Positions 1 to 64,000 of a stretch of 64,000 nt of DNA are shown here, one piece after another (the first letter of the stretch is position 1; every line of letters begins with the position of its first letter). The DNA comes from a virus: positions 1-64,000 of the IMG/VR virus record IMGVR_UViG_3300030098_006058; one strand, 5' to 3'. The translations under genes were made by a program, and so were the position numbers. The notes under the pieces are model-generated. The model saw only the letters and a program-made list of their open reading frames with translations. It was not told where the DNA came from and did not search any database.

Positions 1-529
1 TTTGTGAAGAAGACTATCAAATGCATATTCATATGAGGGTAATTTAATAGTCTTCAACTCCAACCAAGAGTTATGTTGTTAAAATTAAAACTATAACTAC
101 AACAGTCTACTTAAGTAGTGTAAGGGATCCTCCTTTAGAGTCTATAGTCCTCTTGTTTAAGTGTTACTATTATTCACACAACGTAAAGGGAAACGTATTT
201 CCTTCTTGCATAGCTGTAGTTATAGTTAGATTATCACTATTTCTAGGCTTATAAAAAGAAAAGGAGAGGAGGATCCACCCCCAAGGTTTCATTATACCTC
301 TCCCAATCTCTTCAATACCGTGAAAAAAATGTAACTATAATGTTACTGTAACGCTTCATTTCCCGGAGCTCTCCCAGGATCCACTTTGCATATCATTAAT
401 CAAAATGATAATCACAGTAACATTATTTAAAGTGACAGTTACTATCACTGAGTTATGAGTTTAATACTTTGCGGGTTCTCCAACCTCGGACTGTTCCAAT
501 AAATAATAATAACTCAGTTATTATCGTTC
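1..529. other. Non-coding leader/control region at left edge
   Basis: No open frame of useful length is seen on either strand. The stretch follows the terminator of the leftward gene ending at 612, so it is probably the promoter and leader of the next leftward gene outside the window. It holds a nine-base inverted repeat with a one-base centre (506-514 with 516-524), a GGATCCTCC/GGAGGATCC pair at 125-133 and 268-276, and six GTTAC/GTAAC pentamers between 163 and 443, two of them forming GTTACTGTAAC at 342-352. The GTTAC cluster looks like a set of operator-type sites, but that is inference only. Confidence 0.5.
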
Positions 530-564
530 GTCCTAAATTTAGCAAAGGTTATAGATCTAGTGTG
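530..564 (-). promoter_or_regulatory. Repeated early-promoter-like element, copy 3 (diverged)
   Basis: Read on the minus strand this begins ACACTAGATCTATAACCT and matches, with changes, the two better conserved copies near 983-1025 and 1526-1567 (ACACTATATCATA then CCT). Like them it lies directly downstream of a terminator or gap and just ahead of an inverted repeat (506-524). It would drive the next leftward gene, which lies outside the window. The match is weaker than between copies 1 and 2. Confidence 0.4.
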
Positions 565-566
565 TT

Positions 567-596
567 AAAAAAAAGAGGAGTACCGTAGTACTCCCC
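567..596 (-). terminator. Rho-independent terminator of the 612-860 gene
   Basis: On the minus strand a seven-base-pair stem (GGAGTAC with GTACTCC, 577-583 and 588-594) closes a four-base loop and is followed by eight U residues (A-tract 567-574 on the plus strand). It lies 16 bases after the stop codon of the leftward gene. Confidence 0.85.
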
Positions 597-611
597 TTAC
601 ACATGAGCTGA

Positions 612-860
612 TTAGAAGCAAAGCATAACTGGTTCACCCGATCCATCAGATAAATCTGATCTTAGATCTGTGATAAGCTCTTCATTACCTTTTACAGTAA
701 TCATCTTATCGAATGCACCATTTAGCTTGAACTTACGATCTGCAGTTTTCTCTAGTTGTTTGTGAACACCTAGGAATACTACAACTCGTCCGTCTTCTAG
801 TACACGCTCAGGAGATACAGATATAATCTCTATCTCTCTTGTGTTACTTGAATTTGTCAT
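612..860 (-). CDS. Small hypothetical protein, leftward early region
   Basis: An 82-residue protein I do not recognise. It is mostly beta-strand-like with mixed charge, has no signal peptide, membrane segment or cysteine cluster, and ends GEPVMLCF. It is a self-contained transcription unit: a repeated promoter-like element lies about 120-165 bases upstream, the leader contains several short inverted repeats (AGGTC/GACCT, TAGTGT/ACACTA, CACAG/CTGTG), and a strong terminator follows the stop. One-gene units of this kind suit early host-takeover proteins, which is inference from layout. The start ATG at 860 is the only one giving the full length. Confidence 0.7.
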   Translation of the reverse strand: MTNSSNTREIEIISVSPERVLEDGRVVVFLGVHKQLEKTADRKFKLNGAFDKMITVKGNEELITDLRSDLSDGSGEPVMLCF

Positions 861-982
861 AGCTTAACGAATTACAAGGTTATGGATGGAACAATTCTCT
901 TAGCCACAGTTTATCTGTGTTAGGTCTATAAGACCTGCTCTCCATAGATTAATACAGGTTCTATCTAGTGTTATTGTGGACA

Positions 983-1025
983 CTACTGTACAATCCATAT
1001 ATAAGAAGAGGTATGATATAGTGTA
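983..1025 (-). promoter_or_regulatory. Repeated early-promoter-like element, copy 2, with structured leader
   Basis: On the minus strand: ACACTATATCATACCT, then CTTCTTATATATGG, then TTGTACAG. It shares ACACTATATCATA, CCT-x-TTCTTAT and GTACAG with copy 1 at 1526-1567 in the same order and nearly the same spacing. It lies between the terminator at 1031-1059 and the gene starting at 860. The leader below it (861-982) carries a TAGTGT/ACACTA inverted repeat right after the element and AGGTC/GACCT and CACAG/CTGTG hairpins further on. It does not match the TTTG/TAnnTTTG host-type promoter, so it may be read by the virion RNA polymerase. Confidence 0.55.
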
Positions 1026-1030
1026 TTGTT

Positions 1031-1059
1031 AAAAAAAGAGAGGCCAATGTGACCTCTCT
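1031..1059 (-). terminator. Rho-independent terminator of the 1102-1470 gene
   Basis: Minus-strand stem AGAGAGG with CCTCTCT (1037-1043 and 1053-1059) and a nine-base loop, followed by a run of U residues (plus-strand A-tract from 1031). It lies directly after a TAA at 1068-1070 that closes the alternative frame discussed for the upstream gene. Confidence 0.85.
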
Positions 1060-1101
1060 CTTCCTAGTTACTTAGATAACTTTGCTTTCAGCTGTTCTAC
1101 C

Positions 1102-1470
1102 TCATCTTCTAGCTGATCTAGAGCGATGTTCTTGTATCTGTATGTGATACTCACGTTCTAGCTCTTTAGCTCTATCTAGCTTCTCTTGTAGCTCTACAGT
1201 CTTCTCATGACCTTCTAGCAACATAAGATGTCCATGATACTCATTCATAGCATCCTGATGTTCTGCTATCTCAAGCTCAACCTTAAGCTTGGCTAACTTG
1301 GTTTGCATTGCATCCAATGAGTCATATGCATAGATACGTGGAAACATCTTAACAGTTGATTTACCACCTCGCATCTTAATCTCAATGGCATGCTCACACA
1401 CCTTGATCGCAAGCCTTAGCTTAGTTTGAGTTACAGACTTATTAACTAACGTATTCATTAAACTCTTCAT
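1102..1470 (-). CDS. Coiled-coil hypothetical protein with apparent 3' frameshift
   Basis: A 122-residue, mostly helical protein; residues from about 50 on have coiled-coil character (repeated KLxxLKxEL-type heptads). I do not recognise the family. In its own frame it ends with an atypical Arg/Ser-rich tail (HRSRSARR). One frame over, beginning near 1140 and running to a TAA at 1068, the DNA encodes a textbook continuation of the coil (ALDQLEDEVEQLKAKLSK), and the terminator begins directly after that stop. The intact gene therefore probably spans 1068-1470 with one frameshift, either an error in the sequence or a real shift. Upstream sits promoter-like copy 1. Confidence 0.7.
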   Translation of the reverse strand: MKSLMNTLVNKSVTQTKLRLAIKVCEHAIEIKMRGGKSTVKMFPRIYAYDSLDAMQTKLAKLKVELEIAEHQDAMNEYHGHLMLLEGHEKTVELQEKLDRAKELEREYHIQIQEHRSRSARR

Positions 1471-1525
1471 AATAATAGATTTAATAGGTTAATGGTATGA
1501 TACAGAGCTACCATTCATGCTTCAC

Positions 1526-1567
1526 TCTGTACTACCTATCATAAGAACAGGTATATGATATAGTGTT
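1526..1567 (-). promoter_or_regulatory. Repeated early-promoter-like element, copy 1
   Basis: On the minus strand: ACACTATATCATATACCTG, then TTCTTATGATAGG, then TAGTACAG. It is the best partner of copy 2 at 983-1025. It is followed by a hairpin in the leader (TACAGAG with CTCTGTA, 1501-1531) and then the start of the leftward gene at 1470. The shared order of element, hairpin, gene and terminator in two consecutive units argues that this is a promoter and not chance similarity. Confidence 0.6.
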
Positions 1568-1570
1568 GAG

Positions 1571-1748
1571 TATATAATGCTATATATTTCATGTACGGGG
1601 GGTTTGATTCACTCTTTGGGAGGGGGGAGTTTTCCAATAATGGTCTGCATCTCTGAATACTTACCATCAAAAAAAATATTATAAAAAAATTTTTTTTATT
1701 GAAAATTTAATTATATTTGTTTCTTATTAATATTTAAACTATAGCGAA
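1571..1748. promoter_or_regulatory. Divergent switch region with G-tracts and AT-rich stretch
   Basis: This lies between the leftward and rightward gene arms. It contains two unusual G-runs in very AT-rich DNA: six G at 1597-1602 and GGGAGGGGGG at 1618-1627, then a poly-A/poly-T block (1671-1700). A TATATTTG at 1712-1719 fits the Bacteroidota -7 box (TAnnTTTG), but the region 19-21 bases upstream is only T-rich and offers no TTTG, so it is at best a weak or activated rightward promoter. A replication origin is possible but nothing proves it. Confidence 0.45.
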
Positions 1749-1925
1749 ATGAATTTTATAAACTCATGGAAAAAAGGAAATAAAAAAAATAAAATTAAAA
1801 TAGCATTGAGACTAGGAACACTTACTATTCTGGAAATTTATATGTGTTTTTCATCAATGTGTGAGAAGGATTGTAAATGTCCAAGAGCAAGATTTATGGT
1901 TCTTAACTTTGGATTTGAAATATAA
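1749..1925 (+). CDS. Small hypothetical protein, first gene of the rightward operon
   Basis: A 58-residue open frame starting at the first ATG after the TATATTTG box. It has a very basic N-terminal 20 residues (runs of Lys/Asn), a hydrophobic middle (around residues 25-40) and a short cysteine cluster (CEKDCKCPRA). Its stop overlaps the next ATG (TAATG), which is the coupling style of the rest of this operon and supports it being translated. No known family recognised. Confidence 0.45.
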   Translation: MNFINSWKKGNKKNKIKIALRLGTLTILEIYMCFSSMCEKDCKCPRARFMVLNFGFEI

Positions 1926-1996
1926 TGTGTCCTTGTCCAATATGTATAGTAGCAGCCGTTGTTGTTGCTATAGGAGTAAAGGTGATTAAAAGATAA
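1925..1996 (+). CDS. Membrane micropeptide, 23 residues
   Basis: The frame begins at an ATG overlapping the previous stop and encodes MCPCPIC followed by a single hydrophobic Val/Ala/Ile segment and a basic end (KVIKR). The next gene starts four bases after its stop. The arrangement (three cysteines at the N-terminus, one membrane span, positive end) looks like a tiny membrane peptide. Function unknown; it may be chance, but the tight TAATG coupling and lack of spare bases favour a real gene. Confidence 0.4.
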   Translation: MCPCPICIVAAVVVAIGVKVIKR

Positions 1997-2000
1997 TATA

Positions 2001-2552
2001 ATGGCAAAACAAAAAACACTTGATGAATTAAGAGCTGAAGCCCATAAAAAAGTATTAGAAAATATCGAAAAGAATAAAGGGAAAAAACCTAATTATTCTA
2101 ATGAAGAGGATACGAGTTGTGGAATGTTACCAGAACAAGTACCTATTGTAAATAGAGATGAAGCTAAAAAAATGTATGATAAATTACATTTAAGTTATGA
2201 GTATACAGGTAGAACTAATGATGGAACTAATAGAAAAATATGGACATTAGTAGATCCTAATAAAGAGATTGTGGGGAAAATGAAAACTTCTAAGAATAGA
2301 ATGATTAATCCGAGACCTAAAGGTCCTTGGGATGAACAATTCTCTTATATGAGCCTTTTTCATTATTATGATCATATACCAAATAAAGAAGTAAACTTTC
2401 TTCCAAGTACAACTTATTATATGAAAGAACGTGAGAATACACCACTTAATAAAGAAATGAAAAAGAGAGTAGAAGCTGGAGAGAAACTACCAGAAAGTTT
2501 TGAAGAAATGTTTAAATTGAAAAAAGAAATAGAAGATAGCGGGTTAGAGTAG
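2001..2552 (+). CDS. Hypothetical protein, 183 residues
   Basis: A soluble, Lys- and Glu-rich protein that I do not recognise. It has a helical N-terminus (residues 1-30), a central mixed region with several Trp/Tyr residues, and a helical, charged C-terminus. No signal peptide, membrane span or catalytic motif is visible. It is in the rightward operon just ahead of a tRNA gene, and its last 15 bases, including the TAG stop, overlap the tRNA 5' end. That overlap suggests the tRNA is processed from the operon transcript. Confidence 0.7.
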   Translation: MAKQKTLDELRAEAHKKVLENIEKNKGKKPNYSNEEDTSCGMLPEQVPIVNRDEAKKMYDKLHLSYEYTGRTNDGTNRKIWTLVDPNKEIVGKMKTSKNRMINPRPKGPWDEQFSYMSLFHYYDHIPNKEVNFLPSTTYYMKERENTPLNKEMKKRVEAGEKLPESFEEMFKLKKEIEDSGLE

Positions 2553-2609
2553 TGGTTACTCACGGGTTTCATTAGCCCGTCTAGGTTGGTTCGATTCCAG
2601 CACCCGCAA
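2538..2609 (+). tRNA. tRNA with CAU anticodon (Met or Ile2 type)
   Basis: A cloverleaf can be folded by eye. The acceptor stem pairs GCGGGT (2539-2544) with ACCCGC (2602-2607). The D-stem is GAG(T)/(A)CTC at 2547-2561 around a GG-containing loop. The anticodon stem is CGGGT/GCCCG (2563-2567, 2575-2579) with loop TTCATTA, giving anticodon CAT at 2570-2572. The T-arm is GTTGG-TTCGATT-CCAGC (2585-2601). Oddities: an A-A mismatch at 1-72, T instead of a purine at position 37, a T-G pair closing the anticodon loop, and no encoded CCA (CTA follows). The 1-72 mismatch recalls initiator tRNAs, but the GC pairs of the anticodon stem are shifted by one. A search with a tRNA covariance model would settle identity. 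Confidence 0.75.
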
Positions 2610-2638
2610 CTAATATAAATAATATAATATAAATAATA

Positions 2639-2947
2639 ATGGCAAAAACAGAATTAAGTCAAATTAATCAATCCATCAGAACTGGTGATCAGACTAGGTT
2701 AGGATGTGGTGCTACGTATATTGCAGCAGGTTCTGTATATAGTGGAGATTGGGTAGCTATACAATCTATCAGTACTACAGATGTAGTATTAAAAGTTAGT
2801 GGTACAGCAGAAACTATAGTAGATTGGGAAGGGGTAGCAGGTGATATCACATTAGAATCTACTGTTGGAACAAGTCCGATATGGTATGGAAACTTCACAC
2901 AGATTGAAGTAGATGCTGGAATACTATTAGCGTATAAACGTTGCTAA
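2639..2947 (+). CDS. Small beta-rich protein, possible virion component
   Basis: 102 residues, Thr/Ser/Val/Ile-rich with alternating hydrophobic pattern, suggesting an all-beta fold. It resembles in style the short beta proteins at 35038-35403 and 35434-35736 (a sandwich-like 'VxxGDWVxIQ' stretch). That group sits among tail and decoration genes in this phage, so a virion decoration or spacer role is possible. No specific family is recognised. Starts at ATG 2639 after an AT-rich gap following the tRNA. Confidence 0.6.
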   Translation: MAKTELSQINQSIRTGDQTRLGCGATYIAAGSVYSGDWVAIQSISTTDVVLKVSGTAETIVDWEGVAGDITLESTVGTSPIWYGNFTQIEVDAGILLAYKRC

Positions 2948-2950
2948 TGC

Positions 2951-3148
2951 ATGGATAGAATAATAAAAAAATTAGCTGAGGAATATAATTTACCAGAACA
3001 GGTAATTGAAAGTATTGTTAGATCTCAGTTTAAATTTGTATGTGATAAAATGCAAGATGATGAATGTTTAAAAATAAGATTACATCATTTTGGAGTATTT
3101 AAAATTAAACCTAAAAGATTATATGTAATAAATGGAGAGATTGAGTGA
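2951..3148 (+). CDS. HU/IHF-like DNA-binding protein (short)
   Basis: 65 residues. The pattern of two helices followed by a segment reading LRLHHFGVFKIKPKR-like (LKIRLHHFGVFKIKPKR) matches the HU/IHF family core, where I-x-G-F-G-x-F-x-x-x-x-R leads into the DNA-binding arm. The protein is shorter than the usual 90 residues and lacks most of the beta-arm, a truncated form common in crAss-like phages, which are known to encode IHF-type subunits. It would bend or compact DNA, perhaps in replication or packaging. It lies three bases after the previous gene. Confidence 0.6.
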   Translation: MDRIIKKLAEEYNLPEQVIESIVRSQFKFVCDKMQDDECLKIRLHHFGVFKIKPKRLYVINGEIE

Positions 3149-3329
3149 TAAAGTAATAAAAACTTCTAAATCTGCTATAGAAAATAAATTATCTATAATA
3201 AGTAGATTATTAGCTAAAGAAAAGGCTAAAGAAGAACCGGATGAATTAATTATAGAAGATCTAACATTTAGAATAAAATCTTTTACTGGAAAGATAGGAA
3301 AGATAAATAAATTAATTAATAGAGAATGA
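3132..3329 (+). CDS. Small helical hypothetical protein
   Basis: 65 residues, almost entirely Lys/Glu/Ile/Leu with strong coiled-coil character and no cysteine. It overlaps the end of the HU/IHF-like gene by 17 bases and its stop overlaps the next ATG (ATGA). It may act as a small adaptor or dimerisation protein; there is nothing in the sequence to say more. Confidence 0.6.
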   Translation: MERLSDKVIKTSKSAIENKLSIISRLLAKEKAKEEPDELIIEDLTFRIKSFTGKIGKINKLINRE

Positions 3330-3637
3330 TATTACAATATCTTGAACGAGCATTTAGGAATAATAGAAAAGATACTGGTCTTAGAGCCTTATCACAATTT
3401 GTAAAAAAATCAAAAAAGAAAGGTAATGTATCTACTTGGGATATTAGATTAAAAGGGACAGAATTAGATCCTACTAATCCTGATGGAATAGAATATAATA
3501 AACCGGCAAGGTTTTTAACGTCAAAAGAAACAGATAAATATATATATAATATGAGTAAAAGACGTAAACCAACTAAAGTATCAAATAGAAAGAACTTTAG
3601 AATAGTTGATTATACCGAAAGAAAAAATAGAATATAA
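3326..3637 (+). CDS. Basic hypothetical protein
   Basis: 103 residues, strongly basic (many Lys/Arg, including KKSKKKG and SKRRKP) and without membrane segments. The charge suggests nucleic-acid contact. It overlaps both neighbours by a base or four, in the middle of a translationally coupled run (2951-4179). No known family recognised. Confidence 0.6.
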   Translation: MILQYLERAFRNNRKDTGLRALSQFVKKSKKKGNVSTWDIRLKGTELDPTNPDGIEYNKPARFLTSKETDKYIYNMSKRRKPTKVSNRKNFRIVDYTERKNRI

Positions 3638-4179
3638 TGGCATCATTATTCGATCTGAAAGGAGGACAAATAGTATTAAATCCAGAATCATTAGCTATCC
3701 CTATATTTAATAAGATCTGGAAAAGGGATAAATCTAAATCTAAAGATAGAGCAAATAAAGAAATTGCATATATATTTTTTATGTGTGATTTTAATAGTCC
3801 TTATATGGCTTATCCTGGTTCTAAAAGACGGGATATTATTTTAAATGATTTTATGAAAGATACTAAATGGACAGAGGATAAAGAGATAAAAGAAGCCATG
3901 AATAAATATTTAGAATTCCAAGAAACTCATACAATGAGACTAATGAAAGCAGCTAAAGGAGCTGCAGATAAATTAGCAATGTACTTTGAGCACATTGATT
4001 TTACCGAAATAGGTGAAAATGGAAGACCACGTTACAATGCAAAAGATGTAGCAATTAATTTAGAAAAAGTAGGAAGTATTGTAGAAAGTTTAGATAAATT
4101 AGAAAATAAAATTAAGAAAGAAATTAAGACTGATTCCCGTGTACGTGGTGGTGGGGATATAGGTCTTTATGAACGTTAA
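3637..4179 (+). CDS. Conserved crAss-like protein of unknown function
   Basis: 180 residues, helical. The central segment with IAYIFFMCDFNSPYMAYP followed by a long charged helix (residues about 85-150) is familiar from crAss-like and other Bacteroidota phages, where it lies upstream of the packaging genes. Its position a few genes before terL and its size would allow a terminase small-subunit role, and no other small-subunit candidate is evident, but no DNA-binding motif is clear. Start ATG directly overlaps the preceding stop. Confidence 0.6.
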   Translation: MASLFDLKGGQIVLNPESLAIPIFNKIWKRDKSKSKDRANKEIAYIFFMCDFNSPYMAYPGSKRRDIILNDFMKDTKWTEDKEIKEAMNKYLEFQETHTMRLMKAAKGAADKLAMYFEHIDFTEIGENGRPRYNAKDVAINLEKVGSIVESLDKLENKIKKEIKTDSRVRGGGDIGLYER

Positions 4180-4189
4180 AATAATTATT

Positions 4190-4684
4190 ATGGGATGTGG
4201 ATGTAATAAAGGTAAAAAAAATAAACCTACTACCAATATATTAAAAGAGACCTTACAAAAAGCAGTAGCAGAAAGTAAAGGTGATCCGATTAATATTGTT
4301 GCACCAGTTAGAAATGGTAAGCTTCAAACTCCTAAACTTGTAGATAAAGCTACAATGGATAGGGTTAAAAAGAATCAAGATGCAAGAATTAAAGAGCATA
4401 AAAAAGGAGTTAAACCACCAAGCTTAATGAAACGTGCATTCAACTTTGCTAAGGCTACAAAAGAATATGTTAAAGATGGTATGCAGAATGTTGATAAAGC
4501 TATATATATAAAAAGATTGGAAATTTGTAAAAGATGTCCTATATTTAACGCGGAAAAAGGAACATGTAATAAATGTGGATGTTTTATGGAAATAAAAGCT
4601 AAATGGAAAGTTTCTACATGTCCTGATGAGCCATCAAGGTGGCCAGATCCAAATATAAAAGTAAAAGAATATGGCGATAACTAG
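4190..4684 (+). CDS. Zinc-ribbon-like Cys-rich protein (DUF6171-like)
   Basis: About 164 residues from the ATG giving MGCGCNKGKK; an upstream ATG at 4169 is possible but would overlap the previous gene and prepend an unlikely tail. The C-terminal 50 residues hold a metal-binding pattern: CKRCP, then CNKCGCFM, then CP before Pro/Trp-rich residues. This CxxCP...CxxCGC...CP arrangement is common in short phage and Bacteroidota proteins grouped near DUF6171. The N-terminal CGC plus Lys run and a basic middle suggest nucleic-acid binding. It overlaps the next gene by 14 bases. Confidence 0.65.
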   Translation: MGCGCNKGKKNKPTTNILKETLQKAVAESKGDPINIVAPVRNGKLQTPKLVDKATMDRVKKNQDARIKEHKKGVKPPSLMKRAFNFAKATKEYVKDGMQNVDKAIYIKRLEICKRCPIFNAEKGTCNKCGCFMEIKAKWKVSTCPDEPSRWPDPNIKVKEYGDN

Positions 4685-4910
4685 AAAAACTTTAAAAGAA
4701 AAGTATAAATTCGAACCGGTTAAAGGTAACGAAAAAGTATTAACACGAAGAATAGGTGAAGCAGAAACTATAGATGTATTTGGAAGCGCTCTTTGTTATA
4801 GAGGAGAAGTTATGGCTACTCTTGAATGTATGAGTAATGATAGGTTTGGAGAATATTTGGAGAGATTAATTAGAAGTTTAAAAAGAAGAAATGAAATTAA
4901 AAGTAATTAG
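4671..4910 (+). CDS. Small hypothetical protein
   Basis: 79 residues, mixed alpha/beta with a basic C-terminal helix (RLIRSLKRRNEIK). No recognisable motif. It overlaps its upstream neighbour by 14 bases and the downstream DUF5675 gene by 20, so it belongs to the same coupled operon. Confidence 0.6.
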   Translation: MAITRKTLKEKYKFEPVKGNEKVLTRRIGEAETIDVFGSALCYRGEVMATLECMSNDRFGEYLERLIRSLKRRNEIKSN

Positions 4911-5361
4911 AATTAGCAGTGAATCAGATTCAACATCGGGATTATTATTTGATATTACCGATCCTGATAATAAAAAATTTTTAGCTTATACATTGGAAGA
5001 TGAAAAAAGAAAAGAAAAAGTTATGCATGAAACAAGAGTACCGGCTGGAGAATATCCGGTTGTACTTAGAACAGAAGGTGGGTATCATAATAAATATTCT
5101 AAAAGATTTTCTGACTTTCATGTTGGTATGTTGCATATTATTGATATACCTAATTTTGAGTATATTCTTATTCATTGTGGTAATACCGATGAAGATACTA
5201 GTGGATGCTTACTTGTTGGAGACTCCCAAGAAAATAACCAAGTCAAGAAGGACGGTTTTATAGGAGCATCTACACAAGCATACAGAAGAATATATCCAAA
5301 GATAGCAAAAGCTTTAGAAAATGGAGAAGAAGTAACAATTAAATATGTAGATTATGCGTAA
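4891..5361 (+). CDS. DUF5675 family protein, possible peptidoglycan-related enzyme
   Basis: 156 residues covering the whole family. Visible landmarks are FLAYTLEDEKR (residues about 30-40), VPAGEYPVVLR, LHIIDIPNFEYILIHCGN and the conserved DTSGCLLVG near residue 105. The IHxGN...DTxGCxxVG pattern recalls the His/Cys active-site layout of L,D-transpeptidases (YkuD), and the family is common in phages of Bacteroidota, so a cell-wall role is a reasonable but unproven idea. It has no signal peptide. It sits upstream of the envelope-directed cassette at 5729-8610. Confidence 0.75.
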   Translation: MKLKVIRISSESDSTSGLLFDITDPDNKKFLAYTLEDEKRKEKVMHETRVPAGEYPVVLRTEGGYHNKYSKRFSDFHVGMLHIIDIPNFEYILIHCGNTDEDTSGCLLVGDSQENNQVKKDGFIGASTQAYRRIYPKIAKALENGEEVTIKYVDYA

Positions 5362-5635
5362 TAGAACTGATCAAGAATTATTAGATGAAGCAATGGATAA
5401 TGCTTATAAAGTTGTAATGGGCTTAACTACTGTAGATGATATATTAGATAGTGATAAAGAAGAAGTTGTATTACCTTTTGATATGACACAAGATAATGCA
5501 TATGATGTAACAAAACTTATTGAGTTATTGGTATATTATTATGAAGGTGAAGAATGGTATGAAAGATGTGCAGCTTTAACAAAATTAACAAAGAATGGCA
5601 AAAAGAACGCAGTTTTTATTCGAACAGAAGAGTAA
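5354..5635 (+). CDS. Acidic hypothetical protein
   Basis: 93 residues, rich in Asp and Glu, helical, with several Tyr in a YYYEGEEWYERC segment. It overlaps the DUF5675 stop by eight bases. No family recognised. An acidic small protein next to a very basic one (5595-5729) could form a pair, but this is only suggested by position. Confidence 0.6.
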   Translation: MRNRTDQELLDEAMDNAYKVVMGLTTVDDILDSDKEEVVLPFDMTQDNAYDVTKLIELLVYYYEGEEWYERCAALTKLTKNGKKNAVFIRTEE

Positions 5636-5729
5636 AGTAACAAGAAGAGGAGTACATGCTAAAAGCGGTTCTTCTAAAAGTAAAAGTAGTAAAAATTATA
5701 AAAAACCATATAATAGACAAGGAAGATAA
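5595..5729 (+). CDS. Small very basic protein, 44 residues
   Basis: The frame overlaps the end of the previous gene by 41 bases and ends in TAATG with the following gene. It begins MAKRTQFLFEQKSKVTRRG and ends in a Ser/Lys repeat (SKSKSSKNYKKPYNRQGR). The tail resembles that of short basic proteins I associate with crAss-like and marine phages. Its composition suits binding to nucleic acid or to the acidic partner just upstream. It is too short for many gene callers but the exact coupling on both sides supports it. Confidence 0.6.
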   Translation: MAKRTQFLFEQKSKVTRRGVHAKSGSSKSKSSKNYKKPYNRQGR

Positions 5730-6775
5730 TGAAAAATTTAATATTAATATTATTATTTTGTTTTAGTTTTGTAAACGGACAAAATAATTTTTTTAAATAC
5801 TCTACCTTTTATACATCGATGTCAATGGGTACATCTATGATAGAAAGGGAAGATTATATAGCAATAGATAAAGGTTATGAGGATGTAACGTGGGTCTCAC
5901 CTTATGACTATAATTTAACAGTAGGTCTACGAAAAATAGCAAGATTTGATTATGAACATAAAGTTAAAACATGGTATTATGGTACTGAAGACAATGTTGC
6001 AGATAATGTTACTATTGGTAACAGTGTTGGTTGGGAGTATCTTTTTAATTATTCATTTATACGGAATCGTGGTGATAAATATACTGAGCAAAATTTCTGG
6101 CTTAGATACCTTGGAAATAGCTACGTCACCAAAATCCAATATACAGATAACCAAAGAGTAGATCTAAAGTTTACATCTCTAGATACTCGTTATCGAATAA
6201 ATAAAGGTAATTGGGATTTTACAATAGGAGCAGTTTTAAGAATACACCCAGCATACGGAATTAATCCTATTGAAGACTTTTGGATACCAGGTGAATCAAC
6301 ATTTCAAGATCTAGCAGAAGATTTTGGTTATGTTCCAGAAATGTGGATTCAAGGTAATTATGTTAATCAGAATTGGTACGATGTTAGTGATGGGGATTCT
6401 ATTCTAATAGCAACATCAAATGATGAATTTTATACTTGGTGGTTTGGTGATGCAGTAGCATCATTTAATGAAAGGGAATTAGAAAAATTAGGTATGCAAA
6501 AAGAACTAAGTGCAGTATTAGGAATAGCATATTATAAATATACTCCTAAGTTTTGGTTACATGCATGGGCTAATATTCTTCCTTATCATCATGGATTAGA
6601 TGATTATTCTTATTCATATGAAGATGCAAAAGATATGATAGAATGGGATTCTGGTATTGTAACGGGTGTTAGACTTAATAAACATTTAGGGCTATTTGTT
6701 GAAGGTACTCATATGAAGTATTGGGGAAAGCCTGTGTTTGATCTTAAGTTTGGTTTTAACTATTTAATATTTTAA
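5729..6775 (+). CDS. Secreted outer-membrane beta-barrel-like protein
   Basis: 348 residues. The N-terminus is a signal peptide (MKNLILILLFCFSFVNGQ) of the type with a terminal Gln typical for Bacteroidota. The mature part is rich in Tyr, Trp and Phe with repeated alternating strands, and it ends with strands GLFVEGTHMKYWG and FDLKFGFNYLIF, the last finishing in Phe, as in outer-membrane barrels. A phage-made outer-membrane protein could change receptor availability, block superinfection or aid lysis; this is inference. First member of a cassette of four exported proteins, coupled by TAATG to the gene before it. Confidence 0.65.
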   Translation: MKNLILILLFCFSFVNGQNNFFKYSTFYTSMSMGTSMIEREDYIAIDKGYEDVTWVSPYDYNLTVGLRKIARFDYEHKVKTWYYGTEDNVADNVTIGNSVGWEYLFNYSFIRNRGDKYTEQNFWLRYLGNSYVTKIQYTDNQRVDLKFTSLDTRYRINKGNWDFTIGAVLRIHPAYGINPIEDFWIPGESTFQDLAEDFGYVPEMWIQGNYVNQNWYDVSDGDSILIATSNDEFYTWWFGDAVASFNERELEKLGMQKELSAVLGIAYYKYTPKFWLHAWANILPYHHGLDDYSYSYEDAKDMIEWDSGIVTGVRLNKHLGLFVEGTHMKYWGKPVFDLKFGFNYLIF

Positions 6776-6777
6776 GA

Positions 6778-6963
6778 ATGAATTGGATAAAATTATTAGT
6801 AATAATATTACTAGCAGCAGGATGTTCAACGTTATTTAATCCTGAAATGTATAATCCTAATCCACGACCTGTGGTTGTTGAAGAGGAAGTAAAAGTTGAC
6901 ACAATAAAAATAACTATAAACGGTGTTGAAAAAATTATATTAGACACTTTAAAAACAGATTAA
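6778..6963 (+). CDS. Small lipoprotein
   Basis: 61 residues with a hydrophobic N-terminus and a clear lipobox (LLAAGC, Cys about residue 16), followed by a short Pro-rich stretch and Val/Thr-rich segments containing VDTIKI and LDTLKTD. It should be exported and lipid-anchored, probably in the outer membrane. It begins two bases after the barrel-like protein and is followed after two bases by the large secreted repeat protein. A role as o-spanin-like or anchor subunit is possible; nothing else is diagnostic. Confidence 0.7.
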   Translation: MNWIKLLVIILLAAGCSTLFNPEMYNPNPRPVVVEEEVKVDTIKITINGVEKIILDTLKTD

Positions 6964-6965
6964 TA

Positions 6966-7898
6966 ATGAAAAAATTACTACTTATATTATTTGCGTTTAT
7001 TAGCTCATTTGCTGTTGCGCAATTTGGACCCTTAGATGATTATGATTCGGATTATCTTAATTCTAATAACATGTGTGTGATATGTGCACAAGCAGAAGGA
7101 TTTTATTGTGGAGATGATCCAGCAAACTGGACACAATATGCACCAAATGGATGTGTGCAAAATTCATGGATTAATGATGGATGGGAAGATTGTGTAGATG
7201 CCAGCGATGAAAATGGTGCTGTTCCTACACTTATAGAAGATTGTGTTGTTGTTTCTGATTGTGACACAGTTTATGTAGATGTACCTGTTATTGAAATAGA
7301 TACAGTATTTGTAGATGTTCCATTTTATATCTATGAAACTGAATATATATTTGATACTATTGTAGAAACAGAGTATATAACTCAAGTTGTTATAGACACT
7401 GTTATTGATATACAATTAGATACTATATATAATACAGAGTATATAACCCAAATACTTTTTGATACTATAGTAGAGATTGAATATGAAACTATATTTGAAG
7501 AAATATTTGTTACAGATACATTGTGGATGGAAGGAGCACTAGACACTATGTTTATAGATGTAATAGAATATGTAGATGTATTTGTATTTGACACAATAAT
7601 TGAAACAGAAATTGAATATGTTGAGTTTTTTGTAACAGACACAATAATTCAATATGACACTATAGTGAACACAGAATATGTAGAAATATTTGTTGTGGAT
7701 ACAATTATAGAATATGTAGAAATAATTAATACAGAATATATTGATTGTGATACAGGTATGCCATGTAACTCTTCTATTAATGAATTATTAGATAAGTCAA
7801 AAGAAAATGGTTTAATTTATAATATTAAGGGACAAGCAATTAGAGAACCTGAAGGTTTATATATAGAAAATGGTAAAATAAAATATATGATAAAATAA
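6966..7898 (+). CDS. Secreted repeat protein with sorting-domain-like end
   Basis: 310 residues. Signal peptide MKKLLLILFAFISSFAVAQ. Residues about 36-85 are Cys-rich and end NDGWEDCVDASDENG, resembling the calcium-binding end of LDL-receptor class A modules (DCxDxSDE). Residues about 99-262 are a low-complexity run of DTI/DTVxxxEYV/I repeats, a spacer style frequent in Bacteroidota surface proteins. The last 28 residues (IYNIKGQAIREPEGLYIENG, then a Lys-rich end) resemble the C-terminal sorting domain of the type IX secretion system. It may be a phage-encoded surface protein displayed by the host's own gliding/secretion machinery. Function unproven. Confidence 0.6.
   Translation: MKKLLLILFAFISSFAVAQFGPLDDYDSDYLNSNNMCVICAQAEGFYCGDDPANWTQYAPNGCVQNSWINDGWEDCVDASDENGAVPTLIEDCVVVSDCDTVYVDVPVIEIDTVFVDVPFYIYETEYIFDTIVETEYITQVVIDTVIDIQLDTIYNTEYITQILFDTIVEIEYETIFEEIFVTDTLWMEGALDTMFIDVIEYVDVFVFDTIIETEIEYVEFFVTDTIIQYDTIVNTEYVEIFVVDTIIEYVEIINTEYIDCDTGMPCNSSINELLDKSKENGLIYNIKGQAIREPEGLYIENGKIKYMIK
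7258..7750 (+). repeat. DT(I/V)-EY repeat block inside secreted protein
   Basis: In-frame, imperfect repeats of roughly 30-60 bases encoding variants of DTI-(V/I)-x-(T/I)-EY and FVxDT. At least ten DT dipeptides follow each other at spacings of 10-25 residues. Such blocks expand and contract easily and act as extended spacers. Confidence 0.7.
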
Positions 7899-8242
7899 TG
7901 AAAAAAGAATTATCAGAAGATAGTAAATTTCAAATAAGTATAAAAACATTAATAGGAATTGTAGTAGGTGTAGCTACTGTAATCTCTGCATATTTTGGTT
8001 TAATGGGTACTATAAATTCTAAATTTGTAGAACTTGAAGATAAAGTTGAACAAGCTTTAGAAATGCCAAAACCAGGTACAGGAACTTATACTATTGATAT
8101 GGGAGATCCAGCAGCTACAAATACATGGCCTCCAACTCGTATGGAGTTTAATATGAAAGATCAAATGGCCCGTAATCAAATTGATATGCTAATAAAGGAG
8201 ATTGAGGAGATGAAGGAAGAAATTAAAGAATTAAGAAAATGA
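7898..8242 (+). CDS. Membrane-anchored coiled-coil protein, holin- or spanin-like
   Basis: 114 residues. One membrane segment (residues about 17-38, TLIGIVVGVATVISAYFGL) near the N-terminus, a Pro/Gly/Thr-rich middle, and a C-terminal coiled coil (EEIEEMKEEIKELRK-like, residues 92-114). One-span plus coiled-coil proteins in phage genomes often serve in lysis as i-spanins or accessory holins, but this is a shape argument. Its ATG overlaps the stop of the secreted repeat protein. Confidence 0.55.
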   Translation: MKKELSEDSKFQISIKTLIGIVVGVATVISAYFGLMGTINSKFVELEDKVEQALEMPKPGTGTYTIDMGDPAATNTWPPTRMEFNMKDQMARNQIDMLIKEIEEMKEEIKELRK

Positions 8243-8610
8243 AAAAATTATATTGTCTAATATTATTAATATGTAATATTTGTATAGGACAGGACTTTAT
8301 TGATGAAAATAATTTCAACGAAAAAATCGCTAAAGATATTACAGCTGTAGAATTTTGGGCCGGATGGAATGTTCAAAATGAATTTAAAGAATTAAACAAA
8401 CTGAAAGAGTGTGTAGTATATAGAATAGATGTAACTTCTAATATAGATATTCAAACTAAATACAGTGTTACCGCTATACCAACAATAATTATATTTGATA
8501 ATGGTGTAGAGAAAGAAAGGTTCTTACCTAATATTATGTTTCAACTTGATGCTGATAAGAAAACAGTTCAACATTCTGTTGATACAATAAAGTTAAATAA
8601 ATTTCAATAA
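8239..8610 (+). CDS. Exported thioredoxin-fold protein lacking active-site cysteines
   Basis: 123 residues with an N-terminal signal peptide (LYCLILLICNICIGQ). The fold is recognisable: a FWAGWNVQN motif at residues 39-47 where thioredoxins have FWAxWCxxC, and the conserved cis-proline segment AIPTIIIF (Pro about residue 81). Both active-site cysteines are Asn (residues 44 and 47), so it cannot do disulfide exchange. It is more likely a periplasmic binding or scaffold protein. I associate this Cys-less form with crAss-like and other Bacteroidota phages. Overlaps both neighbours by a few bases. Confidence 0.7.
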   Translation: MKKLYCLILLICNICIGQDFIDENNFNEKIAKDITAVEFWAGWNVQNEFKELNKLKECVVYRIDVTSNIDIQTKYSVTAIPTIIIFDNGVEKERFLPNIMFQLDADKKTVQHSVDTIKLNKFQ

Positions 8611-8984
8611 TGTATAATTATAATGCAAAATTAGATAGAGTAGTTGACGGTGATACTGTTGACGCTGTTATTGATTTAGGCTTTAATGTCTATATTAAAA
8701 AAAGAATTAGATTAGCAGGTATAAATGCACCTGAATCTAGAACTAGAAATAAAGTAGAAAAGAAGTTAGGAATAGCTGCTAAAGAGAGATTAATAGATAT
8801 ATTAGATGGTGCAGCAAATTGTTTTGAATTAGAATCACAAGAACTTGGTAAATATGGTAGAGTTCTTGGTAGATTACATATAAATAAATTAGCTGGAAAA
8901 GAAACATTAACGCAGGTTTGTGTTAATGATCTCCTTGTAAAAGAGGGACATGCTGTCAAGTATGATGGCGGAAAACGTATATAA
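8610..8984 (+). CDS. Staphylococcal-nuclease-like (thermonuclease) protein
   Basis: 124 residues, about the size of one SNase domain. Visible are VVDGDTVDAVID near the start, RIRLAGINAPES with Arg34 and Glu42 matching the catalytic Arg and Glu of the family, and KYGRVLGRLHI with Arg84 matching the second catalytic Arg. The conserved end VNDLLVKEGHAVKYDGGK is typical. It would cut DNA or RNA in a calcium-dependent way, perhaps host DNA turnover. It has no signal peptide, unlike secreted relatives, so it should act in the cytoplasm. Starts at the ATG overlapping the thioredoxin-like stop. Confidence 0.85.
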   Translation: MYNYNAKLDRVVDGDTVDAVIDLGFNVYIKKRIRLAGINAPESRTRNKVEKKLGIAAKERLIDILDGAANCFELESQELGKYGRVLGRLHINKLAGKETLTQVCVNDLLVKEGHAVKYDGGKRI

Positions 8985-8998
8985 TTAAAAAATAAATT

Positions 8999-9214
8999 AT
9001 GATGAATATTTTTAAAGATTCCAATGACTGGAACGAAAAATCAATAATAGGTTTTATTGCTTTTGTAATAATGTGTATTGTTATGGTATTAGATCTTTCT
9101 ACTGGATGGTATGGTTATGATTTAGTAATTAACGAATTCGTATATGACTCATTTGTATGGGTTGTATTAGGGTGCTTTGGTATAAGTGGTGTTGAGAAAT
9201 TTGCTAAAAAATAA
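8999..9214 (+). CDS. Two-span membrane protein, candidate holin
   Basis: 71 residues with two hydrophobic segments (about 17-35 and 48-64) separated by a short loop, a polar N-terminus (FKDSNDWNEKS) and a basic end (EKFAKK). Size and topology fit small phage holins, and such a gene often lies just before terL in crAss-like phages. Starts at ATG 8999 (a second ATG at 9002 is equally possible) and its stop overlaps the terL start. Confidence 0.55.
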   Translation: MMNIFKDSNDWNEKSIIGFIAFVIMCIVMVLDLSTGWYGYDLVINEFVYDSFVWVVLGCFGISGVEKFAKK

Positions 9215-11223
9215 TGAATCATTTTAGACTACAACCTTCTTTTGTTAATACCAGAGAATTCTCTTGCGAAGCTAAGAATTTTTTAAAGAATGGATATTAT
9301 ACCAATTCTCCTCCGGGTACTTATGCATATAAAGAATATTGGGATGAACAAACTAGAAGATGTTTAGAAGGTTTTGAAGTAGGTGGGGTCCGGATAACTG
9401 GACCTCATTATTTTTATTTAAATTTTACACAAATAAAAGCTACTGTAAAAAAAGGAAAATTGGAAAGAAAGGTTTTAACCTTTCCAAGTTTTCTGGATAT
9501 GGATTATTATTACTTTGATGAGTGCGAATTAGCAAGAGAAAATGGTCAAGGTATGATAGTAGCTAAAGCTCGTCGTAAAGGTTTTTCATACAAAAATGGT
9601 GCCTTATGCGTTCATCAATATAATTTTTTTAGAGATTCTACAAGTATTATTGGTGCATATTTAAATGAATATGGTGGAGCTACAATGGCCATGAGTTTAG
9701 AAATGATTAACTTTATTAATAAACATACAGCATGGGCTAAACGTAGAAATCCAGATCGAAGAGATTTTGTTAAAGCTAGATTTAAAGAAGTATTAGATGG
9801 GAAAGAAGTATGGAATGGATATAATAGTGAAATATTTACTTTAACATTTAAAGATAATTTCTCTGCAGCTATTGGTAAAACAGCTGATCTCATGTTATGG
9901 GAAGAGGCTGGTAAATTTCCTAATCTTATAAATGCATATATGATTACTGCTCCTGTATTTAGGGACGGTAATGTGATGATTGGGATGCCATTGATATTTG
10001 GAACAGGTGGTGATATGGATGGAGGATCAAATGATTTTGCTGAGATGTTTTATAATCCAGATAAATATTGGTTAAGACCATTTGAGAATATATGGGATGA
10101 AGGTGGAGCAGGAACTAATTGTGGATTCTTTATTGATGATATGTGGTACAAACCAGGAAAGGTAACTTTAAAATCAGGTGAAGTTGTAAAGATGGTAGAT
10201 GAAGAAGGTAATTCTAATAGAGATGCTGCAGAAGAGTTTTTAGATCAAGAAAGAAAAATTATTAAAACTACAGATTCTAGAACTACATGGGAGAAATATA
10301 TTACTCAATCTCCAAAGACTCCTAGAGAAGCTTTCTTAAGAAGTAGTGGAAATATATTCCCAACTATTGAATTGAATGCGTGGTTAGGAGAATTGGAAGT
10401 TACCAAAATAGCTCAAGATATGGCTATGATTGGAGAATTATATTGGGAAAAAGATGATATAAAGTGGATGCCTAATATTGAATTAAATCCTATAAATAAA
10501 TTTCCAATTAAAACAAATGATGATAGAACAGGATGTATTGTTATTTGGGAACATCCTTACAAGGACGCTTCGGGTAATATTCCATATGGATTATATATAG
10601 CTGGGACTGACCCTTACGATCAAGATGATTCTACTACTAGTTCATTAGGTAGTACTTTTATTTATAAGACTTTTCAAAAATTTGATAATACTTATAATAT
10701 ACCAGTAGCAGAATATACAGGTAGACCAGATACAGCAAAAGAATATTATGAAAATGTAAGAAAACTTCTTACATATTATAATGCACAAACATTATATGAG
10801 AACAATTTAAAGGGATTAAAAATATATTTTGAACAGAAGAAATGTTTACATTTATTAAAAGAACAACCAAATATATTAAAAGATATTGTTAATAGAACTA
10901 CAGTAAGTAGAGGTTATGGAGTTCATATGAGTGAACCAATTAAAGTTCAATGTGAATTATATCTTAGAGATTGGTTGTTAGAAAAAAGAGCAGATGGAGA
11001 AAAGGGAGATCAATTAAATTTACATACAATTTATTCAATTCCCTTAATACAAGAATTAATAGCATATGATCATAAAGAAGGTAATTTTGACCGTGCAATA
11101 GCATTTATGTTATGTATATTACATTCCCATGAAAACTATAATATTGATTTAGAAGCTAAATTTGACTTTAATATGGGAGATAAATTTTGGCGATCTTCAT
11201 TATTTAAGAAAAGAAAAAGATAA
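9214..11223 (+). CDS. terL: Terminase large subunit, crAss-like
   Basis: 669 residues. This is the DNA-packaging ATPase and headful nuclease that docks on the portal. The N-terminal segment YWDEQTRRCLEGFEVGGVRI is characteristic of crAss-like terminases. A Walker A-type loop lies at residues 117-125 (AKARRKGFS), Walker B with catalytic acids at 226-231 (LMLWEE), and the RNase H-like nuclease domain starts near Asp466 (AGTDPYDQDD). Length is normal for the group. It is followed by a 56-base gap with a host-type promoter and then the portal gene. No clear small subunit is adjacent. Confidence 0.93.
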   Translation: MNHFRLQPSFVNTREFSCEAKNFLKNGYYTNSPPGTYAYKEYWDEQTRRCLEGFEVGGVRITGPHYFYLNFTQIKATVKKGKLERKVLTFPSFLDMDYYYFDECELARENGQGMIVAKARRKGFSYKNGALCVHQYNFFRDSTSIIGAYLNEYGGATMAMSLEMINFINKHTAWAKRRNPDRRDFVKARFKEVLDGKEVWNGYNSEIFTLTFKDNFSAAIGKTADLMLWEEAGKFPNLINAYMITAPVFRDGNVMIGMPLIFGTGGDMDGGSNDFAEMFYNPDKYWLRPFENIWDEGGAGTNCGFFIDDMWYKPGKVTLKSGEVVKMVDEEGNSNRDAAEEFLDQERKIIKTTDSRTTWEKYITQSPKTPREAFLRSSGNIFPTIELNAWLGELEVTKIAQDMAMIGELYWEKDDIKWMPNIELNPINKFPIKTNDDRTGCIVIWEHPYKDASGNIPYGLYIAGTDPYDQDDSTTSSLGSTFIYKTFQKFDNTYNIPVAEYTGRPDTAKEYYENVRKLLTYYNAQTLYENNLKGLKIYFEQKKCLHLLKEQPNILKDIVNRTTVSRGYGVHMSEPIKVQCELYLRDWLLEKRADGEKGDQLNLHTIYSIPLIQELIAYDHKEGNFDRAIAFMLCILHSHENYNIDLEAKFDFNMGDKFWRSSLFKKRKR

Positions 11224-11228
11224 AAATA

Positions 11229-11259
11229 TTTGGAAATAAGATAAATTTATATATTTTTG
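11229..11259 (+). promoter_or_regulatory. Bacteroidota-type promoter upstream of portal gene
   Basis: TTTG at 11229-11232 and TATTTTTG at 11252-11259, separated by 19 bases, match the -33 and -7 boxes (TTTG, TAnnTTTG) of primary sigma factors in Bacteroidota. It lies 20 bases before the portal start. The same pair with the same 19-base spacing recurs at 46252-46282, and a variant at 16278-16308. Confidence 0.75.
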
Positions 11260-11279
11260 TAAGTTAGAATAATACTATA

Positions 11280-13775
11280 ATGCAGGGATTAAATCAAAAT
11301 AACATATTAGAGGAGCTACCAAAACAGAAAATAGCTAAATCTAAAAAGGGAAAAAAATGGGGAAAAGCTTGTATAGATGAATTAGAAAAAGTTACATATA
11401 GTGACATGTCTTATAATGGACGATCCTCTAGATATAGAAAACAAATTAATTATGATTTGTATAACGGTGTTTTAGATCAGAATGATTTTGAATATGTAGT
11501 CAATCCTTATGGATTTAGTAAAGATGAATTCCCAGCTAACTTACAACATTATGATATAATATCTCCCAAATTACAACTTCTAATGGGGGAAGAAATTAAA
11601 AGACCTTTTAACTTTAGAGTTGTTTCTCATGATCCTGAATCTGTTTCTAAGATGGAAGAGGTGAAGAAAGAAATGATGATGGAATTTCTATATAGTGTAT
11701 TAGTACCACCACAAGTACAACAACAGCAACAACAAGAAATGATGCAGATGCAACAACAGGGAGCATCTGAAGAGGAGATGCAAATGGCACAGCCAAAAAC
11801 ACCTGCTCAAATAGAAAAATACATAGCATACGAATATCAAGATGTTAGAGAAAAACAAGGTCAAAATATTTTAGAATATCTAGTTAAAAATCAAAATATA
11901 GAAAATAAGTTCAATGCAGGATTTAAGGATGCTTTAATCGCAGGAGAAGAAATTTATTGGGTAGGCGAAGTTGCAGGTGAACCTGTAGTAAGAGTATGTA
12001 ATCCTTTAGACGTACGTGTTATATTAGATCCAGACTCACCTTGGATAGAAGATGCTCAATCTGTAGTAGAAGAAAGATGGTTAACATTAGCAACTGTTAT
12101 TGATGAATATCATGAATATTTAACTCCTCAAGAAATAGATAAATTAGAAAAAGGATGGGGAGGTAGAGATAGTTATATGGATAGTAACGGTGTTAATTAT
12201 CCATATTCAGAATTTAATATTGTTAATTATGATGCAAGAGGAACTTTTGATCCAGAGCATATTCGAAGTTATAGACGAGATGGTATGATTCGTGTTATAC
12301 AATGCGAATGGAAATCTATGCGTAAAGTAGGATTTATAACTTATAAAGATGAGATAGGATTTGAACAACAAGATATTGTAGATGAAATTTTTGAAGTACC
12401 AGAAGAAGCAGAAAAAAATAAAGATGGAGAATGGGTATTTGGAGGAATGCGTTTAAAATGGCATTGGATAAGTGAATATTGGGAAGGTACAAAAATAGCT
12501 GAAGATATTTATTTAAATATTAAGCCTAAAGAAAACCAAAGAAGAGATATGGATAATCCTAGTAATGTCAAATCTGGATATGTAGGATATATTTATAATG
12601 AAAGAAATTCAGAATCTATTTCCTTGATAGATCGTATGAAACCATATCAGTATTTGTATAATATTATTTATTATCGAACTGAATTAGCTTTAGCAAAATC
12701 AAAAGGTAAAGTGGCTTTAATGGATATTTCACAAATACCTTCATCAGAAGGATGGGACGTTTCTAAGTGGATGTACTATCTAGAAGCTGTAGGTGTGATG
12801 TTTATTAACTCCAGAGAGGAGGGGAATAGATCCCAGCAAGCCCCGCAATTTAATCAATTCCAATCTATTGATCTTTCTATGGGTAATTATATTAATACTC
12901 ATGTCCAACTATTAGATCAAATCAAAAATGAGATTGGAGAACTCTCTGGAGTTTCTAGACAAAGACAAGGACAGGTTCAAACTTCTGAACTTGTAGGAAA
13001 TACTGAACGAGCTGTTGTTCAGTCTTCTCATATTACAGAATATTGGTTTTATAATCATAGTGAAGTTAAAAGAAAAGTATTACAAGCATTAATCGATGTA
13101 GCAAAAATGGCTTGGAAGAGTGGTAAGAAAATTCAATATATTATGGATGACATGAGTCGAGTATTTCTTAATCTAGAAACTGATGATTTTTCTAGTACTA
13201 ATTATGGAGTATTTGTTTCTAATTCTGGTAAAGATGATAGAGCAGTAGATTCAATGAGACAATTAGCTCAACAAGCTCTTCAAGCAGGAGTAACTAATTT
13301 CTCAGATGTAGCAAGTATTATGCAGTCAGAATCATTAGGTGATATGAAACGAAAACTAGTAGATGCAGAAAATAAAATGCAACAAAAACAAGCTGAAGAT
13401 GGTCAAAGACAACAACAGATGCAGCAACAAGCAGCTCAATTAGCGCAGCAAACAGAACAAATGAAGCAAGATAGAGAAGATGCACGTGCTCAATTAGAAG
13501 CAGATACTAAGATTAGAGTGGCAGAGATTAATGCTGAAGCTAGGTTAGCTGATCAAGATGATAATAATGATGGTTATATTGATATACAAAATCGAGATAA
13601 TGATGTTAAATTAGAATCAGATAAAGAAAAAATAAATTTACAACGAGAAAAACAACAAGCAGAACTTGGATTGAAACAGCAAGAAATGGAAGAAAAGAAA
13701 AGAGCTAACCAAGCTAATGAGCAAATAAAAAGAACTGCTGCAAATAAGAAACCTAATGCCGGAGGATCCAAATAA
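11280..13775 (+). CDS. Portal protein, crAss-like
   Basis: 831 residues. The portal forms the dodecameric DNA gate at one head vertex. Evidence is position right after terL, length in the crAss-like range, an N-terminal half with wing/stem-like composition, and a C-terminal alpha-helical region (residues about 690-831) that is a long Gln/Glu-rich coiled coil, as expected for the barrel. An internal Gln/Met-rich segment near residues 140-170 is a low-complexity insert. It begins a transcription unit with its own promoter and overlaps the next gene by 20 bases. Confidence 0.85.
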   Translation: MQGLNQNNILEELPKQKIAKSKKGKKWGKACIDELEKVTYSDMSYNGRSSRYRKQINYDLYNGVLDQNDFEYVVNPYGFSKDEFPANLQHYDIISPKLQLLMGEEIKRPFNFRVVSHDPESVSKMEEVKKEMMMEFLYSVLVPPQVQQQQQQEMMQMQQQGASEEEMQMAQPKTPAQIEKYIAYEYQDVREKQGQNILEYLVKNQNIENKFNAGFKDALIAGEEIYWVGEVAGEPVVRVCNPLDVRVILDPDSPWIEDAQSVVEERWLTLATVIDEYHEYLTPQEIDKLEKGWGGRDSYMDSNGVNYPYSEFNIVNYDARGTFDPEHIRSYRRDGMIRVIQCEWKSMRKVGFITYKDEIGFEQQDIVDEIFEVPEEAEKNKDGEWVFGGMRLKWHWISEYWEGTKIAEDIYLNIKPKENQRRDMDNPSNVKSGYVGYIYNERNSESISLIDRMKPYQYLYNIIYYRTELALAKSKGKVALMDISQIPSSEGWDVSKWMYYLEAVGVMFINSREEGNRSQQAPQFNQFQSIDLSMGNYINTHVQLLDQIKNEIGELSGVSRQRQGQVQTSELVGNTERAVVQSSHITEYWFYNHSEVKRKVLQALIDVAKMAWKSGKKIQYIMDDMSRVFLNLETDDFSSTNYGVFVSNSGKDDRAVDSMRQLAQQALQAGVTNFSDVASIMQSESLGDMKRKLVDAENKMQQKQAEDGQRQQQMQQQAAQLAQQTEQMKQDREDARAQLEADTKIRVAEINAEARLADQDDNNDGYIDIQNRDNDVKLESDKEKINLQREKQQAELGLKQQEMEEKKRANQANEQIKRTAANKKPNAGGSK

Positions 13776-16218
13776 AAAGATAAATCTAAATTTACCTCAA
13801 TTTAAATCTAAGAAAAATAGTAGATTATTTTTTATGGGTGAGCGTGGGAATAGACATGGAGGAATACATGAGGAAACTTTTATGGGTGCAAGATGGACAA
13901 CAGATCTTCCTATATCTGATCGTGTATCTTTTTCTCCAACTGTAACAGCAGGAAAGGTTAATGTGGACATACCTCCTATTCGTCATGCTCATGTTCCTGG
14001 TGAAATTAATAAATTTAGATTTCCTATTTTAGGTGGGGGTATAAAAATAAAATTAGGTAAAAAATATGGAGGTGATAATATAAGTTCTAATAAAGCTGCT
14101 AAAATTTTAGATCATGGTTATATTAGAAATAAACCTCTAACATTTAAACAAAGGGCTTTCTTTGGTTCTAAGCTTAATCGTGCATATGGAGGATTAATTA
14201 AAAAATATGAAAATGGTGGAGACATAAATACTCAAATTCCTTTAAATATTCAACCACAAGATAAACTAATAAAACCTAAAGATATTAAAATGAGAGGTAG
14301 TAGTAAATATACTATTGATTCAGATTATTATTATAGGAATAGAAAAAATGCAAAAATTATTAAACCTGTTCAAAATTTTTTAATACAACAAGGTTTTTTA
14401 TCAGAAGGTGATAATGATGGATTTTGGGGAACTCAAACAGAAGGAGCTTTACAGGATTATATTACAGATCAACATATATCTAATTTTGAATGGGGAGAAA
14501 ATTTTACTCCTTCTTCTGACTTTCTTAGAAAGAAAGTATTTACTGAAAGTGGGGGATATTCTGATGTAAAATCTTCAGCGGGGGCTTTAGGATTAATGCA
14601 ATTTATGCCAAAGAATGTTAAAGAATTTCAAAAAGATGGAAGATATTTTGATGAAGTTAGAACAGGATGGTCTGCTTCAAATAATGCGGATGCTATTTTA
14701 GGCTCTCAATTATATATAAGAGATTTAGCAGAAAATTATGGAATCATAACTCCAAATATGAATCAAAAAACAAAAGAAGCATTTTTAAATATAGCTTATA
14801 ATTGGAGTCCTGATGGTGCTATGTATTTAAGAGATCATCTTAAAACATTAACATATCCATCTGGAGAGAAAAAAGGACAGAAAGTTGATATTAATGATGT
14901 TAATTATTGGTTACCATATATAGAAAAAAATAGAGGTTTTGAAGGGGGATGGAGATATTTAAAAGATAAAGCAGGTGAACCTATATATAAAAAACATTGG
15001 TGGACAGCTGAAGAAATAAAAGCAGAAAAAAATCCGGAAAAGAAGAAAAAGATGAGAGGAGGATGGAAATGGACTAAACAATATGAGTTGGATGATAAAG
15101 GAGAAAAAATTCCTGCTTCATGGTATGTACCCACAGAGACTACAAATTATGCTAGAATATCTCATGGTATGGCAGATCCAAGTAATGAGAAAGTTACAAA
15201 AAAATTATCTGATTTAAAAGATTGGAATTATGAATTAAGCGACTTAATAAGAAATCCTATATATAAGAAAGAATGGGGAGGATATAGTCAAAGCCATCTT
15301 TCAAGACTTTTAGAACAAGGAGGTGATCCAGGTAAAACTGAACCGCCAGAAAATTCATATCCTGAATTAACTGGTAAAAATTTAGAAAGTTTTAATGAGA
15401 TAACAAAATGGGAACCTGATGAGGTGAAAGATATATTATATAAAACTTGGCTAAATACAGGAAAACCTAAGTTATCGACTGAAGGGTTGTTTGGGATGTT
15501 CCCGGGTAGTTATAATGTATACACGAATAAGATTAGAGCTGCTGATACTGAAACTCTTGTAGAAGAATTAAAACATGCATATCAATTTAGAGGAGATAAA
15601 AGAACAGGTGATCAAGACAATTCACTTAAAAGTAAAATAAAATCTAAGCTATTTCATCACGGTCGAGGACCTTTTCAACTTGTAGGCACATTACTGGGAG
15701 CACCTTATCAACTAAGTAGAGTTCTGGGTTTAAACAAGAACTTCAGAAAAAATCTTTATAATCCTTATAAAAAAACGGAAGGAGTAGAAGGGATTCATGA
15801 TCAATTCGGTGCTTATGGTCATGCGTGGGGACACGGATTAGAAAGTAATGTAAATAGAGCAAGAAATAAAGCTATATATCGTGAAATTAAAGAAGCTCAA
15901 GAAAACGAAGATTGGGAGAAAGAACTTAACTTAAAAACCAGACTTTATTCACTATCAAATCCCATAGATTCTGCTTCGTTTCGCTTAAATAGTACCCCTA
16001 ACCTTCAGGAACGGACTGATAATTCTCATCTTAACCCCAGAAAAAATTGGTTAGAGGTGGATAATTTTACTACATGGGATCCTGAAAATAAAGAACCGTT
16101 GGGAATAGCAAAAGAGATGTTTGAAGATTCATATGAAAATAAATTATATAATTTTTTATATAATAGAAATACAATAGATGATCTTAATCTATATCAAGAT
16201 TCAAAATATTGGGAATAA
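13756..16218 (+). CDS. Virion protein with PG-binding and lytic transglycosylase domains
   Basis: 820 residues. Residues about 198-237 form a peptidoglycan-binding repeat (VQNFLIQQGFL, DGFWGTQTEGALQDYI). Residues about 256-380 are a lysozyme-like transglycosylase: FTESGG with catalytic Glu264, then GALGLMQFMP at 276-285 and AFLNIAYNW further on. It would cut glycan strands at DNA entry. Around residues 596-612 the segment TLVEELKHAYQFRG looks like a zinc-peptidase helix but with Glu in place of the first His. An N-terminal region has outer-membrane-like strands, and YGGLIKKYENGGD is a glycine motif shared with the cargo proteins. Position between portal and scaffold suggests it is packed in the head. 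Confidence 0.75.
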   Translation: MPEDPNKKINLNLPQFKSKKNSRLFFMGERGNRHGGIHEETFMGARWTTDLPISDRVSFSPTVTAGKVNVDIPPIRHAHVPGEINKFRFPILGGGIKIKLGKKYGGDNISSNKAAKILDHGYIRNKPLTFKQRAFFGSKLNRAYGGLIKKYENGGDINTQIPLNIQPQDKLIKPKDIKMRGSSKYTIDSDYYYRNRKNAKIIKPVQNFLIQQGFLSEGDNDGFWGTQTEGALQDYITDQHISNFEWGENFTPSSDFLRKKVFTESGGYSDVKSSAGALGLMQFMPKNVKEFQKDGRYFDEVRTGWSASNNADAILGSQLYIRDLAENYGIITPNMNQKTKEAFLNIAYNWSPDGAMYLRDHLKTLTYPSGEKKGQKVDINDVNYWLPYIEKNRGFEGGWRYLKDKAGEPIYKKHWWTAEEIKAEKNPEKKKKMRGGWKWTKQYELDDKGEKIPASWYVPTETTNYARISHGMADPSNEKVTKKLSDLKDWNYELSDLIRNPIYKKEWGGYSQSHLSRLLEQGGDPGKTEPPENSYPELTGKNLESFNEITKWEPDEVKDILYKTWLNTGKPKLSTEGLFGMFPGSYNVYTNKIRAADTETLVEELKHAYQFRGDKRTGDQDNSLKSKIKSKLFHHGRGPFQLVGTLLGAPYQLSRVLGLNKNFRKNLYNPYKKTEGVEGIHDQFGAYGHAWGHGLESNVNRARNKAIYREIKEAQENEDWEKELNLKTRLYSLSNPIDSASFRLNSTPNLQERTDNSHLNPRKNWLEVDNFTTWDPENKEPLGIAKEMFEDSYENKLYNFLYNRNTIDDLNLYQDSKYWE

Positions 16219-16277
16219 TAAAATTATATAAACCGCTATAATAAATCATAAAAAAGATTGAAAAAGCATTAAAAAAA

Positions 16278-16308
16278 GTTGTTAATGAAGAATAAAATAA
16301 TATTTTTG
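16278..16308 (+). promoter_or_regulatory. Bacteroidota-type promoter upstream of scaffold/capsid genes
   Basis: TATTTTTG at 16301-16308 preceded, after 19 bases, by GTTG at 16278-16281 (one change from TTTG). Lies 25 bases before the ATG at 16334 and is followed by TAAATTG as in the copy before 46304. It would drive scaffold and major capsid expression. Confidence 0.65.
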
Positions 16309-16333
16309 TAAATTGTAAATAAATTAATTGATT

Positions 16334-17518
16334 ATGAGTGAACAAACTACTAATCCTTTTGAAGGATTTAAAACATTAGGAGGGGAAACAATAAAACCTG
16401 ATAGTGTAGAAATTAAAGATGTGCCAAATACTGATGATGCTTTGGCAAAAGATACAGGAATTGTTGATAAAACAGAAGAACCTGTAGAAGAAGTAAAAGA
16501 AGAAAAAAAGAAAGAAGTAAAAGAAGAAGATAAAATAGATTTAACTCCTGAGTTAAATATTGAATATAAAGCGCCAATAGAAGAGGATAATGAAGAAGAA
16601 GAAGAAATTCAAAATGATATAGAAGCGGGTATAACATCTGATGATACTGAGAATGAAGAGGTTTCACAGATAGGTGTTTTAGCTAAATATTTAAAAGAAG
16701 AAGGAGTTGTAGATTACGATGATGAATCTTTTGAAGATAATGAAGAAGGTCTCGTTAAAGTAATTGAAAATGAAATTAAAAAGGGTATAGATAAATATAA
16801 AGAAGATCTAGATCCTACAGCTAAACAGTTTATAGATTTTGTAGAAAACGGTGGAGATCCACAACATTTTACAAAAGCGTATTCAGAGGTAGATTTTAGT
16901 AAAATAGATTCTAATAAAATAAAAGGTAAATCTGAAGTACAAAAACAAATAGTTGCTGAATTAATGAAACAAGAAGGATATTCTCCTGAAGAAATTCGAG
17001 AAGAGATCCAGGATTTAGTAGACGGTAATGTATTGCAAAGAAAAGCTAATAGATCGTTATCTAAATTACAAGTAATTCAGAATAAAAAAAGAGCTGAACT
17101 ATTGAAAAGTCAAGAAGAACAAGCTCAAAAAAGAAAAGAAGAACAAGCTACCTTTTTAAGTAGCTTAAAAGAAGATATAGAGGGTCGAGAAGAGATTGCC
17201 GGATTCTCTATCAATAAAAAGCAGAAAAAAGCTTTTTATGACTATATAACTAAAGCAGATCGGAAAACTGGTAAAACACAATTAGTGTTAGATTCTGAAA
17301 AGGATAAAGATGCTCAGTTAAAGATGGCTTGGTTATATTTTAATAACTTTGATTTTTCAAAGGTAGAAAAGAAAGCTAAAACAAAAGCAGTATCAACTTT
17401 AAGATCTCATTTGGAGCGTGCTTCTAATGTGTCCACGAAAAAACTGAAAAGTAAAGCAAGGACTAAAGTGACTGGAGATGATATTGATTTTAGTTTATTT
17501 TCTAAGGCAATTAGTTAA
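16334..17518 (+). CDS. Candidate scaffolding protein
   Basis: 394 residues from ATG 16334 (an in-frame TTG six bases earlier is less likely). The first 110 residues are extremely acidic and disordered (runs of Glu with Lys), the middle and end are long charged helices (residues about 215-260 coiled coil), and the C-terminus is basic (KLKSKARTKV). This composition and the place directly before the major capsid gene fit a capsid scaffold, which binds capsid protein through its basic end. No protease domain is seen. Alternative: an internal head protein. Confidence 0.65.
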   Translation: MSEQTTNPFEGFKTLGGETIKPDSVEIKDVPNTDDALAKDTGIVDKTEEPVEEVKEEKKKEVKEEDKIDLTPELNIEYKAPIEEDNEEEEEIQNDIEAGITSDDTENEEVSQIGVLAKYLKEEGVVDYDDESFEDNEEGLVKVIENEIKKGIDKYKEDLDPTAKQFIDFVENGGDPQHFTKAYSEVDFSKIDSNKIKGKSEVQKQIVAELMKQEGYSPEEIREEIQDLVDGNVLQRKANRSLSKLQVIQNKKRAELLKSQEEQAQKRKEEQATFLSSLKEDIEGREEIAGFSINKKQKKAFYDYITKADRKTGKTQLVLDSEKDKDAQLKMAWLYFNNFDFSKVEKKAKTKAVSTLRSHLERASNVSTKKLKSKARTKVTGDDIDFSLFSKAIS

Positions 17519-17549
17519 TAATAATAATAATATTTAAAATTTTAAGTGA

Positions 17550-18998
17550 ATGGCTATAAATGGATTGCAACTATATAGAACTAAGTGGCATTCTGGTTTA
17601 ACTCAACAAAATCACTTATCATCTGCGTATTTAACAGAACCAGAAGTTATGAGTACATTAGTGACTCGTATCTTTGGGATGCAGGGTTCAAACCCTATCC
17701 AATACTTGACATCAGGTATGGGACGTTCTAAGGAAATTGGTAATAGAGAATATGATTGGCATTTACAGGGTGATGATGAAAAAGCTGTTGCAGTTACCGG
17801 TAACTTAGGAGACGGAGGCGTACAGCCTGGTCTAAATAGAACAACTTTTCGTGTTAAATTTAAGGAAAAGTGGTTCGCAAATCAAGAAGTTCTTGTCGCA
17901 GATGACAGATCTTACAGAGTAAGAGTAATGGAAGATCCCTATTTTGATGGAGGGGATTGGATATATACGTTAAAATTAACAAGTCCAGATCCGGCAAAAT
18001 TTATGGATCCTGATTTAATTTCAGCGGGAAGACAATTTTCTAAAGAATATACTACAGTACCTGAGTTCTCTACTGGAGGTAACACTACTTTTAGTGCTCC
18101 TTTCAAAATGAGAAATCATTTAAGTACATTGAGAAAATCATATACAGTAACAAGAAGTGCTGCAACTGATGCACTTGTTATCCAACTTGCTGATCCAGCA
18201 AATCCGGGTAAAAAGTCAACTGTATGGACTCGATATGCTGAGTGGGAAGCAATGGCACAGTGGTATAGAGAGATCGAAAGATCTTATTGGTATTCAACAT
18301 TTTCATCTGATGCTAATGGTGTCACTGATATGTTGGGTAATAATGGACTTCCAGTTTATGAAGGTGCTGGTATTAGAGAGCAAATTGCTCCATCTAATAT
18401 TAGAAATTATACTGAATTAACTGAGAATATTATCCGTGATTTCTTAATTGATCTATCATATAATGTAGCTCCTGAATCATCTAGAGATTTTGTTGCATTT
18501 ACTGGTGAATATGGATTTGCTGAGTTTGACAAAGCTATGAAAACAGCTGCGTCTAATTGGACTCTAGTAGATTCTAAATTTGTAACTGGTAGTGGACAAA
18601 ACCTTGCATTAGGTGGACAGTTTAAAACATATATGGGATTAAATGGTACTAAGATTACTCTTAAACATTTACCTTTATATGATAATACTGTTATAAACAG
18701 ACAGTTACATGCTGATACAGGTAGACCAATAGAATCGTACAGATTTACTTTCTTAGACTTTGGTATGGCAGGTGGAGAATCAAACATCCAATCTGTTCAT
18801 AAAAAAGATTCTAAGGACATGATGTGGCATACAGCGGGTTCTGTTGATCCATTTGGTAACACAGCTAAATCAGTAAACACTATGCGATCTGATAATCTTG
18901 ATGGTTATTCAGTACATATGTTAACTGAATGTGGTATCATGATCAAAAACCCAATGGCATGTGGTGAGTTAATTTGTACTAATGTAGCGGCTAACTAA
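17550..18998 (+). CDS. Major capsid protein, crAss-like
   Basis: 482 residues, close to the usual ~490 for crAss-like capsid proteins. The N-terminal MAINGLQLYRTKWHSGLTQQ leads into a long arm, followed by alpha/beta segments of the HK97 fold (long helix around EWEAMAQWYREIERSYWY, near residues 230-247) and a C-terminal beta-rich end. Codons are more biased towards common ones than in neighbouring genes, as expected for the most abundant protein. It follows the scaffold candidate after 31 bases. Confidence 0.88.
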   Translation: MAINGLQLYRTKWHSGLTQQNHLSSAYLTEPEVMSTLVTRIFGMQGSNPIQYLTSGMGRSKEIGNREYDWHLQGDDEKAVAVTGNLGDGGVQPGLNRTTFRVKFKEKWFANQEVLVADDRSYRVRVMEDPYFDGGDWIYTLKLTSPDPAKFMDPDLISAGRQFSKEYTTVPEFSTGGNTTFSAPFKMRNHLSTLRKSYTVTRSAATDALVIQLADPANPGKKSTVWTRYAEWEAMAQWYREIERSYWYSTFSSDANGVTDMLGNNGLPVYEGAGIREQIAPSNIRNYTELTENIIRDFLIDLSYNVAPESSRDFVAFTGEYGFAEFDKAMKTAASNWTLVDSKFVTGSGQNLALGGQFKTYMGLNGTKITLKHLPLYDNTVINRQLHADTGRPIESYRFTFLDFGMAGGESNIQSVHKKDSKDMMWHTAGSVDPFGNTAKSVNTMRSDNLDGYSVHMLTECGIMIKNPMACGELICTNVAAN

Positions 18999-19026
18999 TT
19001 AGTAATAATTTAATAAATTTTGTAAC

Positions 19027-19839
19027 ATGACAGAAGGAACTGTGATTGTGAAAGCTCTAAAAGCACATAGTTGGTCAGGTTTTCATAGGTTTCCGAAGTG
19101 TAAAGATACGGTCATAGCTCAGTACGGACGTGCGGGCTATGCTACCGGTCTTTCATCAGAGGAAGAAGCTAAACTTGAAAAACTATTACATTTAGAGTCT
19201 GGAACATTAAACCGCTTTTCAGATTATTGGCAGAATTATACTGTTATTTTAACTGATAAAGATAAAGTATTAAAACTAGAGCGTCCAAAAGATTTTCTAG
19301 ACTATAAGATTTTATCTTCCAGTGAAAAAGTAGCTAATTCTGTAAATAATTTAGCGGATTGGCCCAAAGCAACATATGTATTATATGATGCGGAGGAAGA
19401 TGCCAAAAAAGATAATTTAAAGGTTAAAGAAAAAAGAAAGGCTTATAAAATATTCAACGGAATGACAATTAGCGAAATGAGAGATGTATTAAAAGTAATG
19501 GGTAAAAAAGCAGATAATGCTTCAGAGACATTAATAGAAAATACATTGAATGATATTGTTGATAGTTCTCCATCTGAATTTATTGAAACTATAAACGTTT
19601 CTGATTTCAAAACCAGGGTTTTTATAAATGATTTAGTTGCTATAAATGCACTAAGAATTAGAGGTGGGCATTATATGCTCGGTGATACTGCTTTAGGACA
19701 TGATTTAGAAACAACTATTTTATTCTTAAAAGAACCTAAAAATCAGGATATTGTATTATCTTTGAAAGCTAAGTTACAAGGTAAAACTTATAATAAAGAA
19801 GTACCTAAAAAAGTATCTTCTAAAAAAGTTAAATCTTAA
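19027..19839 (+). CDS. Conserved head-associated protein after capsid gene
   Basis: 270 residues. The first 50 residues (VKALKAHSWSGFHRFPKCKD) are short strands, the rest is helical with a Lys-rich tail (VPKKVSSKKVKS). Crassvirales genomes carry a protein of this size in this place, probably a structural or completion protein. I see no catalytic motif. Its stop overlaps the next start (TAATG). Confidence 0.6.
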   Translation: MTEGTVIVKALKAHSWSGFHRFPKCKDTVIAQYGRAGYATGLSSEEEAKLEKLLHLESGTLNRFSDYWQNYTVILTDKDKVLKLERPKDFLDYKILSSSEKVANSVNNLADWPKATYVLYDAEEDAKKDNLKVKEKRKAYKIFNGMTISEMRDVLKVMGKKADNASETLIENTLNDIVDSSPSEFIETINVSDFKTRVFINDLVAINALRIRGGHYMLGDTALGHDLETTILFLKEPKNQDIVLSLKAKLQGKTYNKEVPKKVSSKKVKS

Positions 19840-20534
19840 TGACAGTAGCTGAAATGCACATACAATTCAAAGTGGGGTTAGATAAGACTGATAGTCTTAA
19901 CTACCCTAACTTTGAACCTGAAGAAATTGATCTTTGGCTTAATAGAGCCCAGGATAAATTTGTTAAAACTCGCTATTCTCATGATCCCAAAAGAGAAAGT
20001 TTTGAGGAAACTCAAAAACGAACTGATGATCTTCGTGAGGTTTTAGTAGAGACAACTATTTTTCCTTCAGCAGTACAGCAACCTGTAAAACCAAATGGTG
20101 TATTATTTGATTTACCTAATGGTAATAATGATTTACCGGTTTATTGGTTTGCTATTAATGAAGAATGTGGAATTCATTATCCGAATTGCACAAACGATTT
20201 AGTAACTGAAAGAAAAAGAGTTAAACCTATTCAGCATGATGATTATAATAAAATCATATCTGATCCATTCAATAAACCTTATAAAGGTAAAATTGTCCGG
20301 TTGATGCATGGTGATAAGGTTGAATTAATTTCCGATGGTACATTTATCATCGCAAGTTATATTTTGAGATATATAAAACAACCAGAAGCTATAGATCTAG
20401 CTAACAATAATGATTGCGAACTTGCATCTCATACACATACAGAGATTGTAGATACTGCAGTTACTATGGCGCTTGAGAATATTGCAAGTCCTAGATACCA
20501 AAGTCATATGGTTGAGAGTATATCTCGTGAGTAA
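19839..20534 (+). CDS. Head-tail connector (ring/adaptor) protein
   Basis: 231 residues. The N-terminal pattern (MHIQFKVGLDKTDS, then EEIDLWLNRAQDKFVKTRY) is characteristic of a conserved crAss-like protein that sits under the portal as a connector ring. The helical start followed by beta-rich middle (residues 95-185) and a helical end matches adaptor proteins. It ends the head block; the next connector genes come only after an intervening 18 kb of adsorption genes (38858 onward). Confidence 0.7.
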   Translation: MTVAEMHIQFKVGLDKTDSLNYPNFEPEEIDLWLNRAQDKFVKTRYSHDPKRESFEETQKRTDDLREVLVETTIFPSAVQQPVKPNGVLFDLPNGNNDLPVYWFAINEECGIHYPNCTNDLVTERKRVKPIQHDDYNKIISDPFNKPYKGKIVRLMHGDKVELISDGTFIIASYILRYIKQPEAIDLANNNDCELASHTHTEIVDTAVTMALENIASPRYQSHMVESISRE

Positions 20535-20564
20535 ATTAATGTTTAATATTTAAAAGAATTTATA

Positions 20565-21551
20565 ATGAGACACGAGAATTATAAAATTATGATCGGTAAA
20601 AATGGTACTGGTCGTACAGGTGGCGTAACTCCTGCTAATTTAGCAGATGGAGAAATAGCTGCATTTAAACCAGATATGACAGCGTTATTACCTGGTGAAA
20701 CTATTTCCGATGCGGAATATATATATCTTGCACAGGGAACTGCAACACTAGGACAACCTAGATTTTCTGCTAAAATCCAAGGTGCAAACGTTAAAAAATG
20801 GTCAGGACAGGATTATTCGGTTGCAGTAGAACAAAGAACTCACGTAGGTAATGTGGGTGCTGCTGCTTTAGCAATTAATGTACAACCTAGTATTGAATAT
20901 GTTATGTCTATTATTTTTACATTTGATAAAGTAGAAGGTTCAGAGAGACAATTAGTTAGACGATTCCACCACACAACTGCAGCTGCAGGTGCAACACAGC
21001 AAACTATTGCTGATGCATTTACAGCATTAATTGATGCAGATGCTAAAGCTAAAACTTTAGTTGATGCTTCAACAGTAAATAATGGTGCGAATTATGGTGT
21101 ACGAATTGAATCACGAGCACAAACTTATAATGTAATTGATGGTTATGAACAAGTAACATTTAAAGTTGTATTAGAGGGTGGTTTTGTATTTAATGGAACT
21201 ACACCTGTTTCTTATACTGTAGATCCTACATATGGAATAGGTACTTATGCACATGTATCAGATCTTGAAAGAGCTGCACTAGGATACGATGGGGTGAATA
21301 ACTTAATGAAATTCCCTGTACCATCTTATCCAGTATATGCTGTATCAACTGGTACATATGATATGTATTCTATAGTACATGATGATGTTCACGCATCGGC
21401 TAATCTTAATAAAGATATAGCTAGCCCAGAAATGACTTTGATTGCGATCAATGTTCAGGGGGGTGCTCCAGGACAACAAGCGGCTTTACAAAATGAATTA
21501 AACCCATGGTTTAACTCATGTCCGGGTAGCTTTCCAGCAGTGGCACTTTAA
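20565..21551 (+). CDS. Virion structural protein (decoration or tail)
   Basis: 328 residues, Ala/Gly/Thr-rich, beta-strand-like, without signal peptide. The N-terminus (GKNGTGRTGGVTPANLADGE) is Gly-rich like the start of many phage particle proteins. A long central sandwich-like part (residues 75-230) is followed by a Pro/Tyr-rich section. Position after the connector and composition suggest an abundant particle protein, possibly head decoration. Not recognised more precisely. Confidence 0.6.
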   Translation: MRHENYKIMIGKNGTGRTGGVTPANLADGEIAAFKPDMTALLPGETISDAEYIYLAQGTATLGQPRFSAKIQGANVKKWSGQDYSVAVEQRTHVGNVGAAALAINVQPSIEYVMSIIFTFDKVEGSERQLVRRFHHTTAAAGATQQTIADAFTALIDADAKAKTLVDASTVNNGANYGVRIESRAQTYNVIDGYEQVTFKVVLEGGFVFNGTTPVSYTVDPTYGIGTYAHVSDLERAALGYDGVNNLMKFPVPSYPVYAVSTGTYDMYSIVHDDVHASANLNKDIASPEMTLIAINVQGGAPGQQAALQNELNPWFNSCPGSFPAVAL

Positions 21552-21581
21552 TTAATTGTTTAATTTTAAAAATATAATATA

Positions 21582-21971
21582 ATGGCAAATCCAACAATGG
21601 CCTCACAAGGCTCAAATAGAGAAGTTCATTGCGCAACAGCAAAATTTACATGGAATGCAACCGGAGCATCTACTTATACTAGCGGAGTTATGGTTCCAAG
21701 TGGAGCACAAATTCTTTCCGTAGGGGTAAGAGCAGGTGCTACAGGAGAAGCAGTTCCAGGTACCGGTACTAGTATTACAGTAAAAGTAGGAGGTGTAGCA
21801 GTAAGTGCTGCTATAGATCGTAATAGTAACTATGATGCAGTAGGAGATTCTTATACTGCAGCAGCAATATTCTATACCGATGCAGGTTTAGATAATGGCG
21901 CTATAGGTGTAACTACTGTAGGAACACACGATGCGGGTAATACTTATGTAACTGTTTGTTATGTAGTGTAA
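21582..21971 (+). CDS. Small beta-rich virion protein, possible capsid decoration
   Basis: 129 residues, Gly/Ala/Thr/Val-rich with alternating strands and very few charges. It has a clear N-terminal ATG after an AT-rich gap and is followed by a strong hairpin, an arrangement that fits a highly expressed small particle protein such as an auxiliary capsid protein. Two cysteines (near the start and end) could crosslink. Confidence 0.6.
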   Translation: MANPTMASQGSNREVHCATAKFTWNATGASTYTSGVMVPSGAQILSVGVRAGATGEAVPGTGTSITVKVGGVAVSAAIDRNSNYDAVGDSYTAAAIFYTDAGLDNGAIGVTTVGTHDAGNTYVTVCYVV

Positions 21972-21987
21972 TAAACTTTCAATCTGT

Positions 21988-22016
21988 GAGATAGGGGGAG
22001 AAATCCCCCTATACTC
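21988..22016 (+). terminator. Strong hairpin with GAAA loop, terminator or RNA-stability element
   Basis: A perfect nine-base-pair stem (ATAGGGGGA with TCCCCCTAT) closes a GAAA tetraloop, with three further pairs (GAG/CTC) after a one-base bulge. It follows the stop of the small decoration-like gene by 16 bases. No U-run follows (CATATAAAATA), so it may be a weak terminator, a processing site or a 3' stabiliser. Confidence 0.65.
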
Positions 22017-22036
22017 ATATAAAATATAATAAAGTA

Positions 22037-22657
22037 ATGGCAGCAGTAACTTTACCTAAAATAGATTTTACAGCTTCAGAAACATGTGATTCAAAAGGTA
22101 TAAAAATAACAGAAACAACAGGTACTTATAACAGTCCTGCAAATACTGGGGGTTGGGGAAATCCTAATGCTGATTTAGCTAACGTACAAGATGCTGAATT
22201 AATAATAACAACACCTAGCGGAACAGTTTATACTATAACATATGCACAAATGAATGGTCTTTTACCAAGTATGGTAGAAGGTTCTTTTATAGTACATATG
22301 GGATTATTAGGGGGTACACAGGGAGCAACAATGACTCAAGGATTATACTCTATTAAATATAGAGTATTAATAGAATATAATAATGCACCTCCTCAATCAA
22401 CTTGGGTGACAGTTCAAAAATATGTTTTTTTACATAATACTATAAAATGTTGTGTACATAAAATGTTAGCAACATTAGATATGTGTGATACCTGTCCATG
22501 TGATTCAGAAAAACAAAAAGCTTTAGAAGCATATACGTTATATAAAGCGTTACTTTATGCAAATCAATGTGGTAATGTAGATTCAGCAACGAAAATACAT
22601 GATCAAGTAACTAAACTATGTACTTATGTGGACGGACCATGTAATACATGTTCTTAA
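22037..22657 (+). CDS. Virion-associated protein with Cys-rich C-terminus
   Basis: 206 residues. The first 130 are beta-rich (an Ig-like sandwich pattern), the last 70 are helical with clustered cysteines (KCCVHKM, CDTCPCD, QCGN, CTYVDGPCNTCS). Cys clusters recur in the next three genes, which suggests that this whole adsorption set is stabilised by disulfides outside the cell. Likely part of the tail-fibre or baseplate set. Confidence 0.6.
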   Translation: MAAVTLPKIDFTASETCDSKGIKITETTGTYNSPANTGGWGNPNADLANVQDAELIITTPSGTVYTITYAQMNGLLPSMVEGSFIVHMGLLGGTQGATMTQGLYSIKYRVLIEYNNAPPQSTWVTVQKYVFLHNTIKCCVHKMLATLDMCDTCPCDSEKQKALEAYTLYKALLYANQCGNVDSATKIHDQVTKLCTYVDGPCNTCS

Positions 22658-22670
22658 TAAGAGTTTTTAA

Positions 22671-23555
22671 ATGGCGTGTCAAAATTGTGAAAATGGATGT
22701 ATAAATCCAAATTTATGTTCATGTGATTGTCAATCATGTGCGACTGCAGGTGCTTGTGATATTCCTGCAGGTGCTCCTGGTGCGCAAGGTCCACAAGGTC
22801 CGCAAGGTACTCCAGGACAACCCGGTTTAAACGGTGTAGATGGTATAGATGGTCTAAATGGATGTACAATAACTAATGTTTATCAATCAGATGGAAATGA
22901 ACCTCCAGGTATCCCAGCTGGACATCTTATAGTAGAAACTGGAAATACAGGAGAACCCTGTGAGCAGGTATTTGATGCAGGTCCAATTTCAGGAGGAGGA
23001 GCAGGTGATGGCGCAATGCCACCCGGTGTTATTGTTATGTGGTCTGGCGCTTTAAATGCTATACCTGATGGTTGGTTAATATGCGATGGCACTAATGGTA
23101 CTCCCGATTTACAAGGTAGATTTGTAGTAGGTCGAGATCCAACAGTAGGTTCTCCATATACATCGGTAGGAAATATTGGGGGAGCTGCTACTGTTTCTTT
23201 AATGCAAGGTAATATACCAGCACATACTCATAGTTTAGCAAATGTAAATGTAGTAATGGATCAAGGTGGAGGTCATTATCATTCATGGAGAGGTTATCAT
23301 GAAGATAATGGAAATGGTAGTGGAGAACAACATAGATCTAGAAATTGGTATAATACAGATCCTTTAGAACCTATTACTATTCAACCTATAGCACCTACTG
23401 ATTTTCTTGATCCTGATTATGGTGCTCATACACATACAGCTTCATTAAATCCAACTGTTACTATGGATGGAACTCCTCAATTAACATTAGGAGCAGGAAA
23501 TCCTTTTAGTATAACCCCCACCTATTACACTATAGCATATATCATGAAACAATAA
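22671..23555 (+). CDS. Collagen-like tail fibre protein with tail-collar domain
   Basis: 294 residues. The N-terminal 30 carry a Cys cluster (CQNCENGCINPNLCSCDCQS). Residues 34-64 are a run of ten Gly-X-Y triplets (GAPGAQGPQGPQGTPGQP and on), a collagen-like trimer rod. Residues about 119-160 match the phage tail-collar domain (PPGVIVMWSG, IPDGWLICDG, DLQGRFVVG). The rest is His/Gly-rich, with HTHS-like motifs typical of metal-stabilised fibre tips. Most likely a trimeric receptor-binding fibre. Stop overlaps the next start (TAATG). Confidence 0.85.
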   Translation: MACQNCENGCINPNLCSCDCQSCATAGACDIPAGAPGAQGPQGPQGTPGQPGLNGVDGIDGLNGCTITNVYQSDGNEPPGIPAGHLIVETGNTGEPCEQVFDAGPISGGGAGDGAMPPGVIVMWSGALNAIPDGWLICDGTNGTPDLQGRFVVGRDPTVGSPYTSVGNIGGAATVSLMQGNIPAHTHSLANVNVVMDQGGGHYHSWRGYHEDNGNGSGEQHRSRNWYNTDPLEPITIQPIAPTDFLDPDYGAHTHTASLNPTVTMDGTPQLTLGAGNPFSITPTYYTIAYIMKQ

Positions 23556-24262
23556 TGGCAGATAAAAAACTGAATATATACGATTTAAGACATAGGTTAA
23601 ACAAACTAAAATGTTGTTTTTCTGAAAAAGCAGCTGATTATGCTATGAAGCAAAAGTTTGGTAAAGTTTGTAAAGAGGAAAAATGTAATTTACAACTTTT
23701 AGGTGCTTATATAGAAATGATTGAATGTATGCATCCAGTCGGTTGTAATTGTTATACTGAATGGGTACAAGGAGGTTCTTTAATTTGGAATGAAAATACA
23801 TCTTATATTAAAGATCAAATTGTAAAAGTTTATCCAAGAGCATCTGCAGTAGGAAGTCCTAGTGAATTTTTACTTATGAGGTGGACAAATGCTTTACCTA
23901 GTTTTTCTTTTGTTGCTGATGCAGCGGGAGAAGGAGGATCTATATGTTGGGAAGATGGTAATTTAGTTCAAACTGGATATATTTCACCTTGTTATGATTT
24001 GATAAATATACATGGTTGGAGTGTGTGTGGAAATGTTAAAGTAGCATGGCAAGCTCAAGGAAGTTATGTATGGAATCCTAATATGACATATCAATATGGA
24101 GATATTGTTAAATTCCAAGGAGGTGGTAATGGGCTTAATCAAACTGGCCAAAATCAGTTTTATATAAGTAGAATAAAAAATAATTTTGCTAATGCAGCCA
24201 ATCTAGGATTCCATGAATCTACAGATTGGGTATTATTAGAATGTTTTGACTTAATAGTATAA
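23555..24262 (+). CDS. Fibre-associated protein with two carbohydrate-binding-like modules
   Basis: 235 residues. Cys-rich start (LKCCFSEKAA, CKEEKCN, CMHPVGCNC). Two internal repeats each begin with a Trp-Asn pair and carry a YxxxxxVK stretch: WNENTSYIKDQIVKVY (about residue 77) and WNPNMTYQYGDIVKF (about residue 175). Both resemble the WNxxxxYxxGDxVxYxG signature of chitin/cellulose-binding CBM5/12 modules. They would help bind surface sugars. Placed between the collagen-like fibre and the giant adhesin. Confidence 0.6.
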   Translation: MADKKLNIYDLRHRLNKLKCCFSEKAADYAMKQKFGKVCKEEKCNLQLLGAYIEMIECMHPVGCNCYTEWVQGGSLIWNENTSYIKDQIVKVYPRASAVGSPSEFLLMRWTNALPSFSFVADAAGEGGSICWEDGNLVQTGYISPCYDLINIHGWSVCGNVKVAWQAQGSYVWNPNMTYQYGDIVKFQGGGNGLNQTGQNQFYISRIKNNFANAANLGFHESTDWVLLECFDLIV

Positions 24263-24266
24263 TTAA

Positions 24267-27200
24267 ATGGCAGCGAAAGATAAATTTAAACAACTCGTAT
24301 ACGGTAAGAATATAAGACAGGATAATAGAACTTATCCTCCTACTATATCAACTGTTAATACAGCATTTGATCCTCAAGCTGGATGTGCATCAATTTCTGC
24401 AGATGCGGCTTATAATCCAGGAACTGCTTATGCAGCGGGTGATGTTTTATTTTATACTGATGGTGCTACAGTTTATAATTCTGCTAATGCAGTTATGGGT
24501 GGAGGTACTGTTGGAGGATTAGGCGGAGATGGAAAAAATGCTCAAAGTACTTTTATTGTTAAAAGTCCTACTACTCATTATTGGTGGATTTTCTCTCATG
24601 ATGTAGCTAATAATAAAGTATGGGTTGCTACAGTTAAAATGGATGATAATGGGGGATTAGGATCTGTATCTCAAAAAGCAACTTCTCAAACATTCGCAGG
24701 TTCTGCAACTGATAGGATGGCTCCATATTATGATGGAACTGCAAGTCAGTATGGTTTTATTATACATTTAACAGGTAGTGATCGTTGGGTATCTTATAGA
24801 GTAAATGGATTATCCGGTCAGAATCCTACATTTGCTGCTGCAGTAACTACTTCTATAGGTACATCTTATAATAATAATGATGCAGCTAATCATGCAACTG
24901 TTAAATTCAATAAAGATAATACAAAATTTGCAACAGTTTATCAAGCAAATATAGGTACTGCAGGTTCACCTGTTACTGGAGCTGTTGTTGAGGTATTTGA
25001 TTTTAATACAAGTACACAAGTACCATCTAATTTTGGTCAATTTATTCTTCCTATTAATGATGCTGGTGCGATAGCTATCGGAGGAGGTGCTCAAAGACTT
25101 AAAGGATATGATTTAGAATGGGATTTTGATACTGCAAGTCCAACTTTATATGCACCTGTTTATGATCCCATAAATGGAATGGGTATTAGATATTATGTAT
25201 TAAATGCTTCTAATGTTCCTTCTAGTAGTGGAGATGTAGCTAAGTCTTTCCAAAGTACTGGAACATGGGGAGATAGAACTATTTGGTCTTTATTTAGAGA
25301 TCCATATGACGATAAAATTTATGTAGCAACTCCAAATAAAATTGGTAGTACAGGAGGATATAGTGCAAATTATAATGATACTTATGGTATAACACAGGTT
25401 TCTGCTATAACAAATTCAAGTAGTCCTGCTGGTACTGCAGAGTTTGTAGATTCAGTAGTAACTACAGGTACTAAATTAGTTAGAAAAGGTTTAGGTACAA
25501 GAGCAATAAGAGATGAAGCATCTGCATCATCTGGTAAATATAATTTAACTCCATGTGATACATTTAAAGAATATGTATTAGATTCAGATGGATTTATTTG
25601 GAGTATAGACGGAGCACTTGATGCTACGAAAATTGCTGATGTAAGTAGTATTACAAATAGAAAAAATATAGCGGTTCAAAAGGAAACTGGATTTATATAT
25701 TTATTAGCGGGTACAGGAGCTACTCAAGCTATCTATAAAGTAGACCCTATTTCAGGATCTGTAGCTTCAGGAGTAGCAATTTCTGGAGCAGGTATTACAG
25801 GTTTTAATAGTATTTGTAGTAAAGATGGAGATGCTCTTAAATTATATGCAGTTATAGAAATAGCTGGTCCGCATTATAATTATGCAGAAATAGTAATTGC
25901 TACAGGAGTAGCTACTAAAACTGCAGGTAATACATCTCATGTTGCAGTAGATACTGCATATATAGGTACTACATTATATATGGCATCTGGAGATGATCTA
26001 TATAAAAATACAGGACCTGGTACATGGGCTACAGTAGGAGCTAATGGTCTAAGTACAAACTATGAAGGTTTAGCTACAGATGATACAACTTTATATGGTT
26101 ATATAGCTGGAAAGAGATATACTATTAATACAACTAGTGGAGCAGCAACATTAGGAAAAAGTATAACAACAAATGGTGGAACAGCTACTTGGAATTATAC
26201 AATTACAGGTGCTGGCCAAATTAATTATGCAGGAACTCTTAATCCTCTTATTACTTCTGATGGTACTATTCCTCCATTTGTAGGAGATATAATTAGAGTT
26301 GAAAACTTTGCAGGATGTTGGACTGTTAGTACAGCTTCTTCAGGAACTGCTCAAGTAGTTGGGAATGTTTTACAAAGTTATTCAGATTGTGATTCTTGTA
26401 CTTTAGTTGATAGTAATTTAGAGTGTAAATTACTTGTTGATTGTTGTACAACAGGGGCCGGAATACCTCAAAAAGTAGTTGGAACTACAGATGATTCTAC
26501 AATAGTAGTTGGTAATGTATATGAAATTACAGGTAATGCTACAACTTCAGATCAATTAAATAGATGTGTTAAAGCTGTTTCTCCTGATTCTGATTTATAT
26601 GTTACTTTTTATAATGGAGAAGTAGGTAGTATAGATTTAACTACCGGTATTATTACACAGAATACAGGTCTTCCAAATACTATGGGTATTACTTTTGATA
26701 GTAATGGAAATGGTTTAACATTACAAGAAGATGGAAAAATTAGTTTAGTTAAACCTTCTGGTTTTGCTAATGCTATAGAAGTTAATGCTAGTGCAGTTTC
26801 CATGAATAAAGCTATTACTGTAGCGGATGATGGTACTATATATGCAGCAGGAGATGTTTCTGGTGTAACAAAATTACAAAGTATAACTTATGATAATAAT
26901 GCTGATACCATAACTTTTGGTTCTACATTAGTTAATGCTAGTGTTCTTCTTACAGGAGATATGGCTGTAGGTCCTGATACATTATTATATTGTACAGGAG
27001 ATGCGGCTCCTTCTGGTGCATTAGATCCAAATGATCTATTTACTTTAGATACAACTTCAGCTACTAATACTACTATTGCAAGTTTAACTACTACATTAAG
27101 TTTAACAACTCATCAAATAGTTAAAGGTATATCTTTTGTTAAAGATGTATGTAAAGTATTAGTTTGGGATTCTGCGTCTAATGGTTTAACATTATTTGAT

Positions 27201-30200
27201 GTTAATCATCTTAGTGGAGTTTTAATAAGTAGTTTATCTTTACAACATCCAGATGGTAGTTCTGCTTTTGAAATTCCTCCTACAAGTATAGCTTATAATA
27301 ATCCTTGTAAATACCATACTGAAAGTTCATTTAAAGTAACTTCTTATGGAAATTGTTCTGATTGTGCTGCATCTGATACATCAAAAAAATGTAAATATAA
27401 ATTAATTAACTGTAAAAACGGTTTAGTTAAATATACTGAAGTAGATTTATCAGCAGATGTTGGTAAAATAATCTCTTTAAATGAAGTAGGATTATATAAA
27501 TGTTATACTGTAGAACATACATATTCTGATTCTGTTACAGCTGATGTAACTAAATTAGCAGGTTATACAGATTGTACTGATTGTGAAAATAGTGAAAATT
27601 CTATTTTTAGATTATTGAAATGTACTGATGAAACTTCAGATCCAAAATATACAACTGAAGATTTAACTCCAGGTATATCTGGATATGTTGGTAAAGTAGC
27701 TATTCTAGAAGGAGAATATTATGGAAGAATAGTAGATAGTTTAGGAACTTCTGCTCATTCATTATTAACTACTGCAGTAACTATTGTTAATCATACTTCA
27801 AAATGTAGTGATGCTAATTTCTATACTCGAATAACTGCATGCAATGATTCAACAAGAATTATTGATATTGACTATACCTTAAGTCCAAGTATTCATTCTT
27901 ATATAGGTACTTCTAAAGGTTTAGCTATAAATAATCTAGGAAATAAAGAAGATGAAGTTTGTTGGACAGCAGCTTCTTGGATTGAAGGTCCAACTCCTTA
28001 TGTATATCAAAATATTACTGTAACTGCTTTTGCTGATGATTGTGATACTTGTGTTCAAACTGCATTAGCACCACCACCATCACAGATTGCTTTATCATCT
28101 TGTTGTAATACACCATCTGGTGATTATGCTCCTGATTTTTATTTTGCAGTTACTGCTGGAGTTGATATAAATTTAGATGATGATGGATTAATTGTTGAAG
28201 CAGATATTACAGATCCAACTACTGGTATACTTTATAATGGATGTTGGAATGTAGACGAATTACCTGGATTGATGGATCCTTCTTTTTTAACTGATTGGGA
28301 TTATATTAATGTATTAGCTTCTACTGTTGTAGGGGGAAGTCCAGGAACTAGTTGTCATGGATGTACATATTGGTGTACAGCTACAGCAGGATGTGAAGTA
28401 TTAGCTTGTGTTTCATCTGCACAGGATTATTTTGTAGAGTGTGGAGGATTTAGTCAGGCCGAACAAGGTGCTGGTGTATTAGCATTTGATGAAGATCCTC
28501 TTAGAGAATGTTTTAGATTATGTAATAATAAATTTAATGGTGTACACGGAATAAACTGGTATTGGGGTAATGGAGCAGGATTGAAGTGGGAATTATTAGG
28601 TACTCCTTATGCTACATTTGATGGAAATAGTCAAATGGGTATGGGGATTATAGGAATGCCAGGTGATTATGGATATACTAGATTTGGAAGTGCTGTACAC
28701 TGTGTAGCTGAAAATATCACTATAGGAACTAAAGATTATGTTAAGGGAGATATTTTATTTTATACCGACGGTCATCATGTGTTTAATTCTAATCATGTAT
28801 TCATGGACAATGGTACAAATTTGGCTGGAGGAGATATGGTGAGTCCAATTTCAGATATTAATTCTGCTTATGATAATTATAGAATGGCTACACAACAGGC
28901 TATTATTGTACCAGACCCTCAAGGAGGATTTATAGGTAATAGTACAAAGACTCATGCTTGGTATTATATATTTTACCAATCAACAGGAGATGGACCTTTT
29001 TATTCGGCAAAAGTATTAATGGATACTTTTAATGGATTAGGACTTGTAGCTCCTGATACTATTGACTATAAAATACATGATAATTCTACAGAAAGATTAT
29101 GTGTAAGTACTGGAAGAACTGATGATGCAGAAGAGGTTTATTGGGTAATAGAAGTACAACCATGGTATGATATTCCAAATCCAGATTTTGGAACACCATT
29201 AGCAGAACCTAATGCAACTATACGTGTTCATAAAGTTAGTGCTATTGGATTTGAAGTAGATTATACAATATTTGAATTAGATCAAAATAATATTCAGGGG
29301 AAATTAGATAATTTCCAACAAATGTCTGTATGTGCAAGAATAAAAATGTCACCAGATAATAAATGGATTGTTCTAACAGGTTGGCAAGGAGGAGCGAATT
29401 GGACTCAATTATTAAGATTTGATGAAACTACTGGAGAGATAGGTCCTACTTATGGAGAAATCTGGACAGATGCTCCAAATTTAGGGTGTGTTCCTGTTAC
29501 TACAGGTTGTAATACTAATATTGCGACTAGTTTTATTCCAACAATGACTGCTGTTGAATTTGATGCAGGAAGTAATTATTTATATATGATAAGGAGCGGA
29601 TCAATCTATCCGCCAGAAGTTCCATCGGGAAGTTGTGAAGGTCAAAATACAATGCAACCTGCTTTATTAAGAAGATCTCTTGATGGTGTAACTGGAGAAA
29701 TAGGAGAAATAGAAATAGTAGAAAATAATATACAGTTTTTACCAGGAATCAATAATATTCCTGCTATGGATACTGAAGGACAAGGAGAGGGTTGTGCAAA
29801 TCATGCAGCTATTCCAGTAGATATGGTTATAGGACCTGATTGGAATTTATATTATGGTATGTTTAAAGGTAAATTAACTGGAAGTCAGAATACAGGTTTA
29901 AGTTCTTGGAAACAAGGAAGTTTTATAGGACAGGATTTTAATGATGGCGAATTTAGTACATATGATAAATATATAGGTAGAGTTGTTAATCCTCATAATG
30001 ACTATCCAATAGTTCTAAGTCCTAATGAAGATCAGTGGGATCAAACTTATGTAAGTTTGGAAAATCGAAGAATGGCAACAGGATTCCCAGTATACTTAAA
30101 GAAAAAATGTGCTCTACCTAGTGAAGATGATACTGTGTATGATGTGGGTGTAGCAGCTACATATGAAGCATGTGATGAAAGTACTGATTGTGGAATAGTT

Positions 30201-33200
30201 ATACCTCCTATACCTGCATATCAATTAACTGAGTGTGGATGTTCAGGAGCAGATGGTATTGGTTGTGGGGGAGCTATTACAGATCCGTGCTATACTTGTG
30301 ATAAGGATTATGATGGCATTCAACAAACTACTGGATTAGAAGCGCCTACTTCTAATATTGTAGCTAATCCTACTGTTGGAAATGCTAAATGGAGTACTTT
30401 AGAAACTGGTACTAATTCTAGACATTGGACAGTCATTAGAGAAGCAGTAGAATTATTAGCTACTGGAGTTGATCAAACTGTAACACTGAGTTATAGTTAT
30501 TGTAAAGGTGGAACTAGTTTTCATGGAGGACAGGTTTTACAAACTTTTGAACAAGGTCCTGCAACATCTAGAACAACTGGAATAAGCAATTATACTGGTG
30601 TTGCATTTGATTATGTATATGCAATAACTGAAATACAATTTAAAGCAGAAATTGCCTATTGCTTTCAAATAATGAAGGAATTATTTGAATCAGTATTTAA
30701 CAAATCTTGTGGATATGGTGCTAATTTATGTTTAAATTTTGTACCTGCAAATGCACCAGGTTTAGCTCCTGGATCTGCTGCTTTAGGAAATGAAGTTTGG
30801 GATGGGGTTACTGGAACTGGAATTGTGAATGAAGATGAACTATTAAATAATCCAGTAGGAAGCCCTCAAGGAACTCCATTCGATGATTCTGCAGGAACTT
30901 CAGGAATATCAAATATCGGTGATATTAGAATAGGTATGTCAGCTAATTCACCTTCGCCCGCAGGTGCACTAGGTCGTGGAGGATCTCCTTCTCCTAATTC
31001 TGTACCTGGGTTATCAAGAGATACTGGTTGTTATTTCGGTAACTGTAATACACAAAATCCAGCACGTATGTATTCATTGATATGGTTAGAGGGTAATACT
31101 GAGTGGAGAATGAGAACTCAGCCTTATGATGAAACTATAGGAAATCTTATAAATAATTCTGGTGAGTCTAAAAATTATGAAATAGTAAGAATTATGGCCC
31201 ATGAAATATTTCATGCTTTAGGAATGGGACATTGTTGGAGAACTTTTAGGACTCAAGGAGTTGTAGATGGATTTAATTGTGCCAATGTAATAAATAGTCC
31301 TTGTACATCTCCTGGTATACAAGGTAATGGTGCATGTGCAGGTTGGTGGGCATATTATTGCGGGGTATTAGAAACTAATTCTATAATGGCAGCAACAGTA
31401 GGTTCAGATATGGAATGGAATGATTTCTTTGGAACACCTTCCTGTAATCTAGCAGGAGGAGATAGTGGATTGATAGATCGAACTTCTGTATGTGCTCTTT
31501 ATGGTTATACTTATGGAAATAGTCCATATAGTGAAGCAGGAACAACTTATAATCAAATAACAAATTCTGTTATAGCCCAAGCTCAAGGAGCATCTACTAC
31601 GGGATTAGCAGATGAAGATAATGATGTATGGCAATGTCCTGCATGTGAAGGTGGATTATTTTATACAACTGCTGCAGAGTTTGAACCATTTGTTGGTGGA
31701 ACAATTTTATGGAATCCTGGTGATGGATTAGGAGAAAGATGTTTTGAAGTAAGCGCTATAGATGGTATACCTGAAGGTGAAACAGATACAACTATAACAG
31801 GATATGAGGGTCCTTATGAGGACTGTGATGAATGTCTGTTAACTCAGTTGTCTCCACCTTGTTGGCAATTATCTTTATGTATGCAATGTGAAGCAAATGT
31901 AGATGGTTCGACTCCAATGAATATAATTACAACAACTGATATGAGTTCATATTGTGTCATTGGAGGAATACCAGGTGATGATGTGAATACTCCTGTAGTT
32001 GTATTAGAAGAATATCCAAATGCATGTTGGACAGTTGAATGTGCACTTTCGATAGACTTAGATGAGGCTCTATGTCAAACTGCTGCTCCAGTAACTGTAG
32101 AATCTTCACATGCAGATTGTCAAATTTGCTGCGATGGTGTAGGGGGACAATGTTTTAGTCTTCATAGTTGTACCACTGGAGAAACATTTATAACTTTTAC
32201 TAATTTATTTATATATATAGGTCAGGTAGTTACTTTAACTCAATATGTTCCTGGAATGACACCGGGAGATTGTTTTACAGTAAGTTTATGCGGTCCTTGT
32301 GGTCCTGATTGTTTAGGTCTTGGAGCAGTTACAGTTAATGAAACATGGAATGATTGTAAATCATGTGTGACAGAGGGACAGCAAATATATGATTTATTTG
32401 ATTGTGCAACATGTTTTGAAGAGGATTATTGGTCTTATCCAAATCCAATTCCAGCAGGATGTAATTATGTATTAGGTGTTGCTGAAACTGTAGCTATTAG
32501 TATTTTAAATGGTATGGGTGGATCTGCTTATTTTACTGGAGATCCTGCAGTAGAAGATTCTGAAGGAAACCCATTCTGCATGAAAGTATTTCCAAGTGAG
32601 ATGAATTGGTCTCCTTATGCGGTTGATGTTACTCAATCTTGTATATGTAATCCTGATGAACCTACTCCAGTTATAGGCTGTATGGATTCAACAGCATTAA
32701 ATTATAATCCAAATGCGAATACTCCATGTGATGGAACAAATGGAAATCCTGTTATTATACCATGTCAAGAAGATCAAACTATACAAACTAATCCATTAGG
32801 ATGTTGTTGTATATATATAGATGATACAGAATATGAAGGATGTTGTGATCAAACAGCTGTAAATTATTGTCCAGGATGTAGTAATTGTTGTCCTGATAAT
32901 AGCTGTTGTCAATATAATCCACCTCCCCCTTTAATTTCAGTACAATATGAAGAAGATTGTATAAACTGTTTAAGTTGGGATGAAATAGATGATGTATTCC
33001 AGAAAGCTGCTAAGATGTGTGATGTATGTTGGCCTCCACCAGGAATAACATATAAAGAATATTATTGTAATGAACCATTACCTGTGGTTCCTGATCCATT
33101 AGATCCTCCAATAATTGGATGTCTGGATCCTGTTGCATGGAATTATAATCCTGATGCAGAATTACCTTGTGACGGTTGTTGCGAATATGTAGATGGTTGT

Positions 33201-34949
33201 ACAGATCAATCTGCATGTAATTATGATCCTGAAGCAACAGAGACTAATTTAGATGCTTGTATATATCCAAATGAATGTGGAAGTTGTATAGGTGATTTAA
33301 GCTGTTTAGAACCTGGATGTATGGACCCAACAGCTTGTAACTATGATCCAAATGCACAAGAAGATTGTGTAACTTGCTGTGAATATTCTACATGTGTAGG
33401 ATGTTGTGATGAAAACGATCCTAATTATTGTCCAACGTGTACAGTTTGTAATTCTAATTATTGTGTAGCTGGAATATTTGATTGTTTATCTAATAGAGAT
33501 ATTTATGTATTTTATGATATGACTTCTATGGGATATGTTGGAGCCGGAACTACACAAGATGATAGACTATTATTTGTAAATGGTATAAAGGATACTATGG
33601 ATGAAGTATATATGTGGTTAGTAAATGGAGGATATCTAGGAAATGTTTATCATTTACCAGTTCAACATGTGTCATGTGCTGTAAATGGGACTGGGATTTG
33701 TGGTGGTACGGCTCAAGATTATAGTACTTGGATACCAACTGCAACTGCATCAGCAAACTTTGAAAGATATTTAAGATGGTTTACATATCCAGCTCATGGA
33801 AATAAAGGAGCTAATAGTGGAGATTTACCAGATTCAGATAGAGTATCTTTTGTTACTTTATCTAAATGTAATCCAGGTGCACCAAATGCGGGACAACCAA
33901 CAGATTATTGTTTTAATAATATAACATATAATACAGGTGTAGGAGGAACAACTGCTCCAATAATAAAACAGATTTCTGCTAAATATACTTGGGATGGAAT
34001 AAGTGATTTTGAAAGCGGTCTTCCTCAACCTCAATTAGATCCAAATGGACATGGGGCTGCGGATGGTCCAGGTTGTGAAGGGCTGTATGATCCATATCAT
34101 GAATTTGCTCCAGAAAAACCAGTTGATAATAGCCCAATTTGTATAGCATTTATAGATGAAAGTGGTCAACAAGGTGCAGCTGGAACTCCAGTTAGTAATA
34201 CTGATGATACTATTAATATAGGCCAATATACATCACAAGAACTTATTTCTAGTGCACTAGCTGGTCAAGGAGATGGATGTCTGGTTACTGATTTAAATTA
34301 TACTTTAGGGGCCGGAGCTGCTAATACTTTTCCATATACTGGAGATCATGGAATAGGTTTAGGGTGTCATTCAGATACTGCTTCCGATGCATCAGGATAT
34401 TTAAATCCTGCTAATAATGTAACTCAAGAATACAAATGGGATTTCATGGATTTTGATAAATTCTGGTCATTAGGATATGATGATACTACATTTACTTTTA
34501 ATACAGTAGGTAATGAAAATGGATACGCTCAAAATAATGCTAACTTCTTAATTATACCAGCAGCTGCACAATGGCAAGGTATGACAGATAGTAACCAACT
34601 TATTTTAATACATCATTTAAATCAAGCTATTGGTAGAGGAGTTCCAACTCTATCAGGTCATATTGAAGTAGCAAACTTTGTAGAGTGGCCAGTATATGTA
34701 GGTACAAGTAATAATACTAGACATAGTGCTAGATACATGACAGACCCTCTTATGGTTAATAAATATGCAGGTGGACAGCAGGGATTTGCAATACAATCTG
34801 AACCAAATAATATGTTAGGTAATTATAAATTTAATTATTCATTACCTAATGAAGTTACATCTCTTGGACAGGTAGGATCAGATGCAATGTTATTCCTTCT
34901 ATTAGAAGGGCTATGTGCAAACTATATGGAGATGGGTGCAGTACAATAA
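24267..34949 (+). CDS. Giant Cys-rich modular adhesin with metzincin protease
   Basis: 3560 residues, no signal peptide, so particle-borne. Order: propeller-like domain (about 35-410, ILFYTDG-type signature as VLFYTDGATVYN), a second propeller-like part (432-672), Cys modules ending in DCxxC (673-1390), a second Bacteroidota-type propeller (1431-1945, WYWGNGAGLKW and ILFYTDGHHVFN), a zinc metalloprotease (about 2018-2430) with HEIFHALGMGH at 2312-2322 and a Met-turn (SIMAA, Met2374), more Cys modules (2455-2798), six GCxDxxAxNYxP-type repeats (2804-3058) and a vWA-like end (from 3069; DMTSM at 3084-3088). It probably binds and cuts host surface proteins during adsorption. Host-derived module shuffling is likely. 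Overall function is inferred. Confidence 0.8.
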   Translation: MAAKDKFKQLVYGKNIRQDNRTYPPTISTVNTAFDPQAGCASISADAAYNPGTAYAAGDVLFYTDGATVYNSANAVMGGGTVGGLGGDGKNAQSTFIVKSPTTHYWWIFSHDVANNKVWVATVKMDDNGGLGSVSQKATSQTFAGSATDRMAPYYDGTASQYGFIIHLTGSDRWVSYRVNGLSGQNPTFAAAVTTSIGTSYNNNDAANHATVKFNKDNTKFATVYQANIGTAGSPVTGAVVEVFDFNTSTQVPSNFGQFILPINDAGAIAIGGGAQRLKGYDLEWDFDTASPTLYAPVYDPINGMGIRYYVLNASNVPSSSGDVAKSFQSTGTWGDRTIWSLFRDPYDDKIYVATPNKIGSTGGYSANYNDTYGITQVSAITNSSSPAGTAEFVDSVVTTGTKLVRKGLGTRAIRDEASASSGKYNLTPCDTFKEYVLDSDGFIWSIDGALDATKIADVSSITNRKNIAVQKETGFIYLLAGTGATQAIYKVDPISGSVASGVAISGAGITGFNSICSKDGDALKLYAVIEIAGPHYNYAEIVIATGVATKTAGNTSHVAVDTAYIGTTLYMASGDDLYKNTGPGTWATVGANGLSTNYEGLATDDTTLYGYIAGKRYTINTTSGAATLGKSITTNGGTATWNYTITGAGQINYAGTLNPLITSDGTIPPFVGDIIRVENFAGCWTVSTASSGTAQVVGNVLQSYSDCDSCTLVDSNLECKLLVDCCTTGAGIPQKVVGTTDDSTIVVGNVYEITGNATTSDQLNRCVKAVSPDSDLYVTFYNGEVGSIDLTTGIITQNTGLPNTMGITFDSNGNGLTLQEDGKISLVKPSGFANAIEVNASAVSMNKAITVADDGTIYAAGDVSGVTKLQSITYDNNADTITFGSTLVNASVLLTGDMAVGPDTLLYCTGDAAPSGALDPNDLFTLDTTSATNTTIASLTTTLSLTTHQIVKGISFVKDVCKVLVWDSASNGLTLFDVNHLSGVLISSLSLQHPDGSSAFEIPPTSIAYNNPCKYHTESSFKVTSYGNCSDCAASDTSKKCKYKLINCKNGLVKYTEVDLSADVGKIISLNEVGLYKCYTVEHTYSDSVTADVTKLAGYTDCTDCENSENSIFRLLKCTDETSDPKYTTEDLTPGISGYVGKVAILEGEYYGRIVDSLGTSAHSLLTTAVTIVNHTSKCSDANFYTRITACNDSTRIIDIDYTLSPSIHSYIGTSKGLAINNLGNKEDEVCWTAASWIEGPTPYVYQNITVTAFADDCDTCVQTALAPPPSQIALSSCCNTPSGDYAPDFYFAVTAGVDINLDDDGLIVEADITDPTTGILYNGCWNVDELPGLMDPSFLTDWDYINVLASTVVGGSPGTSCHGCTYWCTATAGCEVLACVSSAQDYFVECGGFSQAEQGAGVLAFDEDPLRECFRLCNNKFNGVHGINWYWGNGAGLKWELLGTPYATFDGNSQMGMGIIGMPGDYGYTRFGSAVHCVAENITIGTKDYVKGDILFYTDGHHVFNSNHVFMDNGTNLAGGDMVSPISDINSAYDNYRMATQQAIIVPDPQGGFIGNSTKTHAWYYIFYQSTGDGPFYSAKVLMDTFNGLGLVAPDTIDYKIHDNSTERLCVSTGRTDDAEEVYWVIEVQPWYDIPNPDFGTPLAEPNATIRVHKVSAIGFEVDYTIFELDQNNIQGKLDNFQQMSVCARIKMSPDNKWIVLTGWQGGANWTQLLRFDETTGEIGPTYGEIWTDAPNLGCVPVTTGCNTNIATSFIPTMTAVEFDAGSNYLYMIRSGSIYPPEVPSGSCEGQNTMQPALLRRSLDGVTGEIGEIEIVENNIQFLPGINNIPAMDTEGQGEGCANHAAIPVDMVIGPDWNLYYGMFKGKLTGSQNTGLSSWKQGSFIGQDFNDGEFSTYDKYIGRVVNPHNDYPIVLSPNEDQWDQTYVSLENRRMATGFPVYLKKKCALPSEDDTVYDVGVAATYEACDESTDCGIVIPPIPAYQLTECGCSGADGIGCGGAITDPCYTCDKDYDGIQQTTGLEAPTSNIVANPTVGNAKWSTLETGTNSRHWTVIREAVELLATGVDQTVTLSYSYCKGGTSFHGGQVLQTFEQGPATSRTTGISNYTGVAFDYVYAITEIQFKAEIAYCFQIMKELFESVFNKSCGYGANLCLNFVPANAPGLAPGSAALGNEVWDGVTGTGIVNEDELLNNPVGSPQGTPFDDSAGTSGISNIGDIRIGMSANSPSPAGALGRGGSPSPNSVPGLSRDTGCYFGNCNTQNPARMYSLIWLEGNTEWRMRTQPYDETIGNLINNSGESKNYEIVRIMAHEIFHALGMGHCWRTFRTQGVVDGFNCANVINSPCTSPGIQGNGACAGWWAYYCGVLETNSIMAATVGSDMEWNDFFGTPSCNLAGGDSGLIDRTSVCALYGYTYGNSPYSEAGTTYNQITNSVIAQAQGASTTGLADEDNDVWQCPACEGGLFYTTAAEFEPFVGGTILWNPGDGLGERCFEVSAIDGIPEGETDTTITGYEGPYEDCDECLLTQLSPPCWQLSLCMQCEANVDGSTPMNIITTTDMSSYCVIGGIPGDDVNTPVVVLEEYPNACWTVECALSIDLDEALCQTAAPVTVESSHADCQICCDGVGGQCFSLHSCTTGETFITFTNLFIYIGQVVTLTQYVPGMTPGDCFTVSLCGPCGPDCLGLGAVTVNETWNDCKSCVTEGQQIYDLFDCATCFEEDYWSYPNPIPAGCNYVLGVAETVAISILNGMGGSAYFTGDPAVEDSEGNPFCMKVFPSEMNWSPYAVDVTQSCICNPDEPTPVIGCMDSTALNYNPNANTPCDGTNGNPVIIPCQEDQTIQTNPLGCCCIYIDDTEYEGCCDQTAVNYCPGCSNCCPDNSCCQYNPPPPLISVQYEEDCINCLSWDEIDDVFQKAAKMCDVCWPPPGITYKEYYCNEPLPVVPDPLDPPIIGCLDPVAWNYNPDAELPCDGCCEYVDGCTDQSACNYDPEATETNLDACIYPNECGSCIGDLSCLEPGCMDPTACNYDPNAQEDCVTCCEYSTCVGCCDENDPNYCPTCTVCNSNYCVAGIFDCLSNRDIYVFYDMTSMGYVGAGTTQDDRLLFVNGIKDTMDEVYMWLVNGGYLGNVYHLPVQHVSCAVNGTGICGGTAQDYSTWIPTATASANFERYLRWFTYPAHGNKGANSGDLPDSDRVSFVTLSKCNPGAPNAGQPTDYCFNNITYNTGVGGTTAPIIKQISAKYTWDGISDFESGLPQPQLDPNGHGAADGPGCEGLYDPYHEFAPEKPVDNSPICIAFIDESGQQGAAGTPVSNTDDTINIGQYTSQELISSALAGQGDGCLVTDLNYTLGAGAANTFPYTGDHGIGLGCHSDTASDASGYLNPANNVTQEYKWDFMDFDKFWSLGYDDTTFTFNTVGNENGYAQNNANFLIIPAAAQWQGMTDSNQLILIHHLNQAIGRGVPTLSGHIEVANFVEWPVYVGTSNNTRHSARYMTDPLMVNKYAGGQQGFAIQSEPNNMLGNYKFNYSLPNEVTSLGQVGSDAMLFLLLEGLCANYMEMGAVQ
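32676..33440 (+). repeat. GCxDxxAxNYxP repeat block in giant adhesin
   Basis: Six in-frame units of about 25-90 residues beginning near 32676, 32838, 33117, 33198, 33312 and 33399. They encode GCMDSTALNYNP, GCCDQTAVNYCP, GCLDPVAWNYNP, GCTDQSACNYDP, GCMDPTACNYDP and GCCDENDPNYCP. The same signature is common in secreted proteins of marine Bacteroidota, where it is thought to bind calcium or act as a spacer. Confidence 0.8.
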
Positions 34950-34966
34950 TAAAATATAGGTAATAA

Positions 34967-34998
34967 TTTGAAATTATAAATATTTATCTATATATTTG
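34967..34998 (+). promoter_or_regulatory. Bacteroidota-type promoter after giant adhesin
   Basis: TTTG at 34967-34970 and TATATTTG at 34991-34998 with 20 bases between them. It lies 39 bases before the gene at 35038 and fits the same host-type consensus as the other promoters. It gives the small genes downstream an independent start after the very long adhesin gene. Confidence 0.6.
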
Positions 34999-35037
34999 GA
35001 AAATTAATAGAGTAATAATTTAATAAAACATAATTTA

Positions 35038-35403
35038 ATGGCGACTTTAACACATCAATTAATAATATCTAGTACTACTACAAGCTCTGATGCTTTAAGT
35101 ATTAGTACTTCAGATGTACTTACTGTTACTGAACCGTCTATAAATATTGCAAGAAAATCAATAGCTACTGGAGCTGCTCAAACAATTTTACCTGCTATTT
35201 CAGCTAAGTTTACATATATCTATTTAAAAGCTATATCAGGAACTGCTGCTTCAGATTGGGTACAAGTTAAAATTAACGGTCAGGTTATGGCTAAATTAAG
35301 AATTGGAGAATCTATGTGGTTACCAATTTATAATAATTATGCGGTAGAAGGAGAAGCTTACGGAAATGCAGTAATTGTAGAATACGGACAATGGTCAGTA
35401 TAA
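35038..35403 (+). CDS. Small beta-rich virion protein
   Basis: 121 residues, Ser/Thr-rich N-terminus and a sandwich-like remainder (VQVKINGQVMAKLRIGESM). The pattern of a short beta domain with a conserved low-charge surface resembles small tail or decoration proteins. Part of a row of three short genes after the adhesin, starting a new transcription unit. No exact family recognised. Confidence 0.6.
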   Translation: MATLTHQLIISSTTTSSDALSISTSDVLTVTEPSINIARKSIATGAAQTILPAISAKFTYIYLKAISGTAASDWVQVKINGQVMAKLRIGESMWLPIYNNYAVEGEAYGNAVIVEYGQWSV

Positions 35404-35433
35404 TAGAATGTTTAATAATAAAATAGAATAATA

Positions 35434-35736
35434 ATGGCAAGTAATAAACCGGTAAAACTTATTTCTGCAAAAAAAGCTCTTGGAGCTGAAATGACGGGGA
35501 AATATGCTACAGTTAGTTCTGTAGATAGAATTATAAAAAATTTGCAGTTCTTCTATATTATTGGTACTACAGCTGATACAACAACTGATGGTACTGATTT
35601 AGAAGTAGGAGATATAGTTATTCAGATAGAAGATGCAGCAGCTACCTCTCATTATATGACAGTGGTAACTGCAGGAACTTTACCTGAAGCTTTTGTAGCA
35701 AATGATTTATATATAGTATTACGACCTGGTGCGTAA
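35434..35736 (+). CDS. Small beta-rich virion protein
   Basis: 100 residues, similar style to the previous gene: Lys-containing N-terminus (SNKPVKLISAKKALGAE) followed by about seven strands. Probably a particle spacer or adaptor. It has its own ATG 30 bases after the preceding stop. Confidence 0.55.
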   Translation: MASNKPVKLISAKKALGAEMTGKYATVSSVDRIIKNLQFFYIIGTTADTTTDGTDLEVGDIVIQIEDAAATSHYMTVVTAGTLPEAFVANDLYIVLRPGA

Positions 35737-35770
35737 TTTAATTTAATTTAATAATTTTAAAATTTTTAAT

Positions 35771-36178
35771 ATGGCTAAGAAAGAAACTAGCGCAATGAAA
35801 AAAACAGAATTGACTAATCGTGACTTATTAGCGGTCAGTCAGGGAATCGCTTACATAAATAGTAAAGAAACTAAAGTATGGCATGCTTTATCAAAGAATA
35901 TGGATAGTATTTCTGCTATCGTAACAGAGGTAAATACACGTCATAAAGCAATAACTGAAGAGTTAGCAAAAAAAGATGATAAAGGAATAGCTATTAGAAA
36001 TCCTCAAGGTCAAATTGATTTTGGAGATAATCTAGATACAGCTAATAAAAGATGGGAAGATATCATGAATGAGAAAGTTACAGTAGAACTTTTACCAATT
36101 CCTTTAGAAGATCTAAAAGATTATGGCTTAGATGCGACTATGGTTAGACCCCTGATTGGTACGTTATTAGTTGAATAA
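35771..36178 (+). CDS. DUF1617-like phage protein
   Basis: 135 residues. The pattern of LTNRDLLAVSQGIAYIN, then a helical KNMDSISAIVTEVNTRHKA and a final beta part with LPIPLEDLKDYG matches a short phage family related to DUF1617 that is often found near tail genes. It may be a tail assembly chaperone. Helical N-terminal half, no membrane segment. Confidence 0.55.
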   Translation: MAKKETSAMKKTELTNRDLLAVSQGIAYINSKETKVWHALSKNMDSISAIVTEVNTRHKAITEELAKKDDKGIAIRNPQGQIDFGDNLDTANKRWEDIMNEKVTVELLPIPLEDLKDYGLDATMVRPLIGTLLVE

Positions 36179-36187
36179 ACTAAATTA

Positions 36188-36403
36188 ATGGCAAGACGTA
36201 TTTCAAATTCAGAACTACATGAGGATATACTCGAAATTAAACAGGATGTGAGTGATCTTAAAAAAAGATTACTCGATCCTGATTTCGGTATCGTTTCTCG
36301 TGTAAATAGAAATACTTCTTTTCGTAGTAGTGCAGGTAAAGTCCTGTGGTCAATTTGGGTAGCAATAGTGGGAATTCTGGCTAAATTGATGTTTTGGAAT
36401 TAA
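36188..36403 (+). CDS. Coiled-coil plus membrane-span protein, XhlA/holin-like
   Basis: 71 residues: coiled coil at 8-28 (HEDILEIKQDVSDLKKRLL) followed by a basic stretch and a C-terminal hydrophobic segment (VLWSIWVAIVGILAKLMF). The order (coil, then C-terminal span) matches hemolysin XhlA-type holin accessory proteins. It precedes another single-span protein, so the pair may be a lysis cassette; this remains inference. Confidence 0.6.
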   Translation: MARRISNSELHEDILEIKQDVSDLKKRLLDPDFGIVSRVNRNTSFRSSAGKVLWSIWVAIVGILAKLMFWN

Positions 36404-36413
36404 ATTTTAATGT

Positions 36414-37013
36414 ATGAAGATAGATCCGAAATGGTTAATAATAATAGGTTTAGTTATTTTTATATTACTGTCTAGGGCATGTAACAATAACTTTATACTA
36501 GGACCAAAGGTAATAGATGAAGTAACAACCGTACATACAGATACGTTGAGAGTTACACATATAGACACTCTACAATTTGTAGATACTATTCAAAGAATAG
36601 TAACTGTAAAAATAGAAGAACCTGTTAAAGTAATCATTGAAGATGATGTTTGGGATGAACTTAATATAAATGAATATAATAATTCATTTAATGATAGTTT
36701 AATAGATGGAACTATTTATACTAGGGTAGATGGAACAATGTTAGATCAAGAATTTAATTATATTCCTAAATTTCCTCAGTATATTATTCAAGTAGATACA
36801 GTTATGGTAAATACCTTGACGAATACTACAACAACAGTTCAATCTAGATTTAATTTAAATATAGGAGCAGAAGTAGGAGGTAATCCTGAAATGTTTAACT
36901 TCTCTCCTTTAATAGGCTTTACAAGTCGAAATGGGTTTTCATATTCCTACAGATATGGAATAATGGATAAAACACATAATGTAGGAATAATGTATAATTT
37001 TAAAATAAAATAA
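36414..37013 (+). CDS. Membrane-anchored periplasmic protein, spanin-like
   Basis: 199 residues. N-terminal membrane segment (LIIIGLVIFILLSRAC) without a proper lipobox, then DT-rich repeats (HTDTLRV, HIDTLQF, VDTIQR) like those in the envelope cassette at 6778-7898, and a C-terminal half (from about residue 140) of alternating strands ending in barrel-like residues (NVGIMYNFKIK). One span inside and a beta end outside would allow it to bridge inner and outer membrane, as spanins do. This is a shape-based idea. Confidence 0.5.
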   Translation: MKIDPKWLIIIGLVIFILLSRACNNNFILGPKVIDEVTTVHTDTLRVTHIDTLQFVDTIQRIVTVKIEEPVKVIIEDDVWDELNINEYNNSFNDSLIDGTIYTRVDGTMLDQEFNYIPKFPQYIIQVDTVMVNTLTNTTTTVQSRFNLNIGAEVGGNPEMFNFSPLIGFTSRNGFSYSYRYGIMDKTHNVGIMYNFKIK

Positions 37014-37015
37014 TA

Positions 37016-37699
37016 ATGGGTCTTTTAGAAAAATGGAAAAATAGATTTGCTCCCGGTGGAGGAGATCGTATTGTAAGAACCAAAACAACCTATGGACAAA
37101 ATTTAGATCGTTCAGTAGATATGAATGGATTAATTACTGATATTGAAGATAATTTTGGTTCAGCTGCAAATGTAAGTTCAAATGAAACTAATATTGCTAC
37201 TAATACAGCGAGTATTACTACTATTAATTCTTTGAATCCAAATAGTGCAAAAATAAATGTTACAGCAATAGGAGCAAAATCAGCTATGAATGCTCAGAAT
37301 CTACATTTGATTGGAAATGTTATAACAATAGTACCTAGTCCAGGTGCGGGTAAAGCTATAGTACCTATAGCTTTAACTATAACATGTAAAGGAGGTTTGA
37401 TAACAGAAAGTTCTAATAAAAGTTTAGTTTTTGGTTATGATTTTGTATTAACAGGCGGTCAAATGGGATTTTCAAGAGTTATGGGAACTGTGGCGAGTGG
37501 TAGATTTCAAACTTTAATGACTTCTCCATCTGCAGCGTCAGGAAATTGGATTCCTAAAACAGATGCAACCGATTCTCCAGAAGATAAACCACTTATCATG
37601 TGGGCAAGTGGAGCTCTTAATGGTAATTGGACTATAGAAGGTGGACTAGTATTTTGGTATGAGGCTACTTGTACTGATGCGGGTGTTTGGTCTGTTTAG
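37016..37699 (+). CDS. Fibre or head-fibre-like virion protein
   Basis: 227 residues. Short N-terminal helix (LLEKWKNRFAPGGGD) followed by a heptad-like Asn/Thr/Ile segment (SSNETNIATNTASITTIN, residues about 55-75), typical of trimeric fibre stalks, and a beta-rich C-terminal domain of about 130 residues rich in Gly and Trp. It is probably a short fibre or head fibre. Confidence 0.6.
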   Translation: MGLLEKWKNRFAPGGGDRIVRTKTTYGQNLDRSVDMNGLITDIEDNFGSAANVSSNETNIATNTASITTINSLNPNSAKINVTAIGAKSAMNAQNLHLIGNVITIVPSPGAGKAIVPIALTITCKGGLITESSNKSLVFGYDFVLTGGQMGFSRVMGTVASGRFQTLMTSPSAASGNWIPKTDATDSPEDKPLIMWASGALNGNWTIEGGLVFWYEATCTDAGVWSV

Positions 37700-37720
37700 T
37701 ATTAACTTTATAAAATAAGT

Positions 37721-38854
37721 ATGGTATTACAATATACAATACAGGGACAACTGGTAGGTCGGTACCAAGATGTTTCCGAAGCTTCAAATAAAACCGATAT
37801 AGATAATGGAAGTATACATAAAGTACTTCGAAGAGAAAGAACCACAGCGGGTGGTTTTATATGGAAGTTAGAAGATGAAGTGAGTGAGAACATTAGTTCG
37901 AATGAACTTAAAGATGCGATAAATGCGCAGGGATTAAGTGAAGATGAAGTTAAGTCAGTTAAGATCTGGCAAACTATGAGCGGTGAGACTAGATATTCTA
38001 TAGTAACTAAAGAAGGTAGTCAAGCAGCTCAGAAATTTAAAGATGAGTTCTTTGAAAAATTGAAAACAATATCTCCCGCTCCAAAAGCGAGGAAATATAC
38101 TGCATTGGATACAAATCCAATAGTATATGAGATTTCTTTACCTGATATACATTATGGTAAAGAAACTGATGAAGATGTAAAAACAGCAGAAGATCATTTT
38201 ATGGATTCTGTTAAAGAATTACATGGGAGAGCATCAGGATTAAGTATTGAAAGGTTTCTATTACCAATAGGAAATGACGGTATGAATTCTGAAGGAATGA
38301 GAAAGACTACAACTAAAGGAACACCTCAAAATGATTCTATAGATTGGCAAAAATCTTTCATAGGGTATACTAAATTAATAATTAATGCGGCTAATTATTT
38401 AGCTGAGTATGCTCCGGTAGATATTGTTATAGTACAAGGAAATCATGATTTTGAACGTATGTTTTATGCAGGTGAAGTTTTATCTGCATGGTTTAAAAAT
38501 GATCATGATGTAACAGTAGATAATGGATTAGATAGTAGAAAGTACTATGAGTATGGAGTAAATATGATTATGTTTACCCATGGCGATAAAGAAAAAGCAG
38601 CTGAGATGCCACTTATAATGGCAACTGAGCAGCCTGTAATGTTCTCAAGAACTAAATTTAGAGAGGTTCATTGTGGACATTTACATAAAGAAATGGTGAA
38701 TGAATATAGAGGAATTAAAGTAAGATTTATTCCTTCTATTTGCGCGAATGATTCATGGCACAAATTAATGGGCTATCAATCTTTAAGATGCGCGCAAGCA
38801 TATATATGGAATAAGGAAAAGGGGTGTGAAGGTTATTTACAAGTAAATATATAA
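37721..38854 (+). CDS. NUMOD1-like domain fused to metallophosphoesterase
   Basis: 377 residues. Residues about 5-48 (QLVGRYQDVSEASNKTDI, then the end TTAGGFIWK) match NUMOD1-type DNA-binding repeats of homing endonucleases. From about residue 135 a calcineurin-like phosphoesterase follows: DxH (Asp142, His144), GND near 190, GNHD with Asn241-His242-Asp243, HGD (His287) and GHLH (His320, His322). All metal ligands are present, so it should hydrolyse phosphodiesters or phosphomonoesters, maybe nucleic acids. It is strange among tail genes; a nuclease targeted to DNA or a regulator are options. Confidence 0.75.
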   Translation: MVLQYTIQGQLVGRYQDVSEASNKTDIDNGSIHKVLRRERTTAGGFIWKLEDEVSENISSNELKDAINAQGLSEDEVKSVKIWQTMSGETRYSIVTKEGSQAAQKFKDEFFEKLKTISPAPKARKYTALDTNPIVYEISLPDIHYGKETDEDVKTAEDHFMDSVKELHGRASGLSIERFLLPIGNDGMNSEGMRKTTTKGTPQNDSIDWQKSFIGYTKLIINAANYLAEYAPVDIVIVQGNHDFERMFYAGEVLSAWFKNDHDVTVDNGLDSRKYYEYGVNMIMFTHGDKEKAAEMPLIMATEQPVMFSRTKFREVHCGHLHKEMVNEYRGIKVRFIPSICANDSWHKLMGYQSLRCAQAYIWNKEKGCEGYLQVNI

Positions 38855-38857
38855 TTA

Positions 38858-39595
38858 ATGGCAGTAACTTTAAATAAATTAGTTTATGATATAAAGAATA
38901 TAGGATACGGGGGTGTATCATCTGACGACGCCAAGATTAGTGATAAGCAGATAGCTTATTGGGTAATGATTGAGCGGTCTATGTTACTTTCTCAAGTTAT
39001 GGGAAAGAAGCTCCGAGTTCCTGCTTCTTGTATCGAAACTCTTGAAAGTGTTTATTTAGAAGTTGTTGATGCTGCTGAAGCTTGTGAAGTTGATTTAGGG
39101 GTTCATGTACTTAAATCCGTAAAGCCTATACCCAGAACAGTTCAGAGGAATCACTTGGATAGTATTTTGGCTGTTGAGTCTTTAGATGGTGAAAGAGCTT
39201 TTTCTGAAACTACTACGTTTCGAAGAAAGTGGAATAAGTATAATAAGTATACCAGTTCTAAAAATCGTTGGTATATAAAAGATAGTCATCTTTATGTAAG
39301 TTGTGATTTATTGATTGAAGCAGTGAAAGTCACCGGTGTATTTGAAGACGCTGAAGAAGTTTGGTTACATAATAGATGCGATGAAGATTATGCTGCATCT
39401 GGAGAAGCCCCCACTGGCAAGTCCTGTGAATATGATTGGGACACCCCATTTCCGATTTCTATGTCTGTAGCAGACCAGGTTACAGATCTTGTATTGAAAA
39501 AAAGATTACAAGCAACATTAGCATTACCTAATGATGAAACCAATAACGCTAAAGGAGATGGAGAACAAAATGTGCAAGCAGCAGCTCAAAAATAG
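38858..39595 (+). CDS. crAss-like ring/stopper structural protein
   Basis: 245 residues. N-terminal MAVTLNKLVYDIKNI, the middle CIETLESVYLEVVDAAEACEVD-like segment (read as LESVYLEVVDAAEAC) and KPIPRTVQ are familiar from a conserved crAss-like structural protein in the tail-neck region. Three cysteines lie in the middle and end. It begins the ring-muzzle block, separated from the connector gene at 19839 by the adsorption genes. Confidence 0.7.
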   Translation: MAVTLNKLVYDIKNIGYGGVSSDDAKISDKQIAYWVMIERSMLLSQVMGKKLRVPASCIETLESVYLEVVDAAEACEVDLGVHVLKSVKPIPRTVQRNHLDSILAVESLDGERAFSETTTFRRKWNKYNKYTSSKNRWYIKDSHLYVSCDLLIEAVKVTGVFEDAEEVWLHNRCDEDYAASGEAPTGKSCEYDWDTPFPISMSVADQVTDLVLKKRLQATLALPNDETNNAKGDGEQNVQAAAQK

Positions 39596-40010
39596 CTGCA
39601 CTTTAACTCAGGCTTATAAATCATATGATGATTATTATAAGGTTGGTTATAAAACATATAGAAATATATGTGAAGATTTTAATAAGAAAATTATGGATGA
39701 TATTCTATTAAAGTCAAAAGAATTTAAGATGCCATTTAGATTAGGCTCTTTAAGGATAAAAAAGAAAAAAATGAATTTCTCTAATAAGCTGAGAAACAAA
39801 TTAAAAATTGATTGGAAAGCTACGAGAGAAAATAATAAGGTTATATATCATCTCAATGATCATACAAATGGTTATAATTATAGATGGTATTGGGAAAAAA
39901 GAAATGCTATAATTAAAAATAAAAGTATATATAGCTTTCAAGCTACTCGTACAAATAAAAGACGATTAGCTACATTATTAAAGAATAATGAAATAGACTA
40001 TTTTGAATGA
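39570..40010 (+). CDS. Conserved crAss-like basic protein
   Basis: 146 residues from the ATG giving MCKQQLKN (upstream in-frame ATGs at 39531 and 39558 would lengthen the overlap with the previous gene). The text SYDDYYKVGYKTYRNICEDF, then KMPFRLGSLRI and NDHTNGYNYRWYWEK is recognisable as a conserved protein encoded between ring genes in crAss-like phages. It is very basic and ends LLKNNEIDYFE. Its stop overlaps the next start (ATGA). Role unknown. Confidence 0.65.
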   Translation: MCKQQLKNSCTLTQAYKSYDDYYKVGYKTYRNICEDFNKKIMDDILLKSKEFKMPFRLGSLRIKKKKMNFSNKLRNKLKIDWKATRENNKVIYHLNDHTNGYNYRWYWEKRNAIIKNKSIYSFQATRTNKRRLATLLKNNEIDYFE

Positions 40011-40762
40011 TTTATAAATATGTATCAGTATATGAAATAATAGAAGGAGTATATAGAGATTCAGGTATTAAAGAAGAACTTGATATTTGGGACGTAATTG
40101 AATGGGCCGGAGAAGCTTTAGAGTTAATTGGTGCTGGGATGACCTATGTAGAATTAATTGGAGAGATTTGTGTCCATGAACATCGAGCACAATTACCATG
40201 TAATTTTCACAGCTTAGAACAAATTTCATATAAAGGTATACCTTTACCATTATGCAGTGGTACATTTGGTGCTATTTCAACTACACCTACAAATACAACA
40301 ACAAATTATATTGATGGGGAAGAAGTTAATGAAAATAACTTTCCTATGACAGATACGATGACTGGGAGTCGTGGAAATTGTTATTATATAAATGATAATT
40401 TTGTAGTTACATCTTTTGAAGAGGGTTGTATTTTAATGACTTTTAAAGGTATAAATGTTGATAAGGAAGGGTATCCTATGATGCCAGATCATATCAGTTA
40501 TAAGAAAGCTGTTAAATCATATATACAAACAATGATAGATCGTATGTGGTGGAGAAAAGGGTCATTACCGGAAGCTGTTTATAGAGATAGTCAAAGAGAT
40601 TGGGAATGGTATGTTAAACAAGCACGTGGTGCGGTAGCTATGCCAAATCTTGATGCTATGGAGAATATTAAGAATCAATGGGTTAAATTGAAACCTAACA
40701 TGAATTCTCATCAAACTTTCTTTACTGATTTAGCAAGTCCAGAACGAAGGAAACTTAAATAA
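40007..40762 (+). CDS. crAss-like ring protein before the muzzle
   Basis: 251 residues. Helical N-terminus (IIEGVYRDSGIKEELDIWD), a beta middle with variable loop (residues 80-115) and a C-terminal helical part (YIQTMIDRMWWRKG and DWEWYVKQARG). Its place directly upstream of the muzzle gene, with overlapping TAATG, is that of a ring protein between portal and tail. No catalytic features. Confidence 0.7.
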   Translation: MIYKYVSVYEIIEGVYRDSGIKEELDIWDVIEWAGEALELIGAGMTYVELIGEICVHEHRAQLPCNFHSLEQISYKGIPLPLCSGTFGAISTTPTNTTTNYIDGEEVNENNFPMTDTMTGSRGNCYYINDNFVVTSFEEGCILMTFKGINVDKEGYPMMPDHISYKKAVKSYIQTMIDRMWWRKGSLPEAVYRDSQRDWEWYVKQARGAVAMPNLDAMENIKNQWVKLKPNMNSHQTFFTDLASPERRKLK

Positions 40763-43700
40763 TGGCAAAAAAAGATTCAAATATTATAGTTAATACCTTT
40801 ACTAAAGGTATAAATAAAGATGCAGCTAAATATATTTTACCTCCTGATACTTATTATGATGCGCAAAATGTAAGAATAACCGCTCATGAAGGTAGAGAAG
40901 GAATGTCCTTAGTTAATGTTGAAGGTAATGACTTTTTAATTAAGATTCCATGTTCTACAGTTGCATGGAAAATTAAAATGTTCGAGCAGATTTATTATGA
41001 TGAAACTTTTTGGCCTAATCAAGTTTGGGGACCTCTTACATTTAATATTACATATAATGGTCAGACTTATTCACATATTTTACCAGGTGGTACAGGTGGT
41101 AATATAGTTGCTCAACTTTATGAGGAAGTAAGATTTTCAAATCAATGGTTATATCCTGATGGTTCTACAAATACATTCCCCTCTGAAATAAATATTAATT
41201 ATGATAATAGTAATTATGAATTAACATTTTGGTCAAATGTTATAACTAATCAAGTTTTAAACATCGCATTAGTAGATAATGTTGGAAATCCTGTAGGTTG
41301 GACACAGCAAACAGCATTAGGTAATAGTTGGTGTGACTTAGAAGTAATTGGTTATACTACTATTAGAGATGATATTTATATTTTTACAACTTCTGATGAA
41401 TCAGAAGAAGGAGGAAATGGACAAGTATGGAGATTACAATATGATCATTCTAGTAATGTTGCAGCATTAACTTGTATGATTAATAGAGATGATATAAAAT
41501 TTACTAAACGTCATCCTATTCAAGCTATTGGTAGATATGAAAATAGAAAGACGCAAACTATATATTGGACAGATAATTTTAATCCACCAAGAAAATTAAA
41601 TGTAGCAGATGATTTAGTTTCTATGGTAGTTCCTACTAGATTTTTAGATTTAGCACCACGTACTTCATTTCAAATACCTGTTTTAGTTAATATTGCTACT
41701 GGAGGATCACTACCTGCAGGAAATTATCAAGCAGCATATAGATATAAAAGTGCTGAAGGAGCAGTCACAGAATGGTCACCTTTAAGTAATCCAGTTAGTA
41801 TTTATGGTGATTCAGAAACAGATCCTTTTTGTGATATTGAGGGAGATTTAATACAAGATGATGCAAATACAGATCCAGGAAATGAAGGTAATGGAGAAAT
41901 TACTAATAAAAAATTAGTTTGGGATCTTCAAAATCTAGATGTTGATTATGATATTATTGAATTTGCAGCTATATATAGAACTATATATAGAGATGAAAGT
42001 GATAATGTTGATTATTCTAAAGCCTATATTTTCCTAGAACAAGAGAATAATAATTCAACAATTCAATTTGAACATACAGGATCTGAACAGAAAATATTAA
42101 CTACTATTTCTCAAATAAGAGAAGGGATTGGAGCTACTTTTGAGAGAGTAAAAACTATTTCAAGTAAAGATAATAAATTATTTCTAGGAAATATTGTTAA
42201 TACAAGTTTTTTAGTAGACTACGATGCTAGAGCTTATAGATTTATTAATGATGGTGGTTTAAATCCAACAGCTTTATTAAACTCACAAACAGATCTTCCT
42301 GTTATTATTAATGGAAATACTCCATTTGCTCCTGGACCTGGTCAAACTGCTATTGATGCAGTAGTAGAAAATCATGATTGTATATGTCCTTATAATGATG
42401 AAAATCCAGATACAAATCCAGATTGGTATACAAATGACCAATATAAATACCAATCAAATGGTACTATTCTAGGTGGTACAGGTCCTAATGTTAGTTATAG
42501 ATTTATAACAGAAACAATGGTAGGTGATCGAGCAGTTCCTCAAGCGGGTCAAGTAGGGAATGGTGATGTAATGGGATTCAATGGTTGGGGATATAACTTT
42601 GGATTTTGGAATTTTGATTTCGGATGTGGACGTTATAGACCTTGGCCTTTTGATGGATCGTGCTTAGTAGGTGAACCACCTGTAACTAATAATAATATAG
42701 TTAACTTATTTGGAGGAGTAGGTGTTCAAAATTATCCTATGAATGGTACTATAGATAATTTTAAAAGTTCTTATAAGCATAGTTTATATCAAGGTTATGC
42801 TAGAGGAGAAGTATATAGATTTGGTATAGTTTTTTATAATAATAAAGGACAATCAAGTTTTGTTAATTGGATTGGTGATATAAAATTTCCATTTGAATAT
42901 GATCGAGATCTAAATGTGTGGCCAGATTGGAGAGGTGCTCAATTTTCTATTTTTTATTGGAATGCTGATGCTGGAACTCCTGATCTGTTAGCTGGACAAC
43001 CTTTTAACTATTCTGGAAATATGGAAACTCGGAGTTTAGGTATTGAATTTACAGTTAATCTTGGAGGCTTAGATATAGCTGGTCAGGGTATTACAGGTTA
43101 TTCTATAGTTAGAGTAAATAGGGATATGGAAAGAGATGCATCTAGATTAGGACAAGCTTTAGCTGGCCAGGTGTGTAGAGCAAAAGTGAGAGGAAATGTA
43201 GGTGGATGTGCTCAAAATAATGAAATTCATGCATTTCCTACTCAACGAGATAATTTAATTCCTATACCTTGTTCACAAAATTGGCAAGGAAATAGTGGGT
43301 GTTGGGAAAATTCTTTAATGTCGATAGATACTGGTCAAGATGATAATAACGTTAATATTAGTGGATTAGGACCACCAAATCCAAATAGTGCAAGACCTTT
43401 ATTTCCGTGGGGACATTCGTATCATGCTGGAGTTAGAATATATTTTACTGAACAACAAACTATGTTGTTATATGGCCCAATAAATTGGGTTAATAGTAGT
43501 ACAAGTGAACAGTTTAATACTGATAAAAAAACTATATTTCAAAAAGGAGATTATGTAAAAATATCTTCTGTTTTACAACCATTACCAAATGAGGATTATG
43601 GAAATTTACCTGTTACTTTTTTTGAAAACCAGTTAGGAAGTCAATGTAATACGAATGCACCTACAGGTATGTGGTATAAATATTACTATCCTGTAAGTAT

Positions 43701-46248
43701 TGGAGCAGGTACAGGGTGGAATCCAACTATGACTTATTGGGGAGGAACGCCTATAGGAGTTTTTTCTCAAAATCCTGCCAATCTTAAAATAGAGCTTGAA
43801 TATTCAGCATGGGTAGGAGATGGTCAAACATTATCTCAAAATTCAGATAGTTCTATGAAGGGACATTTTTGTAATGTAACTAATTTTAGCCATCTTATGC
43901 ATACTAATTGTCAGTGTGAAAGTTGTGGACCTGGTATCAATACAGCATATAATTATAATACTAGTATGAATCTCTGTTCATCAGGATCTGTAGGATTAAG
44001 ACCTAGATCTATTGGTAGTGAGTGTACTTTTGTTACTACAAAAAATAGAATACCTTGGCCAGATATGGGTATGGGACAAGGTACTTGGAATCAACCTGGT
44101 GGTTTATCAGATGTAGGAGCAACTAATCCTGAAGAATTTTCCGCAGGAACATATACAAGATGTATAGTAAATTATGAGAGATATTCTACTCCTTATGGAG
44201 GACCTACTTTTTCAGATCGTACTCGATCTGTATATCAACTATGTAATCATTATAGACCTATAACAGTTGCTAGTAATAATCAAATAAATGAAGTTTATGG
44301 TGGAGATGTAATTGTTACATTATTCGATTATACTCAATATGATAAAAATTGGGGACAGGCTCCACCATGGTTAGCACGTGCAGGTGTAATAGCTGCAGGT
44401 TTACAAGGTGAAGAAGAAGATGGTGGTGGTAATTGTAATTCTGCTTGTACAATGACTGAAGATGAATTATCGGATTCTGAATGGGGAATAGTAGTAGGCT
44501 GTGTAGCTCCTTTAGAAATACATACTGCTAATCCTGAAATGAGACATGGATACCATTTTGCTTCTAAGGGAGGGTCAGCACCATCTGTATATCCTGATAA
44601 TGGTACTAGTCTACATGATGAATATAGATATATGTCAGGGTATAATGCTCCTAATGATATTAGAAAATTTATTCCTGTTCCTTTTAATGTTAATCTAAAC
44701 GAAGAGTTTGATACTAGAATCTATTATTCTAATACAAAAGTGAATGGCGAAACAGCTGATTCTTGGGGAACCTTTAAAGTAGGAAATTTTAAAGATGTAG
44801 AAGGAATATACGGTCCTTTAAATAATTTATTAGTTTTTGGAAATAGAATGATGTTTTGGCAAGATAAAGGTTTTGGAATTTTAAATGTAAATCCAAATGC
44901 TATTGTTCAAGCAGCTGATGGTTTAGAATTACAATTAGGAACTGTATCTAGTGGCACTGGTGCATTTATTCAATCTTATGAATATGCATCAACAAAATTT
45001 GGCGCTAAACAACAATGGGCTATAACTAAAAGTGATTATAATGTATTCTTTTTTGATATATTAAAAAAGAAATTCTTTGCTTATGGTGGTGATGGTAATA
45101 AACCATTATCAGATGTTACAGGTATGGCTACTTGGTTTGAAGACGCTTTACAAGGAGATATACTAAAGAAAGATAATCCTATCATGGGTGAGGGTATTAC
45201 AGCAACTTATGATAATAGACATAGTGAAGCTATCTTTACTTTTCATGATAGAGGATTACCTAATACATTTGAGGTACAATATCTTAATGGAGAATTAGTA
45301 GGAAGCCATTCTGATTTAATGGTTGGAGCACTAAGACCTTTAGATAATTGTAATGATTGTTTAAATTTTGAATGTGGTTTTCATAGTTTCATGAATCCTT
45401 TAGTTATTGAACAGTTAGAATATAATGGACAAACATATGGCCCAATATTTATAGTAGTAAAAATAGGGTGTCCTGGAAATCCTGCAGTTGATCCTTATGA
45501 GATAGGTGATCTTATGTTTTTTAGTAATGATCTAGAATTTTTAAATCTTAGCGGAGGAGAAGTTTTTGAAATGTTATGTAATAGCGCTTCGAAAAGTTTT
45601 ACATTATCTTATAATGAATTTATAAAAGGTTTTACTTCTTTTTACGACTTTCATCCTTCTATATATATTAATGATGGAAAAAGAATTATAAGTCCTAATT
45701 GTCAAAATTCATGTTATACAGGAGATGATTCTTTTTATAGGGATAAATTATATATGCATGATATAGGTAATTATGGACAATTTTATGAATATATAGTACC
45801 ATCTTCAATAGCAGTAGTAACAAATGTAGCATCAGTTTCAACTAAAGTATTTGATAATATTTCTTTTCATATGGAATCATTACAAGTAGAAAATGAACCT
45901 TTAAATGAAGATTATGATGTTCAAAACGATGTATTTGATAAAGTTAGATTTATGACAGATTATCAAACATCAGGATGGGTAAACTTAATTCCAGGAAATA
46001 ATATAAAGAAAAAAGAACGAGAATGGCAAGCACCTGTTTTTCGTAATGTAATGTCAGATACTCCTGCTAATAATGATCTTTATGATGTATCTAATTATGA
46101 TTTAGATAGACAATTTAAAGATAGATTAAGAGATAAGTATTTAATGACAGAATTAGTATATAATAATTTTAATAGTTTAGGTCAGCCTAAAAACATTAAA
46201 ATAATAATGGATTACTTTAGAGCTTACTTTAGAGGATCTTTTAGGTAA
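40762..46248 (+). CDS. Muzzle (tail nozzle) protein, crAss-like
   Basis: 1828 residues. The start (NIIVNTFTKGINKDAAKYIL, then PPDTYYDAQNVRIT) is diagnostic for the crAss-like muzzle protein, the large ring of the tail tip through which DNA and cargo exit. It is beta-rich with many aromatic residues, propeller-like repeats, and several Cys pairs. It is the equivalent of nozzle proteins of P22/T7-like phages. It is followed by a 55-base gap with a host-type promoter. Confidence 0.85.
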   Translation: MAKKDSNIIVNTFTKGINKDAAKYILPPDTYYDAQNVRITAHEGREGMSLVNVEGNDFLIKIPCSTVAWKIKMFEQIYYDETFWPNQVWGPLTFNITYNGQTYSHILPGGTGGNIVAQLYEEVRFSNQWLYPDGSTNTFPSEININYDNSNYELTFWSNVITNQVLNIALVDNVGNPVGWTQQTALGNSWCDLEVIGYTTIRDDIYIFTTSDESEEGGNGQVWRLQYDHSSNVAALTCMINRDDIKFTKRHPIQAIGRYENRKTQTIYWTDNFNPPRKLNVADDLVSMVVPTRFLDLAPRTSFQIPVLVNIATGGSLPAGNYQAAYRYKSAEGAVTEWSPLSNPVSIYGDSETDPFCDIEGDLIQDDANTDPGNEGNGEITNKKLVWDLQNLDVDYDIIEFAAIYRTIYRDESDNVDYSKAYIFLEQENNNSTIQFEHTGSEQKILTTISQIREGIGATFERVKTISSKDNKLFLGNIVNTSFLVDYDARAYRFINDGGLNPTALLNSQTDLPVIINGNTPFAPGPGQTAIDAVVENHDCICPYNDENPDTNPDWYTNDQYKYQSNGTILGGTGPNVSYRFITETMVGDRAVPQAGQVGNGDVMGFNGWGYNFGFWNFDFGCGRYRPWPFDGSCLVGEPPVTNNNIVNLFGGVGVQNYPMNGTIDNFKSSYKHSLYQGYARGEVYRFGIVFYNNKGQSSFVNWIGDIKFPFEYDRDLNVWPDWRGAQFSIFYWNADAGTPDLLAGQPFNYSGNMETRSLGIEFTVNLGGLDIAGQGITGYSIVRVNRDMERDASRLGQALAGQVCRAKVRGNVGGCAQNNEIHAFPTQRDNLIPIPCSQNWQGNSGCWENSLMSIDTGQDDNNVNISGLGPPNPNSARPLFPWGHSYHAGVRIYFTEQQTMLLYGPINWVNSSTSEQFNTDKKTIFQKGDYVKISSVLQPLPNEDYGNLPVTFFENQLGSQCNTNAPTGMWYKYYYPVSIGAGTGWNPTMTYWGGTPIGVFSQNPANLKIELEYSAWVGDGQTLSQNSDSSMKGHFCNVTNFSHLMHTNCQCESCGPGINTAYNYNTSMNLCSSGSVGLRPRSIGSECTFVTTKNRIPWPDMGMGQGTWNQPGGLSDVGATNPEEFSAGTYTRCIVNYERYSTPYGGPTFSDRTRSVYQLCNHYRPITVASNNQINEVYGGDVIVTLFDYTQYDKNWGQAPPWLARAGVIAAGLQGEEEDGGGNCNSACTMTEDELSDSEWGIVVGCVAPLEIHTANPEMRHGYHFASKGGSAPSVYPDNGTSLHDEYRYMSGYNAPNDIRKFIPVPFNVNLNEEFDTRIYYSNTKVNGETADSWGTFKVGNFKDVEGIYGPLNNLLVFGNRMMFWQDKGFGILNVNPNAIVQAADGLELQLGTVSSGTGAFIQSYEYASTKFGAKQQWAITKSDYNVFFFDILKKKFFAYGGDGNKPLSDVTGMATWFEDALQGDILKKDNPIMGEGITATYDNRHSEAIFTFHDRGLPNTFEVQYLNGELVGSHSDLMVGALRPLDNCNDCLNFECGFHSFMNPLVIEQLEYNGQTYGPIFIVVKIGCPGNPAVDPYEIGDLMFFSNDLEFLNLSGGEVFEMLCNSASKSFTLSYNEFIKGFTSFYDFHPSIYINDGKRIISPNCQNSCYTGDDSFYRDKLYMHDIGNYGQFYEYIVPSSIAVVTNVASVSTKVFDNISFHMESLQVENEPLNEDYDVQNDVFDKVRFMTDYQTSGWVNLIPGNNIKKKEREWQAPVFRNVMSDTPANNDLYDVSNYDLDRQFKDRLRDKYLMTELVYNNFNSLGQPKNIKIIMDYFRAYFRGSFR

Positions 46249-46251
46249 AAA

Positions 46252-46282
46252 TTTGGAAAATCAATAAAAATTATTATTTTTG
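46252..46282 (+). promoter_or_regulatory. Bacteroidota-type promoter upstream of cargo genes
   Basis: TTTG at 46252-46255 and TATTTTTG at 46275-46282 with exactly 19 bases between, followed by TAAATTGG. Almost the same sequence as the promoter before the portal gene (11229-11259), including the flanking ATTTGGAAA. It would start transcription of the three giant cargo genes. Confidence 0.75.
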
Positions 46283-46303
46283 TAAATTGGTAAAGTATAG
46301 TTA

Positions 46304-48886
46304 ATGGCGAATAAAAAGAAAAAAAGTTTTTCATATGAATATGGTGGTAATTCTCTAGGAATGCCTAAATGGTCTCCTATGATGAAAGCAGAATATGGTT
46401 ATGGTTCTAGTGGAGCAAATCAAGGTTTAGATTTGGTAACAAATAATATAGATAAATTTTTACCTCCTACAAATCCTCTTTCTATAGGATTAAAAGTACT
46501 TAATACTGGAATAGATATATTCAATGTACATAGAACAAACCAAAAAATAAAACAAGAAAAAAAGACATTAAATGAGAAAAGAGAATTAACTAATCTGTTA
46601 ATGGATCCAGATTCTAATAAAGACTCATTAAATATGACTCAGGCTATAGCAGCTAATCAAAGTGATATTGCAAGGATAGAGAATCTAGAAGAACAAAATA
46701 TGATGACAGATGCTATTTTACCAAATGCTAGGAATCTAGTTAATGCTGGATTAGGTACTGCAGGAGTTGATTATACAGCTGAAGGTTTTGATGAAAAAGA
46801 ATTTGTACAAGGTTTATTTGGTAATGCTGCTTATGGAGGATCTCAACAACCTACTGAAAACTATGAAGCAGAAGGAGGAGAAGTTATTCAACATGAACCT
46901 GGAAATCAGCCTGGAACAACAGGTAATATGAAAACTGTGGGTAATAATCCAACTTTATCTAAATTAGAAGGTAAGTCTCATAATCGAGGAGGAGAAGCTG
47001 TAAGTTCTGACGGAGATCAATATGTATATTCTAATAAATTAAAATCAGATGAATGGGGAATAACCTTTGCAGCAGCCGCAGAAAAAATAGCTAATAAAAT
47101 AGAAAAATTTGAAGAAGCAGCAAGTGATGGGGATAAGATAACAAAAGATACTGCTGCAGCTATGATTCAAGAATGGAATGGTAGGTTGCTTAAATTAAAA
47201 GAAGAACAAGAACGGAAGAGAGAAGAAAAATTTATGGAAATGTTACAGTCAGGTGCATCGATGGAAGAACTTTCACAGAATTTTCCTGATATACTTGAAA
47301 AGTTTATGCAAGAGAACTTAGATCCTCAACAACAATCTGGAGCTCCTCAGCCAGCTATGGATCAAGGTTTAGGAGAAGCAGAAGCTATGCTTCCACCTGA
47401 AATGAGATATGGTGGTAAAATGTATGAACATGGTGGACCACATGATGATGATCCATGGTTACCTAGAACAGATGTAGGTACAGATGCAACACAAGGACGT
47501 TTAACTGAAATGACTTTTTCAGGTTATGGTCAACCTTTAAATATATATTCAAATGATCCTAAAATGAGTGAATATCTTCAAGGATTATCAGGTACAGGAG
47601 ATCAATTAGGCGCTAAATGGTGGGGAGGTCTTCCGCCAGATCTTAAAGCAAAAGCTCAAGACTTAGGTATTACTGGTTTAGGAAGCTTTGGTGATGATGT
47701 TAATCTTATAACACAATTTGAACAAGCTGCTAATGAATTAGGATATGAGATGCCTATAGAAGAATTAGGTCAAGGTAAAGTTGGAGAATATATTCTAGGG
47801 GTTTCTGATTGGTCCCCAACAACAACACCTTCTCTAGAAACAAAGGGATTTGAAGGATTTCCATCTAAAGAATTTACATTAAACCCTGATGATTTTAAAG
47901 TAGAGGAAGAAGAAGGTGGAAGAGAGAAATGGACAGCTCAACCTACTACAGATCCTTTATTTGGACCATTTCCTCCACAAAAAAGGCGTAATCCTATTGA
48001 TTTTAGCTTTCTCAACACTAGGCGAAATATTGATTTAGGAGAAGGTAATGAAGATATATTTAATACAGGTACAGGAGAAGACAATGACCCTGAAACTGAA
48101 ACTGAAACTCCAAATAGAAAAAGTAGGATAAATATGCCGAATTTAAGGAACATTCTGAAAATGAAATTTACAAATCAGAAGAAAGAAGAAAATGCTGAGG
48201 ATCCTACAAACACTAAAGAAAAAAGAGGATTTGATTGGACAGCTTTACAAAATATGAAATTATCACCGTGGTATAATTTATCAAAATCTAAAGAACCACT
48301 AACTCCTAGCCAGATGCGTCTTAATCCTTTCTATCATGAATTAACTACTAGAGAAGATAGAGATATAAATATACAACCGATATTAAATCGTAATTTAGAT
48401 ATGATGTATACAAATCTAGATCTATCAAAAGACTTTACTGGCGGTTCAAGTAGTAGTATTATGTCTGCTTTTAATATGGCAGATCAAACAAGACAGCAAG
48501 GAGATAGTTCAGCTTGGGGTCAAAAATTATCAGGTGAAGCTCAAATAGAAGCTCAAAATGATGCAATGAAGATGGGGCTGGGAGAAGGCTTTGCAGCAGA
48601 ACAAAGAAGAATAGATGAATTAATAGGTATGAAACAGGGTAAAAGACAAGAGTTTGAAAAAACTTTCTTTGAACAAATAGATGCAATGGGAGACTTAAAT
48701 AGACAGGAAAGGAATATGAGGGCTCAAGATGAGATGCTAAGTAAAGTATTACAAAAAATTTACGGTATAAATTTAGCTGACTTTAAATCTAAATTTGGAG
48801 GATCTCCTCCTGAATATGATGTTAATCAGATAGATTGGAATGATCCAGAAATAATATCTCTTATAAAAAGTTTATTAAAAAATTAA
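46304..48886 (+). CDS. Cargo/internal virion protein with glycine motifs
   Basis: 860 residues, Gln/Glu/Lys-rich, with N-terminal glycine-tyrosine motifs (YEYGGNSLG, EYGYGS), a conserved segment SHNRGGEAVSSDGDQYVYSN (residues about 226-245), a long coiled coil (about 290-340) and further motifs YGGKMYEHGG (about 370). The segment just named and the motifs are typical for crAss-like proteins stored in the head and ejected before DNA. No enzyme motif was found. Linked to the next gene by only three bases. Confidence 0.7.
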   Translation: MANKKKKSFSYEYGGNSLGMPKWSPMMKAEYGYGSSGANQGLDLVTNNIDKFLPPTNPLSIGLKVLNTGIDIFNVHRTNQKIKQEKKTLNEKRELTNLLMDPDSNKDSLNMTQAIAANQSDIARIENLEEQNMMTDAILPNARNLVNAGLGTAGVDYTAEGFDEKEFVQGLFGNAAYGGSQQPTENYEAEGGEVIQHEPGNQPGTTGNMKTVGNNPTLSKLEGKSHNRGGEAVSSDGDQYVYSNKLKSDEWGITFAAAAEKIANKIEKFEEAASDGDKITKDTAAAMIQEWNGRLLKLKEEQERKREEKFMEMLQSGASMEELSQNFPDILEKFMQENLDPQQQSGAPQPAMDQGLGEAEAMLPPEMRYGGKMYEHGGPHDDDPWLPRTDVGTDATQGRLTEMTFSGYGQPLNIYSNDPKMSEYLQGLSGTGDQLGAKWWGGLPPDLKAKAQDLGITGLGSFGDDVNLITQFEQAANELGYEMPIEELGQGKVGEYILGVSDWSPTTTPSLETKGFEGFPSKEFTLNPDDFKVEEEEGGREKWTAQPTTDPLFGPFPPQKRRNPIDFSFLNTRRNIDLGEGNEDIFNTGTGEDNDPETETETPNRKSRINMPNLRNILKMKFTNQKKEENAEDPTNTKEKRGFDWTALQNMKLSPWYNLSKSKEPLTPSQMRLNPFYHELTTREDRDINIQPILNRNLDMMYTNLDLSKDFTGGSSSSIMSAFNMADQTRQQGDSSAWGQKLSGEAQIEAQNDAMKMGLGEGFAAEQRRIDELIGMKQGKRQEFEKTFFEQIDAMGDLNRQERNMRAQDEMLSKVLQKIYGINLADFKSKFGGSPPEYDVNQIDWNDPEIISLIKSLLKN

Positions 48887-48889
48887 AAA

Positions 48890-51800
48890 ATGGCAATAAA
48901 TCAACACATGCAACCTGCACAAACTTCTTTGATGCAGACTTATGTACCTCTTCCTTTTAAAGAGTTAGCTATGGTCGGTGCGCATAATAAAGAAAAAAGT
49001 GATGAAGGTGAATTATTATATAATACATTAGATCAAAGTTTATTAAAAGTTAAAGCAAGAGGACATGCACATCAGCAGATATTATCCGATTATTCTAAAA
49101 ATTTTGATACTCAATTAAGTAATATATATGATAAGCATGGTGGAGATTATATGAAAATGATACCAGATTTAAAGGTATTAAAAAATACATTAGCAAAAGA
49201 TGTAACTCAAGGAAATCTTGCTACTATTATATCACAAGCTGAACAAGCTGGTTTACATGATGAAGGTCTAGTAGAATTAAAAGGAAAAGAGGGAGGAAAA
49301 TATTATGATGAAGATTTATATTGGCAAATTCCAGGGTCTGCAGGACGTGATTGGGTAGATGCTCAAATGTGGGGTCTGGTGGAAAATCCAAACCAAGAAG
49401 GAGTATGGGATTTTGATTTCCCTACAGGTTCTGAAAATCCTTATGTTACAGGAGAAGCTAAATTACCAACAGCTTATAGTTATAGCGGTCATCATCATGC
49501 AGCTCAAGAACATGATGAAACTAAAAAGGTATTTGATCCTATTAAAACAGAAGTACAGCAATTTGTTCAAGATGGGATGACTGTAGAAACACAAAGTAAA
49601 ACTATAAATAGAATTTATAAAGCAGCTATGAATGATTATGGTTCTTTATCTTCTAATTATAGATCTGAAATTGAATATTTAAACGGTTTAAATGAAGGAG
49701 CAGATCCGTCTCATCCAGTAGAGAAAGCTACAGAATTCTTAGATGTATATTATGAAGTTACAGGCTTTATGGATAATGGAGATCCAATATTTGGAGATTT
49801 ATCGGGCCAAGATTTATTAGATAGACAACAACAATATAAAGATTATATAGAAGCGTTAACATTAGAAGATGGAACAACTCCATCAGATGTGGCTAGAAAA
49901 TTAGCTAATATCAATACAGTAGCACAATTAGGTGAAAAGTATGTATTAGGATCTACTAAAATAAAATCTGTTAGTGATTCTACAAAAGGTTTTAGTGTTA
50001 AAAGACCTGATAAAACTGTTGTCCAAATTTCTATGGATGGTTATGTTGAAAAGAATGCAATGCCTGTTATAACCGAGAAAGAGGGAGGAGCAACTTATGA
50101 ACCTATTCATGATGCATCTAACCCAGCTCTAGCTTTTAAAAATTATACAAGAGATTTATTTATTGAATACGAAAATATGTTTAAAATGTATTCACAGTAT
50201 ATGGAAAATGAGGGATCAATGTCAGCAGAGATGAAGCAAGAAAAATTACAGCAATTACAAGATCTAGAATATCAAATAAGGGCTTATAAAAATGTTGAAC
50301 ATGATCTTTTACATGATACTGCATATGATATGGGCGTATTCGCTCGAATGGATTATGGTCCTGAAGGAGAATTTAAATTTCCTAATAGAATATGGGCTAA
50401 AAGAACGGAAGTAGGAAAAGAGCATTGGCAAGCATATGGTTATACAAATCTTTTCTTTGGTAAAGATGGAAAACCCGTTAGTTTGGATGAATTTATGAAG
50501 ATACATGATTATAAAAATGAAATGCAGGTTTATCTAGATATGGAAGAACATTTAGCAAAACAACTTGAAAATTATAAACCTAGTTTTTATTCTCAAAATA
50601 TTCATGATAAACAAAAGATGTCGGGAAGTGATCATATGCCAGTATCTATTATAGGTATGATGGTACATCCAGACTTCTATATTAACAATACAGATGTATT
50701 TGGTGATGATAGATCTTTATGGAAGAATGCTGAAGATAGAATTAAAGAACAAAAATTATTTCAAGGTAGAGATATTAGAAAACGAATTGTAGATAGCTCA
50801 GGAGATGCAGATTTCGATGAACAAGTAGCAAAAGCTTTATTACCTATATTTGGTAATACAGGTTTACAATCTGTATTTAGAACTCCTGATGGTAAACAAG
50901 TATCCATATCTGATTATTTTACCGAAGAATGGGGAGCTACACAATGGGGTGAATATTTAGAGGATATATCAGATAAAAATAAAGCTCAAAGTTTTTCAAT
51001 TCAAGCAACTCCTTCACATACTGTAAATAATAGTTCTCTGTATCCTGGAGGGTTTAAAGGTATGCTTAGTATTCCGACTGGTGGAAAACATAGGGGAGCT
51101 GATAGTGAAGATTCAACATTAAATCTTTTCTTTGATATGCCTGCTGAATATACAGAAAGAAAACTAACTATGTATCCTGATGGTACTTTATATAAAGATT
51201 ATGGTTCAGATGGAGCTGCAGAATATTTAAGAGTTAATATGGAATATGCTGTACAATTAGATTTAGATGCAGCTTCTGATATTCCAGGAGATAGAATTCC
51301 TACTAAAAAACGAGGAATTCCAGGTGGGGCTATGTTTGAAACAGGAGAATATGATCCAAATGATACATACCCATTAGGTCATTGGTATTTTGAAACAAAT
51401 CCAATAACTGGTCAACCTCTTGTTAGTACTGATGGTACACAAATGGATCAATTTTTATTTAGACCTACAGAGGGTATGTTACTAGATGTAACATCTGATG
51501 GTACTCATGTATACGCTACAGGAAATGAAGTATTTAATGCAGATACTCAATTACAAGAAGTATTCAATGTTTTTGCTCTAAATGATCCTAATAGTAAATG
51601 GGCATTTGATATGATATTTGGAGGTAATGTATTAAATAATTCAGCAGATCAGCTAAAAGAACAATTTTCATATGAAGGAGGTATACCAGCAAAAGAAGAT
51701 ATTACGCATATTATAGAAGATAAATCAGGTCAAAGAGTAGAATTTGAATTAGAGGAGGGTCAAACATTATATCCATCTCGTTATAAAAATAGCGAGGGTA

Positions 51801-53167
51801 ATAATGTAAATTTAGTTGAGAATCCAGCGATAAACGAAGTTCGAAATGGCCAAGTTTGGCCTAATGCAGGCTATGAAGATTATGAGGGGGAAAATGCATT
51901 AGATGAACCTCTTAAATTACCACTTTCTCATTTTCTACAGTCTACAAATCAGGAATTAAGAACAGTAGGTAGTGACTATTTAGATAATTTAGATTTAGAT
52001 GTTTTATCTGGAGTAACAGTTACACTATCAAATGGTCAAACTGTAGATATAGCACAAGCACTTTCTGACGGTCGAATGACTATGGAATTTACTACTGGAG
52101 ATGATCTTGAATTAGTTCAAAATAATTCTAATAGAGATTATAAAGAACAAGAAAAAATTTATAATGATGCAAAGAAAAAATGGGAAGATGGAGGAAAAGT
52201 TGGTAATATAGGAGCAGAAAAACCAAATAGTTCATTCCATACACTAGGACAAGCTATTGATATTGCAGGGGGTGAGGGTATATATGATATTATACTTGTT
52301 GATCGTACTGGATATGTTCCTGCTATTGCTCAAGATGATGTTCCTTGGCAGACAATGCCATCTAATAAAAGACACTTTTATGGAAAGAATTTTAGACCAG
52401 GAGTATGGATAGGTCAAATAAAGCAACCAGAAAACTATGGATTTGTTGGTGACTATGTTGATGTTTTTGGAGATACATGGAATGTTCAAAAAGATGATGC
52501 ACAAGAATTTGCTAAACATGAAAAGAACAAAACAGGAGCTCTATATGCTTGGCCAGGTTATGCAGGTACACCGAAATCGATTAAGGATGATAGAAGACTG
52601 GGGATAGGATATATTGATTATTGGGCTGAGGGATGGTATTCTCAAGAATATCTAGAAGATCTTAAAGCGCTCCATGGTGAAAAGGATTATGACTATCAAG
52701 TCTTCCCAACAGGACTTGGAAAAACAAATCCAAATGATCCTTTTATACCTATAGGTACTAATGAAGCAGGTGGTTACATTTGGGGGGATGGTTTTTTTGG
52801 TGAGAATGATTGGTTTGATTATAGAGGTGAGGGATATACCGCTGCGAGTCCTGGTTGGAATTCTGTACGTTTAGGTGATATTACAATTAATGGTACAAAA
52901 CCTTTTAAAAATACTCAGAAAGAATTAACTAAATTAGTATTTGATGCATTGTGGGAAACAAAAAATAATGGAGATAATTCTGCAATATTACAAAAAATAG
53001 GGAAACCCGTTACAGATAAAACAATGAGTGAAAATCCATTAGAGAAACTATATTTTAAATACAGTGATTTAGATTTTGGTCAGATGCCAGGAGAATGGTG
53101 GCACTGGTCAGTTGGAGAAAATAGAGATTGGAATAGTACTATAAAATATCCAGATTGGGTCGAATAA
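48890..53167 (+). CDS. Cargo protein ending in a split M15/VanY-like peptidase
   Basis: 1425 residues. Most of the chain is an alpha-rich scaffold without recognised domain. Near the C-terminus SSFHTLGQAIDIAGG carries the SxHxxGxAxD signature of M15 (VanY/DacB-type) peptidases (His1117, Asp1124). The second half of the active site, GEWWHW with Glu1402 and His1405, comes about 280 residues later, near the very end, instead of the usual ~60, so a domain of roughly 200 residues is inserted. All metal-binding residues look intact. It would cut peptidoglycan stem peptides during entry. Overlaps no neighbour; next gene starts nine bases later. Confidence 0.75.
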   Translation: MAINQHMQPAQTSLMQTYVPLPFKELAMVGAHNKEKSDEGELLYNTLDQSLLKVKARGHAHQQILSDYSKNFDTQLSNIYDKHGGDYMKMIPDLKVLKNTLAKDVTQGNLATIISQAEQAGLHDEGLVELKGKEGGKYYDEDLYWQIPGSAGRDWVDAQMWGLVENPNQEGVWDFDFPTGSENPYVTGEAKLPTAYSYSGHHHAAQEHDETKKVFDPIKTEVQQFVQDGMTVETQSKTINRIYKAAMNDYGSLSSNYRSEIEYLNGLNEGADPSHPVEKATEFLDVYYEVTGFMDNGDPIFGDLSGQDLLDRQQQYKDYIEALTLEDGTTPSDVARKLANINTVAQLGEKYVLGSTKIKSVSDSTKGFSVKRPDKTVVQISMDGYVEKNAMPVITEKEGGATYEPIHDASNPALAFKNYTRDLFIEYENMFKMYSQYMENEGSMSAEMKQEKLQQLQDLEYQIRAYKNVEHDLLHDTAYDMGVFARMDYGPEGEFKFPNRIWAKRTEVGKEHWQAYGYTNLFFGKDGKPVSLDEFMKIHDYKNEMQVYLDMEEHLAKQLENYKPSFYSQNIHDKQKMSGSDHMPVSIIGMMVHPDFYINNTDVFGDDRSLWKNAEDRIKEQKLFQGRDIRKRIVDSSGDADFDEQVAKALLPIFGNTGLQSVFRTPDGKQVSISDYFTEEWGATQWGEYLEDISDKNKAQSFSIQATPSHTVNNSSLYPGGFKGMLSIPTGGKHRGADSEDSTLNLFFDMPAEYTERKLTMYPDGTLYKDYGSDGAAEYLRVNMEYAVQLDLDAASDIPGDRIPTKKRGIPGGAMFETGEYDPNDTYPLGHWYFETNPITGQPLVSTDGTQMDQFLFRPTEGMLLDVTSDGTHVYATGNEVFNADTQLQEVFNVFALNDPNSKWAFDMIFGGNVLNNSADQLKEQFSYEGGIPAKEDITHIIEDKSGQRVEFELEEGQTLYPSRYKNSEGNNVNLVENPAINEVRNGQVWPNAGYEDYEGENALDEPLKLPLSHFLQSTNQELRTVGSDYLDNLDLDVLSGVTVTLSNGQTVDIAQALSDGRMTMEFTTGDDLELVQNNSNRDYKEQEKIYNDAKKKWEDGGKVGNIGAEKPNSSFHTLGQAIDIAGGEGIYDIILVDRTGYVPAIAQDDVPWQTMPSNKRHFYGKNFRPGVWIGQIKQPENYGFVGDYVDVFGDTWNVQKDDAQEFAKHEKNKTGALYAWPGYAGTPKSIKDDRRLGIGYIDYWAEGWYSQEYLEDLKALHGEKDYDYQVFPTGLGKTNPNDPFIPIGTNEAGGYIWGDGFFGENDWFDYRGEGYTAASPGWNSVRLGDITINGTKPFKNTQKELTKLVFDALWETKNNGDNSAILQKIGKPVTDKTMSENPLEKLYFKYSDLDFGQMPGEWWHWSVGENRDWNSTIKYPDWVE

Positions 53168-53176
53168 TTATTACAA

Positions 53177-56100
53177 ATGAGTGAGAAAACATCAGCATTA
53201 AAGGGTATATTTTCAAATACCTCTACAGAATTAGATCCGGGTACGAATTTACCTAAGAGCCCTACTAAAGGTCCTAACGACCCTCCTATTGCTCCTCCCA
53301 AAGGTGCTAAAAGGTATAATAGAGGAGGATCTAATTCTAATTTATGGGGAGATGGTGTAAATAGTGTATCTGATATATTTAAAATCCCTTCTGAAACAGG
53401 TAAGATGGGAACTCCCCCAACAATATTTCCAGGTCCTAGTTATTACGATTTACCGGATGTAGATTTTGATATATACGATAGAGGGACTACTCTTCAACGA
53501 AGAGCTAGTAGGCAAGGTGTAGGAGAACAAATACTAGGAGCTTTGAATCAAGCAGTATTTGGAGAAGTTTTAGGAGGAACTATTGAAGCTCTGGGAGCCT
53601 TAGCAGATTTTGCATGGGGTGGAATAGGTGAAACGTATGGTAACTGGATGACTGAATTAGGATCTGATATAAGAAATTTTACAAAAGAGATTACTCCTAT
53701 TTATCAAATGTATCCAGGAATGGCTTGGAATCCGTCTGATTCTGGATGGTGGGCTCAAAATGCAGTATCTGTAGCATCTACACTATCATTACTTATTCCT
53801 GCTAGAGGAGTTCAAGTAGCGGGAGGAAAACTTATGATGGGAATTGCTAAGGGTACAAAGAAAATTAATAAGGCTAAAAAAGGAACTAAACTTCATAACT
53901 TCGCTAAAAAAATTGAAAATGCAGCGCACGGTACAAAATGGACTAGAGCTGCAGGTACGGCTGTATTAGGAGGTACTGCTAGTAGATTTATGGAAAATTA
54001 TAGAGAAGCTGCAGAAACTGGAGTACATTCTCTTGAAAAAAATCTAAAATTTTTATCTGATCCGGAAAATCTAGAAGAGTTTTTAAATAGTGAAGAAGGT
54101 CAGATATTTTTAGAAGAAACAGGAATTACAAGAAATGATCCTAATATCGTAACTAAAGCTGCACAATATGCTTCCGGAAAAGCTGCATCGCATGCATTTA
54201 AAATAGATTGGGCTAACTGGGCTTTTGATGTATTTCAATACGGTCTTATGTTTTCTCCTGGGTTATTTGGAAAGATAGGAACACGTACCGGAAAAGGTTC
54301 TTCTGCTGCAACGAAAGCTCAACAAGGATTTTTAAAGGCTCCAAAAAAAGTTAAATCACCTAGATTTGGAAGACTAGGTGCTGCATTTAATTGGACTGTT
54401 AAAAAAGGTAAACCTTTTGCTAAATGGGCTGCATGGTCTGCTACAGAGGGTGTAGAAGAGATGGTTAACTATATTGGTATGCAAGAAGGTATTCGAAGAG
54501 GTGATTTAATATTAGGTAATACAGGATATACTAATAAAGAATATATAGAATCTGATGACTTTTTAGGACGTTTAGATCACTATATGGAACAAGGTGGATT
54601 TTGGACATCCGCTATGTGGGGTGCGATAGGTGGAGGTATATTTACCGGGGTTGCAGGTATTAGAAATAGAAATTATCATAAAAAATTAGCAGAACAAAAA
54701 GTACAAGAAATTGGAGAAAGAACAGCGTTAATTACTGAATTAATGCAAGAAAGACAAAGATATGAAGCAATAGGAGATATTGACGGTATGAGAAAGATCG
54801 ATCAACAACTTGCTATTGAATTGGCGTTAAAAGCTGCAGCTGTAGGAAATGTAGACTTATTATTAGAAATGATTAATGACCCTATGATGGATGAAGCTTT
54901 AGAGTCAGGGGGAATGAAAAAAGAAGATATACAAGCTAAAAAGAAAGAAATAATAGAAACTGTTGAGCTAGTTGAGAAATTATATAATTCTAGAATGAAT
55001 ACCCTAACAGGGGATAAATATAGTGATGCATTAGGAGCATCTATTGTTAGAATGGAAATGAATATTTCTATGTATCAAAATCTTATTGATGAGATAAATA
55101 AACGTATAGAAGCAGGAGAAACATCAGATGTTGTTTTACAAGATGGTTTTAAAATTGGGTCTAATACTAAAAATAGATATGATTTACAAAGAAAAATACA
55201 AGAAGTAAATAAAGTACTTCAAATGTTTGAACAAATTAGGTCTGGTCTAGAAAAAGCAAATGCTGAAGCCGGAACTTCTGAAAAAGATAAACAACAAAAT
55301 AGTTTAGCTTTAGAAGAAACTAATAAGCAGATAGAAAAATATAAACAACAATTATCAGAGCTTGAAAAGAAATCAACTCTTGCTAAAAAAGATTCTCAAG
55401 ATAATTATGATGCGGGAGTATATAAACAAGAAGAAGACTTTTTAAAGAAAGTCCAAGAGATGGATCAAAGAGGGCTAGCAGAAAAGAAAGCTTTATATAC
55501 AAATTTACGGGATTTAAGTTGGGAACAACTCAATAGATTATTATCAGGAGAAACAACATTAATAGATAAAGATAAAAAAGAAGTAGGAAAAGCAAGTGTT
55601 CCAAAAACTGAACAAGAGGTTATAGAAGATTCTTTAGGGACAGGTACAGAACAGGCTAAACAATCAGCTCAAACAAGAGCAAAAATACAAGATTTAAGAA
55701 ACTTTATAATAAAAAATAAACCAAGTTTAAAAGCTCTTGATGATTTTATTGCACAATATCCTACTGATCAAGAGTTTCAAAGAGTAGCCGCATTAGCTAG
55801 AGAAGCTTATGCGCAATATAAAAATGAACAAGATTTTCGTGATAAAAATGACAGCTTTAGATCTAAATTAAAGAAAGTTATTAAAAAGGAAACAGACGAA
55901 ATAAAAGATTATATTGATGAAGCTAATAAGAAATTTTTAGAAGAATTAGATAAACTTACTAAACCTAAAACATCTATGAAAGATGTACGTAAAGGTGTTG
56001 AAACAGAGATTTGGTATAGAAATTGGATAGAAAATGGAGCTCTTAGAACTTATGGTATTAAAGAATCTCAGGATTATTTAATTAATGAATTATTTGATGA

Positions 56101-59100
56101 ATTTACACCGGTTATTTCTGTTGTTTGGAAAGGAAAAGTAGGTTCTTTATTTATAGACCCAGAAACTAATGAATATATTTTTAGACATGGAAGATCTGGA
56201 AAAGAAACAATTATACCTGTAGAGCCAGAAACTGCTTCAAATAAATATAGGAACTCTAAAGGACAGTATACTAAAGGAGCTACTTTACGTCATTTAGATA
56301 TGAGATTATTAAAGAATTCATATCTAAATATGAGTATTATAGCAGATGGTAGAACTATTATGATTAATGGTGAATACTATAATATATTAGATTCTGATCC
56401 TTCATCAGCAATTAAATATAATAAAAAAACAGCTGAAGTTTTAGGAGTACATTTAACTAAATGGGATGGAACAAAAGTTTTCATTACTACTCCTGGCCTT
56501 AAATATGAGATAGCTAATATAATTGAAACTTTGGAAGCTGTTAAAAGAATTCAGTTTAAAAACTTAGTGCAAAATGATTTTATGATCATTGAACATGAGG
56601 GTACAGAATATATAGTTCAATATGAAAATGCTGGAATGAAAGGTTTATTCCAGGATTACCAAGAATTAACAGTTAGATTAGAAGATGGTACTCCAGCTTC
56701 TTCCGATATAAAGAAAGAAGTTTTAAAAATCGCTAATCAAAATCTTACAAAAGCAATAGAACAAGAAATTAATAATATTAAAGTTAAATATAATGAAGCT
56801 AGAACATCTAATAATGTTACTCCCGCCAAAAATACAGAAACAACTCTTGAGTCTACACCCGAACAAGAGGGCAAAATTTCTGAGGACCCAGGGAAGGTCA
56901 AACAAATTACGCAATCCGAAATAAATTCAGAGAAAATAGAAGAATCTTCTGAAGGAAAAAAGGAAGAATTAAATACAAAAGAAGAAAAAGATTTAGCGAA
57001 CGGTGCACGTAATAGTATTGAACAAAATTCCTCTTCAATTACTGAAGAAGAAAATCAAAAGAATACAAAAGAAGAAGAGACACAGAATAAAGAACAAACG
57101 AAAAAAAAGCTAGAAGAGGTTATAGGCTTAGGCTCACAGCATGAATCAAATGAAAGTACTACACCTGAAGATGAGATGAATAAAGATCAAAATACTTTAG
57201 GATTAATTTCTTCTCCAACTGATACAGATCCAGATAATTTAGATGCACAATATCCATCAGGTTTTATTACAGAAATGGCCTGGATTAATATAGGAACAAA
57301 AGAAAATCCTTTAATTGTTAATTTACTTGATGGTAATGGTAATTTAATTGGAAATAGAATAGGTATTGGAACTGTTCCTTATATAGATAAGACTATAGAA
57401 GAAATGTCTAATCTTGAGAAGAGTTTATTAGAAGCAGGAAATGCTCGTATTGTAAAACTATATCATTGGAAACCTGTAGAATCAAATGTTGATGGTGTAA
57501 TGACAGTTTTAACTGAAGGAAGTCGAGCTATTGTAGATGAATCTCAATTAAAAGAATTAACTAATGACGAAGGAAAGCCATTATTTAGAATATGGAAAAC
57601 CAATACAGTAAAAGTAAGTGATTATATATCAACAGATGTATTAAATAGTCCTAAATTTGGGGTAGGGACTAAAATTATTTTAAGAGTTGAACCAAATGAT
57701 CAATTCTTCTCATCAAATGAACCTAATAAAGTAACTATTACATTAAGATTAGCATCTAATCCATCTATTATTTTAACTAAAAGACAAGGAGTTTTTGAAC
57801 AAGATGGAGAACTTTATGATCAAGTAAAGTCAATGTTAGAATCGGGAGATATTAAAGATATAGAAGCCGAAGTAACTGGAAAAACAAATGGATATGTTAT
57901 CAATATTAAAAGGAATGGAAAATCAGTTGAATCTAGTTTAAATACTTTAGAAGGACAATTTCCTTTAATATTAGGTTATGCTCAAGGAGATGTTATGAGA
58001 ATTGAAGGAGAAGAATATCAAGATATTATAGTTCCAGATAGTCCTTATTATGAGTCTGGTGCTACTTATTTAATTATACCTGCATCTAATGGAACATATA
58101 TACCAGTCAGGTTAAATACACAAAAATTAACAGATTTTGCAGCTGAAAAAGTGTTAGAAATAATATTATCTGAGATTACAAATCCTGAACAAAAAAGAGC
58201 GCAAGTTAATAAAATTGTTAATGTTTATTCTAAAGTTACTAGTGATAAGGTATTGGCTTTAGATAATTATGAATTTAAATTTAAATATGGTGATTTTAAT
58301 ATTGGTATACAATATAATATAGAAGGAAGCGGTAAAAACGCTAAAAACAATTTAAAAAATGCAATAGAAGGTAAACCTTTTCATTTCAAATTATATGATG
58401 AATTTGGTCTTCAAGTTAGTAAAGGAGAGTTTAAAGATGGAGATACTATAAAACAAAAAACATTAAGAGAATCTTCAGAATTAAATATAAATGAAAACGG
58501 TCCTATAAAAGAGGCTATTATAGAACATTTAAAAACTAAATATTATAATATTCAAAAAAATGAATTAAATAGTGACCAAAAATTTATATCTCCCCTAAAA
58601 GATGGTAAAGTATATAAAAATTACTTAGAGTATTTATCAGACCCAGAATTAAAAATAATAACTCATGATATTCCAAGCGGATCTCAAACAAAATTCTTTA
58701 ATACAAAAGTATTTTTTAAACTTACATCTAAACCAATTAAAGCTACTTCTAAAAAGAAGAGTGCACCCTCTTTCCTTAGTTCAAGTGACAAAAAAGTTAT
58801 TAATAGTGTAGAAACTGAAAATGAAAATATTTCTGAAATTCCTACTGAATATGATGAAGTAAAAGGAAAAGTAAAAAAATCAGGTCGAAGAAAATACACT
58901 GTTACAGAACAAACAGATAATAGTCAAAGAAATCCTAATATTGAGACATTTGATCCAACAAAATTAGCAGGTATCCCGAAAGATAGTACTGTAGAAAGTT
59001 CAGATAATTTATCTGATAACGAGAATAATATTATATCAGATAAATCTGAAGAAAGAAAAAATAATAAAAGTGATGATAATTTTGATGTTCAATTAAGACA

Positions 59101-62100
59101 AAGATATGAAACAGATCCTGCATCTGATATACTATCTGAAAAAGAAGTACAATGGTTTAAAGATAAATTTGGAGAAGAGGGATTAGAAATAGCCCAAAGA
59201 ATTAAATATATTATATTAAAAGATGGCCGAATGGCATATGGAAAATACCATAAAGGTATGGTTACATTAGCACAATTTGGTAAAGAAGGTACAGCTTATT
59301 GGGAAGCTATGCGTCGTATAATGGATTTACATCTAACACCAGAAGAAAAAAATGATTTAACTCTTGCAGCTATTAATAGATGGAATGATACAGATCAAAA
59401 ACAAGTTGAAATAAATATTGCTAGAGGTTTTATGGAATTCATGTTAACTGAAAATGACTCATCTCTTTCTGGTATTTTAAAAAGATTCTTTAGAAATCTT
59501 CTATATTATATAAAAAATATGTTAGGTATGAAGCCTAGTATAGATCAAATGTTCAAAGATTTATCTAATAGAACTTATACAAAATATAATGTTAAAGAAT
59601 TAAATGAATTATCTCAAGTTCAAAATGTAGCTAAATTACGAGAAAAGAAAAATTATACAGAACTAGAGGTTGAAGATATAACCTCAAGTATAAACTTTAT
59701 GTTATGGGAACATTTAAATAATAAATATGGAGATAATTGGGTAGATATTTTAAGTAAACCTGTAGAACTTGCAAAAGAATATGAAAAAATTAGAATAAGT
59801 TGGAGAAATAAGTCAGAAGAAAGATTGAAAGATCCAAATTTAAGTGAGCTTAATCGAAGAATCCATTCTAATATATTAGATATAACTGATGAATCTGTAT
59901 TTTATACCCAATTTGAAAAAGTAGGTAAAAATAGAATCAATTTAGAAAATGTTACTGATGTTGGATTTAGAGATTTAGCAGTAGAAGGGTTGATAGAATG
60001 GGGTTATAAATTTAAATTTAAAAAAGATTTTACTCTAGATTACGACTCTAAACCAGAAATAACAGAAGCAATTCCTAATGAAGAAGAAGTATCTACTGAA
60101 GATATTGGAATTGAAGATATAGAAAAATTAGAAAAGATATATGGTATGAATTTTTGGCATCAAGACCAAAGATCTACATTATCTAAAGAGGTTAAAATAG
60201 GATTAAGTTTTATTAAGAGCCGTGAGAGAAGTAATATAACAGGTAGTTATAAATTTATACCATTTGATGATATATATAATTATATTTCTGCTGCACTTTC
60301 TAATGTACCTCAAAAATATATAGAATCTACATTAAGAGGTTTACAAAATAAAACAGTAAATGGTCAAAATGTAATGCCAAGCGTTATTAGAGTATTTGAT
60401 CAAGCTTCCGACCAATGGAAAAGAAAATTCTTAACACATTTCAATAAACAAAATATTTTATTTAAAACATTAGTTATTGAAGGAGGTAAAACTAAAACTG
60501 TATTTACTAATAGAAATGGTATCCACCAACAAATTATGAATGAATGGATAGCAGCACGAGGTTTAACTAATATCTTTACAGAAAGAGTAGGAAAACCCGA
60601 CGAAATAAATATAGAAGAAGTTGAAAAAATATGGAGTAAAACAAAACCAGACATTTTCTATGATCAATTAATGCCTATTTACCAAAAATATATTAAATTA
60701 TTAGGTAATCAAGCTGAACAAACAAAAGGAAAAGAAGAATATTTAAAAGTAATGACTCTTATTCTTGAAAAAATTGGGATAACTATACCAAAAGATGTTC
60801 AAAATGGTATTATAAATGATGAAAAAATGAATGTGAAAGATTTACATTCATATATGACGGGTACAAATTCTGTATCTTATATGTTCACTAATAAACTTTT
60901 AAAAGGACTTAGTCCATATATAGCAGAGAATCTAGAAGGGATGGCTCTTGGTAGACTTGCAGAGCTAGTTGCACAGTATAGAGTTGATAAATATTTATCT
61001 TCATTTATTGGAGGAAACAGAAAACCTATATTTTCTATTAATCTTAATACATTTGGTTCAGATAGAGTTAATTTATTAACAGATCCTAGAACGTCGAAGC
61101 AGACAATAGATGAATATTTAAGTGATTCTTTTTATAATCCTCTTCCAGATAATAACAATTATATGCATCTTATTTTAAGATTGTTACAAATCCCTGAAGT
61201 AAGAGATAAATTTGTATTAAGTACTTTTGATGTTATACAAGAAAGAGGAGAATTTCAAGCAGGTAAAACATACGACGAATTAACAGAAGCAGTTTCTTGG
61301 AAAACAAGATATGCTATGTTTTATAATAATGGATTACCATTTGCAGAAATTAATACAGGTACTAAAAGTGATAAAACAAATTTTCAATTTGTATTAGTTC
61401 CTAAAATAAACTATATGAATAGACGTCTTGGATTATGGACATCTCCTCATCAAGAAAATGCAAAAACATTTGTAGATACAGCTATAGATTTATTATATCC
61501 TTTAGCATTAGCAGAATACAATAATATAATAAGAACAGAAAATGAATTATTTGGTCCTACTCCAATAAGTCCACGGGAAGAAATAAAAAATGTACATTAT
61601 AAAGATGTTCCAGGAGATAGAAAAGGAAATGGATTAAGATTCTCTATGTTGGATATATTAAATGATTCTCAATATGAAATATTTACTCCAGAAGGTAGAT
61701 TAAGAAGACCTAGTAATGGGCTGACGCATGAAGATATGAATAGAATGCAAGCTTTAATAAAAACAGGTATTAAAAATTTCGTATTAAGAGAAGTGAATAA
61801 AACTTTAGATTCAATGTCTAAATCAGGGGTCGTTAATAAAGTTAAAGAAGGCCATTATACAAATAATGGTTTACCTAGTGAAACATTAGCAGGAAGAGTA
61901 GGTACTGAAAATAATATATATGACTCCTTAGTTGGGTTTGCTATAAACGATTTAGTATATAAAAATTATCTCTCTACAATATTTGGTCCACCGGCCTTTT
62001 ATTATAAAAATATTGTAGATAAAATGAAAAGAGGTTACCAAGATGTAACTCCAGGTTATAATGTAATAGTTGGTAAAAATGGTATGAAATCAAAGTTTAA

Positions 62101-64000
62101 CCATGTAACATTACGGGATATTTATAAACAACGACCTGAAAATGTTGCAAGGATAAAGAAAATATTAACAGATGCAGGAGTTTCTAATAAGGTAGCAGAT
62201 AGAATTTCACAAGCATATGCAAGTGTAATTAAAACTGATGGTCAAGGATATGTAACATTAGAATTTTACAAACAGATTTTAGAATCTACAGGACAATGGA
62301 GCCCTCAACATCAAGAGTATTATGAAAAATATTGGGTTACAGGTAAAAAAATGCCAGCAGAAGCTAGAGATTTATTATTAGATCCTCTTAAAACATTCTA
62401 TTTTGGACCAAGAGTACATACTAATTCATTAGGAAATACAAGATTACGATGGGAACAATTAAAACATTCGGTTGTACCATTATTAAGAGAATGGACTGAA
62501 ACTACAAAACAAGAAGGAGAATTTACTTTAAATAATCTTAGACAAAGAATGGAAGGTGTAGGACAATATAAAGGTTTTACTCCAATAGATATGGTTGATT
62601 TTGAATCAGGTGTAAAAGTAGGTGCTAACGGTCTTACAGAATTTAATAGACCAGAAACATGGGTAGTTGAACAATTTGAAACTAAAAATTTAAGATTACC
62701 ACAACTTATTAAAACTAAAGTTAAAGATCCATTAGATGGAACTCAATGGGCTAAATTAATTTTAGAGAATTTATCTGTAGATAATAATTATACAATATTT
62801 GAAAAATCTTTTAATGGAGAAGAATTAAGAAAATTATATAACGATATATATGCTGAGAAAATTAAAAGATCTTCAGAGAAACTTATGAAACGAATAGGTT
62901 GGAATTCATTTAAACAGAAATGGGAAAATAGAGACGAACTTATAAATACGCCAGAATTTGCACAAGCTCAATTAGAGTTTTTGAAAAAAGTAAGAGCTAT
63001 TATAGAAGATGGATTGACACAAAGAAATATGTCAGGTGTATATTTTGATGCTTTAGATTTAAGGGAAGTAAATGATATGATTACTAAATTTGATTTTGCT
63101 GTTCCTTTAGCATTCCCGACGTTTGCTAAAACATTTGAAAATTTACTTAATTCAGTTGTTAAAAATAATGTATTAAAACAAAGAGTACATGGTATGTCTG
63201 CTGTACAAGTAGCTGAATTTGGATCAGGAGTAGGTCAATTTACTGATGAATTACAAATTAAAAGATCTCCAAGTGGTGGTATATATGCAGAAGCGAGATT
63301 GTCTTATGATATAGCTCTTAAATTAGGTTACCAGGGTAAAGTAGGTGAAATAAAAAATATAGATAAAAATATCTTAGAAGTATTAGGATATCGTATTCCA
63401 ACTCAAGGTAAAAATTCTATGATATCTTTAAAAGTAATTGAAATATTACCAAGTACTATGGGAAGTATTATTCAGGTTCCTTCAGAATTAACTACAATGA
63501 TGGGACAAGATTTTGATATTGATAAATTATATCTTATGTTCCCAGAACGTACTAAAACAGGGACAAAAATTGAAGCGTTCTCATACGACACATATTTATC
63601 TAAAGGAAGAAGTTTTGATGGTATCGGAGAGCAGAGTTTAAATAATGCTTTATTTGATATTAGAAAGGCTATACTAGAATCTAAACATACTGCTAGAGAA
63701 ATTTTAGATCCCCTTGATACAACTACTTATGAAGAAAAAATACGTGAATATGAACGTTTAGGAATAATACAGAAATTACAGAACTTGGCTGCAAATGCAA
63801 CATCGACAGATGTATTCTTTGAAATGATTAATAAGGATGCTAATATGCTTATTGGTTTATTTTCATTACATGCTACAGGACATGCAATGGCCCAAGAAAT
63901 GGGATTAGAATTAGATGATTTTTATTCTATTAATATAAATATTAATGGAAATGAATCATTAACTGATTTATCTCGTATTTTTGATTATTATGGTGGATTT
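53177..64000 (+). CDS. Giant cargo protein with virion RNA polymerase motif (partial)
   Basis: Open from ATG 53177 to the window end (3608 codons), so truncated on the right. Residues 1-300 are Gly/Ala-rich with amphipathic, membrane-active-looking helices. Coiled coils lie at about 500-860, a Glu/Lys linker at 1211-1351 and a second linker at 1855-1972. Near 2030-2055 GTAYWEAMRRIMDLHLTPEE recalls a peptidase-like helix found in relatives but without HExxH. At 3436-3455 the DFDIDKLY segment (Asp3445, 3447, 3449) matches the DxDxD catalytic loop of the crAss-like virion RNA polymerase (phi14:2 type), which uses two double-psi barrels in one chain. It should be ejected with DNA and transcribe early genes. 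The rest of the polymerase lies beyond the window. Confidence 0.8.
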   Translation, partial: MSEKTSALKGIFSNTSTELDPGTNLPKSPTKGPNDPPIAPPKGAKRYNRGGSNSNLWGDGVNSVSDIFKIPSETGKMGTPPTIFPGPSYYDLPDVDFDIYDRGTTLQRRASRQGVGEQILGALNQAVFGEVLGGTIEALGALADFAWGGIGETYGNWMTELGSDIRNFTKEITPIYQMYPGMAWNPSDSGWWAQNAVSVASTLSLLIPARGVQVAGGKLMMGIAKGTKKINKAKKGTKLHNFAKKIENAAHGTKWTRAAGTAVLGGTASRFMENYREAAETGVHSLEKNLKFLSDPENLEEFLNSEEGQIFLEETGITRNDPNIVTKAAQYASGKAASHAFKIDWANWAFDVFQYGLMFSPGLFGKIGTRTGKGSSAATKAQQGFLKAPKKVKSPRFGRLGAAFNWTVKKGKPFAKWAAWSATEGVEEMVNYIGMQEGIRRGDLILGNTGYTNKEYIESDDFLGRLDHYMEQGGFWTSAMWGAIGGGIFTGVAGIRNRNYHKKLAEQKVQEIGERTALITELMQERQRYEAIGDIDGMRKIDQQLAIELALKAAAVGNVDLLLEMINDPMMDEALESGGMKKEDIQAKKKEIIETVELVEKLYNSRMNTLTGDKYSDALGASIVRMEMNISMYQNLIDEINKRIEAGETSDVVLQDGFKIGSNTKNRYDLQRKIQEVNKVLQMFEQIRSGLEKANAEAGTSEKDKQQNSLALEETNKQIEKYKQQLSELEKKSTLAKKDSQDNYDAGVYKQEEDFLKKVQEMDQRGLAEKKALYTNLRDLSWEQLNRLLSGETTLIDKDKKEVGKASVPKTEQEVIEDSLGTGTEQAKQSAQTRAKIQDLRNFIIKNKPSLKALDDFIAQYPTDQEFQRVAALAREAYAQYKNEQDFRDKNDSFRSKLKKVIKKETDEIKDYIDEANKKFLEELDKLTKPKTSMKDVRKGVETEIWYRNWIENGALRTYGIKESQDYLINELFDEFTPVISVVWKGKVGSLFIDPETNEYIFRHGRSGKETIIPVEPETASNKYRNSKGQYTKGATLRHLDMRLLKNSYLNMSIIADGRTIMINGEYYNILDSDPSSAIKYNKKTAEVLGVHLTKWDGTKVFITTPGLKYEIANIIETLEAVKRIQFKNLVQNDFMIIEHEGTEYIVQYENAGMKGLFQDYQELTVRLEDGTPASSDIKKEVLKIANQNLTKAIEQEINNIKVKYNEARTSNNVTPAKNTETTLESTPEQEGKISEDPGKVKQITQSEINSEKIEESSEGKKEELNTKEEKDLANGARNSIEQNSSSITEEENQKNTKEEETQNKEQTKKKLEEVIGLGSQHESNESTTPEDEMNKDQNTLGLISSPTDTDPDNLDAQYPSGFITEMAWINIGTKENPLIVNLLDGNGNLIGNRIGIGTVPYIDKTIEEMSNLEKSLLEAGNARIVKLYHWKPVESNVDGVMTVLTEGSRAIVDESQLKELTNDEGKPLFRIWKTNTVKVSDYISTDVLNSPKFGVGTKIILRVEPNDQFFSSNEPNKVTITLRLASNPSIILTKRQGVFEQDGELYDQVKSMLESGDIKDIEAEVTGKTNGYVINIKRNGKSVESSLNTLEGQFPLILGYAQGDVMRIEGEEYQDIIVPDSPYYESGATYLIIPASNGTYIPVRLNTQKLTDFAAEKVLEIILSEITNPEQKRAQVNKIVNVYSKVTSDKVLALDNYEFKFKYGDFNIGIQYNIEGSGKNAKNNLKNAIEGKPFHFKLYDEFGLQVSKGEFKDGDTIKQKTLRESSELNINENGPIKEAIIEHLKTKYYNIQKNELNSDQKFISPLKDGKVYKNYLEYLSDPELKIITHDIPSGSQTKFFNTKVFFKLTSKPIKATSKKKSAPSFLSSSDKKVINSVETENENISEIPTEYDEVKGKVKKSGRRKYTVTEQTDNSQRNPNIETFDPTKLAGIPKDSTVESSDNLSDNENNIISDKSEERKNNKSDDNFDVQLRQRYETDPASDILSEKEVQWFKDKFGEEGLEIAQRIKYIILKDGRMAYGKYHKGMVTLAQFGKEGTAYWEAMRRIMDLHLTPEEKNDLTLAAINRWNDTDQKQVEINIARGFMEFMLTENDSSLSGILKRFFRNLLYYIKNMLGMKPSIDQMFKDLSNRTYTKYNVKELNELSQVQNVAKLREKKNYTELEVEDITSSINFMLWEHLNNKYGDNWVDILSKPVELAKEYEKIRISWRNKSEERLKDPNLSELNRRIHSNILDITDESVFYTQFEKVGKNRINLENVTDVGFRDLAVEGLIEWGYKFKFKKDFTLDYDSKPEITEAIPNEEEVSTEDIGIEDIEKLEKIYGMNFWHQDQRSTLSKEVKIGLSFIKSRERSNITGSYKFIPFDDIYNYISAALSNVPQKYIESTLRGLQNKTVNGQNVMPSVIRVFDQASDQWKRKFLTHFNKQNILFKTLVIEGGKTKTVFTNRNGIHQQIMNEWIAARGLTNIFTERVGKPDEINIEEVEKIWSKTKPDIFYDQLMPIYQKYIKLLGNQAEQTKGKEEYLKVMTLILEKIGITIPKDVQNGIINDEKMNVKDLHSYMTGTNSVSYMFTNKLLKGLSPYIAENLEGMALGRLAELVAQYRVDKYLSSFIGGNRKPIFSINLNTFGSDRVNLLTDPRTSKQTIDEYLSDSFYNPLPDNNNYMHLILRLLQIPEVRDKFVLSTFDVIQERGEFQAGKTYDELTEAVSWKTRYAMFYNNGLPFAEINTGTKSDKTNFQFVLVPKINYMNRRLGLWTSPHQENAKTFVDTAIDLLYPLALAEYNNIIRTENELFGPTPISPREEIKNVHYKDVPGDRKGNGLRFSMLDILNDSQYEIFTPEGRLRRPSNGLTHEDMNRMQALIKTGIKNFVLREVNKTLDSMSKSGVVNKVKEGHYTNNGLPSETLAGRVGTENNIYDSLVGFAINDLVYKNYLSTIFGPPAFYYKNIVDKMKRGYQDVTPGYNVIVGKNGMKSKFNHVTLRDIYKQRPENVARIKKILTDAGVSNKVADRISQAYASVIKTDGQGYVTLEFYKQILESTGQWSPQHQEYYEKYWVTGKKMPAEARDLLLDPLKTFYFGPRVHTNSLGNTRLRWEQLKHSVVPLLREWTETTKQEGEFTLNNLRQRMEGVGQYKGFTPIDMVDFESGVKVGANGLTEFNRPETWVVEQFETKNLRLPQLIKTKVKDPLDGTQWAKLILENLSVDNNYTIFEKSFNGEELRKLYNDIYAEKIKRSSEKLMKRIGWNSFKQKWENRDELINTPEFAQAQLEFLKKVRAIIEDGLTQRNMSGVYFDALDLREVNDMITKFDFAVPLAFPTFAKTFENLLNSVVKNNVLKQRVHGMSAVQVAEFGSGVGQFTDELQIKRSPSGGIYAEARLSYDIALKLGYQGKVGEIKNIDKNILEVLGYRIPTQGKNSMISLKVIEILPSTMGSIIQVPSELTTMMGQDFDIDKLYLMFPERTKTGTKIEAFSYDTYLSKGRSFDGIGEQSLNNALFDIRKAILESKHTAREILDPLDTTTYEEKIREYERLGIIQKLQNLAANATSTDVFFEMINKDANMLIGLFSLHATGHAMAQEMGLELDDFYSINININGNESLTDLSRIFDYYGGF

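What the first reader, a model, noticed from the sequence alone, without database searches (positions are those of the whole stretch)
24267..34949. Phage adhesin of 3560 residues carrying an intact metzincin protease
HEIFHALGMGH at residues 2312-2322 has the complete HExxHxxGxxH zinc site, and a Met-turn (SIM, Met2374) follows 52 residues later, as in metzincins. The protease lies in the middle of a Cys-rich adhesin between propeller-like and repeat modules. A particle-borne surface protease inside a tail adhesin would be a new way for a crAss-like phage to clear or cut host surface proteins on arrival.
Basis: partly seen in the sequence, partly recalled or inferred. Interest (0 to 1): 0.85.

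Follow-up and report, generated by a model that had tools for sequence, protein, structure and literature searches.

The report
Protease built into a phage adhesin
A group of marine crAss-like phages carries, in the middle of its giant probable cell-attachment protein, a matrix-metalloproteinase-like protein-cutting enzyme whose active site is kept in every relative found, which suggests that these phages cut host surface proteins in the way other phages cut sugar capsules.

Summary
ORF 24267-34949 (3560 aa) has one HExxHxxGxxH site (2312-2322) and a Met-turn (SIM, Met2374). Thirteen orthologous ORFs in other viral contigs and three partial ones keep the zinc site at about 21-38% identity to the window domain. 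Only 4 of the window protein's 43 His are invariant, and three are the zinc ligands. The domain is a matrixin-type (M10) metzincin: three orthologues exceed Pfam's PF00413 cutoff, and an AlphaFold model of an orthologous domain (pTM 0.83) matches MMP-13 in Foldseek (probability 1.00, target TM up to 0.71). The window's own sequence stays below the Pfam cutoff and models poorly. The phage is crAss-like. The gene lies in the tail module, in the interval where Cellulophaga phage phi14:2 has a virion-detected pectate lyase and a sister clade has a 1023-aa ORF. The protein also carries two copies of a domain found in T9SS-exported Bacteroidota proteins. Matrixins recur in tail or tail-adjacent genes of other phage contigs in which no crAss head protein was detected. 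Best explanation: a tail-borne adhesin-protease that cuts host surface proteins at attachment. Catalysis, virion location and substrate are inferred.

The parts
24267..34949 (+). giant adhesin-protease ORF, 3560 aa
   Evidence: collinear orthologues in 11 other records
24339..25646 (+). N-terminal domain (res. 25-460) of the kind found at the N-terminus of T9SS-exported Bacteroidota proteins
   Evidence: 221 genome hits, the 80 listed all Bacteroidota; four host proteins checked carry the CHU_C T9SS signal
26316..28394 (+). Cys-rich modules (res. about 684-1376), many invariant Cys
28629..30101 (+). second copy of the N-terminal domain (res. 1455-1945)
   Evidence: hhalign probability 99.5, E 1e-22 against the first copy
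30381..31550 (+). matrixin-type metzincin domain with N-terminal extension (res. 2039-2428)
30918..30935 (+). GDIRIG strand (res. 2218-2223), resembles the matrixin 'ADIxI' strand by eye; largely conserved in the phage matrixins
31200..31232 (+). zinc site HEIFHALGMGH (res. 2312-2322)
31380..31388 (+). Met-turn SIM (Met2374)
32676..33356 (+). four GCxDxxAxNYxPxA repeats (res. 2804-3030)
33489..34946 (+). conserved C-terminal domain with DMTS motif (VWA-like by eye, not confirmed)
22671..23555 (+). collar/collagen-like tail fibre gene upstream
   Evidence: PHROG tail collar fiber E 6e-19; conserved upstream of the adhesin
23555..24262 (+). 235-aa gene directly upstream, conserved next to the adhesin
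17550..18998 (+). crAss-like major head protein
   Evidence: PHROG 11589 E 3e-128; about 41-44% identity to the best-matching Crassvirales records

Best explanation
The ORF encodes a tail-borne adhesin with a working matrixin-type zinc protease in its middle. Shown by computation: the conserved domain, complete zinc site, Met-turn, matrixin fold (in an orthologous domain), purifying selection and tail-module position. Inferred: the protein sits on the particle, its host-like and Cys-rich domains bring it onto the surface of a marine Bacteroidota cell, and the matrixin cuts proteins of the surface layer (most plausibly T9SS-exported adhesins or the receptor itself), opening a path or making attachment irreversible. 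It would be the protein-cutting counterpart of the polysaccharide lyase that the relative phi14:2 carries in its tail module.
For: Zinc site kept in all orthologues at low overall identity; PF00413 over cutoff in three orthologues, at least a weak match in all 12; PDB Foldseek of an orthologue model led by MMP-13, probability 1.00; dN/dS 0.27-0.55 in the domain; conserved tail-module context; the interval holds a virion-detected pectate lyase in phi14:2 and a 1023-aa ORF in a sister clade; L236 has a matrixin in the same ORF as PHROG tail-fibre matches; the N-terminal domain is shared with T9SS-exported host proteins; gld/spr (T9SS) mutations make Flavobacterium columnare resistant to its phage (PMC9233685).
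Against: No proteomics or activity data. The window's own domain scores below the Pfam cutoff and its own model is poor. No host is known. A protease could equally act in maturation or at lysis. The adhesin has no detected sequence relation to the phi14:2 lyase; the equivalence is positional only.
Confidence: 0.55

Rival explanations
1. The matrixin is a maturation protease: it cuts the giant adhesin itself or a neighbouring tail protein during or after assembly.
For: It is embedded in a very long multi-domain protein and conserved together with it. Self-processing of phage tail and spike proteins is known (general knowledge).
Against: No conserved cleavage site was seen, though none was searched for systematically. 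Related matrixins in other phages lie in differently built proteins, including a 474-aa one.
Confidence: 0.18
2. The protein is not on the particle but is released at lysis and acts on the envelope or surroundings, like the secreted metzincin of the Listeria phage-remnant locus.
For: That precedent exists (PMC8235301).
Against: The gene lies in the tail module next to a collar-fibre gene, in the interval where phi14:2 carries a virion enzyme, and its N-terminus looks unlike the signal peptides of the host proteins (by eye).
Confidence: 0.1
3. The domain is a zinc-stabilised binding module without proteolytic role.
For: Activity has not been tested.
Against: The catalytic Glu is invariant with the three ligands and the Met; a non-catalytic module would not be expected to need it.
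Confidence: 0.05
4. The protease cuts extracellular matrix of particles or algae on which the hosts live, not the host surface.
For: Marine Bacteroidota often live attached; matrixins classically cut matrix proteins (general knowledge).
Against: No direct evidence; the host-like domains point to the bacterial surface.
Confidence: 0.08

Closest known systems
Matrixins / matrix metalloproteinases (MEROPS M10A, Pfam PF00413), including bacterial karilysin
   Same: HExxHxxGxxH, ALM/SIM Met-turn, fold (MMP-13 best); karilysin best by sequence profile
   Different: Embedded in a phage adhesin, extended N-terminal part, large insertions; a pro-peptide was not looked for
Enzymatic tail spikes, e.g. 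virion-detected pectate lyase g086 of Cellulophaga phage phi14:2
   Same: Same tail-module interval
   Different: Protease instead of polysaccharide lyase; no detected sequence relation
Bacteroidota T9SS-exported proteins with the same N-terminal domain and CHU_C signal
   Same: N-terminal domain, roughly 23-39% identity over the matched stretch
   Different: The phage protein carries two copies; no CHU_C domain found in it and no signal peptide recognised by eye
Listeria phage-remnant metzincin Mtz (PMC8235301)
   Same: Metzincin of phage origin
   Different: Secreted enzyme, not part of a tail protein
Granulovirus/nudivirus MMPs
   Same: Viral matrixin fold
   Different: Insect viruses, separate enzymes

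Membership tests
Metzincins | HExxHxxGxxH/D zinc site | tested here: met
Metzincins | Met-turn after the zinc site | tested here: met
   Met2374; clear in all but L094, where the alignment is uncertain
Metzincins | metzincin fold | tested here: met
   Met for the orthologous domain L095 (34% identical to the window domain). Window's own model inconclusive:
Metzincins | zinc-dependent proteolysis | not testable with these tools
   needs protein
Matrixins (M10A, PF00413) | Pfam gathering score | tested here: inconclusive
   Orthologues L106 34, L101 30.7, L099 26.5 bits pass 24; the window itself scores 16 and does not
Matrixins (M10A, PF00413) | cysteine-switch pro-peptide | not tested
   absent in known bacterial matrixins such as karilysin (general knowledge)
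Crassvirales | crAss-like terminase, portal and major head protein | tested here: met
Enzymatic tail spikes | encoded in the tail-module interval where a relative has its virion enzyme | tested here: met
   (positional only)
Enzymatic tail spikes | present in the particle and acting at adsorption | not testable with these tools
   needs particles

The most novel reading that the evidence does not exclude
Matrixins are a recurrent class of tail-borne protein depolymerases in phages: several phage lineages have fused or placed a related matrixin domain in their attachment proteins to cut protein coats of their hosts, with the crAss-like version also borrowing domains of the host's own T9SS surface proteins.
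Probability: 0.42. Interest if true: 0.85.

Novelty: new variant of a known kind. Interest (0 to 1): 0.72.

Why it matters
Tail-borne enzymes known in phages mostly cut polysaccharides or peptidoglycan. A conserved metalloproteinase in the attachment protein would mean that some phages treat surface proteins as the barrier or trigger, and would make the role of T9SS surface proteins in Bacteroidota phage infection directly testable. My literature searches of an open-access library found no report of such a protein, but those searches were few and limited.

Tried and rejected
Single-sequence PDB search gave copper oxidases (E 0.02-0.4); rejected, because the match rests on a His-rich stretch that lacks the HExxH pattern, and the profile search replaced them by metzincins. 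Tblastn in the phage collection with two versions of the domain found nothing. The genome scan with the protease alignment found no relatives; a profile search of 301 genomes of one family found weak ones in 15; of six ORFs read, five had HExxHxxGxxH with NYMDY (M43-like by eye) and one a matrixin-like stretch. C-terminal domain: no PDB or cellular match (one search had no positive control). FtsH of jumbo phage MIJ3 is an unrelated protease. Absence of the crAss head protein in L235-L240, L248 and L252 rests on one search in which no control rang.

Full report
Observation. The motif occurs once in the six frames of the window, against a chance expectation of 2.6e-5 for a protein of this composition.

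Conservation. A major-head-protein search in viral contigs gave 48 loci. In 13 of 23 of the records behind them a homologue of the protease domain lies in an ORF of 3228-4147 aa; their head proteins are at least 88% identical to the window's. Two pairs (L099/L100, L098/L103) look near-identical, so the independent number is smaller. Three further loci keep the same site. Full-length alignment of 12 proteins is collinear. Only 4 of the window protein's 43 His and 4 of its 145 Glu are invariant; they include all three zinc ligands and the catalytic Glu. A crude joint probability for the six site residues is 1e-7; it ignores relatedness. dN/dS of the domain in the pairs compared is 0.27-0.55.

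Family and fold. The window domain itself matches matrixin below cutoff (16 of 24 bits). All 12 aligned members match PF00413 at E up to 1, and L106, L101 and L099 pass the cutoff. Profile search of the PDB ranks karilysin first, followed mainly by MMPs and myroilysin, at E from 0.002 upward. AlphaFold of the window domain is poor (pLDDT 47; best hits are metzincins but not significant). The compact orthologue L095 gives pLDDT 73 and pTM 0.83; its Foldseek hits are led by MMP-13, probability 1.00, five at E below 0.001. In the viral structure library an unnamed entry is 74% identical, followed by insect-virus MMPs. The Met-turn (ALM/SIM) is of matrixin type, unlike the NYMDY in five of six bacterial proteins read.

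Context. Terminase, portal and head protein are crAss-like. The adhesin follows a collar-like tail fibre gene and a 235-aa gene, an order kept in the relatives where the flanks were seen. In a sister clade with 75% head-protein identity a different 1023-aa ORF follows the collar-like gene, and PF00413 was not detected in those records, some of them fragments. In cultured phage phi14:2 the blocks on both sides are homologous to the window's, and the interval between holds a pectate lyase annotated as part of the virion by MS/MS. A text search of the crassvirus structure paper and of a Crassvirales review found no mention of a protease or peptidase.

Host link. Residues 25-460 have relatives in 221 genome stretches; the 80 listed are all Bacteroidota. 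Twelve ORFs were read; four were scanned in Pfam and all four carry the CHU_C T9SS signal. A second copy lies at 1455-1945. Resistance of Flavobacterium columnare to its phage through gld/spr mutations shows that T9SS functions matter for a phage of this phylum (PMC9233685).

Wider occurrence. A further scan found six other phage loci with matrixins over the Pfam cutoff, L235-L240. In L236 the matrixin and PHROG tail-fibre matches are in one ORF (its third zinc position is Asn, HEIGHALGLGN). L235 has a tail-fibre-like ORF as the next long ORF. L237 lies next to an ORF with tail-spike and virion-structural matches. L239 has the same neighbour order as L237 by eye, without a PHROG match to show it. 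L238 is a 2533-aa ORF whose two scanned neighbours had no PHROG match, so a tail role there is unsupported. L240, a short separate ORF in a G+C-rich contig, was left aside. The phage matrixins L235-L239 share sequence features with the crAss-like ones beyond the zinc site.

Mechanism. Best reading: tail-borne adhesin-protease acting on host surface proteins. Protease family and tail-module location are well supported; catalysis, particle location and substrate are inferred.

Noticed in passing
L235, L236, L237, L239 (and L238, no tail evidence): Matrixin domains in other phage contigs: in one ORF with tail-fibre matches (L236), near tail-fibre or tail-spike-like ORFs (L235, L237), in the same neighbour order as L237 by eye (L239); L238's scanned neighbours gave no PHROG match.
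   Followed up: partly
window 24339-25646 and 28629-30101: Two copies of a domain typical of T9SS-exported Bacteroidota proteins inside a phage protein.
   Followed up: partly
window 53177-64000 (ends at 70312 in the full record): A 5711-aa ORF, possibly the virion RNA polymerase polyprotein by position relative to phi14:2.
   Followed up: no
window 13756-16218: 820-aa protein with a transglycosylase/endolysin-like stretch between portal and head genes.
   Followed up: no
L237 and L239: 474- and 817-aa proteins that combine a VWA-like stretch (by eye) with a matrixin.
   Followed up: no
L248, L252, L253: Phage contigs of 84-198 kb with the T9SS-type N-terminal domain but a different gene neighbourhood.
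   Followed up: no
L098 and L101: The 121-aa gene after the adhesin is duplicated in tandem.
   Followed up: no
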